The notes beneath the pieces were generated by a model. That model saw nothing but the letters and a program-made list of their open reading frames with translations, did no database searches and was not told where the DNA came from. Both the position numbers and the translations under genes were made by a program. From Rhodamnia argentea (Eukaryota; Streptophyta; Magnoliopsida; Myrtales; Myrtaceae), in NCBI RefSeq assembly GCF_020921035.1, contig NC_063160.1, positions 17,821,095 through 17,885,094 of the forward strand: 64,000 bases of DNA, written 5' to 3'. This document shows, piece after piece, positions 1 to 64,000 of the stretch. Every line of letters starts with the position of its first letter. Positions within the stretch are counted from its first letter, which is position 1.

Positions 1-289
1 AGTCTTAAGGACTACAAACTTTTTAATGCCAATCAATTAGCCGACTAATTGCTTCAAAAGAAAGGCGAATTTTGCTTCGTACTTGTCAATCCTCTCAATT
101 TTTTCTGGATCAACAGTTTGCTAACAGCATGCATGCCAATAAAGTACGCACACGGCCTCAGCGTATAATTCTCGCCGAAATCATAAAAGAAGAAAACAAA
201 AGGCCATTTCCTTTAGGAGTAGTTAAACCTCTGCAACCCAGAAAAAGAAGACAATAATGGACCTGAACTGAACAGTCTGTACGACGTAC
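1..289 (-). other. Intron 1 of the MRS2-4-like gene (part)
   Basis: Sequence downstream of the exon 1 donor on the minus strand. No homologous exon was found in it, so the window begins inside intron 1. The short open frames here do not resemble MRS2 proteins. Confidence 0.6.
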
Positions 290-659
290 CGAGAATGTTG
301 GAAGAGTGAGAGAAGACGGGACCGAGAATCCTCAAATCCCTCGCGGGAATCGAAACTCTCCGCACGATTGCGCTCTTCTCGCACTCCAACATCTCGGACC
401 GCCCAGCGCGGTCAAACCTCGTCCAGAGCCACATCCTACCCCCTCCCGCCTTCTTCTTCCCCTTGCCTCCGACCGCTCCTGCTGCGCCGCCGTCGCCGCC
501 GGAGCTCGTGATCGCTGGGATATTGCCGCTCCGGTTCTGATTGACCTCATTCTCAGGTGGAGAGGAAACGGCCGCCGGATGCGACGGGGATCCCGCAGCC
601 TTCTTGAGGCGGCGACGGCCGGATGTCCGGCGGAAGCAGCAGGGGCCGCCCTTGCCCAT
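290..659 (-). CDS. MRS2-4: Magnesium transporter MRS2-4-like, exon 1 (partial)
   Basis: First coding exon of a CorA/MRS2-type Mg2+ channel; the rest lies beyond the left edge. The ATG is at 659 and 123 residues are encoded. The start (MGKG, then a Phe-Arg-Arg run and basic stretch), a Gly/Lys-rich linker ending GKGKKK, and the block around VPARDLRILGPVFSHSSNIL-type residues match the N-terminus of plant MRS2-4. Here the block reads IPARDLRILGPVFSHSSNIL. The reading frame stays open past the exon into non-homologous residues exactly where a strong donor (G|GTACGT, GT at 289-288) interrupts it, so the exon is ended at 290. Family members are pentameric ion channels with two C-terminal membrane helices and a GMN motif; none of that is inside the window. 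The gene is truncated by the window, not visibly broken. Confidence 0.88.
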
Positions 660-2617
660 GAAGGAAGTCCCACCTCGATAGACGAGATGAGCGGAGAGAA
701 AGCAAAAGGCGCAAGTCAGTATGCCGTGGAGGGAGATGATCTGCTACCGCTGTGGATCTAAGATTCCATGGTAAGGGGATTCTCCGTCGTCGCCGACGCC
801 TTCTTCGTCAGTTTGTTCTTCCATAAACGGAGCAGAGCGGAGTTAGCGATTTCGGTTCTGAGTCCGATGTCGACGTTTTTAGGGCTCTTAATTTAATACG
901 ACTGACTTGATTCGCGCTGTCTTATTTATTGTTCGCGGGTTATTTGCAAGTTCACGTTGGAGAAGGTTGCAACTTACGAGTTACCAGCACGGCCGGTGAG
1001 TCCTACGTTGTAAACCGTGGGCCCCACGCTCTTCGGTCCCGCAACCAAAAGAGAGAGAAAGGGGAAAAAAAAAAATAAGGGTTTGATGGAAGTCATAAAA
1101 CTAATCCCGAAAATATAATTTAATCTTAAAAAAAATTTAAAATTTAAGCAAGTTTTAAAATTTATTGTAAACGTGCAATTGAAAATTACGACTTTTAAAA
1201 AATATAATCAAGTCCCAAAACTTATTAATAGTGACAAATTATAGGGCTTGATTGAATTTTTTGAACTCAATTATACTTTCACGATAAATTTTAAAACTTT
1301 TAGTGTGCTCATCCATCAGTTGACTAGACAAAAACAAAAACAAAATCGAGATATCATCATAAGCGTTTGTGAACTTTTATATATGGCGAATTATTATATT
1401 CATGCTTGAATGGCGGCCCAGAATCAATCTCATGAAAACCTTATATTCTGTAAAGAGGTTGTACCTCGAGAAACGCTATTTAATGAAACTTTAATTTTAG
1501 CTTGTCGTGATCAAGAAATCACCATCTATGACTTTTGGGTCCCTCCCTACCCCAGGTATAAAGCTCAAAAGAGGGGGTTGATTGGTCGAGTCGCAACCTG
1601 CCTTAAGATTAGACGGTCAGCTTTGAACTTGTGTGTACCCAAATGCAACCGGGAATCTACCCAGGCATTATTCCCCTACCGAATTGCAAAGAGTATTAGC
1701 ATTTCGACCCTAGAAGAAAAGACTGGTACCATATCAGCGTATGAGAACTACTGTACAACGTCCAATTCATCCATGAAATCTGTAAAAATCACTTACTCAA
1801 ACCTAGCTACATGTCTGACCAAAAAAATATACTAGCTACATTAAAGATTATAAGTGCCGTAGAAGGGCCCAGAGCAATCGCTGCACGGCGACTGCCAATG
1901 ACGGATGTGCTCTGAAAACTTATTCGAAGAAATAGGCACCTAGAAGTTTCCGCTCCAAAGACCGATTTCTATGTTATTTTCAGGAGCGAAATGACTCTTA
2001 AATCCAATCCATCCTGCTTCCATCTATGTAACATGGATTAAATAACTTATACGTCGTGATCAGTAACAAGTTTACAACATATCTCAATGACTTCTAACAC
2101 AATATATTAGGATACTTTTCCAGTGATCCAACCATTTTATAGATCTAGCAAATCATTCCCAACGAGGATAAGCATGAGCGAGGACTTCCCTTCTGCGGAA
2201 GTGAAAACAAGCTACTGCTAGCAAATTCAACCGATGACAAATCCAGTTGATTAAAATGCACCCTAGAATTGGCCTATGTTTTTACCAATTTTCAACAAAA
2301 AGATGTACGGTGAGAAACCCAGTGGCAGTCAAACCAGCAGTGGCTTCACAGCCTATAACAAGCACCTGCATTTCCAAGGATAAGGCTGGCTGATGTTATT
2401 ACAAAAGTGTGAAAGAGAGAGTTCATCCTAACATTTACTGTCCCACAGAATTTTCACTAAACGGCTCTAATTAATCGGCCTTTTTCTTCCTTCATGGATC
2501 GGTATCAGCGTCATAAAATACCATCAGAAAACATTTGAAGATGCCATTAGCGAGCATTCCACGTAGGCTTTCATGTGGACCAGCACTCCATGTAAAAAGA
2601 AAGAAAGGATAATCACC
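660..2617. other. Intergenic: MRS2-4 5' region and FEY 3' region
   Basis: Contains the presumed leader and promoter of the MRS2-4-like gene (from 660 upward on the minus strand) and the 3' untranslated end of the FEY gene (below 2618). Positions 1080-1310 are very AT-rich with imperfect repeats of an 'aatttaatc/aaaattt' type and look like decayed repetitive DNA. A 141-codon plus-strand frame at 1410-1835 shows no recognisable protein and is not called. Confidence 0.5.
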
Positions 2618-5600
2618 CTAATGACCAACATATTGGCAAGTAATCTCTTTCCCTTCTATAAGTCTCTCCACAGAATCTGAAGGAAGGCCAATCAACTCTA
2701 ATGTCTTTTCCCATACCCAGTAAGAGGTTTCAACATTGTGTGCTTCTTCAGAAGGGTTTGTTGGACGGCAGTCTTGAGAGAGAAATGCACAAACAGGCCA
2801 CTCATCTGCTTTCAGTAACTCGCAGTACTCTGGAACCTGAGGATCCGTCGCAGCAAAAAGCGAACTCCTAGAACCTGCATGAATAGTGAGACGTAAAATT
2901 AAAACCCGCATTATTTCAGATTGGAAAGAAGAGATTTTAATTGATTATAAAAAGAAAAAGAAAAAAACCAAGAATGGGTGGATAAATGGTTAGCATATTA
3001 AACTAGACAAGAGGATAATGCCTGCATGACTGCATTCAAGTGCTCACTCCCTTTCTAAATTAAAGGAATCAGCAACATAACGACCTACAACTTTCAATTT
3101 GGCAAATAATCTGGCATGTGAGAAGACCAACCTTCTTGAGGATTAAATATAAAGTAGGGTATTACGCGATAACCAGCTTGAACAATTCTAGGAAGATCCC
3201 TCGCCTGCATTCAATTCATTGAGAAAATATACAAGAATTTGCTATCAGTAGCTTGTCGTAATGAAACACATAAGGCATTGAAATGACATAGACAAGTAAG
3301 AATCTGAATACTTCCAATAAGATTTATAAGAGAAACACAGCCTTCATAATTTTACACACACGCTCATTGGATCAAACACATGTTCATCGACTGCCGACCC
3401 TAACTAATTTGGGCTTAAGGTGATGTTGATGTTGGTGTTGACTCATTGGATCAAACAGATGTTCATTACCGTGTTAAATGACCAATCTGTACAAATTCTT
3501 GATATCTCCCTCATGTTTTATTCTCAAAAGTGCTCGTGTGAAGAAAAAATTACACCATCAGTCTCCTTTTAGTTTTTATATTATAAATGCAAGATAGATC
3601 ACCTATTAAATCATAATCATTTCAGCAAAGCAAAACTATATGGATTGCCAACGACAACCAAATAAGCAAATCAAAGCAGATTTAGGATAAAGCAGAAGCG
3701 GACTTGGACGACCCGGCGGCGTAGCTGTCATGAAAATTTACATGGAAATTTTTTTTTAGCAAAAGTAAATTTCAGTAGAAATTGAGCAACTAGCAACGGC
3801 ACCACCCCACCCACCCCTTTGGGTCCATCATTCACTCTTTGCACACAGACACAACACACATATGCATATCCAAAGTCTAATGGTGTACTCACTTTTAAAT
3901 ATTCAAAATGAAAACTATTTCAGCATACTTACAACGTTGGTTTGGACTATTCCAGGTGATACACATAATACACTGATTCCAGATTCAGCAGGCAGCCGTT
4001 TATGGAGGACACTGCTGAACATAACCTGAATAAGGCCACCTCGCCCCATTATTAATAATTACAGGTCAGAATCAACATTCTAATAAGTATCACTTCATGA
4101 TTTACAATATATTGGTATGTAGCACTGCAAATATACTATTTGCTAAGCAGAAAATCGTACAGGAAAGTATTAACAGGAAAAATAAAAAGGAATAAGAGCA
4201 AATGCTTTAAAGCCAGAAAGGGAAAAAGGTTGGGGGCAATACAGCAGTATAAATGTTGCATTTAGGTTTGCAGACTAAATAGCATAAACTATTTGTGTAT
4301 GGCCATTCATCCTAACATACAAACCAGAAGGATTAAGGTCAATCATCCAACGACATTTAAATGGAGCATCAAACCTCACAAGTCTTCAACACTTGGTGAT
4401 ATCTAAAGGCTAACTTCACATCAGAGAACTGTAGTATGAGCATGCATAAGTGTCGCAAACAGTCACTCTCAGAGAGCTAAGCTCATGAAGTTAGTATGGA
4501 ATAGAAATTGAAGTTTTAGCAAAAACAAAAGCATGGCCGAATAGGTTTGCAGAACAGTAGAAAATACTGTGCAGAATTTTTCTTTTTTGGCCAGAGGTTT
4601 CTGTGCAGATTATCAGCCAACATGACCACATCACCGCATGAAGGACCCAAAAGGAACAAAAGTCCACATCGAGGACCCAGAAGAGATAGAAAGGTCATTG
4701 TCCTGAATCCAGCAACCACCAACAAAGCGATCTGTCTTTGCCAAGGCGATAAGAGATTTAGAGCTATCTCTGTTAACTCTCTACCCTTTTTCACAGCTCA
4801 TTAAGGAAGAAAGCAGCTTCGCTTAGAAATAGCTTGCAAGTCACTGGCTCACCTAAGCCACAAGAATTAGGACTTCTATTTGCCCAATGACAGAGGAGAT
4901 GACACAAGAACTTTCTCCATGAGAAGCAAGTAATGCCACTATCATATTAAACTCAATCTTATCAAGACATTGTCGATTGCCGCATTGTGATATATCAATT
5001 CCTTTCAGATGTATTGAAAAAAAAAGTTGATTGATTCTCCTGAAGAGACATCTATCCCTAACAGTACTAAAAAGGCGTAAAATAGCACAGAAATATCCAC
5101 ATGGCCATGGAAAAAGCTTTCTTGTTCTCCTTGTTTTTATGGCTGCAGCTGCTGTCACAATACAAATAGTTCTCAGAAGGGAACCGAAAAAAGGGAAGCA
5201 GGGACAAGTACGTAATCATGCTTACGCGTCAACGCCCAGCTGAATGACCACAATCTAATCCATTTCCCTCAAGTGAGACATCCGAAAAACACAGCATATG
5301 GACTTCTGCATTCTCTTGGCTAAAGTTTCGATGGTTACGGAAGAAATTGCGCTTGGAAGGGAGTTTATTTTGTAAATAACAAAGAGAATAGATTGATACT
5401 TGCTAATATTCCTCCACAATTTTTTGTTGACCTACTTGGAAGGAGAGATATTGAGGGCTTATGAGAGTGAAGACTCCAATTTTTTTTATTTTTTGTTATT
5501 GAATATTCCTGATAGTGAAAATTGCTTTCAGTAGTTATAGTTTGTTAAAATCAGAATTTGTTCTGGAAAGCACCTTTGAAAATTCTTTTTCTGTAATTAT

Positions 5601-8166
5601 TCACATATGGGTTACACTTACACACCCCTGGTGCCTTTATCATACTGCCTATTTAGCCTATACCAACGTGCCATCGCATTCATAATAAAACAAGATCATT
5701 CTGACTGTACCTGAGCTAACTTGCTGCTACAGTAACCTAATAAACTTGTGTATTTCCTCCTCCCGGAAACAAGATTCATGTCTTCAGGATCAACAAAGCC
5801 AACATAGTGCATCTGCCAAATTTCCATCATTCATGAACAAAGGACAAGAATATCACTCTTTCAGCCATCTGTCATTAGTAAATGGAGGCAAAGAACAACC
5901 CAATTACCACAAAGCAGCACCAACTTAATACGTTATTGAAAACACGATCTGAAGGAAATCAAAAGCCAGTTTACCTGCTTGGGATCAAAGTAATCCTATT
6001 TTTTAACTGCCATACTGCAAAATAGTTTCAAGCCATCATCGAGTATTTGACAAGTATGACTCCTCAAGATGACATTAGCTCTATGTTTACTGTTATGAAG
6101 GATCTCATGATTCTCAATCCAACCACACAATATGATACTTCGCGACCAGATATATAATTCACCACTTGATTATGTTAATTTGCCTATGAGCTACAGTCCA
6201 CAATTTAAAAGCAAGATGAAGAATGTTGACTATATTGTGGTCATGAACTTACCACAGAATTTACATTGACAATTCTGCTTGGAGAGCCGCGAAGGAGCGA
6301 TGGCAAAAGCAATACTGATAGCAATGCTGGAGCCAGATGATTAACTTGCATATGTTGCTCATATCCATCTTTTGAAAACTTCTGTGGTTCTGAGATCATC
6401 AAAAGTAAGGTACATCAGTTAGCAAGATTGTCCTTTAACAAACATAGGTCCGAAGAAAAGTATGCAAGAATAGCCCATGTGACCTCCCAAAAAAAATTTA
6501 TCTTTCTAAATGAGAATTTCTCCCTGTTGCATCCTTATTTGAGAAGGGGTTCATTGCTTAAATAAACAAACAATGAGGATGAAAAAAGTTATATATACAA
6601 TTCACCGAAGACAAACCCTTGTGTTCTTAAGGGTCATTAGTACTTCGAGTAGGCAAATTGACTTCCTCTACGATTACAAATACATACAAGTGAATTTTAC
6701 TGATAAACACCATTTTATTTACATAAAAGGGAGGAATCAATTCATTGTATACAAAAAATCCATCAAACAATATTTCAATCAGAAAAATGTTATCAATCCA
6801 TAGATCTGTTGACCCTCGCAATATCAGTCCCAAGCTACGACAGTGCTGGAAATCGAGAGTGCTTCACATAAAGTGAAACAAGAAGTGATCTAAGCCATTA
6901 AATTCTAATGCAGATTAAAGACTGGGAAAGCATATAGAAATGATTATTTGGTTCATGAAGACCAACCTCCAATGGAAAATATGCCTGCGTTATTGATAAG
7001 AACGTGAAGAGGCCCTAATCTCGAATTCCATGCATCAGCGAATCTCACAACAGAATCCAATGAAAGTAGATCAAGTTCCATCACCTAACAAAGACAGCGT
7101 TAGATCCTCGTCCATTATAGATATTACAAACCAAAATATAACTTAGAGTGTGGCTCTGTAATTGCATCCAGTCCCGGCAAACTCTCATGTGTGCTCCATA
7201 GAAGAGAAATTGCATCACCCAGCATGATCACAAAAAAGAAGAGACCAAACAGAGGAAAAGAAATCAAACAAATGGGAATTCAGATTGCGAAGCTTGACCC
7301 ATTTCAACATAGAGGAGAGAAGTTTGCATTATATGGTAGTTGCAAGTTGAACCGGAGTCAAAGCAATATTTCACCCAGCAAGGTACACAAAAATAATGGC
7401 TAGGCACCAACTCCAGTGGTTATTAAAAACAGTGCTGCTCATGATACCTCGATGTTAAGAGGAAGACCCATTCCAGACCACTCATTTTGCCACTTTTGGA
7501 TCAAATCGTGAGCCGCCTTTGGATTCCTCACAGCCATCACAACATGGGCCCCAGCTTCCGCAAGCTGTCTGGAAGTTAAAATAAAAATAAAAAAGCATCA
7601 GATGGATTAGCTCGACGAACGAAGAACCTCCAAAGAAGGAGAACCAGACCTAAGCCCGGCGAAAGACAGTTTCGTCGAATTACTACTCTCTCACTTCCAT
7701 TTTCGGTTCTTACCTCCGGCTTGTTAGAAAAGAGAACAACATTAAATAACATTTACGAGATACTTAGAGAGAGCACTCGATAAACGAACAGAAACAAGTG
7801 AAGGCGAACAGAAGTAATCGCCCTCAAATTTCCTCAGGAAAGAATCGGAGGAAGTTGGAGCTCAAAACGAGAGAAGGGAGGGATTAGGTCAGAGATAGAG
7901 GAAGACCTGGCGATTTGGAGGCCGATGCCGCTCGTAGAGCCGGTCACAATGCAGGTGAGGTTGTTGACGGGAGGGAGAGGGAGAGGGTTCTGGAGGTGAC
8001 TGGCCATGATCCTCTGGAACAGCATCTCCCCTACCACGCTCATCCACCCTCGTGTCCACTCTAGCCACCCTAACCCGCTCTTCTGCTTCCTTTCCCTTCG
8101 CTTCGGCTCGGGAGCAGAGTCCGGCGACTTCGGCGGCGGCGAGGACGCTCCTACTCCGCCGTCCAT
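2618..8166 (-). CDS. FEY: FEY-type short-chain dehydrogenase/reductase
   Basis: Eight exons: 7907-8166, 7448-7568, 6967-7084, 6253-6389, 5711-5812, 3933-4025, 3132-3204, 2618-2874. All have GT-AG borders and intact phase, giving 386 residues. The order matches the plant FOREVER YOUNG oxidoreductase: an N-terminal WLEWTRGW block, [15 protein letters not shown], the cofactor-binding TGSTSGIG (about 75-82), NNAG (158-161), catalytic Tyr239-x-x-x-Lys243, and a C-terminal SEEAHNVET block. SDR enzymes use NAD(P)H; FEY's substrate is not established, and the Arabidopsis gene is named for a meristem/leaf-fate mutant. The start at 8166 is the first in-frame ATG: the open frame extends to 8262 but begins there with GTG. 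The gene is divergent from PEX19, about 1.07 kb apart. Confidence 0.92.
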
Positions 8167-9235
8167 GGTCGTTCTCTCTCCGCTATCGCTGCGCTTGCTC
8201 GGAGAAGAGGCCAAGATCCACCGGTGGAGGGAATGAAGAAATGGCGATGGCGATGGCGACACCTGAGAGAGAGTGAGAGTGAGAGAGAGAGTGCGCGAGA
8301 GAATCTCTTTTTGAGGTGTCTCGCAGCTGCCTCGTTTATGGCCACGTCGTCGTTGGCAATAAAAAAACCGAACAATTGGCTAATTACCTTTGCAGTACAC
8401 GGTTGAATTAATTGGTTAGTTATGCTTTACTCCTTGTGAGGATAAATGGTTGCGCTTAAATTTTTTTTGTTTTTTGGTCCAAAAAAAAAAAATGGTTGCA
8501 CTTTACCTTAAATATTCAAAATTTTGAAGCATTACCTTAGATTTTCATTTGACAATGGACGCACGAACCTTTAGAAGTACATAGACTAATTATTCATATT
8601 GCAAATTCCTTTTTTTTTTTTTTTGGTTGGAGACCTCAATTTTTTTTCGAAGGCCGCAAATTCAAGACTTATGGCATTTTTTACTTCTTTTTTTTTGTTT
8701 GCATTAAACTTAGTAGGATTATTTCGATTGGACAAAATAACTAGAATCAATTGGCCATCAAATTTCTTATGGATTTATCATTATGTATATAATTTTAAAT
8801 ACAATTATGGATTTAGTACCTTGATATGTTCGATTTAAACTATAAAAGTTTTCAGGTCATTTGATGGATAATTCTCCGACATGAAATTATTAAGATTTTC
8901 AAACATAAACTGGTCAGAAATTTTGTTGACGGTAAGATCGACCGTCTAACTTTGCGACTGCGCTCGGTGATATTCAATCCCCGCCGTTGACTTGCGTTCA
9001 TCTGCCCGTCCCCCAAAAGGCTCTGTCGGTTGCACCGCCCCGATTTGTATCTTTTTCATGTCAAAATTAGATATTTACCTCAGCAGCTGCGTCAGCTTCT
9101 TCTTCGGGAGGTTCAGCAGAGCGAGCGTCGTCCTCCCTTTCACCATTGACGCAGCTCTAAAATCCTCTAATTTCCCCTGTGTGTTAACGTAATTGCTCGC
9201 AATTGCCATTGGATAATACAGGAATCGCTTCCCAC
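8167..9235. promoter_or_regulatory. Divergent FEY / PEX19 promoter interval
   Basis: About 1.07 kb separates the two start codons, so the leaders and promoters of both genes must lie here. A GA-rich microsatellite (about 8262-8300) sits close to FEY, probably in its leader. The middle (8450-8900) is AT-rich with long T runs. No convincing paired TATA boxes were identified. Whether it acts as one bidirectional promoter or two is inference. Confidence 0.5.
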
Positions 9236-12007
9236 ATGGCCGACCACCATGCCGATGATTTGGACGAACTCCTCGACAGTGAGTTTCTTCATCTCTCTCT
9301 CCCTCTCTCTCTGAAAGATGAATAGCAGGCATATCTTCTGAATAATTCGCATGCTGGTTTTAGGTGCTTTGGACGATTTCCAGAGTCTCAACCTTTCTTC
9401 TTCCAGGTGATTGTTCTAGTACGGTCTTGTTTCTTTGATTTAAATCATCAAACAGTTTGTGGGCATCTTTCTGTTGGGCAATCCTGACCGTGTCAATTTT
9501 TGGGCATTTCATTTGGATGTAGAAGTGGAGATGGTGCTGCGACGAAGCAAGAGGTGGCTCCTTTGCCATCTGGGGTTCAGGGTTTGGGGATGGGATTGCC
9601 CGATTTGAGAAGTAAAAAGCAAAAAGGAAAGCAAATGGCATCGAAGGACACTACCCATGTTACGGAAGCTCTAGACAAACTCAGAGAACAAACGAGGGAA
9701 ACTGTCAGAGGATTGGAATCTGTCACTGGTGCTGATGATTTGGGTGGTAATGCTATGTTGGAAGATTGGGTCAAGCAGTTTGAGGAGCTTGCTGGCACTC
9801 AGGTATAAATCACTCGAATACGATCCTTAGCATGCAGGCTGGGGATTGTGGTTCTGCTGTAATAAATGCTTGCTCATTCACCTCATTTTTGTAAGCAGTA
9901 TAGCGAAAATTTCGTTTGTTTATTTATAACACTTTTCCTTCAATATCTCCTTAGGATATGGAATCTATGATGGAAAACATGATGCAGCATCTGCTGTCAA
10001 AGGAGATTCTTCATGAACCAATGAAGGAAATTGGAGAGAAATATCCAAAGTGGTTGGAAGAGCATGGAGCGACATTGAGCAAAGAAGACTATGATCGCTT
10101 TTCACATCAATATCAACTTATAAAAGATCTTAATGAAGTCTATGAGAAGGAACCAAATAATTTCACTAAGATTGTCGAGCTAATGCAAAAAATGCAGGAG
10201 TGTGGTCAACCACCAAATGATATAGTTCGGGAGCTGGCACCTGATTTTGATATATCCAGTCTTGGCCAGTTGTAAGTTTTCTCACTTACATTGTTTCCAA
10301 TGTAGGCCAGCTCTCATTGTTGAATTTTTCTTTCCTGTTGTGAAATCTGAATATTTATGATGTCTGGCCTTTTCTTTTACTTGAAAATATGTCTTCGTTA
10401 GTTAGTTGGATGATGCATTGCTAGGGGAAAGTTGATACTTCATGGGCAAATTACCTTTGAATCGCCCTACATACTCTCTCAAGTCCACAAGCTTATAGTA
10501 TTTGAGCAACTCCTCTTGGAATTACAATGAGATACTAGAAACACTCAGCTTCATATTTGTGAAGTAGTTGGCATGTATAATTGTCAAACAAAAAAAAAAT
10601 GGTATTCACCTGATGGATACTGGGATTGTCCATCCAGAGAAATTTTTCTTAGGCTAAGCTTCTATTAATACCCCAGTGGGAATTCTTTAGGTTGGTTCCT
10701 GCTGTTAATGAGTGATGCAAAATTTCAAGTATTGTTCGACATTATGTGCTTTCTGTTAAGGTCGCCGTCTCTTTCTGGTTTGTCCTCCTTACATTTTGCT
10801 TGTACCAGCGAAATCAGAATTATATACATAAGGCGTACTTCATGAGTGCATTGAAGAGGGAAGAAGGAACTAGCTGAGGGAGAATAGGGCACCCATTCGT
10901 GGAGAAGATGTAATGAGTTTCAGGATTTTTGGACATGCAAACCTCTAGTTAATTTTGAGCTTCTAGTCATTGCTTGGGAGTTCTGAGCTGAAGGATTGAT
11001 TACTTGACCTTCCTGACTATTTCATGGAACATTAAAGAAGACTTTATCGGTGCTCAGCTGGGGTGTAGGATCAGGTGACATTAGCCTATTGCTGGAATGA
11101 AGCTGTTGTAGAGTGGAATAGCGTCTTCATCGTGAGGGATCATAGTACTCTTGATACTGCTAAGCCATTGGGTGGATATTTAACTGAACAAGGGAACTGC
11201 ATAACCAATATCTGGGCTTGGATTTCATTGGAGTGGGAAAAAGAACTGTTTTTGGGCGTGTGTATTGGTTTTAACATCATGATTAGCTCCTTTACTTGGT
11301 CAAAACCGTCATGCAGAGTACCCTCAGTCATTAATCTCTTACTTTGGAAGACATAACCCTATCCTTGTTCAGTTTTTGGGTGCCTAATTGCTTGATATGA
11401 CTATGTACGGGACGACTAAAGGAATGTGCTGAGACTCTAGAGACACTTTTCCTATTCACTTTTTAAGTCATCGCCGATTGTTGTGCATTCATTCCATTAT
11501 TCATCTTTCTCCATTTAGTTTCCTCATAGTCCTCTCTATTTTCCAGATATGCTTAGCACTTCAAAGACCCCAGTAGCTCTCAGATCATGAGCAGCCTGGT
11601 TGCTGGGGCACAGTTTTAATGACATTTGCATGTCATCTCCGGTGTTACCCATCGGGGATACTTTCTCCTTGCTGGTATCTGTTCATGAGGCCTTGTTGAA
11701 AGGCTAGTAGTGAATTTAAAAGTAAAGCTCAGAATTACCTTTTTGGCTAAAAGAAGGGTCTAGAATCTAGATACCTACTCCCCAGAAAATTGCTTTCTGT
11801 CTTGGGTTATCCTTTGTGTGTCTTGGCTTATATGGAACCACTTGCCAGATTCATTTTTGGTGAATGTGCTTTAATACCTTTATCCTTTTAACGTGCTCTG
11901 CAAACAAGTAGCGGATTAAGCTCATTCATTCAATGGACTCATGAAAGTTTAACTTGTGCAGATCACCCGAGATGCTGGAGTCTCAGCCAAATTGTTGCAT
12001 AATGTGA
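9236..12007 (+). CDS. PEX19: Peroxisome biogenesis protein PEX19
   Basis: Five exons: 9236-9278, 9364-9406, 9523-9802, 9955-10271, 11962-12007, giving 242 residues. PEX19 is the cytosolic, partly farnesylated chaperone and receptor that binds newly made peroxisomal membrane proteins and docks on PEX3. Family marks seen are the acidic N-terminus ([14 protein letters not shown]), the [17 protein letters not shown] block, [17 protein letters not shown], the helical [19 protein letters not shown] region, and a C-terminal CaaX box, Cys-Cys-Ile-Met. The exon 4 frame hits TAA within the donor (TT|GTAAGT). The true end was found 1.69 kb downstream, where a 46-base exon restores the conserved SPEMLES tail and CaaX. 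Length is normal for the family. The two first exons are only 43 bases each. Confidence 0.95.
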
Positions 12008-13048
12008 TGTTCCCGTGATGTTTTCTTCGTGGTCCAACCGGGTAACAGAGGAGAAGAAAGCTAGCCTGCCATATGATTAATGTTTTTCAGTATTCTGTGT
12101 CAAATGTATTTTATCTCTCATATCCTAATTTCAAAAAATTCTGGAAAACAGTGGTAATTTGAGAGTTTCTTTAGTTAGGTCGTATAGGATCTGGCTTGTA
12201 TTCTTCTTGATAAAGTTAACGAACGATATCATTTGATTCAAGGGCTGGTTTTGTGGGTGAGCCATTTACTCTTTCAACTATTATATTCTGCTCTTCATTC
12301 CACGTTAAGGGGTGTCTGTCTAATTATGGTGGGTTGTTCATACTTTTCACAACAAGTCTTGAATCAGCAAAAACGTAAACTTTCACTACGCTGGCAAAGA
12401 CCACTTTTGGATGAGGAACGACAGCTACTATTATTTGGTTCCTTGTTTACCAGATCGTTAGATAATGACGGAACAGGGCCCTAAGCTAATTAATTTTCTC
12501 GGCCTACCTACACTTTCTTTTCGGGCCACAGGGCCTACCTACAAAACAAATCGTATTACTGTTTAGACATAACCACTTAATCAGACCCAGATCTCTCAAA
12601 TCTCCTTCCAGCTTCCAATTAAATGATGGCCAGCGAGAGTGTGAGAGACAGATATGCCCGTGGGCGGGTCGCATTTCCTGAATTATTTATGTGTATGTTC
12701 CCTTCGAGAAGAGAGAGATTACGTCAATTCCCGCGCAGTGGAAAGGTTGGCAATTTGCTTTCTCGGAATAAGCTTAAATTATTAACCGAGCTCGCTTTCT
12801 AAGATTCCTGGTCAAACAATCCACGTGCACGAGCTCAACTCTGATGCATGAACGTGAAAAACAACGTTAAACAAAGAATAAAAAAAAGGGTACCTTCTCT
12901 TTCCCCTGTTTCCTGGATCTATAGGTGTCGCTCTCAGTTCACTTCTTTTCCTGGGTCTCATGCTTTCTCAGAAAATATTCTCAACTTTCCGGAGGCTGTA
13001 ATGAAGTGAAAGTTTGCTCTGAGTCTGCATAACAATTTGATGTGAAAG
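12008..13048. other. Intergenic: PEX19 3' end and MLO4 promoter
   Basis: No gene is seen. It should hold the PEX19 3' UTR and the MLO4 promoter and leader. A CACGTG core (G-box/ABRE-like) lies at 12822-12827, roughly 220 bases before the MLO4 start codon. Its activity is inference. Confidence 0.5.
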
Positions 13049-13187
13049 ATGAACCCTTCGGTGCAGCAAGGAAGGTCTCTGGCCGAGACCCCCACTTATC
13101 TGGTTGCTTCAGTTGTTACTGTCTTAGTCTTTGTGTGCCTTTTCGTGGAAAGGTCCATTTACAGATTTGGAAGGGTAAGCTGTGACA

Positions 13188-13230
<43 letters not shown>

Positions 13231-16200
13231 CCGCTTCTTCTTCTTGCCTAGAGTGATGTGTTGTGGTCGTGGGTAGTCCTTCTAGATGCTCTTTAAAAAG
13301 TTGACTGTTTTCTTGAGTTCGAAGAAGTACCTCTTTGGTTTTCTGGCTTTGGTTAATGTTTCAAGTATGTTGGCCATGTCGATCTTTATTTTTTATCTTT
13401 TCCCTAAGTCTCGGAGATGGAGTTCCTCATGCCACATTGTCCTTGGAAATTTCACTCTCTGGTCGATGGGATTATATGATCTTATTTAAGACTATAGAAG
13501 AAAATTTCTGGAGTCTTGACTTCACCAGCTGAGGCGAACAGTGCAATATTGAAGTGAGTGTCACATATACAATTAAAGGGGGTATATAAATCAACCCTGT
13601 TTTGGTGGGAGTGGAAGTCAACTATTGGCAAGCATGTGGAACTAACAAATGATTGTTCGCTTAGTTGCCAAAATTGGAGCAACGAGTACTTTTTTTTGTC
13701 CTTTTAGTTCACAATTTGTTCTTCGGCTGCAGAGGTTATAATCAATGAATGGAAAGGTTTTTCTCCCTTTTCAGTGTAAGAGTACTAACACATGCTTTCT
13801 GCAGTGGCTGAAAAAGACTAGGAGGAAGGCTCTCTTTGTTTCCTTGGAGAAGATTAAGGAAGGTGTGTTTTTCAATGATTCAAATTCGAATATATGTTTC
13901 TGAGGCCAACAAGGGGCAGGTTGCCCTCAGGGAAAAATAAGTTTGACTCCTGCTTCATTTGTTTGCTTGTTAGAGTTGATGCTGCTTGGACTCATATCTC
14001 TACTGCTGGCACAATGGGCAAATTGGATCTCTCAGATTTGCGTTAACTCGTCTCTTTTCAGCAGCAAGTTCTATCTATGCTCCGAACAGGACTTCGAAAC
14101 CACAGGGAATTTTGTGTCTGAAAGTTCTTTCTCTTTTCTGAATGAGACCGATATTCCTCCAAAAGGAATTAATGCTCTGTCATCTCATCAATGCGGAGAG
14201 GTAGTATGTTTCACTCAGTCATAGATATTTTAAACTAGTCACACAAATACCTAAAAGACCACTCATTGCATGATGCAGGGCCAAGAACCTTTTGTTTCAT
14301 CTGAAGGTCTCGAGCAACTTCACCGTTTTCTCTTTGTCCTCGGTATCACCCATGTTCTTTATAGCTGCCTGGCAGTTGGCCTTGCCATGAGCAAGGTCAG
14401 GCTTGTCTCCTCCGTCTGCCAGAATTATTATTCACTTGTAGATCATGTTGGCATCGCTATACGGACTGTGATTTCTCTGACGAACTGTATTTGATCCCTA
14501 ATTGCATCCTCCGCAGATTTACAGCTGGAGGAAATGGGAAAACCAGGCTACTTCAACTACTGAAGGGGATGTTCAAGGTAAGTCATTGAAACTGATTGAA
14601 ATCAAGATAAATTCCTTAATTGTAATTGCTAATCATGAGAATATCTATTTGTTAAAATATTTGCTACTTTTTTTTCGTTAGTGTTTTTGCCTTGTGTTCT
14701 GATTATGCAAAGAGAGCGGTCCTTTCAGTTAAATAGAGGTTCTGCAACATGATTACCAAAAGAGTAGATATCTTTTTTTTCTTTTTTTTCCAAAAACGAA
14801 TAGGTTTGAGTAACAGGATACTAATGGATTTTGTGTCTCCCGTCAAGATAAACAGGCTGCATGGAGATTCTAACGGTTAACTTTTTGTATACGAAAAAAG
14901 ACAGGACAATGGTATAGAAACTTGAGTAATTGGCAGAAATTCTGGAGTAATTTGCAATCCCAGTACATTGCTATTGCTCTCTTTAGAACTGCAGTTGAAC
15001 GCTCTTCCACCAAAAACAGAGTCAAGCCCCCAAGAGCCTTGTTTCATAGAAATCTTGTTAGTGATTGAGCTCATCAAATAGTCCCAACTGACCTCCATAG
15101 CCCGTTGCTGACTGCTTCTGTAAAAGAGAATGATGTACTGTGTCTTCCTTGCGCAATAAAGTTTCTCTTTTTCTCACCCTATCATCGTGTTTGTTTTTCT
15201 TCATTGAAAAGCATATACTTGATGGACTTGTTTATTGATATTGATCATGTTCGTTTCCAAGTTTCTGCTTGTAATTATTCTAAGCTCAAGTTTTGATATC
15301 TTTACAGCAAAGAAAGCCAAGATTATGAGGCGGCAGTCTACATTTGTTTTTCACCACACATCTCATCCATGGAGCCGGAATAGGGTCCTCATTTGGATAG
15401 TAATTTCTCTTCCTTCTGAACTTATTTCTGTACCGCAAGGCATTTTAGTTTATCCCAATATCTTTTTGATCTAGTTGCCTTCTTAGTCAACCATCTTGTT
15501 TGAATGCAGAAGCCAGGAAACAATCTCTTAGTTTGTTCCATACATTGTCTCTTATGCTTTTGGGTGCGATCAATGAGGTGGAAGGACTCATTAGTTGTTC
15601 CAAGGGATTTTTTTATCATTGCCACCGGACATTAAGCCTCATTTATGTGCTTCGAAATTAAGTTGCCTTACTCAGTATTTTGTTCTCTTCTGACAAGACA
15701 TTTTTCATTGTTTTACGACAGACACTTACTTCAATTTATGAAGCTTTGTGTGGAGTTGATCTCATGTCGTATATACATAGGTTAGTGACGCTGTATGATA
15801 TTTTTTGCAGCTTTGCTTTCTTCATCAATTTAGGTGTTCCATCCAAAGATCAGATTACCTGGCTTTGCGGTTGGGTTTCATCACAGTAGGTATCTAACCT
15901 CAGTCCATTCCTTATTAGACATGATCTCTCCCTCTCTCTCTCTCTCTCTCTCTCGGCAATAACATCGCAGAACCTAAAAGCAGAAGATGAAGCCTATGCA
16001 TGCTTTCACTAAACCTAAAAAAGCTTACTTTGACAGTGATCATATACCTAAAATGTACTAACTACACTTATTCAGGCCATCTCTAATTAAAATCAATTGA
16101 AAATGACACATGCTTGGTTAATGCATGGTTAAGCTGAAGCAATATAATCGTGTCAGTGAGTTCCATGATCCCTCTTTCGTTGTGTAATAGTCAACCAGTG

Positions 16201-19200
16201 ACTAAAGCAACATGTTAGCCAATAACTTATGAGACAGTAGATGATATACCTTAGTTCTCTTTTGGTGGTGAATTGTGCACACAAGTTCACTGGCTAGGTT
16301 ATCACAAAAATATCATCTCCACCTCCTAGGATCTTCCATGAAATGTGCCCTGATAATACCTCTCATGCATACTGGAAGAAATATATATACAGGCAAGAGA
16401 CAATAAAACTTCCACGATTTAGCTTTATCTTGAATTCCTCAGTGCTTGGTGAAATAAAAAGAACATTTAGCTTGTTTGGCCAATGAAAGAAAATTGAGTT
16501 AGAAAGAAGAAACTTTGCATCGTGTTGAATACTGAGTTCTAAGAAGTAAGAACTTCTAGAATGTGACTTAAGCTCAAGAAGCTACGATCTTAGGATTGAC
16601 TGTTTGACATTTTGTAATAGCACAGACAGCAAGTGAATCTACCCCCAAAATAATTCAAGGAACAAGTCTACCAAATTTATTGATTTTGATGGCTAAGTCT
16701 ATGTGGTCAGTGTATCACCTTGTTTAGCAAAATGTTGTTGACATGAAATCATCAGCACTAACGGTTACATTATCGCAATTTTCTTCTTTCTAGTTAGATG
16801 AAATTATCTTTTTTAGCTGAAATCTTCTCTTAATTTACATTGCTTTAATGGTATCCAGAAACACAATTTGCCCCACTCTTACGATTTTCACAAGTACATG
16901 GTACGCAGTATGGAAGATGAATTTCATGGTATTTTGGGAATCAGGTTAGCACTAAGCATTTACCTGTCTTCTGATGCTTTGGTTATCAGGTATCTTTTCA
17001 CTGCACAATGTCTTTTTTATGCTGAAACCTACGAGCTATGAGCAACCAGACCTAGTTGCCACAGGACAGATCTTTTGCAGTTCAACTAGGGCCTCAAAAA
17101 GTGGATCTTCGTTGACTTCTTTGCTGCATCAAAGAAAAAGTTAATGTATTGAATTATCTACCCCACTACAATTGACAATGCTTCCACGGGTTAACAAGTG
17201 ATAACTACCTGCCACTATAAACCACAGAAAAAATTTCTTTTGGGGCAGAGTCCGCTGGGTCTTGAGTGATGGACATAGTAAAGGAGCGAGGAACCCTTAT
17301 ATGGATGTGTTAACTGTGTTCTTACTTGCAAAATTGGTTTTGTTTGATGTGGCTGATGATTGGTAATGGCATCATGAGGGGTTCTTGAGCCAATGCATTC
17401 TAACCTCACTGCTGTTGTATATGGGGACATACCCAGCTTGTAATGCCGTCAACTGTTTAAATGTGAAAACAAGTGAGCTCTCCTGGATTCTGTCGTTGTG
17501 AGCATCTCTTTAATCTAAACAGTACTGAATTCATGTCTAAGTCATTATCCACATCAAGTTGGCAACACCTAATTTCCTCTTTGGAGGAAGTGGCAGCAAC
17601 ATTATCTACATGGTCTTAAAGGTATGATTGATGTTGACTGGACCATACTGGCTTGGAGATTTTGTAGTTTCTTATATCTACTTTCTTGATTTCTTTCCTC
17701 GATAGTTGCTGTGGAGATAATGTGATTGTTGCATACCTTTGGGAATACCAAAGCCCAATTTGCCTGAGTTTTTTGGTATTTCCACGAGAATGAGATCTTG
17801 TAACATATGGAAACTTTGCTGCTCTTAAGGGCCATAGTATGCGATGCTAGGTCAAAATAAAACACAAAGCTGATCTTGTTATTTACTTTCTAAGCTTCTT
17901 TTATGATATTCCTTCGCTTCAAAGACACGACCTTATTTGCCAAATCTCAATTATGTCTTTTGCAGTTGGCCACTGTGGGGTTATGCTATCATTTGCATCT
18001 TTGTGAATATCCATGGTAACTTGTCATATTCAGAATGCAATTTCAAGTGCAAATAGGTAACTTGTGGTACATATATGTTATCAAATCGGAAAAATTTCAG
18101 GTCTCAATATTTATTTCTGGCTTTCGTTCATCCCTGCCATTGTAAGTACCTTCTCCATCGTGGTAGTCTAGAAAATGGACCAATTTGTTGGTTGTGTAAC
18201 TTAAACTTGTTTTGTGCGTATTAGCTTGTCGTGTTGGTGGGGACAAAGCTCCAGCATGTTGTCTCCTCACTAGCACTTGAAATTGTAGAGCCCACAGGTC
18301 CATCCAATGCAACACAAGTAAAGCCTCGGGATGATCTGTTTTGGTTTGGAAAGCCAGAGATATTGTTGTATTTAATACAGTTCATCATATTTCAGGTTAC
18401 ACCCTGTGCCAATGTTTTGCATACGCATGTATTGTCGTTGTCATTTTGGCTGATAGTAGTCATCTTCCTTGCTGTGCAGAATGCCTTCGAGATGGCAACA
18501 TTTATCTGGGCATTGGTAAGATTGATTATTTCTCAATCAATAATCATGGAAATAGTTATGTATGCCCCAAAACTTTTATGCAGTCTTTTTATGGCTTCAA
18601 CTGAATGCATGGCCTAATTTAATATGTTCTTGGAGATCCACGTAAATAGTTATGTATGCCCCAAAACTTTTTTTCCTTGAAGTGTGAATGATAATGTAAT
18701 GAGTAAATAACTTATTTGCCCATTAACTGTATGTTGCGATCTCTCTCTGTGTCTTCCTACCTAGTGCCTACAATAATTGAAGAGTGACAGCTTACCAAGT
18801 CTTATATGTTTCTTGTTTTAGTGGGGATTTAAACAAAGGTCATGCTTCACGAAGAACCATTTATTAGTAATCATTCGCCTTGCTTGTGGGTAAGTCTCTA
18901 TGTTTGAGCTGCAAATCTCTTCTATTTCGTCAATTCCTAATCATGACTTGTTTGTTGTTCACATGGGTTATCTATCGACTCTTTTTTGCCATGTTCCCCA
19001 ATTAATTTTCAATGCAGGGTCATTGTTCAGTTTTGGTGCAGTAATAGCACAGTTCCCCTGAATGTAATTGTCACACAGGTTGGTGTTTACTGTTTGCCTT
19101 CTACTGTAGAAATATAGTCCTTAACGCACAAACTTGTTAGTTAATAGTTTTTTGGAGAATAAGGTGGATCCCGAGTCAACATATCTTGAAAATCCTCAAG

Positions 19201-20420
19201 TTAACCTGCTTAATTTTTTGTATGGTTATAGGAACCTAAGAAGTCCAAGTACTTATTATGCTTCTTCTTCATGAAGTGCTTGTTGAATGAATCCTATTCC
19301 GGAGCAAACGTGACAATAGTTTGCATTCTCTAGAAGCCTTATTAAATTTGGATGACAAACCTAATGCTTTTATGTTGATTTGGCGTCGCAAGCAGCAAGC
19401 TATAGGCATGACCATTTGATTATGGAACTATACCTTCATATTTCTTACTTTTCCTACTAGCAACCATCGCCCCCTACCACCCACACGGGTGGCGCCGCTG
19501 GTTCGCACACTCTTCCTCTCGCAAAAGGTCGAGTGTTCGAATCCCGGGGCGTCGCGAGGGTGACTTACCCGGTGGCACGTGTGTGGTGGCTAGCACGTGT
19601 TGTCCCCGGGGTTTACCCCCGGCTGCCGGCCGTGCGGGGGTTCTCCGGGTCATCAAAAAAAAAAAAAAAAAAAAACCATCGGCCCCTGGATACTCTTCAC
19701 AAATGTGCGCACATATTTTGGATGTTGACACAACTTAGAGTGACTATCATAGACTTACTTCTTGATCTAGAGGAACGACCTTTTTTGATAGGAAATGAAT
19801 AGATGCTAAGTGAAAAGTTAAATATGTTCAACAAGGCTTATGACTCCTAGAGATAATTGTCTACTTCTTGTAATCTGTGTCCGGTTGGTACTAAATTTTG
19901 GAAGTACTTCTAAAGCATGAGCACAACTCGTTAGTGACTGCCTCTAATATCATAGTATGTCATCGCCTCTTGATTTCGTGTGTTCTAGATGGGATCGCGG
20001 TGCAAAAAAGCCTTGGTTGCAGAGAGCGTCAGGGAGTCGCTCCATAGCTGGTGTAAAAGAGTGAAGGAGAGATCGAAGCGTGATTCTTTGCGTTCGTACA
20101 CCGTGAGGTCTACTTGTTCACTTGATACAACAGTAGATGAGAGGGACGAAATAACGGTGGCATCAGGTACATTATCTCGGAGCTCTTCACTAGCCTCTCT
20201 CAATAATCAAGACACCGTCACATCGATGGAGCAGATAGAGACCGTCCTTGATATTTCTGATCGTCCACAAGAGGAGTTTTTGTTTCGGATGGAGGAGTAC
20301 TTGTCCGAGTCCTTGCGCATGAGCGTGCCACACTCGCATCACGGTGAAGAAGACAATTCAGGAGAAGTCGGGCAGGAAGATAAAAGTGAGACTCTGTGGG
20401 AGTTGTTCCGGAGGACTTGA
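13049..20420 (+). CDS. MLO4: MLO4-like seven-transmembrane protein
   Basis: Fifteen exons: 13049-13174, 13805-13862, 13974-14200, 14279-14395, 14517-14577, 15308-15399, 15811-15885, 16859-16944, 17966-18015, 18101-18141, 18225-18395, 18480-18515, 18822-18889, 19018-19078, 19989-20420. Phases agree and give 566 residues. MLO proteins are plasma-membrane, calmodulin-regulated; recent work on the family describes Ca2+ channel activity. Clade I members (MLO4/MLO11) shape root thigmomorphogenesis. Evidence: [94 protein letters not shown], then a calmodulin-binding helix around Trp444 ([14 protein letters not shown]). The tail [25 protein letters not shown] and [10 protein letters not shown] is specifically MLO4-like. 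The start follows the usual short luminal N-terminus. Ends converge on the ferredoxin gene. Confidence 0.94.
13191..13225. repeat. (CT)n microsatellite in MLO4 intron 1
   Basis: About 17 uninterrupted CT dinucleotides just downstream of the exon 1 donor. It is likely to be polymorphic in length. Confidence 0.95.
15931..15954. repeat. (CT)n microsatellite in MLO4 intron 7
   Basis: About 12 CT dinucleotides, close after the exon 7 donor. Simple-sequence repeat with no other function visible. Confidence 0.9.
19462..19687 (+). mobile_element. tRNA-derived SINE in MLO4 intron 14
   Basis: A GC-rich body (about 19476-19654) ends in a run of about 21 A (19655-19675). It is flanked by 14-base direct repeats differing at one position (19462-19475 and 19674-19687, aaccatcg[c/g]cccct). 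Inside are a pol III A-box-like stretch (TGGCGCCGCTGG, from 19490) and a clear B box (GTTCGAATCC, 19535-19544) at tRNA-like spacing. These are the hallmarks of a tRNA-derived SINE inserted by LINE machinery. The near-intact tail and target duplication suggest a fairly young insertion. It lies in sense orientation, 301 bases upstream of the last MLO4 exon. No functional tRNA is encoded: a standard cloverleaf is not evident. Confidence 0.85.
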
Positions 20421-21087
20421 ACCACGTGATTCAGATCAATCGGCTTAGTTATAGGATGACAGAATGACATTATACTCATATACATTCACGATATTGTAGA
20501 ACAACGGAGCTCTGTTCACCTTGCATTATCCAAAATCCTGTAGGATATCGTCCTCTCTATCAAGCTGGTTAAGGTACAAATGGCACCCAGAGTGCGATGG
20601 GATCGGAGATCCAAAAGCAGCGAAGGAATCTTCATATCGCGCGGCCTTGCACGAGAGTTCAGTTTGGCTGGAGCATATGAATTCCCAAATTTCTAATCTG
20701 TCATACTTTGCAGAGTAATGTTATCTAAACATGGCATACATCCAATGCTTTTCAAGCCACAGCCATCCTTTTATTGCCACAAGCAGGCTTTAAATGCCCT
20801 GGAAACTGACTACTGACATCTTCATATTATAATGCTGGACATACGTACTTATGTAGGATGATGTCTGGAGAACAAATGCAATGGAAAACAGAGCATGAGT
20901 TTTATTTCCTCATACAGAAATAGGAAAAAGTAAAGCCAATTACATCAGACTCAAGATAACATTAAATTATCCCTGGTACGGTTAAAAACAAGGAAGAAGA
21001 GACTAAGGGAACTAACAAACAGGTAGAGAGGGAGAGGACAAGTTGCGTAGAGTGAGACTTAATTTATGCAAAGAGCAAATGGGAGCT
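20421..21087. other. Intergenic between convergent MLO4 and ferredoxin genes
   Basis: No gene is seen. The interval must hold both 3' UTRs. Short open frames (for example 20521-20718) show no recognisable protein. Confidence 0.6.
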
Positions 21088-21528
21088 TCAAGCAGTGAGC
21101 TCCTCTTCCTTGTGGGTCTCAATGGTGACATCAGATTTAGGGTAGGCAACACAAGTGAGGACCCAACCTGCATCCATCTGATCATCATCCAGGAAGCTGC
21201 CGTCGCTCTGGTCGACGCTCCCCGCCACGACCTTGCCTGCGCAGGACGAGCAAGAGCCGGCGCGGCAGGAGTAGGGCAAGTCGATGCCTTGCTCCTCTGC
21301 TTGGTCCAAGATGTAAACATCGTCGGGGACGTCCAATTCGACTTTGCCTTCAGGGGTGAGTAGGGTGACCTTGTAGGTGGCCATGGCAGCCACTCTCCCA
21401 CGGCCAGAGTTGACACCAAACAGGGCCTGACCCACATTTGGGAATGCCCTGAGTCTGTTCACCGGCTGCATCCTCACAAAGGAGGAGCTCACCATGGTTC
21501 CTGAGAGAGCAGCTCCTGCAAGTGCCAT
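21088..21528 (-). CDS. FD: Chloroplast [2Fe-2S] ferredoxin, leaf type
   Basis: Single-exon gene of 146 residues. Residues 1 to about 49 are a Ser/Arg-rich plastid transit peptide, and the mature protein starts near [13 protein letters not shown]. The four iron ligands are Cys88, Cys93, Cys96 and Cys126 in the CRAGSCSSC and VLTC motifs typical of plant-type ferredoxins. The C-terminal HKEEELTA is the acidic tail used to contact FNR. It carries electrons from photosystem I to FNR, ferredoxin-thioredoxin reductase and nitrite reductase in the stroma. The lack of introns is normal for PetF/Fd genes. The G-box about 125 bases upstream fits a light-regulated photosynthetic gene. FD1 versus FD2 cannot be separated without an alignment. 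Confidence 0.96.
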
Positions 21529-22674
21529 TTCTTTCCTCTTCTCTCTAGTTTGGTGTGAAGAAACTGAGAAGACGGTCGAGACTTTGAGCGTCTTAATACT
21601 CTGAAAGTGGGAAGGACAACGGGATAGGGGGTGCCTCTGGCTTGTGACTTGCCACGTGGCGCGTCCTGGTGCCTCGCTCTATCTCTTTATCATCAAGACC
21701 AGATAAAATTGGGTGACTGGTGAGAAGGTCGACCGTGGATGCCACATTCCTCCCTAGAGATAGTTTTTGGCGTCAATTTTTTGTTTGTATGCGTGTGTGA
21801 CAAAAGAAAGCCACATTTCTGGTCCATTTTCCTGCCAAGTTTGATTTTGTGGTCTCTAGTTAATAATAAGTGCCTGGAGATGGAGAGCTTCCCATAAGAA
21901 AAAGGAGCAAAGAAAGAAGATTCTCGTTCCATTTGGCGACTGGTAGAGATTCTTTGAATGGTATGTTGTGTACCACACACATAATAGAGGTCCGGGAAAC
22001 TCCCAAGTCCAATTAAAGCCGATATTAGTGTAATTCTTCTACATGCGAACAGCACTAGCAACTGCCCGCCTATAAGGACCCAACGGACAACCAGCAAAAC
22101 CAAACGTTTACAGCTGCACAGCATCAGGAGTCGCATGGAACCGCAACCAGAAAGCGAAAATGGAAAAACAAGGCCCCAGCAGCCGTAGCAGACACCCGAA
22201 GAAACTCACTAACTGGAGGGCGATTATGCATTCCAAGGCCAAAACTGGCATATTACAAGTAAACAATAGCGGAAGCACATGTTTATCAGAATCACAAAAT
22301 TCCTTCTTATCAACTACTTTCCTGCTGATGTCCATATTCCAGACAGCAAAAATAGCATTACAACGTTAGCACTCTCGAGAAATTAAGTATCCACTGGGGC
22401 ACCTATTTGTAAAAAGTTTCTGATAGCGAGAACAACCCCTGCACCCTATTCATCTTACAGCTAGAATATAAAGGGAAAAAAAATTCTCAGGATCCCCCAG
22501 GCTAAGCAGAAGAAAGTGTACATCCCCATCCTCGAATTCCGTGATAACCATCCGGTGACATTCTAAATAGTCCGCAAGGTGACAGGCTGGTGGCTTCCTC
22601 TCGATTTTTATTGTCATCTCCACAACCAAAAGGTACCAGGAAAAACCATTTCGCCCACTTCCCATCATGAAGCT
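21529..22674. other. Ferredoxin promoter and TM9SF 3' UTR
   Basis: Both neighbours are on the minus strand. The part next to 21529 is the ferredoxin promoter; the part next to 22674 is the TM9SF 3' UTR, of unknown length. Minus-strand frames at 21693-22136 and 22108-22335 resemble nothing recognised. Confidence 0.5.
21653..21658. promoter_or_regulatory. G-box (CACGTG) upstream of ferredoxin
   Basis: A perfect palindromic GCCACGTGGC core lies about 125 bases upstream of the ferredoxin ATG. Such sites bind bZIP and bHLH (PIF/HY5-type) factors in light-regulated promoters. A weak TATA-like run (minus-strand GTATTAAGA) lies near 21591-21600. Function is inferred from position. Confidence 0.6.
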
Positions 22675-25600
22675 CTAATCACATTTGATGTTTCTGTAGA
22701 TCCTCCTTACAAACAAATTCGAGCCCAGATATCCAACAGCACCTGTGCACAATCATCACACGTAGTTGCTCAATATTCCAAGAGAAAGAGAAGACTGATG
22801 AAGTCGTTCAATTAAATGGCAGCCTTCAAATAATGGAAATTCTAGAGCTAACAGACTCCAAACACATTGGTGCCAAACTAGAAAAAATTATGGCACTCTC
22901 ATAAGGTACTGAACTAGCTACTAAGTTACTAACCATCGCCTACCAAAGAGAAAACCTGACATCAAAAAAGTTTAAATATATGTATTACAAAGTAGACCAT
23001 GCAAGTGAATGTTTAAAGCAACTGATTTACTAACTTCCTCCCTATAGACCAAAAGATTTAGGGATTTAGTGTCCGCCTAGACAAGCTGCATCTAGATATC
23101 TAAATGAATGTGCACAAACCACCATATACCAAAATACGCAACCATGCGAAAGAAAAACTTCACAGAAAGCTGACTACTAAGTCTTTTTTATTGTACAACT
23201 GATGTTGCAAATGAAAGTCATTAGACCCTCTCTTTTGGGTGGGGGTGCCGTAAATAGAGCAATTAACCATTTTTTTTAATTTTGGTGCAATCACTAAGGA
23301 CGACATCATACTCACCACAAAGTATTCCCAGTCCAAGACAGAACATCAAGGTGTATCCAAAATAGAAGCTGGTCTGGAAGAACCCTGACATCTTAGTCTT
23401 CACATGGTAGTAATAGATTGAGTACAAGTATACATAGACAGCGGTTGAGGCAGCAGAGAAAAACGAGGTCCACTGCCAATGATAATTCTCAGCATTTAAG
23501 AGGAAGTATGTGCCCACGATTGTTACACAAACAGTAACAATGATGAGAATTAGGAAAACAAGCAGCATAAATCCATACACATAGTACACCTGTCAACCAC
23601 AGTAGAGCTAAATCAGATAAGGAATTATCATTAACTTCATTGGTTTGTTCTAGAAATCAAGATCTTCCAGTAAGGGGAGCTGGCAAAGTACCTTGTAATT
23701 CCAGAAAGAAGTGAAGACAAAGTACATCTCGATAAATATGCTGCCAAAGGGTAACAATCCTCCCATCATCGATACCACAGAGGGTGTCAAGTACCACTTC
23801 TTCTCAGGAATGGGTCGAGGAATAGTTTTCACACGACATGGGTTGTTCGGAGCCCCACTCCAGTTTCTTCCTACGACCGTTCCAAGGAGAGCCAGGGGGA
23901 ATGAGATGAATGCCCAGATAACGAAAACCACTACCATAGTACCAAAAGGAATTGCTGCTAAAGACCCATAGAATATAGCAATGGTATTGAGGATGAAGCC
24001 AATTCCAAAGCACATAAATGGGAATAAAGATGCTGTGAGGATCATCGACTTGATCCAACTTTTACCTACACAAGATAACAATAATTCATAATCAGCAAAC
24101 ACACCTTAGAAAGTAACTTTAATCAATAACAAAGATCAAAGGCAAATGAAAATGACTACGATACGTAGAGAGCACTGACCGCCATGACGTGAGTACATTC
24201 CACCGCTAACATAACCAGAAATAAAGGAGGTGAAGGCATAACATAGGATAAAAGTTGTAACAATTGCTCCTCTCCTGAACAATAGCAATTCATGTCATGA
24301 CAAAAAGAAAACATCCGATTGCAACATATCGAGAACAGTAAAGCTGCATTATATTATTTCAGCTAGCAGATTATCAATGAAAGTCTGTCTTAAACAAAAT
24401 TATCCCAAATAATCATAAAGTACGAGAACATACCCAACATATAACATTCCAACAATCGCCAACAATATGACAAGGAGCACAAGTAGTGCAAGCTGAGCAC
24501 CAGTGCCAACCACAGCTGACAGCAGTACTAAATTACGTGGAGGCCGAAAAACATCGCCATGGACAAGTTTCCAGCCAGACTCTTCACTCACATCCCTTTC
24601 CTGGGTAGAGCATCAAATAGTCATCATAATTTAGTCAGCAAAACTGCTACATCAAAAAGAAGAGACCCATCATCAGAGCACAGGAGGGGACAGCAAAAGA
24701 TCAAGAAAGAATCACCAGAGTCTCCAGATCATCATCTTCCCTTGCGTATTTTGCATAGTCATTTCTCAGAGTCCGCATCAAGATCATCGACACCAAGCCA
24801 GTTAGGAATATCACCATCATGAATGAATTGAAGATAGAAAACCAATGTATCTGTCACACGGTAGAAGTGCACAGAAATTAATGTGGCAAAGCAAATTGAA
24901 CAGAACGTCCTGGAGCCAAAAATAACGCTACTTTCACGAAGATTACTAGATGATCCATAATGCTATCGAATATTGATAAACAAATGACCGAAGAAAACGA
25001 CTGCTAGAACATAAATACCCCATAAGTAAATGGAGACAATGGTCTTGTGCTTACAGATGTACATAACTGAAAAATAGTAAACCACAATACTAACCTGATG
25101 CTCGAAGAAAGGGTAATCCAAATAAACATCAAAACGTCGTGCAAAAGCAACATTAGTTGGTTCCCATTTGACAGAGTATGTCATGTCAAGTGTCTTTCCA
25201 ACTTCCAAGGGCTTCGGATTCTCTGGCGTCAGACTAGCATGAATAATCTACCCAAAAGAAGAGTGGTAAGTAAGCAGCAGAATCTTTAACTCTTATAAAT
25301 AACAGGTGAACTGATAGTCACACCTGATTTTTGTTGTATTGAACACTGATGCTTTTATGAGTGTATAGTACGTGCTTATTGCTATCACTGTTCTTATCAG
25401 GGTGCAGTTCACCAACAAAACCTAAAACAGGAAAGAGAAGCGTGAGACTAGAAACCATTCAAAGTTTTGAAATTCAATTTAACAATAACTATTAATTACA
25501 TACCCCATAAAGGCAGATCATCTGGACTTGCATTCAGCAGGCAATATCCCAAAGCGTGAACCAGAAAGACATCAAGTTGAAATGAGTAAGGGCAAATAAC

Positions 25601-27588
25601 AAAGCAGATCTTCACCCCAACAGACGAAGAAATATATTAATCAATACTAAGGGGAGGGGAAAAAATGTTAACCATGTCACAAATTGTCCTAGTGAAGTCA
25701 TAGAACAAAAACGCGTCTATTGATACTAAAAGAAACAATGCTCATTCATGCACACAGTAATGCTCTAAATTGCCGTGGCTGCTGCATTCGCACTTTTAAG
25801 CTCAGTAAATAATATCCGCAATCACTATGAATAGGTAATCCCTGTAATAAAATCATTGGAACTTCTACAAGGAGCCTCCCCAACCCCCTCCAACTCTCCA
25901 CAAAAAGGGAGGGGGAAAAGGGAAGAAGGAGAAAGCACAACTATGGGGTTCCTGTGTTACAAATAGTATGTGTCAAAAAGTATGCTCTTTCAACACTGTA
26001 TGATACCATTAGTTCCATTAAGTTCCCTCTTTAGTTATGGGTGGACAAGCAGCATCAAGTAAATTAAGATAAGTAAGAGGTAAGTTAACCTATCAGAATA
26101 TGTCAACATAAAAAGAGTACATAAAGGAAGTACTTAACAAAGGTTTACATACCCATAAAGAATTCAAACCAATAACTATTCTCAATAGCATCCTTGAATT
26201 GTTTGACCTTCCCTTCATCAAGATCAAGTCGGCAAATGACTACTTTCTCCACATTCTCTGCAAAGGAAAACGTCTCACAATAAGCTCCACATAATATCAG
26301 ATTCAACAGTTAAAGATAACATGAAGGCACTCTGCATACTTTGAAACTTTATCTCAATCTGGCTATCGATGAGTTCATTTCCACCAAGGACCTCACCAAG
26401 ACCACCCCACTTATGTGCAGGATTTCCAGAAGCATGGCAAAATGGGAGGCTGTAATAATTGTATGTTTCTTGGGGGTTGTTGTACGGGCCAACTTTATTA
26501 ACCCAAAGGGTGACTGACTCGTCTGGCTGATACTGAAAGAGAAGTGAAAAACTGTCAGCAAGAATGTACGTCTACCGTTTGGATAACCATCAGCAGTCAA
26601 CAAATTTCTTCCCATTCTCTTCTCGTTCATTGAAAACTATCAGTGAGTATCTTCGCGTGCGACTACATTCAGTAAGATCTTAAGATTTTCAGAAAAAGCT
26701 CATCAAGAAGACAAAGTTGACCGAGAACCTGAAGTTCACATAGAACGTGATCTTGGTCTTTAAAAGCTTTTCACTTTACAAAGATAAAATTAATGTTCCT
26801 ATTGCAAGCTCAAGGCTACAATTCTACTAATTAGAAATGATCATACTATATTAGCAGAAGCAGCTAGCACTCCATAGTCGAATCAAGATTATCTACTGCC
26901 AAGAAAAAACAGGAGAAAGCAGCTCTAGGAAATTGAGATCAATGGGCAAAAGTCAGTGCTTTGCATTCATCATCCCGGGAACCACATTAGGACAATGATC
27001 AGCGAGTGAGATCTAACTACTGACACTAAATATACTGAGCACTGACTTGCAACGTATAAAGATCTAGTGCCACTGTAAGAGAATTGGTAAGACCTTCAGA
27101 ATCAGATACATGAAAGAAGCTTAATATCCTGATCAATGCCATACATTATAATGCTAACGCCCAAGAAAACATCCGAGACCATGCATGAGCACGGAAGCTG
27201 AGTAAACCCCACGTGTATCGCCGTTATCCTCCTAATAAGCCAAGCCATAGGCACTTACACCGACACAAATCCGGCGCAACCACACAAATCTAAAGCCAAC
27301 ACACCAGATTCTACAGACAACCCTCGAATCAAAGCAGAAAAAGCCGGAGCCGAAACAGTGCAATACCGAAAGAGCAGATCTAAAGAAAATTAGAGACCAA
27401 AAACAAGGCCGCAAACGAGATCTAGGATTCGGGAAACCACGTCGGGTACAGTGGCCGAGTCAACCACGACGTGAGGGGGGACGAGGAAGAGTTACCTTGT
27501 GATCTGACTCGGAGGCGAGAGCGGGGGAGAGCAGGAGGAGGAGAGGAACGAGAGAGAGGAGAGAGAGGGATCGGTGGGTGGGAACCAT
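22675..27588 (-). CDS. TMN1: Transmembrane 9 superfamily protein (EMP70/TMN1-like)
   Basis: Twelve exons: 27496-27588, 26340-26532, 26153-26257, 25504-25521, 25324-25421, 25095-25247, 24716-24850, 24434-24600, 24180-24274, 23692-24065, 23316-23589, 22675-22742. They give 590 residues, the usual TMN1 length. A signal peptide (leucine-rich, to about residue 25) is followed by a luminal domain ([21 protein letters not shown], luminal Cys) and nine membrane spans. Blocks such as [30 protein letters not shown] and [13 protein letters not shown] are near-invariant. The C-terminus RIYRNIKCD carries a KxD Golgi-retention motif. The 23263-23589 frame runs on into unrelated residues; the GTGAGT donor and the final 68-base exon correct this. 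The family works in Golgi/endosome membrane traffic. The gene is divergent from the SnRK2. Confidence 0.95.
25504..25521 (-). other. 18-base micro-exon of the TM9SF gene
   Basis: Bounded by AG and GT, it supplies the end of the DDLPLWG block that is conserved in plant TMN proteins. Without it, the flanking exons still join in frame (18 is a multiple of 3), so skipping would remove six residues silently. Confidence 0.85.
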
Positions 27589-28755
27589 GGCGGTCGCCGG
27601 CGAGAGTCGGATCTGAGGGTCAGAGTCGGACCGAGAGAGGTCGTCGTTCTCGTTCTCTCTGTACCTCAAGCTTCTGCGGGAGAGCAGGGGTGTTAAATTA
27701 AGGGTGGAGAGTCGGGTCTTAAAGTGGGTTTAGCTCCCTCAGCTCTACGGCGAGTCCGGGTGAGAAGAGGGGGCAATGGATCGGGTCTGGCCAATCCGGG
27801 TGAGAAGAGAGGACCTCTGGATCGGATCCTCTCTCCCGCCATGCGATGAATTGGTAAGTAATGGACGCTCGGGATGCTGACACGTGGGGACTCGTGCAGC
27901 GCCCGCATGCGTTCCTTTGCCTATTGAAAACGGTTCTTTCGTTAGACACCTGATTATTGGGAGGGGTTTCTGTTATAGTTATCTCATGTCTTAAGAATTG
28001 GTGGTCGGTTTATAAATATTAGTAAACGTCCCATGTTTTAAGCTAATTTTTTTTAATGAATGAGGTCCAAGACCACCTAACACTATATCAGAAATCAAAT
28101 GCCGACAAATTCGAGCCCTTCTCGACCCTTTTATTCAAAGCAATCCAAGTAAAAAAGTACGGTCAATATTCAATCAACACGAGAAACGTGAAATCTATAT
28201 TTGAAAGGAAAGAGTCACATGTGACTAAATATACTTGCTCGGAGTAATTTATGTTCTTCATATTTTGAGAATTTCGCGATACCAACTCTTTAATTTATAG
28301 GCAACGCGAAGTTTCTTCTTAGAAACTTAAAGTGATGGCATATTATTTTTAAATTTTCGAGAGAGTAGTTGAAAATCCCCCCAGCCAAGAGGGACGAAAG
28401 CCGTTTCGATTGTTTTCATAAATGGAGGAAATCCCAAAGATCCCATCATCGGCATTTAGCGAGACAAGTTCCAGACGCAGATAAAAACGAATTTATCATC
28501 AGTTCAATTAAGATTTTTTTTTTGTCTCGCTTCTTCGTGGCCTCCTCTGTAATTTATCGCGCTCGAGAAGCGGCGCCTCTAAAATGAGTAGAACAGACAA
28601 GCCGACCAAAGCGTTCCAAACTCGAATCTACAAAGGGGACATGAGCTTGAACGCTTCAACTGTGCTTGAGTCTCTATTTGATTTGCCAAGATAAGGATCG
28701 AGATTGGGGCGGACAGGATAGAAAGTGCGAGGAGCTCGAAGTATCGAGGATAATT

Positions 28756-29200
28756 AGTATACATCTAATAAATTTATTCCAAATAATTTTTTTGATAACA
28801 AAAAATCTCAAACTGATATAACCGTAACAAATTTACTCAAATTATTTTTTTGACTGCAAAAAATCCCAAATTGATGCGCTTGTGACAAATATACCCTATG
28901 TTGATTTCCATTAAATTTTATCGTCAAGTTGCTGAGTTTGATGATACGTGACAATTAACCGGTATATCAATTTGAGATTTTTATCCCGTGTTTGTTAAAA
29001 GTGTATCGGTTTGGGGTTTTCGTGTTATTAACTCAATTTAACGAAAATTAACATAGTATAAATATGTTACGGTTATACCAGTTTAGGATTTTGTATGGTC
29101 AAAAAATTAGTTTAGGGTAAATTTGTCATATATATATACCAATTTGGGGGGGTTTTATGGTCAAAAAAATAATTTTGGGTAAATTTGTCACATGTATACT
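28756..29200. mobile_element. Fold-back (inverted-repeat) element with nested duplications
   Basis: The left arm (about 28756-28890) and right arm (about 29050-29200) are reverse complements. Both begin with agtatacat at the outside and carry 'caaattta[c/t]..', 'attatttttttga' and 'ataaccgtaac' phrases. Each arm holds two copies of a unit of about 60 bases. An additional 28-base tandem copy (gtaaattygtcacatgtrtac type) follows at 29179-29235. There is no coding capacity, so it is non-autonomous. It resembles Mutator or fold-back MITEs, but the superfamily is not fixed and no clean target duplication was found. Confidence 0.6.
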
Positions 29201-30534
29201 TTTTTCGTAAATTCGTCACATGTGTACTTTTTTCGTGACATTAACCATGGTATCAAATATCTTATTTGATAGGAGACCAAATGTCACGTAGATTATGATT
29301 CAATAACCAACCGACATGCGTACAGAGTGACGATCACATGTGGAGGTCGCCATTTGAAGCAACGACCTACAAAGATGGCGTCGCCTAACCGTAACAATGG
29401 CTGCCTCAACACGATGGTTGCAGGAGACCATCACGACAAGGAAGCGATCTAGCTTGGGAGAGGACCGGCGAGTGACGACAACATGTGATGGTCGTTGTTT
29501 TAGCCCGCCCCTTGGCCATGAAGCTAAGCCAAGTCGAATGGGTGGGTTCGGACAAAGGCGACTTAGACCCGGTGAAATGCCACAAGTCTCTTTAAGTTTT
29601 TACTAAAAAATTTATAGCTAAATTGACAAAAGCATAATATGTTTATAACTTTTTAAATAACTGTTTCTATTTCTTCGGAACGAACACAAGGTATTTGATC
29701 AAAACTTCATTCATCCACTGCTTAATTCATGCTAACACCAAGCTATTTACTAATTATTTCGAGGTTTACACCAATTATCTCGTCGAACTCACTTTTTTTT
29801 TTTTTTTTTGGTTTCAAAGATTGAAATGCAATCACTTGAATTCATGCGAACATTCATTGCGTGTGGAAGAGGCCTTACATTGCGCAATTAGGAAAAGACA
29901 CAGCCTGAGTGCAATAGCTAGTACTTCGGTTTTTTTTTTTCCTCGTAACACATGGAATTTATTAGGAGTGATCAGTTTATTCTCTGATTCGATCCCATAT
30001 AAGAACCGGAATCGGATCGAATGATTTTGGGATCGGGCCGGACGATTCTCGAGCAATCCAATGGAACAGTGAATTGTTAGTATGGGTGAACAACACGAAC
30101 TTTAATTTTAGTATATTAATTAAACTTAGGTTTTCATTTAAGAAACAGAAAAAATAACCGGTAGATTATTAGATTTACATTTTAAAAATTTTAAAAATAA
30201 ACGATAATTGGTCCGATTCGGGCTGTCGGGTTCCCGGCACCAGGCCGAAAATCACCATGGAACCGAAAATCGGACCATCGCCTCCAAGGATCGGGATCTA
30301 GTCCGAGCAATTCTCGGTTCGGTTTGTTTGTCTTACTCACCTCTAAATTTTATCAAACCTAGGCAACAAGCATACATGTCATGCGTGAGGACTACCAATA
30401 ATTTATAAGAATCAAATGAATTTCGAGAATATGAAAATTCTTGACAATTTACATGAATTAATAATTTGGACAAGGCATTGGGGATAACCTTGAAAAGACA
30501 GAGATGATGCAATAATTTTTCCTAATAATGACGC

Positions 30535-30910
30535 GCATGATAACACTTTTGAAGCATGAATACTTCTAGGCGGAAATCCATGCGATAAAGCAACTTCCGA
30601 AATATAAATTCTCGTTTAATTATACAACTTTATTTTTCTACTTCTGAAGTAATTTTTTGCTTCAAAAGTTATTTTCGACCCACTTTTAGAAGTAAATTTT
30701 TTTACTTCTTTTTCAAAAGTAGAAATCTCTCAACATCAATATCTTTCTCACTTCGTCGTAGCTCTCTCTCACTTCGGCCTTTTTTTCATTCTTAGCACAT
30801 TTCTCTCGCTGCAAATCGCTCTCTATACTCACTCCCAATCACGTTTCCACCATTGCCACCCACCACCGCCCGCCGCCCATCCTCGCCGACCATCACCGGC
30901 CACAAGAGTA
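30535..30910. mobile_element. Degraded MITE (GCATGATAACAC family)
   Basis: Starts with GCATGATAACACTT, the same terminus as the element at 45041. It shares the layout of AT-rich flank with repeated 'acttcttttcaaaagtagaa'-like phrases and a GC-rich centre (ccgcccgccgcc type). No matching right terminus was found, so it appears truncated or decayed. The right boundary is approximate. Confidence 0.4.
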
Positions 30911-32078
30911 AAAAATAAATAATATATATATATTTTTTTAAAAAATTAAAGCTTAAAATAATTTCAATTGCATGAGAGTATTTTAATAATATCATTTTTC
31001 TTAATTAATTATAAGAAATAAATATTATATGATTTGATTAAATATATAAGTATTTAAATAATACGAGTCGGGTATGTGTCGTTAAATTTGTACGATATGG
31101 AAATGGATCAAAAGGGTTAAATGGGTCAATATGGGTCGGACTATATTGAACTAGACCCATCCGTTTGACATCTCTATGCACATGTGAGGAAGTATCGAAA
31201 CTACCTATGCTTTTAGTGTGGATATACGAGCCTAACCATCCTATTCATTACTACAATTCTTTCTATAAATTTGGTCCCTATTTGTATAAATAATTAAATG
31301 ACAAATTATACGTAAATTTTTTCAGTACTTGCATTTCACTTTTCTTGAATAATATATATTTTAGGTTATGATCAATAATTTTTTGTAGAAAATTTTATGA
31401 TAATAATGTGCCGGAAGTAAAAAATTTTATTCGTTATTGAATAAATTTATGTTTCAAAAATAAAAAATTTATAATATTATCAAATGCATTTCTCTGACAA
31501 GTAGAAAAATTAGTTTTTACTGTTGATTTCGGAAGTGCTAGACATGCGTCTAAAGATTCTGCGCATGGCCGACGGCATACGGTAGTAAACTCGCGTCATG
31601 CAGATCCACTGGCGCGCCTGTTTCCTTCGTCTTCTCTCCGGGATGTGGGACCCAGCACAGCACCCGTTTCTTTCTCTCTCTCTCTTTTTTTTTTTCCTCA
31701 CTATTTGTCGTCTTTAAGTTTGTCGGGACCCATCTCTCTCTCTCTCTCCCCTCCCCATGATCTAGATTCTCTCATTGTTCTTCAGATTCGTTGCTTTCCT
31801 TCAAATCCTCAGCAAACCCACCACCACCACCACCGCTTCTCCTTTTACAACCCAAAATCCAACCTTTACACTCACAATTTCTCTCTCTCGACTATATGTA
31901 TAATCGTGCTTAGATGTCTGGCAATCCAGGATTTAGGACTTGGATCCTTTCCTTTCTTTCTTGATTGAGCTTTGATGGACTTGGTTTGAAGCTCGATTCC
32001 GGCGAGATTTAGAGCTTTCTTTGGCAATCAGTGGAGGGGGTCTCTGATTTATATAGTCTCCAGAAAGAAGGGTGTGAC

Positions 32079-33039
32079 ATGGATAAGTACGAGGTAATCA
32101 AGGAAATAGGATCGGGCAATTTCGGAGTTGCCAGGCTCATGAGGAACAAGGAGACCAAAGAACTTGTTGCCATGAAGTACATCGAGCGAGGTCGCAAGGT
32201 CCTTCTTTTAATCTCTTTTCATGTTTGGGGTTTTTTTTTTTTTTTGCTTTTTATGGAGTTCAGTTTCAGAATCGTTCCCGAATTGCGAGCGCAACCTCAA
32301 AATACTGTATAATCCCGCGACGAGTTTTGTTTTCTATTGGAGTTTTAGCGTCGACTGGGGATTGATATTCTATGGAATCACTTGCTGGTCGCATCAGTAG
32401 CAGTAAATTCGTTTATTTTCCGGTTTCAGATTGACGAGAATGTGGCCAGAGAGATTATTAATCACAGATCACTTTGCCACCCAAATATCATTCGCTTCAA
32501 AGAGGTCAGTACAAGAACAGGATTTGGAATATGACTATGCCTTTGAGCTCCGGTGATGGATGATTTTTCATGCACTATCAAACCATCAGTTGTTGATGTT
32601 TGGAATGTATATGCAGCTGATTTTGACGCCCACCCATCTTGCTATTGTCATGGAATATGCAGCGGGGGGCGAGCTCTTTGAGAGAATATGCAATGCTGGA
32701 AGATTCAGCGAAGATGAGGTTTGCTTTTTCTTGATCAGTAAAAAGTCATAGTAAAACAATTTTTTCTTTTATTGTTTTTGAACTTTTTAGAGGCTGTGAG
32801 CTGATATTAGTTGCCGAGCAAATTCAACATGTACATTATACATTACTGGCGGTGATATGATATTCTTTGAATTACTGATCAGCTTACTCTTTCTTTTCAA
32901 TTGTCCAGGCCAGATATTTCTTCCAGCAGCTCATCTCAGGAGTTTGCTTCTGCCATGCCATGGTAAGATAAAGTTCCACAGTTTCTATTTAAGTGACGTC
33001 CTGGAATTCTCATTATTGTAGATTTTTTTCTTGTTCTTA

Positions 33040-33070
<31 letters not shown>

Positions 33071-35161
33071 GAACACCCTCTTAGATGGAAGCCCTGCGCC
33101 GAGACTTAAAATATGTGATTTTGGGTATTCTAAGGTACTAGTGTGAAGTAGTTTTGCAGCATCTTTACATTGTTCATGCAATATCTTTACAGGGTTTAGG
33201 CTGATATGTTGACTTATAGTCTACCTTGTTAACTTGCCTTTAGTCTTCTCTGCTTCATTCAAGACCTAAATCCACAGTCGGAACTCCAGCATACATTGCA
33301 CCGGAGGTTCTCTCTAGGAGGGAATATGATGGCAAGGTAAGCCATTTCATTGAAGCTGTTCATCTGTTAAGTTGGTGTTGTCCAGTTTTGGCCTCACTCG
33401 TCTGCGATGTTATATGCTAGTATTGACTTGAGCTAATTCTGCATGGCCTTGCTGCTACTTTACGTACATTAAAAACTGCAAAACCTGTGGTAGAACTATT
33501 TTGGTGACTGGTCAGGCTTCTCTAGATATTTCCAACTTGTTTGATAGGCTTTTCAGTTCATAGGTGGGTTAATTGTTATTCAGGATTGGACTAATTATGT
33601 ATTGTTTCTTTATTTAGGATCAGTGAGATGCTGTTTATTATCCCTCTGAGCTTCATTTTTATGTCTGAAATTGTCAACCGCCTTTATTTCATTAATGTCT
33701 GGTGTCTCTTCTCCTACCCATGAGTATCCTATTTTGTCTTGTATCCCCACATGAGTATTATGTAACCGTGCCTAACCATTCAGCACACTCTATACCCTTG
33801 GAATGCCACTGTCCCTGAGTTTGGGGTTGCACTTATATATAGTGGTCCTTATGAGTAGGCAATGTCGACTGTTCTTTCATGGAGGTCGTGTTTATAGAAT
33901 TGTGCTTTATCAGTTGGCAGATGTTTGGTCCTGTGGTGCGACTCTTTATGTGATGCTTGTGGGAGCATACCCCTTCGAAGACCCGGAAGATCCAAAAAAC
34001 TTCAGAAAGACTATTAATGTGAGAATATACTCTTGTCGTTCCATTTGACCAATGAAGATGTTCTTGTTTTCTGATTTTGTGCAGCTTTTGCCTTCTGCAG
34101 CGGATCATGGCTGTTCAGTACAAGATCCCTGATTACGTTCACATATCCCAAGATTGCAGACATCTCCTTTCGCGCATATTTGTTGCAAATCCATCAAGGG
34201 TACACCAGATTTCAATTTCTGAATTTTGTGTGAGACTGTGAGAGTGAAAATGAAGCAAAAGGATGAGGGCAAGAATGACGTCAGAAAGCCTTCTTTTGCT
34301 GATTCAGTGGATTAGTGCTCAATTAATTTCTTCTGCATGGTTTTTGACTCACCAGCCTCCCCAAAAAAATTCTATTAGCTCAGTATGGGATTTTGAGATT
34401 GTTAGGTTAGAAAACATTTTGGTTTTGTTTATATGGTTGACTTCTTAGCAGTTAATGCATTCATTGTGCTTCTTTCCTTTCCTTTGAGGTTTAATCTTCA
34501 CAATTTCAAGTTTTCGATTCTTGTTAGATAAGATTTGCCGGGGGCCTACAGCTGCGATAATATGCTCTCCGATCATAAGATAATTGCATCTTAGATCGCT
34601 GAAGCCTCTCAGTAATTTAAACTTCTTGGTATCCTTTGTTGGTCCGATTGGTTCATTCATTCTCTTGTTTCTGGTGAAGCATGCCTTCTATGGCCAAGTG
34701 TGCATGCTCATAAGTCTGCCTTATTTGCTATATCATTTGTAGCATCGTTTCTCATGGTCTATGTTCTTTTGCAGAGAATCACCATCAAAGAAATCAAGTC
34801 TCACCCATGGTTTTTAAGGAACTTGCCTCGTGAATTAACGGAGGCAGCTCAAGCAAAGTACTACAGAAAAGAAAACCCAATCTTACTACGGGAATTAACG
34901 GAGGCAGCTCAAGCGAAGTACAGAAAAGAAAACCCAAGCTTCTCCCCTCAGAGTGTGGAGGAGATCTTGAAAATTGTGGAAGAGGCCAAAAGACAGGCTC
35001 CACCATCGCACTCCCGCGGGAGCTTTGGCTGGGAAGAGGATGAAGATGGTGATCCAAAGGAGGAAGATGTGGAGAAAGAAGAAGAAGAAGATGATGATGA
35101 AGATGAATACGATAAGAGAGTCAAGGAGGTGCACGCCAGTGGAGAAATCCGCGTCATTTAA
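32079..35161 (+). CDS. SnRK2: SnRK2 protein kinase, subclass I (SnRK2.4/2.10-like)
   Basis: Nine exons: 32079-32198, 32430-32504, 32617-32718, 32909-32962, 33042-33134, 33244-33336, 33914-34018, 34101-34199, 34775-35161, giving 375 residues. A Ser/Thr kinase of osmotic-stress signalling. Seen: G-loop GSGNFG (11-16), Lys33, HRD (121-123), DFG (143-145), activation loop [16 protein letters not shown] with Ser158, and ADVWSCG. The C-terminus has the SnRK2 box ([13 protein letters not shown]) and a Glu/Asp-rich patch, but no ABA-box like that of SnRK2.2/2.3/2.6, so it falls with the weakly ABA-responsive subclass I. The ATG at 32079 gives the canonical MDKYE start; the frame upstream has only a GTG. 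An extra [11 protein letters not shown]... copy at 34829-34945 lengthens the protein by about 20 residues relative to its relatives. Confidence 0.93.
34829..34945 (+). repeat. In-frame tandem duplication in SnRK2 exon 9
   Basis: A 60-base unit (34829-34888) is followed directly by a 57-base copy (34889-34945). Both encode [11 protein letters not shown](Y)RKENP. Apart from one missing TAC codon and the 3' few codons, the copies differ by only a few bases. Other SnRK2 kinases have this block once. Confidence 0.9.
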
Positions 35162-36504
35162 TATATCTGTTTTCCTCTCAGTACAGATCTATAAGCTATT
35201 GAATGGGCATCTATATAGATGAAGGTGAATGTTTGTATTTGAAGGAAGAGAGGGTCGGCTTGGCAAGTAGATCCTGATGTCTGAGTGTGTGCAAATTGGT
35301 GGAGTTATTTAATGATTGATTCATGCTGCTTGTGAATTTAGAGGGTATGGAGGACATAAGAGTGGTGTAGCTTGATCGGGAAGTTGTGAGCTTATAGTTA
35401 TTTTTGTCATGGTTTTCCTTTCTCTAGAGATCCTGTAGAGGCATTCACGTGTGGCTGAGGAACCGAGGCTCCGATGATTGCAGAGGAAAACATGCGGTGT
35501 ACCAAGACGTCGCTTTCTTCTTCTTTTTCTTTTTCTCGGGGGGGGGGTGGGGGCTCCCTCCCTTCTCAGTTTGGCCCTTGGCATTGAGCATGGGAATTTG
35601 CTCACGCCCCGCTCTGCCCAATGATTGCCCATGACTTGGCTGTCAACTGTCGGGGCTGCTCGTGACATTGCCTTTTTCCTTTCCTTTGCCTTTTTCAATT
35701 CACGTCCCGAACAAACGTGATGCTTTTGGTCTTCCTCTGCGGTACCGGCGCTTCATCTGTTGACCATTGAAACTGGAACGAATTCATGGTGATTCATTGA
35801 TCCTCCCTTTCGGCGGTTAAATTAACGCCACACTGTGGAAAATGTTAAGCATAGATTTGGAAGGACTTCGAGGGAAGGTTTGTCCAGCTCTTCGTTTGGA
35901 GCTCTGCTCGAGGTTGGAGAATAACTTCTATTGACCATGCTGTTCTTGCTTGTTGACTGATGTTTTTGCCCACGAGGCTGCTGGGCTGGTGATTTTTGTG
36001 GACTTGATTGCGTTCCTTAATTTTCGCATGTAACCATTAATCATGTGAACTCAACTCCCGACCCATTCAGGCCTGATGGACCCGACCCGACCCGACCCGA
36101 CCGCCGGGGGTGACGAAATCCGCGACCAGCGCGACCACTGCCAGCAGTTTTGATACGGACTCTGGCGAACAAGTCGAGGCCCCCCCACCCACGAAAGTCC
36201 AACCGTCGGGGTCGGAATCTATTGTTCGTCTCTGCCTCATTCTCTCTCCCACCTTTATTGCTTCGCCCCCATTCTCTCTCTCAAATCAGATTCTCAAGTC
36301 TCCGTCTCCAATCAAATCCTAGGGCTCAATCACTCGATGCCAGCCCTCCCATTACTGCCATTGCCAGTTGCCACCATACCTTCGACCTTCCAATCTCTGC
36401 CTGCGCCGTTATTTTCTCCCCTCGTCGTTTACAGCCCTGTAAGCGACTCGCTCGCTTCGTATGTTTGGATTGAGCTTCCTTTGCGCGGTGATTCTTCTCT
36501 CTGA
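35162..36504. other. Intergenic: SnRK2 3' UTR and SHMT promoter/leader
   Basis: No gene is seen. It contains a G-run/T-run low-complexity tract (about 35518-35560) and, near 36078-36100, a repeated 'cccga' run. The SHMT leader is C/T-rich from about 36180. Confidence 0.5.
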
Positions 36505-39500
36505 ATGGACCTGTCGAATTCTCCATCAACTCTCTCCCTGGGGTTCCTGTCCCCCGGATCGAACCAAGTGTCCGATGATGCAGTCTCGCTCCAGCTCGAC
36601 CGGAAGCAGCCAATCCCTCTTCAATTGCTCGAGCCGCAGGCCCAAAAACCCGAGAACAATGGCACCGTGGGCGCAGAGAATGGAGAGGATGAGGATGACG
36701 CGGACGTTGAAGAGTTCCGCATTTTAGGCCACTGCATCAAACGGAGAAGAACAAGCGAGTCAACGTCTTCTTCCACTAGCTCTGCTAAAAGGATTTCGGG
36801 CGCTGCGGATATGGAAGCGAGAAGAGCTGCAATTAGATCGTGGGGCAATGAATCGATTAGCGTGGCAGACCCCGATCTTTTTGAGATAATGGGGAGGGAG
36901 AAGAACAGGCAAGCGAAGGGAATTGAATTGATTGCCTCGGAGAATTTCGTGTGTAAAGCAGTAATGGAAGCACTTGGTAGCCACTTAACAAATAAGTACT
37001 CGGAAGGATTGCCTGGGGAGCGGTACTATGGTGGGAATCAGTACATCGATGAGATTGAAACTCTTTGTCAGGAGCGTGCATTGGCAGCTTTTAATTTGGA
37101 TTCTGAGAATTGGGGAGTGAATGTACAGCCATACTCATGCACTTCCGCAAATTTCGCAGTTTACACGGGACTTTTGCTTCCTGGGGATCGAATCATGGGG
37201 TTGGATACACCGTCAGGTGGTAATACTAGCCATGGGTGCTATATGCCTGATGGAAGGAAAGTTTCTGCGGCGTCGATTTTTTTCGAGAGTATGCCCTATA
37301 AGGTCAACCCACAGACTGGGTACATTGATTTTGATAAACTTGAGGAAAGAGCAATTGATTTTCACCCCAAGATTCTTATTTGTGGGGGAAGTTCGTATCC
37401 TCGCGAATGGGACTATGGTAGGTTTAGGCAAGTTGCAGACAAGTGCGGTGCAGTATTGATGTGTGACATGGCTCAAGTCAGTGGTCTTGTTGCAGCTAAG
37501 GTGCGAATTTTTGTGTATCTATATAGATCTAGCTACCTGCTTCTCATCATTGGTACCTTATGTTTTATCTCGAGTGCGGACAGCTATGGTATAACTTCCT
37601 TTTTTTTTGGGGGGGTGGTGGTGGGGGAGGGGTTGTGGATTTATTGGTGCATTTGTCTCACAATGTGTTATTCGAGGTGAGGTGATACTTGTCTTTTCTT
37701 ATTTGTTCCTGGTCCTGCACTGCGACTCCCTTAGTAAAAGTAGATTTTGCGAGGAAAAGGATTCTTAGTAAAACTTGGTAGTAAGGGACTTATTTTGATG
37801 CAGATACTAAATCAGTTCATTCACTCCTTAGATTAGATTGATGGGATTTGGCGTAAAGTGATTCCAGTTTACCTCTACCTGATCTGGTACTGGTCAACAC
37901 AAAAAAAGAACTATCATCTAGGAAGGCGAGACAACTGCTCTAGGTAGTTTGTCTGGCCAAAAGCAACAGAAGTTACATTACTAGTAATATAGAAGCATCA
38001 GTGGAGATCTTTAGTACCATCTCTCTTCTCTCTTGTTCCCTGATGCTGTTCCTGCACTGGAGATTGAAATCCTTGAAAGTTTGACCTTTTTGTGTAGACA
38101 AATTGTATGGATATGAGCTACAAAGTTCTTTACTTCAGTGGTCCTGTTTGGACATATTACTCGGAACTCACCATTGGAAAACTAAATGGGTACTTGGCAA
38201 CAACAATTATAGGGTCCTTCTAGTACTAGTGGGGTTGAATTTGATCTCTAATTTAAAATAGATAAGATTCGTTATGCTGGGTAGGTTTTGCTCACAAGAT
38301 TTTCATTACTAGCACGTTATGTTTTGTTAACTCTTGTTTGTTGTGGGGGTGGGGGTTGTGGTGTTGGAGGGAATGGAAAAGGAAAATGTCAATATTAACT
38401 TAACTAAAAGTTTTTCGGAAATTTGATACGGGTGTTCCCCTTTCGTGTGGCCATAATGGGGCATATCTTAATAACTGTAGAAAAAAAAAATTAACTTCAA
38501 TGAATTAAAAGGTCAGAGAACCGACTTTGTTTGTGGTGGTTGGGTTGGGGGGGCGCAGTAGCCCGACTTTCTATTAGATTAAGCCCGCCCTTAATAAGTA
38601 GAACTCATTCTGCTGGTTGAATGAGGGGAGTCCTCAATAAAGTAGGGGGTGTGATGGACTCTATATTTTAGTTCACATCCACGAAAGTCCAACTTAACAA
38701 TAGATAAAGGCTTTATTTGGTGTATTGAAAAAATGAACGGAAGAAAAGGGAGGAAGCAGATTGAGGCTGCAGTTCCAGTATTTTGTCTTGGAAAAGAAAG
38801 AAAATGCAAACGAAGGTGAAAATAGAGGGGATTGGATTTGACAAGCTTTCAGTCTCTCTCTCTATAATACACTCATCCTTTCGTTTTTGATGAATTTGTT
38901 CAGTTTCAAGTGTCATAATATTTTGGGAAGTTGTAGTTATATTCGTGGGTGATGTCCTTTCAGGAATGTGCAAGTCCCTTTGACTACTGTGATATTGTTA
39001 CCTCGACCACTCACAAAAGTCTTCGAGGTCCTAGAGGAGGTATAATCTTTTACCGGAAGGGTGCAAAACCAAGGAAAAGTGGAACCCCTTTATCTCAAGG
39101 AAATGAAATTGAGTACTACAACTTTGAGGAGAAGATAAACTTTGCTGTTTTCCCATCACTCCAGGGAGGTCCACACAATAACCACATCGCTGCTCTTGCA
39201 ATAGCTCTAAAGCAGGTAGCCACCCCAGTATATAAGGCTTATATGCAGCAGGTAAAGAAAAATGCTCAGGCTTTAGCACATGCTTTACTGAGAAGAAAAT
39301 GCAGGCTTGTGACAGGAGGCACGGATAACCATTTATTGCTCTGGGATCTAAGGCCTCTTGGATTAACCGGTATACTTCTATCCGCGAATGCTGTGTTACA
39401 TATCCATTTTCATGGAGATCAAGCGTATTGTGATTTGTGTGTGTTCATTTTTGTTTACTGAATTCCTGCTTTTCTTTCTGTTGTCTCATTGATTTCTCGT

Positions 39501-40711
39501 TTGTGTTAGCCCAAGGGTTTCATGCTCTTAGCATGGTGGTGAAGCTGGTCAACTATTCTTTTCATGTTTAATTGTAGTAGTCCTCAAGTTATTCAGTTAT
39601 CAACTGGAAGCGACACCTTATTTGGCTCAAACAAGTTGATAAGAGAGACTGGAGTTTGCGTCGGTTGTTTACATTGTGACTAGGTGTCTCGGAATGTAAA
39701 TCGAAAGCCACAAGCTTATATACAAACTTAGATGCACAAATAGAACACCTTATAGTATACAGTGCTGCCATATTGTGAGATTAGGAACTAGATGGGGCAA
39801 AATCAGAACCTTTCTATACCTTTTGCTAGAGTGGGCCAAGGGTTGTTGAGAACAGAACAATTTCAGAATTTCATTGTGCCCCCTTCTTGTCGTTGAAAAG
39901 ACAATCGAAGTCAACTCGTCGGCAACTTAAATCCTGTCTGGAGTGGCTTAAGATTTTCGGCTTTGAATCTCTTCTGAGACATTGGCTAGAATGAAAGTTG
40001 TAATACTGCCGAGATAGTAACTTTCTTTTACGTATTACAGGCAAATATGATGCTCTGCTCCGAGGACCCAAGCGCTTGGTTAGCTGTTAATGTAGTGTAT
40101 GATCTTGGCACTATTTGAGAAGTTTCTTCTTCCAACTTCATTTTCAATAGGGTTGGATGCCACTACTGTGGCATCACGATTTGCTGAATTCGCATGCAAC
40201 TTGTGTTTCATTCGGTGTTCCTTCCAATCTTGTTAGTGTGCTTGAATGATGTGATCTTAGTTCGTTGAATGATTTTACAGGTGGGAACTATGAGAAAGTC
40301 TGTGAGATGTGTCACATAACTCTCAATAAAATAGCGATCTTTGATGATAATGGCACCATTACCCCCGGTGGAGTAAGGATTGGTAGGTGAAGTTATGACA
40401 TGCTTGAATTTGTAAGACCGATTTCCTTGTCATGCTTTGTCTTTATTTTCGGTTTTTAGATTCAATGGACCAGTGATGTATTTGCAGGTACTCCTGCTAT
40501 GACAACGAGGGGTTGTCTGGAGAGTGATTTTGAGATAATTGCTGACCATCTTCTCAAAGCTGCCCAAATTGCCAGCAAAATCCAGAGGGGGCATGGCAAG
40601 CTGCAGAAGGCTTTTCTGAAGGGTCTTCAGAACAATAAGGAGATTGTTGAGCTTCGAACTCGTATAGAAGCCTTTGCTAGTCAGTTTGCCATGCCAGGTT
40701 TTGACTTCTGA
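36505..40711 (+). CDS. SHM7: Serine hydroxymethyltransferase, plant SHM6/SHM7 type
   Basis: Four exons: 36505-37500, 38964-39369, 40281-40382, 40488-40711, giving 575 residues. A PLP enzyme interconverting serine plus tetrahydrofolate and glycine plus 5,10-methylene-THF. The core holds [22 protein letters not shown], the PLP-lysine motif [14 protein letters not shown] (Lys350), [17 protein letters not shown] and GTPAMTTRG. An N-terminal extension of about 110 residues is acidic ([11 protein letters not shown], 60-70), then basic (KRRR, 79-82), and Ser-rich. It has no clear transit peptide; this layout is that of the SHM6/SHM7 group, for which a nuclear location is plausible but inferred. The usual His of the DMAHxSG motif is Gln324 here (DMAQVSG). 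The frame at the end of exon 1 runs into intron residues, corrected by the donor after VAAK. SHM6 versus SHM7 is not resolved. Confidence 0.92.
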
Positions 40712-43549
40712 ATTGTTCTATGGGTTTGTGGATGCTATCTTTCTCCAGCATCAAGCCATTCGTAACGTGCATCGAGTATTTGGAGGATTTGGTTGTTTAT
40801 ATGTCAAATTGGTAGGTAGCACAGACATTAATGGGTCAAGATGTTGCTTGTGTCCTTGCGGGAGAGAACAAAACATCAATGAGTTATTTATTTTTCTGAG
40901 AAAGGCAGAGGTGTTCTACCTTGTGCATGAGAGCAGTGGAGACTTAAAGATTTATGTCAGCCAGCTGCGATTTTTTGGCGGTCTATGGTCTCTCTTTCCA
41001 TGGACTTTACACGAGAGCAGAGGATAACCAGCTTTACGGTCGATGCCTCATAACATAGTGTCCATTGCTTAAGATGGGGAATGCATTATGAATGAATTGT
41101 TTATGCCAAGGTTTCCTCCTCTACCTTTATGCTGCCGCCTTGTTCCTGCCGTAGAGGAACAGTGCAGGTATTTTTCCTCCTTATGTATATGCTTCCAACG
41201 TATTGAATAAATTGATCGAGTAAGTTGGTAGGATGATTCGTGGTTTACTTCTCACAGGAATTTGGACCCTGTAAAGTCAGTGTGGTAGGGAGCAGGGCTT
41301 ATGAGGGCTGGGACCTGGCTTTTTGCCTGGTTTTTGTCTGTACATTGTGATTAGCAAGTGTAAACAGAGAAGGTCTGTGCTCATGACCAATTGGCGTTGA
41401 GATTTTAGCATGTTGAAGTGGGTCTTTATGGTGTCTTTTTAAAGGCAGTGCCAGTTTATTTAGTTCCTTCGGGCTTGCTCCCGGCAGGAGTTTGTTTTGA
41501 GAGATTCAGTGCAATCACCTCGAATATGACTTTACGAACTTTTTTTCACTCTTTTACATTCTTTTGTCTCTTTCTTTTTCCCCATTGATGAGATTGAGCA
41601 AGAGGTGGCATGTGTATCGATTGCATTTTTATTTTAGCCTCTCCTTCAATTGTAAACCTTCATGACAGAGTTGGTGTAAGATCATCATCGGAGGTTTCAG
41701 CAAGTGCGGACATACAATGTCATGGTTCGCGTTTTCTTGTCTCAAGGATTCTTAGTTGTAACTGGCTCGCTCGGCTTTGTCATCACAATGTGACGAAAAA
41801 GAAGAGAGAAGGAAAATGACCAAAGCAGTTTGATTGTTAGACTTTGTTTGTTTCACAAAAGATAACTAATTTAAAAAATACTTTTGAAAAGTGATCGTTT
41901 ATATCACTTGAAATAATTAGTTAATATATAATAATCGATGTCAAATTATGTTTAAACAATTTTATGGATAATGAAAGTGTTTTTTGTTTATCCATTCTTT
42001 AAAGTGATTCAAGCGATCATTTTTTGAAAATATTTTTCAGATTATTCATTTTTTACGAATCAAACGCCCCCTTAATAAATTGCAGTTTGATCACTTGAGT
42101 TGGATCGAGTAACATTCACTTTCATGCAATCAATCTGTTTTTCGAGCAAGAGTCGGATCTTTAGATCCGGATATCAACTCTTTCTCACGATTACCGGTTA
42201 TTCCAATAATTTACCAAAGACTTATTTGAAGGGCTTGGGATACCTTCTTCACATGCAATTATTAGTTTGATTCAAGTCGGTTACCAATTATTTTAGAGTT
42301 GTAATTAGTTAACTGTGTAGGAAGCTATTAATTTTTGTACGAAGTCAAGCGATCTCATTTGATAAGTTTGATATGTTGATAACCGACTGAATTACATATT
42401 GGTAAATTATTCAAGTAGTTGATAAGCTTGAAAAATTCAATCGATAATGGTAACAAACTCAGAAAATTAATGCCGTTAAGTATTGGCATAATTGGCAATT
42501 TGGTAATTCTAAACAAAGAATCAAATGATACCGGTATTTTTCAAAGAAGTGTTGGTGAGTTATAAAGCTATGGTGTGTCAAGTAAGTTGTCGATCTTTCA
42601 TCTAGACCTTTCTTTTCCTCAACATACGGATCAGTAAGTTGAAAACTTTTGTTCTGATGCATCGGTTATGTTAATCTGAGAAAATATTGAGCCGGTGGCC
42701 ACTTCTTTAAACAACTTACGTGGCACCGTCCAAAGAGACATCGTTCCCCTGCTTTATTCTCCGAGTAGGATTCTGACACGTGTTCGCATTCCAGAACGGT
42801 CGGCTTGGACGGACGGACGGACAGACAGGTTATGTGTCCGAAGCGGCGAGTAACATCTGGTCACTCCACTATCGCGCGTGACCTCGAGTTGAAAAGAGAC
42901 GTCCGAAAAGTGGCCATATTTTCAAAACCCGGAAGGGTGTGATGGGGAATTCCTCCCGGCGAAGCGTCACCATCGCCGCTTCCATCGTTTTCGAAAAACC
43001 TCTTAAATAGGGACCGAAATTACATGTTTGACCCTGTCCGTCTCGCCTTGCTTTTTTTCTTGTTCCCCTCTCTCTCCCATTTTGCTTTTTCATGAATTTG
43101 TTTGGAAAGAATATTGCGTCATCCTTCCCTGTTTAAATCGTCACTCCCCCCAACTCGAGAGAATGAGAATAACCGCCAAAATTCGTACGAGCGAAATTGA
43201 CCCTCAAAACAATAATGATTAGATATTCAATTTGTTATTGATTTAACTATACACCTATGAACCCAAAAAACAAAAAACTATACACTAATGAAGACGAATA
43301 TATGCATGCAGTTCTAACACTATAAATATACTTCTCGGTCCTTACCCCGAATCGAGTACGTTATCTTTTAGGTAACGTATGTGTATAATTTATTAGGCAC
43401 CCTTATTTTTCATCTTTTTAAAGTATAATCATTTTTCCCCATATGAAGATAATTTAATCAAAATATCTAATAAATATTAATCTTCATGTAAATGTGCTTG
43501 GGAAGTCTAGATGCTTAGTATTAAATAGAAGTCAAGAATCAAAGAACTG
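40712..43549. other. Intergenic downstream of SHMT
   Basis: The first 900 bases or so probably include the SHMT 3' UTR. The rest is AT-rich with a MITE (41840-42071). A CACGTG core is at 42777-42782, and a short GGAC-type simple repeat (ggacggacggacagacag) is near 42808-42826. No open frame resembles a known protein. Confidence 0.5.
41840..42071. mobile_element. Harbinger-like MITE, TTA target duplication
   Basis: 232 bases with imperfect terminal inverted repeats of about 58 bases. The outer 15 bases (left gactttgtttgtttc; reverse complement of right gggggcgtttgattc) align without gaps. TTA flanks both ends (41837-41839 and 42072-42074), the typical PIF/Harbinger target. There is no coding capacity. 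A hAT-type MITE is the alternative if the TTA is chance. Confidence 0.65.
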
Positions 43550-43558
43550 CAACTATAA

Positions 43559-43765
43559 AGGAAAATTTCAAAAAAGGGCTCAAAGTGGTCTCATTTTTTC
43601 AAATAAGGGCCTAGAGTGAACATCGTTTCAAATAAGCGCATGAAGTGCCCAAATCATTTCAAATAAGGGCCTAGTTGAAGGACATTTCTTTTAATCTTTT
43701 GGCCTTTTCTTTTCTGTTTTTATTTTTTTCTCCTCTCCTCCCCTCCTGTTCATTATCTCCTCTAG
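43559..43765. repeat. Left terminal inverted repeat of the Pack-MULE
   Basis: Pairs with 44575-44779 in reverse complement. Shared phrases include tttcaaataagggcctag, aaggacattt, cttttaatctt, ggccttttcttttctg and ctcccctcctgttcat. The inner boundary is approximate. Confidence 0.85.
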
Positions 43766-43767
43766 CA

Positions 43768-44474
43768 CGTCTTCTTCAACGGGTCCTCTATCCCTCGCAC
43801 GAACGGGAACTCCCGCTTGTTGTGCAATACATGCGTGATCGCCGCCGTCGCAAGGTTGCTCATCAGCGGCGCCCCTCCCATCGCCACGCACCACGCCTGC
43901 CCGTCCACCAACCGCATCCGCACCTACTCCGGGACGCCAAACTCCGCCAACGTGGCCCGTCACACCTCCCAGAGCCGAAAGTTGAACTCGTCCATCTCCA
44001 GCGTGTACGTGCGCGAGAACGGGAGTGATGCCGAGCTCGTCGGGTCGTAGCACGGCACTAGGACCGGCTTCGACATGTCCCTCGGCGTCGGCTCCCTCTT
44101 CGCCCCGTCTTTGAAGGACTCCCTCACGAGCCTCTCGAGCGCGGCCATCGCCGTGACGTGGAGCCGGCGGAGCCCCTTTGCGAGAGCCTCCGTAGGAACC
44201 CGCCCGAGCCGAAGATGGGCCGCGAGAGGTAGAACTTCCGGTTGTGGTCGACGAGGAACTTCTACGTGTCGTCTTCCCGAAAAGCGGGCAACCTGTGGTC
44301 CTTTGTGGAGAAGAGCATGGCGATAAAGATGCCGCCTTCGCCGGTGCTCGCGGCAATGTTGAAGTAATCGGGATGCTGGTGTACGGGTTGCTGGACTTCG
44401 ACTTGAGGGCATGCTCTAGATAAGTGAGGGCTTTGCCAAGGAGGATGCCCCCGCAGGCCGCCGTGATCGACCCA
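43768..44474 (-). pseudogene. Captured patatin-like phospholipase A (pPLAIII type) fragment
   Basis: Minus-strand frames match the patatin-like protein family (acyl hydrolases of the pPLAIII/PLP6-9 group) in the right order: GGILLGKALTYLE, then FNIAASTGEGGIFIAMLFST, KFLVDHNRKFY, GGFLRR, KPVLVPCYDPTSSA, LPFSRTYTLEMDEFNFRLWEV, RATLAE and AAITHVLHNKREFPFVRGIED. It is broken by in-frame stops (TAG at 44262-44264, TGA at 43960-43962 where relatives have Cys, another TAG shortly after) and by at least one frameshift between GGFLRR and the KPVLVPCYD part. The segment lacks the family's true N- and C-termini. It lies wholly between the TIRs of the Pack-MULE, so it is a captured copy, not a resident gene. 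GC content is far above the flanks. Confidence 0.85.
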
Positions 44475-44574
44475 ACCCTCTCTCTCTCTTTTCCCCGTTG
44501 AGTGTCTCTCTCTCTCTTTTCCCCGTTGAGTGCGTCAGTAGATGGAAGATGAAGACGACCATGTATTCAAGTCT

Positions 44575-44779
44575 GAAGAGATGATGAACAGGAGGGGAGG
44601 GGAAAGGAGGAGAAAAACAGAAAAGAAAAGGCCGGAAGATTAAAAGAAAAAAATGTCCTTCGGTTAGGCCTTCATTTGAAATGATTTGAACACTTCGAGT
44701 CTTTATTGGAAACGATATTCATTCTAGGCCCTTATTTGAGAAAACGAGGCCACTTCAAATCCTTTTTTGAAAATTTCCC
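44575..44779. repeat. Right terminal inverted repeat of the Pack-MULE
   Basis: Reverse complement of the left repeat, with scattered substitutions and a few small indels. The outer end abuts the 9-base target duplication at 44780. Confidence 0.85.
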
Positions 44780-44788
44780 CAACTATAA

Positions 44789-47588
44789 TGTAAAGTCCCT
44801 TTTGTAAGGATTTTTATATAGTCCTAACTAGTGTATTAGTGACACGCCCTCCCGAATTTTGAAAACGAAAGAATTTTTTTAAATTTTGTGAAAATATATA
44901 AAGTCTTTTTCTTTCACAAAAATTATATAAAGTTATATACGATATATTATGGCAATATTTTAATACTTCGAGGAAATTTAATTTGGAATGACAGATACAA
45001 GTAAATGCAAGAGTGCTCAAATTAAATAGTCTAAGGGCACGCATGATAACACTTCTCTAGTAGAAATCAACTTTTGATCATAAGTTGATTTCTCTACTTC
45101 TCCTCAAAAGTAGAAATTAATTTTTCTACTTCGCTCCCAGATTGACTTCTAATTAGATAAATTCGTTTGGTAACGGTTAAAAATTTATACTTTTGAAATA
45201 TTATTAACAAAGTCTTTGGCCGGCGGCGGCGGCGGGCGGCCGGGGAGGTGGGCGGGCGAGAGATGCGTAGGCCGAGGTCGGTGTGGTCAAAAAAGTAATT
45301 CTAAATCGGAGAAGTAAAAAACTTCTCAAAATTGGTCAAAAACCTTATCAAAAATTAAAAATCCTATCAGAAGTCAATTTTTTTATTAAAAAGATTTTTA
45401 CTTCAGCAAGATTCTACCAAAAGGACTTTTATTGTCGGATTGACTTCTGGCAAAGAAATTTAGAAGCGAAGTGTTATCATGCAGCTTCTAAGAGTTCCGG
45501 TGGCAAAAGAAAAAAAAAAACAATAATCTGATAACGGAGTTAATCAATCGTGTTTTGGATTTAATGTCGGTTTTGTGTTCGTACCATTCAGACCAAAAAC
45601 ATCGTGGGCCCCACGTCCTGCCCAGTGCCTGACACACCGCAGGAAGCCATAAATATTCCCATCGTTCTTTCTTTTTTTCCACCCTTTGTCAGAAATTGTT
45701 TTATCTACTAATCGTGAGGCCCAAAATCGTCAAAGGGCCGTAGGAATAGATGTCCTCCACGACAATCACATGGGGTTTTCAAATCCAGATGTTGACTGAC
45801 CGCTACACTTACCTGCCCTGCCCCCCTAGCCTAGTCTTCCTTCCCAATCGTAACATCGCATCATTATTGCTCAATTAGCGCCCGACTCCGATGACTTTCG
45901 CTTTTCGCATCTTGCTTGATTTGAATTTTGCGTGCAAACTTGCTCTCACTTTCTTCTTTTTAATATATGAAATCCTCAAGACATTCATACCACGAAAAAA
46001 TCGATCTGTATATTCGCATAGGACTTTTTCGTGTTTTCCTTGAATGTCAACTGTACTTTGCGTCCCGTATTCAATCGAATCTTTTGCTCTTGTTTAAATT
46101 TAAACGAGCATCCTTTGATTGATATCTGCGCTTTTAGTTTTAATTTGCCAAAGATCTTCAATTGACTTAAAAATTAACTAGCTTGTTTTGAAGGTTGTGC
46201 TCTCTTACACTCCAAACACTCCTCATGCAAAAGCCGGACGTGGCTCGTTTATAATACAATCAACTCCCACATGAACCCAAGATTTAAGGATTGTTTTCTC
46301 ATTGATTTAGGTGGCCGTTGACCAAATACGTTCCTTGACTTGAGTTGTTCACGGAAGACATTGCATCCTCCTCACGCGAATCCCCATGTGATTGACCAAG
46401 CACATTGGCATTCCATAATCTATATTAATACTCCATTCTATTGCAGCATCAGCATGAACGTTATCTTTGTGTGAAAGAATGCAAAAAAGATATCGAGCCA
46501 TCGTTTGGCACGTACAATAGATTGAACCAACAGATGCATGTTTCGATCGCTTCGCATGTTCATGACTAAACCCTCTCATCCCATTATCCCATTTTCACGA
46601 GACTCGCGAGTCATCGTTCACAAAATTGCTAAATAGTCGATAAGAGTAATATGATTAGGTTGTTTTTCTTGTAACGACAGAAACAAATAATCGAATGAGG
46701 ATGCGAATATATTGTGCTTATGACTTGTATTCGACAAGCTTGTGAACCGAATAGCTCGTCAATCGGTATTCTAATCATGCCAACTGTGGCGATCAAATCA
46801 AGAATTTAGTCACATCACATGGAATCAATTCAAATGATCGAGAAAAGGACCAAACTTTAGAGGTAACTAATCAAGAAAAGCACGCAAAACGAGGAGAAAC
46901 AAAACTTCCCCAGCTCAAAAGGAGATTCCTTTTAGCCAAACAGAAGGAAGAAAGAGGCGCAAAATTCTTATTTATTTATTTTGTTTTTTTTTGGGTTGGG
47001 GGGGCGGCAAAACAAAACAAAAAGTTTAAATTTCGACAATCGCAATCTCACCAAATTGCTTTAGAGAATAGTCCAGATAAATCTCGATCGAGAGAAAGAA
47101 TGGCGGAGTCAGAAATGGGAAGGGGAGGGTGGGGCCCAGGCCAGGCAGGGGCAATCGTAAGTACAAGCGATAATGTATTGTGCGCGTAGTGTACCGTTGG
47201 AGGGCCTCGGCTGACGTGGCGCGGCGGAATAAAGCGAAGCGATGCGAATCACCACCCCCACCCCCGCACGCAAAACGCAAACACAAACGCAAACACGCTT
47301 CTTCTCCGTCACTCTCCCTCTCTCTCTCTCTTCCTCTTCACAACTCCCACTTACCAAATCCCCCAACCAATCTCTCTCTCTCTCTCAAACCATTCTGAAA
47401 AAGCTTCGTCGAGGACTCGACTCGATCGAATCGTCTTCTTTCCCTCTCTCTTCCATTTGTTTAATTCGCTTGGCTTTCCCTGTTCAAGATCATCGTCGTT
47501 CATTGTCGCGGGGACTCCGATTTTTATTGCTCCCGCTTTTGATCATCGGAGTCGACCGCTGTTCGCTTCGGTCCTCAACTTTTTCCCC
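44789..47588. other. Intergenic upstream of the TCP11-domain gene
   Basis: Contains a MITE (45041-45482) and otherwise AT-rich unique-looking DNA without a recognisable gene. From about 47230 the sequence becomes C- and CT-rich (microsatellite tracts about 47310-47390), consistent with the leader of the gene starting at 47589. Confidence 0.5.
45041..45482. mobile_element. MITE of the GCATGATAACAC family, both ends present
   Basis: Begins gcatgataacacttc and ends in its exact reverse complement (gaagtgttatcatgc), so the terminal inverted repeat is at least 15 bases. AT-rich arms with 'agaagt' phrases surround a striking GC-rich centre (about 45220-45280, ggcggcggcgg). There is no coding capacity and no clear target duplication. 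The same family recurs at 30535. Confidence 0.7.
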
Positions 47589-50500
47589 ATGGAGACGCCG
47601 GAGAAGCGCGTGGCCGGAATCGCTCTCGATTTCCCGGCCACCGATGGAGCCGCCTCCTACTCCTGGCCTCCTCGGATGCCGAGGCGGCTCCGGAGAAGGC
47701 TTCTCGCCGAGTGCAGCAAGTCTCCCGCTTCCGTCGAAGAAATCGAGGCCAAGCTTCGCGATGCCGATCTTCGGCGACAGGTTTAATTCGCTGTTTCTCT
47801 CCGTCTTCTTTCTTCTTTGCGCGGACTGCGTTAGACTTTCCTTTATCGTTCTCCGTCGATATTCAGTCCTAGTTTAAGAAAGATTATGGACTCTTTTCCT
47901 TCGTGTGCTTGCTTGGGTTTTTGGACCGAGAAAATTAGCCGATTGATTGAGGGTTTCGAACTTTGTTAGATGTTCGACTCGTTTCTCTGTTTCGAAATAT
48001 TTTCGAGAGGTATCGTATCGAAACCCTGATTAGGCGATGTTAAATCGTCGTCGGTGGCTGCGGGTGGATAAGTCGGCTATTTGTTGTTTTGTGTTTTGTT
48101 CTTTGTTCTTGTCAAGTATTGGTCTAGCATAATTAATAGCTTCTAATTCGTCATCTGTTGTCTCGTGAAAAACGATCGAAGTCTGTCGCTAGAGGCATCC
48201 TTTCTGTTTCTCTTCCGTGTATGCAATTTTTCTACTCTAGTGTTCATCGCTAATCTTTTCTAACGCTGGCATGTCTGGTTAGTTGTTCTTTTTTTATTTG
48301 GCCAAAAGCAGCTGTTAATTCCTGGGGATTTTCCCCTTCCAACGTTTGTTTTTTCCTGGTTACGGTAATAGACTCACCAGTTATCCATTTTTCACATGCA
48401 ATATTGCGGAGTTCTACCAAATTTGATCTTCCTTGCTGGACTGAGTTTTTTGCTTTTTTGTAGAGGAATAGTTGAGTATGTGAAACGCCTTAATTATACT
48501 TGCTAGTCTGTTTGCAGCGTTTTCGCCCTATCCGTTACTCTCTGTAGTATCTCGTATATTTACACGTGGGATTTCCTACTCTAGCTGTTTCTCCTGGTAG
48601 TTTTATGTCTTAGTTACTTTAATCATGTGTGGATGCGACTGTGGCTCAACCTACCTTGTGCCTTGTTTTTTTTTTTTTACAGCAATTCTATGAGAAATTG
48701 TCGAGCAAGGCTCGCCCAAAGCAGAGAAGTCCCTCTCGAGCCTCCTCCAGTGAGGAAGATCTAGGTCATCGACTGGAAGCCAAGCTTCAAGCTGCTGAGC
48801 AGAAGAGGTGAAACTCTTATTCTGTACGAGCGATTTTTGTTGGTCACTGAAGATTTAGAGGATGGCAATGGTTAGACAACTGTCGTCATAGTCGCAGGCA
48901 TTGTTTCTATATCTTAGATACCTGAATTCCTGGCCCCTGAAGATGCAGTTGCACTTCTTCTGATATCTATATCCCTGCATTTACATGTTGGTTTTGTGTC
49001 GAGAAGCCTATTTTTGATTAAGTACTACTTTAAGAGTTGCTTCTAGTTGGTTTTGGAGACTGTCCGTGCATTAGTTGAGCTATTTTCCATGTCTTGTAGA
49101 TGCCTATCTGATATCTAGGATAGTGCACTAATCCTTAAAGGTGCTAACTTGATGATGTACTTCATTGCAGGTTGAGCATGTTAGCTGAGGCTCAAATGCG
49201 TCTTGCTAAATTGGATGAGATTAGGCAGGCAGCCAAAAATGGGGTACAGCTGCGTCAAGAAATGAAGCGAGAGAAGCTTGGCTCAAAAGTCGAATTCCGA
49301 TTTCAGCAGGCACAGGTGAATAGGATGCTTATTCTTAAGGCATATAAACAAAGAAGGGCTACTATAAGGGAGAGGTCATCCCAATCATTGTTGCGGAGGA
49401 TGCTGCGTGAGAGCAAGTATAAGGAGCGCGTACGTGCTGCAATCAACCAAAAGCGAGCGGCTGCAGAGAAAAAGCGTTTGAGATTGTTGGAAGCAGAGAT
49501 GAAGAGAGCACGTGCTAGAGTATTACAAGTGCGGAATGTAGCGAAGTCAGTGTCTCATCAACGCGAGGTTGAAAGGAAGAAAATGCAGGACCAGCTGGAA
49601 GATCGGCTTCAAAGGGTATATATGCATATATTTGTGCAATTTGTGCTTTTCATTGTTTAATGGTTCAGCCGCTGGATTTTTTTTCCCGGCTTTACTAGGT
49701 TGCATGGCTCTCATGAAAAATCGATGGACAGGCCAAAAGACAGAGAGCAGAGTATCTGAGACAGAGAGGAAAGCTGCGCGACTTTGCTAAACCGAGCCGA
49801 AGCATAATGCTTAGGCAGGCCGATCTCCTTTCCAGGAAATTGGCAAGGTAAGTAAAGCTTAGCGGTTGCCTGATCTATATCCCCACTGGATTGTTGGAGA
49901 TTATTACTTTAATCAGCATGCTTAAGACTTTGGTCATGAATATCCTCGCAAATCTAATTCAAGGTTGCTAGGGCTCACTTTTTGTTGATACATTTAGGTG
50001 CTGGAGGCGTTTCCTCAAAGTCAGGAGGACAACTTTCGACTTGGCAAAAGCATACGACATGCTTGGAATCAATGAGACAGATGTGAACTCGATGCCATTT
50101 GAACAGCTAGCTATGCTTATTGAATCATCTGATACAATTCATGCTGTTAAAGCATTACTTGACCGGCTTGAGAGCCGGTTAAGAGTTTCTGGGTCCGTCG
50201 CTGCTGCCAACCAGAGGTCCAGTGTGGGTAATATAGATCACCTTCTCAAACGAGTGGCTACACCTCGGAAGAGATCCAGTTCTAGGGTTTCAACTAGGGG
50301 CAAAGAGTTGAAGAAAATAGGGTCTAATAGGGAGGTAGCCAAAGGCCCAGCGAAAATATCGAGATATCCAGTAAGAGTAGTTCTCTGTGCGTACATGATA
50401 TTAGGCCATCCGGATGCGGTGTTTAGTGGTCAGGGAGAACGTGAGATAGCTCTTGCTATGTCAGCCCGAGAGTTCGTTCGAGAATTAGAGCTTTTGATGA

Positions 50501-53500
50501 AGATTATATTGGATGGGCCGATACAGAGTTCAGATGAGGAGTCTGACTCTGCCATTCCAAAGCGTTGGACCTTTAGATCTCAGCTTGCAGCTTTTGACAA
50601 AGCCTGGTGTGCTTATTTGAATAATTTTGTGATGTGGAAGGTCAGGGATGCCAAGTTACTGGAGGATGATTTGGTAAGAGCAGCTTGCCAGCTTGAGCTG
50701 TCTATGCTGCAAACCTGTAAGTTATCCACAGAGGGAGAAACTGGTTTGCTTACACATGACATGAAGGCTATTCAGAAACAGGTCTTACTTCCTCACAGCC
50801 AATCATCACTCATTGATGTAATAACTTAAATTTCTCAGCGAGGCAAACTTAGGATTCAACATTGAATACTTTGGTCTTTCAACTGAAAATTCTGTTTTCA
50901 TGTGGCGTCATCGCCACAGCAATTTAAAACTGCTTATTGTGTGGACGGGTATAATTCGAATTATTGTGACAGCATAAATGTATCTCTTCTGGGGGATCTT
51001 TTTTAAGGCGGCAGCCAGTTATGCAACTTTAGACACATGGGACATAAACATTTGTAAAAGGTTGGCGAGTTATGTAGCGGTTTTTACATAGAATTTTCAT
51101 GTTTTTAGTATTAGAAATGAAAAAATAGATGGATAAAATCATTTTTGTCTCTTTTTGAATAGTATCATGATTTTTTCTATGCAGGTTATTGAAGATCAAA
51201 AACTTCTGAGGGAAAAGATACAGCATCTGGGCGGGGATGCTGGGATTGAGCGGATGGAATGTGCTCTTTCTGAAACACGAAGCAAATACTTTCAAGCTAC
51301 AGGGGAGGGAAGCCCATCAGGTTCACCAATGAGCAATGTTCTCTCTCCAAGCTCTGCAAGCTCATCTGATGGTTCCTCCATTGCAAGCAATGAGAGAAGG
51401 AAATTGAGCGAGGATGATGAGAGGCCAAACCGTGTGGTTCGATCTTTATTTAGAGAAGATGTAACTCCTTTGCCAAATGAGTTTGGTTCGTTATCGCTGG
51501 AATCTGATGGTCGGACAGGGACTTCTGGCATACAATTGGCGACTGAGAATGAAATGATTGTGAATGCATTACTCCATGAGCAGCGACCTATTCTTCTAAA
51601 CGGTTTCAGCACCAAAAGTGACAATGAAAATTCGATTAAGGTTGGTGGTCTGACCTCAACATTCGGCTGTAGTGTCAAACTTTCTAGATGTACTACCATT
51701 TGAACTTTTATACTGTCAACCACAGTTATGTTAAACACAGTCTCCTGCTGTCTCCTGAAAGCAGGGAAAAATTAGGCAGGCAATGGAAAAGGCTTTTTGG
51801 GATGGCATCATGGAGTCCATCGAAGGGAATGACCCTCAGTATGATCGTGTTGTCCAGCTTATGATGGAGATGAGAGATGAGATTTGCGATATTGCTCCAC
51901 AAAGCTGGAATGAAGGGATCACTGAAGCCATTGATTTGGACATTCTCTCTCAGGTAGCCCATTCTCTCTCAGTGATCTGATCTCCACGCCCCTGTAAAGT
52001 TTCTTTCGTATCTGACCAGATTGTAATTTGTGAGGTGCAGCAGTAATACACTGATGAATTCATAGTTAATCACATGCTACTTTAAATGTTTACTTTTTAT
52101 CAGTATCAATCGCAATTTATGTTCTTTTTGTCTTAGGTTTTGAAGTCTGGTAACCTGGACATTGATTACTTGGCAAAGATTTTGGTGTTTGCGTTGGGTA
52201 CTGTGCAAAAGCTCTCCTCTCCAGCTAATGATGATAAACAGAAGACAAGTCACCAGCAATTACTGAAAGAACTAGCTGAGATATGTGAAGAAAGAAATGG
52301 CTCAAAGAATCCACATGCCATTGCTATGATAAAGGGTCTGCGATTTGTTCTGGAACAGATTCAGGTGCCCGTGCTTTTGCTTATGTTGCCTTTCTGTGCG
52401 GTATCTTCATCTGTAAACTATTCTAATTTAATTGAGCTCTTTCATGCTGGAATGGTAATGACAGTTTAGAGATGAAGATTGCTGTGCCTAATCCACATGC
52501 TGGATTTTGTTTAATAGTTTATGGATGGCTACATCAATCCTTGATTGTAGTTCAGTTGGATGGGACTGCTGTCATGTAATGTCATCTTTTTTAGAATATG
52601 AGAATTTTGATTTGATAGGCTGATTAAATTAGTTGAGTTGTTTGATCTAGATGATGCTTTCTAATGCAGGAATAATCATCCATTGTATGCATGATTAGCC
52701 TAGTTTGTTTTTGGTTATTTAGTTTACATGTGGTGCGTGAGATACCCGGTATCAGACAGATTTGACTTTTGTTGTGCCCTGAACAGAACTCCTATTTTGT
52801 TGGCACAACATGTGACAATTATATAATGGTTAATTACTTTTATAGGCACTAAAGCTAGAGATTAGTTTGTTGTGCCCTGAACAGAACTCCTATTTTGTTG
52901 GCACAACATGTGACAATTATGTAATGGTTAATTACTTTTATAGGCACTAAAGCTAGAGATTAGCCAAGCTCGTGTCAAAATGATGGAACCGATACTGAAG
53001 GGACCTGCTGGATACGATTACCTGAGAGCTGCTTTTTCTCGTTGTCATGGACATCCTTCAGATGCCCTCACAGTTCTGCCAGCTGCTGTACAATGGCTCT
53101 CATCTCTGAAAAATGGCGTTGATCAGGAGTGGAATGAGCACACTACATCTCTCTCATCATTGTTGAGCCAGGAGAGTTTATCTCAAGGCTATACGCCTCC
53201 CACAACCCTCAGAACTGGGGGAAGCTTTCTGGTGAATACAAATGGCAATCGTTCTCTTCTCCCCGGCGATTCAGGAGACAAAACAGGTATCATTGCAAAG
53301 TTAGCTGCTATACTTTTTGCTGTTGCTGGATGTGAAAATTTTGCCGCATTTGAGATCTCCTTTTGTTTGTGCACCAGGGAATCCAATCCAGGAGTGTAAA
53401 GGAGAAAGAGTCGACCTGTTGGTTAGAATTGGCCTGTTAAAGTTGGTCAGTCGAGTATCTGCTCTAACTCATGATGCCTTGCCGGAGACTTTCATGCTTA

Positions 53501-54446
53501 ACCTCCCCAGGTTAAGGGCTGTTCAGGCTCAAATGCAGAAGATCGTGGTAATTTCTACGAGGTAATAACTCCAAGTGAATCTGACTCCAGAGTTGGTATT
53601 TGCTAAAATATGACAAAAAATATAAGCAATGGCGTGAGTTGAAGTTGGTCATTTACTAAAATGAGACGAGGAATAAGGGATTGGCATGAATTGAAGTTGA
53701 TACTCACTAAAATGTGACAAGGGATAAGGGACTGGCATTTTTTTCTTTTTTTCCGGTCAGAGGCATAAGTTGAAGTTGATACTTACTAAAATGTGACAAG
53801 AAATAAAGATTGGCATGAATTGAAGTTATCCGTGTTCACACCCATGGGTGTCTTTTTAGTTTGTGCAGGATGTGCTAGCAATTGTCCTGTATTTGTAAGC
53901 TGCCATCAGCCATTTATTGAGATGCCTGTTGAACTTAATTGGAAATTACTCCTGCATTACAGCATTCTTGTTTGCCGACAAACCCTTCTCAGCGAGCGAG
54001 TAGTAACGAGTGCAACAGACATGGAAGGCATATTATCAGACTGCATTCAAAAAGTGATTGAGCTTTTGGACCGTGTTGAAGATGTGGGTATTGAAGAGAT
54101 TGTCGAGATTTTGAGTAAGTTTCCAGTGAATAGTGAAGAAGCTGTGGATACCAAGAGTCACCGATCAAGGAAAGTGGTCATGGCTAGGATGCTGGGGAAG
54201 AGCTTGCAGGCTGGGGATCCTGTTTTTGAGAGGGTCTCGCTTGCTGTTTATCTTGCTGCGAGAGCAGTGGTGCTTGGGGGGAACCCTCCCATTGCAAAGA
54301 AATTGGCGGAAACGGCATTGCGGCCAATTGGGGCAGTGGTGCTGACTCCAAGGGTGGTCGAAGCAGCTGAAGTTTTAGCAGTTGCGGCGTCTGTGTCGGT
54401 GCGTGTTCATGGACCGTGGTATGGTTGTATTGTTGATAGTTTGTAA
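47589..54446 (+). CDS. T-complex protein 11 (TCP11) domain protein
   Basis: Eleven exons: 47589-47780, 48683-48807, 49171-49615, 49732-49847, 49998-50781, 51185-51640, 51765-51953, 52137-52364, 52944-53286, 53378-53561, 53963-54446. All phases agree and give 1181 residues, the size of plant TCP11-like proteins. Order: a start with GIALDFP and [13 protein letters not shown], then a long Lys/Arg/Glu-rich coiled-coil stretch (about 65-290), and Ser-rich linkers. The TCP11 domain (about 450-1160) includes [37 protein letters not shown] and [18 protein letters not shown]. The start is the first in-frame ATG in the long leader frame; upstream codons 47457-47588 have only TTG. Molecular function in plants is not established. 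Exon 9 is preceded by a 98-base duplication that copies its acceptor. Confidence 0.92.
52768..52963 (+). repeat. 98-base tandem duplication across the exon 9 acceptor (TCP11 gene)
   Basis: Two adjacent copies (52768-52865 and 52866-52963) match except for one base (tatataatgg against tatgtaatgg). Each contains the intron end, the 3' splice site tttatag|G and the first 20 bases of exon 9. Only the second copy continues into the conserved exon. Confidence 0.95.
53594..53830 (+). repeat. About four imperfect ~52-base tandem repeats, TCP11 gene intron 10
   Basis: Repeated phrases 'actaaaatgtgacaag', 'ataagggattggcatgaa' and 'ttgaagttgatac' recur at roughly 52-base steps, with one copy interrupted by a T-rich insertion. 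Intronic minisatellite with no coding role. Confidence 0.75.
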
Positions 54447-55893
54447 GGTGGTTTATGTAAAGGAAAAGGCGGGGCGGGGGCGGGGGAGCATAGGGACGAT
54501 GATGCTAAAAATGCACCACTGTAAATAAGCGAAGCATTTATTCTTATTTCTGTATAGCTTCTTGTGTCAAAAATTGTGCTTAGGTGGATACAATACTGTT
54601 GGGGGGTTTCGGTGTAAATAGGATTTAGCGTGTTATTTCAGTAGGAGTCTGAAACTTCGCGACAGAAAATGGGAATGTAGTTCGTTCATCAAGTATTCTC
54701 TGTTTTCGTGAAAAGCTTACGTTAAATATCTTCTTTCTTTGAGCGAAAAGTGTGTACGATCGTCGAGGCCCGACGATGGGCCTCCCCAGGCCTACTTTGG
54801 ATCTGGACGTGGGCCTCTATACCTACGCCATTTTGAGCCCGAATAAAAGGTCAGTGCAGGCGCAAATTAAGCCTCGAATAATAAGGGGCCGAGAGTAGGA
54901 CTAATGGGCCCCACAAGAGATCAAACTAGGCCTGGAGAAGCCCAAGTAAGGCCCAAAATAAGAGTAAATTTGGGCCGGGCCAAGCCATGTTGAGGCCCAA
55001 AAGGATATAGGGCGGGGAAGCCCACATTAAATGTTGAACAGAGGGCCTACCAGGCCCAATATAAGAACAATATCGGTCCGGCCCAAATAATGTGCCAGAT
55101 AGGAACATGTTATGGCCCAATTGTGGTGTCGAGGCCCAATTTAAGCCTAGTGATGGACCGAGCCAGGATAAAATTAAGGCCCAATAATGGGCCTGCGTTG
55201 GGTAAGTATACGCAATGGGCCGGGCCACACGCAAACACCGAAGAAGTGGGCAGAGAAAGGTCCATATGGCCCAGCAATTACAACACTCCGGGCTGCAAGG
55301 TTGGGAAATTTTAAAGGACAAGGGGCAATGAATGGCTGTATTCAGGGGCCCAAAATTTGGTCAGGCCGGGGCTCAATGATGTTTTCGGTTAGAAAGAGCT
55401 GCGCTGAGACCTGAGATCAGGTTAAAGCAAAACCCTCAGGCCCACTCTCTATTCCTTGCAAGAATCGAACATCCCCAAAAAAAGTTAAATCTACCAAAAA
55501 AAATTACAACTTTTCCTATCTGACAAAACCGGAATGTTGGCATGTCACCCGTGGTTTGATCATCGAAGAAGAAATTCCACAATCAAGGGCATCATTTCAT
55601 GCGTTTGCAAATAGGCCAGTTAAATAAGATTATCAGGCTGATTTTCAAAAACTTAAAAAGGATAGCTCGCTAACTAGCCTTTCTCACAGCCTCCCAATGA
55701 CCTCATTTTCTTTGATCGTATGGTGCACATCTCCGTCTCCGTCTCCACCTCAATAGTATCCTCACACCATAACCACTTGTCTTGCTTAGTTGATGCAATT
55801 CTTTGCTGACACGTCACCCCTCGAGCCTCGATCAGCATTGGGATCAATCACGTCGTGGCTGAATGAGCATAATATTTAGATGGCATCATGCCT
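54447..55893. other. Intergenic between convergent TCP11-like and UGGT genes
   Basis: Holds both 3' UTRs and the GGCCCA-rich array described separately. No gene is seen. Confidence 0.55.
54765..55445. repeat. GGCCCA/TGGGCC-rich degenerate array
   Basis: About 16 copies of GGCCCA or its complement in roughly 680 bases, often as 'aggcccaa(t/a)ata' phrases, at irregular spacing. It lies between the 3' ends of two convergent genes. No open frame within it is plausible. Confidence 0.75.
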
Positions 55894-58800
55894 CTACAGC
55901 TCTGACTTAGATTCAAGGTCAAGTTCCTCTACCGATGGCTCATCACCCTGTGAATCGTGCGACTTATCCGAAGCCCCTGCTTCTTGAAGCTCAAATTCAT
56001 CCTTAAGAATTTTTGCAGTAAACGTTCTTGCCTCTAAGTCGAGATCAGGCCATTCAGAAACTATTCTCTTCGCACCCTGAGAGGACAACAAAAACAAAAT
56101 TACATCAAAACTATATGAAACATTTTGGCAGTGGGAAAAGAACAAACCCAACCCAATGAACTTACCTGAAGCTTGGGTTCTTTTGTCATAGGATTGTTGC
56201 AAAGATCTATGGTCTTTGCCTTGGATTTGGTGGCTGTACCGCACCAGGATTCACACCACAGCCATTCTTGGGGTAATGAGAAGATTGGCACCGTGTGCTG
56301 AGCATAATTCGGGAGATCCTGAAGCATGGGAGATGGCACTTAGATAAACAACTAATATGTCTATGCTCGTGAAATATTAAGCAGTGCTTCCTAATTTAAC
56401 ACCTCGCAAGAATTTCCTCAGAGAGATGCAACTATAAGCTCACACAATATTCAAATACATAAGAATCTCTCATGCTGAAGAATTTGCAGTTTATTATTCA
56501 AGAACCGACCTGGTCAAGATTGGACAGACTGTTTGGATCCTTGCTGAGAGATTCATAGAACACTCTCAGGTTATCTCCTGCTGCAGTCTCTCGAAATTTC
56601 ACCAAATCAACAACGTATAGAGCACTGCAGAATGACATCACAATTCAATCCAATATATGATACCAACCGAGCCAAAAGGATCCTAAGGACACAGTGGAAC
56701 TGCCAAAAAAACCTACCTTATATGATATGGTCTTCCATGTAAGTGCTCCTTCCAGAAACCCTGTTTTTGTGAGAATAATAGAAAAACTCACTTAGGGATG
56801 TAGTCACTAATGATCTGAAAGGGCAAGAGCCTTCTATTGCTTGTCATAAAACACAAGAAAAGATTGATCTGAAAGGGCAAGAGCCTTCTATTGCTTGGAA
56901 TAGAACACAACAACAGACTGATTTGAAAAGGTGAAGGCCTTCTATTGCTTGGAATAAAAATCAAGAATAGTTTTGTACTTGTCTCCAAAAGCGATATCCA
57001 TCCATTTCCTTGTTGTTGTCACAAAAAGGAGTATATGCAAGTGGTCTTCCTTTCAGATCCATGTCATAAAGTTCTCCCATGTCTGCTCGCACCACCTGAT
57101 CTGCATCAACAAATATAACCTGTTGCAAAGAGGGATAAATATAATTTAGATGTCATAGAGAACTGAAAATAGCATGGAGTAGACAGTCAAAAGGCAAAGT
57201 CATAGATATCACATGTCACCTTCTCTAGAGAAAGGGGAAAGATGACATCCAAGAACAAAATTTTATATGCCCATATAATCCTTTGCTTTTCCTTCTGCTT
57301 ATGTAGCCATGTAGGCCACTTGTAGGTGATTAATCCATAATCGAAACCATACTCATGAGCCATATGTGGGATCACATCCTGTGAAGTTCAATGCAGAAAA
57401 GTAAGCAAGTATAATGATTTACCTCTCTTAGTTTTAGAGAGGGTAGAGGCTATTAAGAGAGACAGAATAAACCTTAAATTGAGGGGAGAGATAATTCTTT
57501 ATGAACCAAAATTTCACAGGGCGCTGTGTATTCTTGAGGACACTCAAGATCATGATTTTCAAGAAACGTTCGTACCTGCCATAAGATGCCATGAAAATGT
57601 TAAAGCTGGGACAACAAAGAAAAACTATTAGTCCTATCGTGATGTACTACTACAAACATATTTTACCATGAAGCTGGCACTTGATACCGATTGTTATGCT
57701 CAATAATAATTATACATTATGAGAAGGTACTTCAGGACATGAAAACTAAACTTTACAAACAATTGATAAATTATGCGTACAATCATCTCAACAATAACAG
57801 AAAGATGTTAAAAGGAATTCTTACAGGTGCCCAGAAGCAATAGAAAAAATGTTAATAGGTTTTCCATGCCTTCCACCCTTCCCATGCTCCTAGGGAAATA
57901 GAGTCAGAAATACAATGAAAATAGGTTAGAAACTTGCTCTGTCTATACCTCACATGAAAAACTGTTTCCATTTTCTTTCCTTCTGTGTCCATAAAATGAA
58001 ACACGACGTGAAAATTTTGAAATGAGAAACTGCTCCATAAGATGGGAGTCGAGATGTGGAAGACTTAATAGGCATGGTTTTTTTCTTTTTTTTGGGTCAA
58101 ACGTAGGCATGGTTGAGAGTGCCAAATTTACCACTTGTTTGAGTTGGTGACCTTCAAGACATGAAATGAATAGGTATTACAACCCTCTGTGTTAGATCAC
58201 AATATACAGATGGAAATATCACCCCATTAGCCACCAAAAATAGCTTACTGACTTAACAGTGTCAAATATCTACTGATCGAAGAATAAAGTTCGCTCCATT
58301 GCTTGGCTTTCACTGCTATTTGACATGTTAGGCACCAAAGATTAAAAACTACAGAGAAAACTTACTTCAGCCATACTTCTACTCCCTGATTGCTCACTGC
58401 CACCGAGTAAAGTAGATGCCCATTTCAGTATGTTAGAGTTCCAATTCTCGGTTCCCTAAAAAGTTTAGAACAGCTTCATCAGTGGACAAGCTATACTGAA
58501 GAGAACAATATCCAAAGAAGAAAAAAAAGAAGAGAACTGACTCTCTTTTCTTGTGATTGGCGCTCATCATCGCTTGAAACTAGTAACTTTTCATCTTCCT
58601 TGCCTTTCTTTTTCACTACTTCCATATGAACTACCTTTCCCCGCAAATCATTAATCGTGATACGCTTTAGTGAAGGCTCATTTCGACTTCCCCCATCATC
58701 TTCCTTCAGAATATAAAGCTCGGAACTTCTGCCTGGAGCAAGTTGTAGGTACCAAACCCCAGGAGAAACTTTCATCTGCCAATAACCCAAGTTGGCCATA

Positions 58801-61800
58801 ACAAGGGTATCAACCAGGTGCGGTTTGCTCTTTGTTCCAAGAATCAACTGAAGGCCACGAGGAGGTTCATGGTCTTTCTCAGAACAATGACCTGAGTTAG
58901 GCAGCCCATGAGATGGTAAATATAAATAAGCAGGCATTCAATAAGTTAGAAAGGCTGAACTCCATCTCACCAGTTAGGACAAGTGCCTCGAGCTCAAAGA
59001 CAGCTTGCAGGGTTCTCGTCTCTCCAAGATTCTCGAGCAAAATGTTATCCAGGTCATGGCTGAAGCATTTAGGATTGGAACCGGAATTAAAAACAAAATG
59101 AACAATTTATGCAGTCAACCAGAAAAGATGATGCACCAAAAAAAATCTTCGCTTATAGAAAATGCGTCCTGCAAATCATTTAATGTGAGAGATCCATTTT
59201 TGCTAATTTGTAGAAGAGTATCATACACAGCAATGACAGGCTCTACAAGCCATGGCTCAGGAACATCAAGATTCATGGTGAGAGTTTTGGACAACGGCAT
59301 ATTTGCAAAGAAAGCTCTAGGTCCATTTATTGAGTAGTCAACACTGCTGTAATCCTCCTGCAAATCGAAATGGAAGTTAGAATAACAATTGTCAAGTTAA
59401 GCTTGAGAAATTTTAAAGATATTCGAGATCGATGATACCGTTGTCGGCACCACATATCTGTAATAATTCTTCAAAGGAAGATCCACAAGGGAACTCTGCA
59501 ATGCAACCGTAACGACAGTAAAATGCCCAAGTTCTGTCAAACCAAGTAATAGATGCAAAAGGAATCCAGAACTTGGTCAAACATGCAACTTGCATGATTG
59601 CTAATGCAATATCAGGTATGGTTTCTGTAAAGTTGAGAAAAACAGAGACAACAAAAGCAAAGCCAACAACAAGACAACATGCATATTTATTGCGGAATTA
59701 AGAACAATAGACTTAGTTCCTCCCGGGCGCATCAACAAAAAAATTTGCCATGCAATCTCAGATTCACAGCTTTTCCATTGACTCAACATTATACTCTCGC
59801 ACGTCAATTGTTATCACTATACACAATTTCCGATCCCACAATATATGACATCATGCCTCAAAATCTTGCTATGTCACATGTATGCGTGTCCGAAACCCGA
59901 ATAACTGAAAGAACATCCGTGATATGAAAATTTCAGATCTAATCATGTCCAGTTCAAGTTTCGGGCCATCTCCTATAGACAGGTTCAATTAAAATGTGAA
60001 TGTTATAAACCCAAATGGCCTGAACCAAACAGGAAAGCGCACTAGAATTTTACCCTATTTGTCTTTCATCAATTCCTCTAGGGTACGCTTGTCCCCTTTT
60101 TTTAAAAAATTGCCATAGATTTTCTTCCCAAAATTTGAAATCGTAAAAAGGAAACATTAAGATTTGAAAAAGATTGTAAAAACTCTACTTGTAAATCTGT
60201 GTATTTTCTGAAAGATTTAAGATACTTGACATTAAATAAAACTAATCCAAATCGCCGTGTGGAAAGAAAATAACATAGTACAAAGTAAAAGTAACTCCAA
60301 ATAGACCTAGCTTCAGCCCTACAATCACTCCTATTAAAGGCCCAACATGGAAGTCCATAATATGTAATGCCTAATCCATGTGACACGAAGCCTCGCAAAC
60401 TACTTATGATCAGTTGCTTCATGCCAACATTCTTGTTATCGTCAGCCTTTTGCAAAAACTGAGCCCCCCCTCTCTCAATTGCTCATCCCATATAGACTGT
60501 TTAGCTAGAATCAAAATCCAGCTGGCTGCCGGCACCAGTGCATTTAAGCACGAACTGGTGCAAAAACCAGTCTGGGCAGCAATTCATGATTCAACCAGAG
60601 TCAACAGGTTGATTAAAGGTGATGTCAGCAAATTTAAGATACAATGTATAAAATAGACACATACAATAACATCGTCAAAGTCAGCAAAGGTCAGATAGGA
60701 AAGGCGGGTGCTCCTCCCTTCCCAGTGAAGATGCATGTTCACATTTCCTCAGAATCAGCTTCACTCTGTTTTTAAGTGGGGGCAGAGCCATATTATTTAG
60801 TGCCTTCCTAGTTATTAAATTGTGCTGTTGGCAAAGTGGTAGAGCAGTAACACTCAAATGCAGATGTTAGGGGTTCAAATTCGCTCCAGCCAAACAACTC
60901 TCATGCAGATTTGATCAAACAGGTTTGACCCTTCACGGGGTTGATTGAATGGACCAGGTCAACACCAGGTCGGCCTGGTTCTCTGACTGCTCCTGGTTTT
61001 TGTTGTGTCTTTTGTTTTTTTTTTTGGAGGGAAGGGGGGGTTGTTGTGGGTAGGGTCCAGTTATGGGGCATGGCAATTTCATCGAGAACGTAATGCTGAA
61101 TTTGAAGAACACTTTCATTTACGAAGATAACAGAAACTCCTGCTTTCAAGCAGCAAGCTTGACCAGAGAAAATGATAAATCACATAGCTTCTTCAGGATT
61201 CACGTATGACGAAGACAACCATCAACTTCAATGTACTGTCATTCAACTTCTCGAGTTTGCTATCTGTTGAATGCAATGGCTTCTTGGCAGGAGACCGAGT
61301 GATAACAACATGCCTTAGGTATTGGCATAGCAAGGACTTTTACAAGAAGAAAGCTACTAAGATCTTATTTACTCCTTCAAATAACACGAAAAGAACACGA
61401 ATTAAGCTCTTATAAAAAAATGCTCTGGAGAGATCTTTATTTTTACTCACCATGGGATTGAGTACAATTCTCATACTTGGTTGAACATACTTCCACAAGA
61501 TGCGAAGAAGCGAAGCTAGCTTCTGCCCAGATGGACTCAGAGGATCAATGACTGCATCAACATGGACACTAGCATTTGCATCCCCCAACAAAACCGCGCT
61601 GAAAACAAACAATGTGATTAGAAGTTATAAACAGAGATCAACACATACTTACAGAATTAAAGGCACAGGCTCTTAGAAATTAAAAAAGGAGGAAGATTGG
61701 CAGAATCTAATAGTCTCACCAAAAAGAAAAGCAAATAATATTTGCCTACATTAAATTTATCGGCCAACATGTGGCAAATTGTTTTTTTCTGGTCCCAGGT

Positions 61801-63965
61801 TCTCACAATAGTTGCCTTCTAAAAGGAAAAAAACCTCTGGACCTTAAACTCAGATTCCCACAGCCAACAAAAAGGAGAAGGGGCCAAAGGACAGAAGCCA
61901 TATTTTTGGGTCCATTACAGCTGGATGAACAATTTCCACTCAAACTGATGATCAAAAGAGGATGAGTTGCACATTTCAGGATTCCTTATCAAACTTCATA
62001 CTTCTCGTTATGGATTGCACAATCCAACAATCAAAATTAGATCAATCAATCAGATCAACTTGGAAATCCTCGGACGGATTGGTCTAGAATCACCACTACA
62101 AATTTAGAATTACTCCACCTCTATCAATCTTAAGGACTCAGACTGAACTCCAAATCAGGCTGCTTTCTAAATTCGCCATTCTTAACTCAAAAGGGCCACT
62201 GTGATCACTCACTTCTTACTTCATAGTAAAGAACCTAATGCTGCCATCAATGCATTTAGAGTTCGCTATTAGCAGCTTTATACACATTACCTCATAACAT
62301 TTAAAATTAACACGATAAAAGGAAAAAGCAGCATGACACAAGAAAATGTAGAGAAGCCACAAACATTTCATTCAACCCAAAGTCTTGTGAAAAGCCTCTC
62401 CATGAAGCTATATACGTTTTCACCAAGCAATACAGAATTTACACAATATTTACCTGTTCTGAGCATTCAAAACCTCAAATCGTGCACTTTCAGAACTCCG
62501 TTCGCGCAGGGCCATTGCAGATGATGCAAACATAATAACATCACTAATAAATTTACTGCAAATAGAAAAAAAGTTGTAAGTAAAAGTAAAGTCACCTAAA
62601 ACGATGGATCAAATGAACTAAATTCTAGAAACATATTTGTTAGCCACAAATGCATCAGCTTCTGTTTGTTATATAAACATATAAAAAATTACTTTAATTA
62701 ATAAGAAAAAAAAACATTACAAGCTTTGTTGGAAAGCGGTGATTCCGTAGAATTGCTATGAAAGTGTTGGTTCCATAGTATTGATAGGCTTGGATATCAA
62801 GAAATAGAATAACAAGACATCGCACAAAACCATAAAAGGCTTGGAGGCTGACAAGAGAGGAATGGAAGGACTTCTCCCCCACGAAGTGGAATGCGCCACA
62901 TAAATTATCTTGCCCCATTGCACTTCGTTTATTATTTCGCACTATTACGGATACGAAAATAATGGAAAAAATTGGATTCGATTCTAAGACTCCCTAAAAT
63001 GCCATAAAACATCCTTTCTTAAAGGTTTTGTCCATGTCTTTATAGCATTTCCCAAAGATATGCAACCTTCAAGAACCGAAGAGGAAAATGCTATTGAAAC
63101 CTGCAAGTAAGCCTTTAATTAATTATCCATCAGGAAAAGAGCGCATCATGTTTTTTGTTTCGTTCGGACCAGACTGAGAGTCTTACACCCGTCTCTATCA
63201 TATTTTGTTGGGGTTGGAGGGCGGAGGGCGAACACGCCAATTGAAAAATAACTAGCAGCAAAGACAGTATACTCTCTAACCTTGTTAGCAAGTTGGGATC
63301 TATATCTTGCCACTCTACCCCTTGAATAATTTCCGTTATGTATTTGATTCGCTGGTTAAACTCCACGGACTCAAGAAGTCGTAGATCATCGCTCAAAAAA
63401 GTGTCTTCAACAGGATACAACACCTGTTTACATCATAAAGGTTCTTATTAAATGGTCATCATTGCCCAACATTTATAGAAAGCAATGAAATAGTATGTAA
63501 AGCAGCAGTAAAAAAACAAATCAGTAAATCAAAGTGTCAAAAGTACTTGATCCATGCAAGAATATACACATACAATCTGACTAAATGAAGCAGGAGCAAC
63601 TATGTCCAACTGTTTAGAGGGCAAGGAGAGTAATTCCTATGTTCCTCTTTGAGAAGAGAAATTTCAGACGATGTGACTATGTTCTTCGCACTCATCACAT
63701 TATCACGTAAGGTCTTTAATCAATTAAAATCAAGATCAGACAAAGACTAGTGCATTTCAGCATTTCATTTACTAAGATGCAGGCTGAACAAGTGATTCTG
63801 GTCAGCGACTTGATCAAAACTTTCTTCAAACGAGACTGCACTTCTTATTTGTTGTCCTGGAGCAACAAATCTTGCAATATGTCTTATGAAACTTACCCTT
63901 CCATTGGTGATGACTGCATTAACATTGGATCCAGAGCCAAGTAGTTTATACAAACATTGTGCAAC
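55894..63965 (-). CDS. UGGT: UDP-glucose:glycoprotein glucosyltransferase (C-terminal part)
   Basis: Seventeen exons in the window: 63897-63965, 63281-63423, 62454-62555, 61451-61598, 59439-59495, 59227-59357, 58971-59059, 58542-58891, 58366-58455, 57825-57889, 57473-57575, 57220-57378, 56979-57119, 56717-56760, 56510-56624, 56166-56318, 55894-56076. They give 713 residues; the N-terminal part lies beyond the right edge. The ER-lumen enzyme (EBS1 in Arabidopsis) re-glucosylates misfolded N-glycoproteins for the calnexin cycle. Seen: the thioredoxin-like/beta region ([25 protein letters not shown]), [16 protein letters not shown], then the GT24 catalytic domain with [30 protein letters not shown], the metal-binding FVDADQ, and [12 protein letters not shown]. 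The tail ends SKSEL, an acidic/KDEL-like variant that may serve retrieval (inference). The gene is convergent with the TCP11-like gene. Confidence 0.95.
56811..56972. repeat. Three 54-base tandem repeats in a UGGT intron
   Basis: Copies start at about 56811, 56865 and 56919 (tgatctgaaagggcaagagc type). Because 54 is a multiple of three, they produce a repetitive but meaningless minus-strand frame (SNRR.LPFQI). They lie in the intron between the exons at 56979-57119 and 56717-56760. Confidence 0.85.
60815..61030 (+). mobile_element. Candidate tRNA-derived SINE (T-tailed) in a UGGT intron
   Basis: A pol III A-box-like TGGCAAAGTGG (60829-60839) is followed by GTAGAGCAG and a B box GGTTCAAATTC (60872-60882) at tRNA spacing. 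About 120 bases of unrelated sequence come next, then a T-rich end (about 61000-61025), as in T-tailed plant SINEs. It is antisense to UGGT. No target-site duplication was found, and both ends are approximate. Confidence 0.42.
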
Positions 63966-64000
63966 CTGCATATAATCATTAGCAGAAACTTCTGTAATCA

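Follow-up and report, generated by a model that had tools for sequence, protein, structure and literature searches.

The closest described systems are the Pack-MULEs. PMC3310237 gives target duplications of 9–11 bp and terminal inverted repeats of typically 100–500 bp for MULEs, describes tomato Pack-MULEs as commonest at 1000–1200 bp, and reports a GC preference of capture in rice and maize; GC-rich capture is described in relatives of rice as well (PMC4858842), and Pack-TYPE elements are the subject of PMC8903248. The element considered here comes from a 64,000-nucleotide stretch of Rhodamnia argentea DNA (C11:17821095-17885094, hereafter the window). It and its relatives share with the Pack-MULEs terminal inverted repeats of about 200 bp, 9-base duplications, the lack of a transposase, an identifiable host gene fragment, GC-rich cargo and a size of about 1.2–1.6 kb, and nothing was found that sets them apart. 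The nearest single parallel is the PM-ZIBP family of tomato, in which, according to PMC3310237, one captured fragment is present in 14 copies that group with a putative parental gene. Most PM-ZIBP copies are described there as having tandem terminal repeats, whereas the repeats here are single, and the present family differs also in the 22 copies examined and in cargo that comes in two forms, long and short. With MuDR-type MULEs that carry a transposase the likeness lies in a related element elsewhere in the genome (L074, below), where transposase domains of the MuDR family are combined with similar repeat ends and a duplication of 9 bases; the window element differs in having no transposase. 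One literature search pairing Pack-MULE with patatin returned no paper from the collection searched. The window copy is a clear but ordinary Pack-MULE, in which every structural feature tested was found.

The element spans 43559-44779 of the window (1221 bp). The original prediction, made from the letters alone, had placed inverted repeats of about 200 bases here, with a perfect 9-base duplication exactly at their outer ends, and both are real. The left terminal inverted repeat (43559..43762, plus strand) and the right one (44575..44779, minus strand) were each delimited by blastn against the other; in a self-alignment of the element with the window, 43560-43762 aligns to 44575-44778 across 207 columns with 80.7% identity (E 3e-50), which gives repeats of about 204 bp, long as those of MULEs are. 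The left duplication, CAACTATAA at 43550..43558, abuts the inverted repeat and is identical at 9 of 9 bases to the right one at 44780..44788, a length that falls in the 9–11 bp MULE range. A repeat finder reports the inverted pair as one block of 132 nt at 82% and another of 69 nt at 78%, and inside the left repeat there is a diverged internal direct repeat (spacing 60, 49 nt at 78%). The identity of left to right repeat was considered as an insertion clock and rejected, because the window copy and its nearest relative (L021) show one and the same imbalance in how far the left and the right repeat have diverged; the two right repeats are 88.7% identical to each other, with divergence in common.

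As to the neighbourhood, serine hydroxymethyltransferase exons (36505-39458, plus strand; closest PDB matches SHMT7 and SHMT6) precede the element, and a Tcp11-domain gene identified by Pfam (52944-54443, plus strand) follows it, its first matching frame adjoined by a 98-base tandem duplication at 52768-52963 (99% alike). Minus-strand frames at 58494-58937, 21091-21678 and 23653-24105 correspond to a UDP-glucose:glycoprotein glucosyltransferase, a 2Fe-2S domain protein and an EMP70 protein, respectively, and an inverted repeat at 28758-29136 (arms of 78 nt at 77%, with 223 nt between) is possibly another small inverted-repeat element.

The interior is unlike its surroundings in GC content, as had been claimed: 0.609 overall and 0.628 over 43768-44474, against 0.409 for the whole window. 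It holds two pieces that match one gene, an intact patatin-like gene at a locus on contig 5 (L048). The captured coding fragment (43777..44471, minus strand) is 84% identical to 1552-2247 of that locus and equals codons 79-310 of the intact gene, and a captured piece of the 5′ flank (44514..44587, minus strand) is 78% identical to 2651-2723, which lies 170-242 bases upstream of the ATG. The stretch between the two matches (44472..44513) aligns to no part of the gene; it contains most of a CT-rich 27-base unit (44478-44504) that is directly repeated at 44506-44532. The 403 gene bases that separate the two pieces in the gene, start codon included, are absent from the window copy and present in the long copies. 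The three in-frame stops of the original prediction are there, at 44262-44264, 43960-43962 and 43924-43926 (codons 148, 249 and 261 of the intact gene), while its single frameshift has to be corrected to at least two frame changes, the minus-strand interior reading patatin-like in three successive frames (1 to 2 to 0). Aligned to the intact gene, the copy has 6 gaps shorter than 100 bases and not a multiple of three in length, coding and non-coding gaps counted together. No Pfam match was obtained for the window copy, either from its five open frames scanned separately or from a joined read-through, and in an element of such size there is, by those five frames, no transposase. Against PDB, the best sequence match of the window copy alone was patatin-17 at a weak E of 0.039, and the last interior piece by itself drew one unrelated match (E 0.82). 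The patatin identity of the fragment is firm because of the 84% DNA match to the intact Patatin gene, and it is by this route that the alignment with patatin-like acyl hydrolases, read from the sequence at the outset, is confirmed.

A search for the intact parental gene had been proposed, and a source-like one is what the contig 5 locus contains. Among 31 genomic matches to the interior, the best outside the repeat family was C5:3933064-3933737, at 85%, and the captured region is C5:3933051-3934222, 1172 bp. The gene, an open frame of 429 aa, is read from the minus strand and has its start codon at 2481 in locus coordinates; it scores 61.2 bits against Pfam Patatin (cut-off 27.7) and matches patatin-17 in PDB at E 7.7e-31, and its protein appears to resemble the plant pPLA-III group. 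Since the captured sequence ends at about 2723-2725 and the ATG is at 2481, the captured piece comes from the gene's 5′ part and comprises 242 bp of upstream sequence and about 310 codons. This captured part is also the GC peak of the gene (0.643 vs 0.442 in the rest of the locus). No repeat match was found in the 4501 bases of the locus at E 1e-5, and comparison with three other elements gave only 26-30-base matches (E 5e-4 to 7e-4); the element thus carries a fragment of a host gene whose parent-like form stands repeat-free elsewhere. Further host patatin-like genes match the interior over parts of it, at 62-74%, and three weaker interior matches (C9:21328777, C1:10928241 and C11:19570504) stand outside the copy counts. 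A Pfam PF01734 search of the genome found 27 places, 3 of them inside family elements (L026, L027 and L039).

The original prediction had leaned on the existence of other elements with the same repeats, and these proved plentiful. In the genome to which the window belongs (346.7 Mb, 74 contigs), a search with the left repeat gave 1372 candidates; the 40 that were scored have 83-100% identity, 100% being the window itself and 83-92% the other scored places. These others are covered by 26 loci, making 27 examined with the window. The repeat pair lies within the fetched stretch in 25 of the 27, the exceptions being one copy apparently split, with the rest of its fragment about 2.9 kb off (L032), and one for which no right repeat was found up to C8:25836500 (L030). 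The repeats and the same patatin-like fragment occur together in 22 of the 27 loci, window included, and hence at no fewer than 21 further places, which is the multiplicity expected of a mobile element; the other five (L033, L037, L040, L041 and L044) have different cargo. An exact terminal pattern was found at 70 places, its backward control at 0, and all five elements fetched from seven extra pattern pairs have an exact 9-base duplication, which in one case consists of A alone. The GC contrast of the window copy recurs in the 19 other patatin-like element interiors (0.555-0.637, vs flanks of 0.312-0.445).

For the duplication count, the ends of the 25 repeat-bounded elements were fixed from repeat alignments alone. 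The duplication is exact at 9 of 9 bases in 18 elements and agrees at 8 or more in 22, against 7 exact matches in 600 mismatched pairings of left and right flanks, a control figure that owes 6 of its 7 matches to one duplication sequence common to L020, L023 and L031. Exact duplications of 7, 8, 10 and 11 bases at the same ends number 1, 2, 1 and 0. Four of the non-exact cases agree at 8 of 9 bases (L022, L026, L037 and L043) and three at 4-5 of 9; two of these three (L034 and L041) become exact if one end is shifted by one base or if 10 bases are allowed, and in the third (L042), where a partial left repeat is present besides the full one, the element ends are unsure.

How these copies arose can be read from their breakpoints and their phylogeny. 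When the 20 fragment-bearing elements other than L030 and L032 were aligned to the gene, the fragment started at 1552-1558 of the locus in 19 (at 1616 in L042) and ended at 2723-2725 in all 20. The whole captured piece is kept in eight copies of 1575-1625 bp (L027, L028, L029, L034, L035, L036, L038 and L039); the short form, to which the window copy belongs, lacks about 2248-2650 of the locus, start codon included, and four elements (L022, L023, L031 and L042) show other or further losses. In a tree of 26 rows and 794 columns, all 22 copies form one group with support 96/93 on a short branch (0.029) beside the source-like gene, in a topology where the outgroup genes L047 and L050 are joining long branches, L047 has an unusual base make-up and L042 fills 42% of the columns. 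The 11 rows of the short form cluster together (100/100), and the nearest relative of the window copy within the tree is L021 on contig 2 (100/99; 90% identical). The common breakpoints and the single tree group therefore show one capture, then amplification. Repeats, duplication, 22 copies and a source-like gene together uphold the proposed Pack-MULE with a captured patatin-like fragment; the capture itself stands, now extended to 5′ flank plus coding piece, with the difference that it most likely took place once, in an ancestor, rather than at this site. We put at about 96% the probability that the window element is a decayed, non-autonomous Pack-MULE descended from one ancestral capture of the 5′ part of a patatin-like gene and its later amplification. 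The window copy is a deletion derivative from the short-form subfamily.

Evidence on what might have moved these copies comes from a genome search with PF10551, which gave 474 candidates, of which 150 were scored. The search for a transposase partner was confined to places near the exact end pattern, and one of the 150 transposase places lies within 10 kb of any of the 70 pattern places (at 4.5 kb; the next nearest is at 21 kb). This place, L074, holds at 3015-9717 (C3:8703714-8710416) a 6.7-kb element with MULE, DBD_Tnp_Mut and SWIM domains, PF10551 and PF03108 both scoring above cut-off, and its transposase frame contains one in-frame stop. Its inverted ends are 68% alike and have TTAATTAAT on both sides, in a flank whose AT repeats let a 9/9 duplication be read from more than one choice of ends. 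The outer 110 bp or so of the window's left repeat matches the two ends at 82% and 75%, so that ends in common with a transposase-bearing element are found over part of the repeat. L074 shows that repeat ends of this type belong to MULEs; it is at most a candidate for the active partner, because the repeat match is partial, its own ends are 68% alike and ambiguous, and its frame has a stop.

The course of events is then as follows. An ancestor with these terminal repeats copied 1172 bp of the L048 gene, or of a form of it, into its interior, by a copying step that we infer from the literature. A MuDR-type transposase, probably acting in trans as the related 6.7-kb element suggests, moved the copies into new sites, mostly AT-rich, with a 9-base duplication at each. 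One lineage, with the window copy in it, dropped some 400 bp, the start codon among them, and multiplied in its turn, which gives the order capture, amplification, deletion and second amplification. The cargo has since decayed without visible protein constraint, and no present activity of the copy is visible in these data.

Other readings of the locus have to be weighed against this one. The patatin-like stretch could have been here before the repeats, as an ancient resident gene or a pseudogene inserted by retroposition, and have come to lie within a transposon by accident. The GC-rich interior does differ from its surroundings, as that reading allows; the same fragment is nevertheless enclosed by these repeats at 21 other loci too, its ends agree to a few bases in 19 of the 20 copies measured, and it contains sequence from upstream of the gene's ATG, all of which makes chance framing vanishingly improbable. 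It could also be supposed that the captured frame encodes a small working protein or forms part of a chimeric gene, the more so as the long copies keep an ATG at the gene's start position and nine copies have longest frames of 123-229 aa (any strand, any ATG). What decides here is the distribution of changes over codon positions 1, 2 and 3, counted from pairs that reuse common branches and so are not independent. With L022, L032 and L042 set aside, differences per site are 0.146/0.165/0.142 among ten short copies and 0.087/0.073/0.078 among nine long ones, with no excess at third positions, whereas the host gene pair L048-L049 has 69/54/104 differences. The copies change evenly across codon positions, as neutral DNA would, and the values for all 22 copies against L048 (0.113, 0.120 and 0.166) fit neutral change in the elements combined with constraint along the branch that leads to the gene itself. 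The window copy in addition lacks the start region and has its three stops and frame changes, so that neither the open frame nor the purifying selection of a functional patatin-like gene is found in it. The codon-position counts led us to reject a protein-coding role, which we regard as very improbable.

The remaining alternative concerns RNA rather than protein: transcripts initiated in the repeats, or read-through hairpins, might give rise to small RNAs that match the parent gene in trans. Regulation of the parent and small-RNA-directed methylation are called possible for such elements in PMC3310237 and PMC4858842. In the present family, twenty copies jointly cover 748 of the 1172 bp of the captured gene part with exact 21-mers, and nine long-cargo copies each have 68-140 exact 21-mers in common with the gene; the window copy, with 4 exact 21-mers and 1 exact 24-mer, has the fewest of the 20. 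Judged by such matches, there may be room for small-RNA action by the family and hardly any for the window copy, and we consider action on the parent unlikely, if less so than a role in protein.

Besides the patatin-like piece, related repeats carry other cargo. The five differing elements of the repeat search have interiors with a GC content of 0.572-0.590. In one of them (L044) the piece matches the N-terminal part of exo-polygalacturonosidase in PDB (E 2.8e-5), its one Pfam match being to a pectate-lyase-like family below cut-off (E 0.019), and a sixth element (L079) has the same polygalacturonase-like cargo as the five. L083, with no repeat match in 1501 bases, may be the source of this cargo. 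An 81-aa polygalacturonase-like stretch is free of stops in some copies; selection on this open cargo was tested for and rejected, there being no third-position excess among six rows (L033, L037, L040 and L044, with L084 and L085, whose repeat matches are partial; gaps or splits ruled out the use of L041, L079 and L086, L083 being the likely source and L087 a host paralog). Three further elements (L075-L077) have one interior in common, and the pieces in L077 match the N-terminal part of GH3 enzymes (residues 20-91 of GH3.6 at E 3.8e-18 in PDB; Pfam GH3 at 44.7 bits). L078 contains a HIRAN-like piece at 23.4 bits in Pfam, just below the cut-off of 24.7, and presumably resembles a RAD5/HLTF-type helicase. 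The repeats of L075-L078 are 65-77% like the window's and for this reason represent related subfamilies at best. A more far-reaching but improbable idea, only slightly more likely than RNA action on the patatin-like gene, is that related repeats have repeatedly copied GC-rich 5′ ends (patatin-, polygalacturonase- and GH3-like, perhaps HIRAN) and so might have spread promoter-proximal pools able to steer their parents via RNA.

A single window copy by itself alters nothing. As a family, these elements make a well-resolved case: a single capture, later steps that can be put in relative order, and an intact source-like gene that the genome still contains. Since N-terminal parts of several genes are found within related repeats, the family could serve to ask how MULEs choose their cargo, and it could also show whether the preference for GC that PMC3310237 describes in rice and maize holds here.
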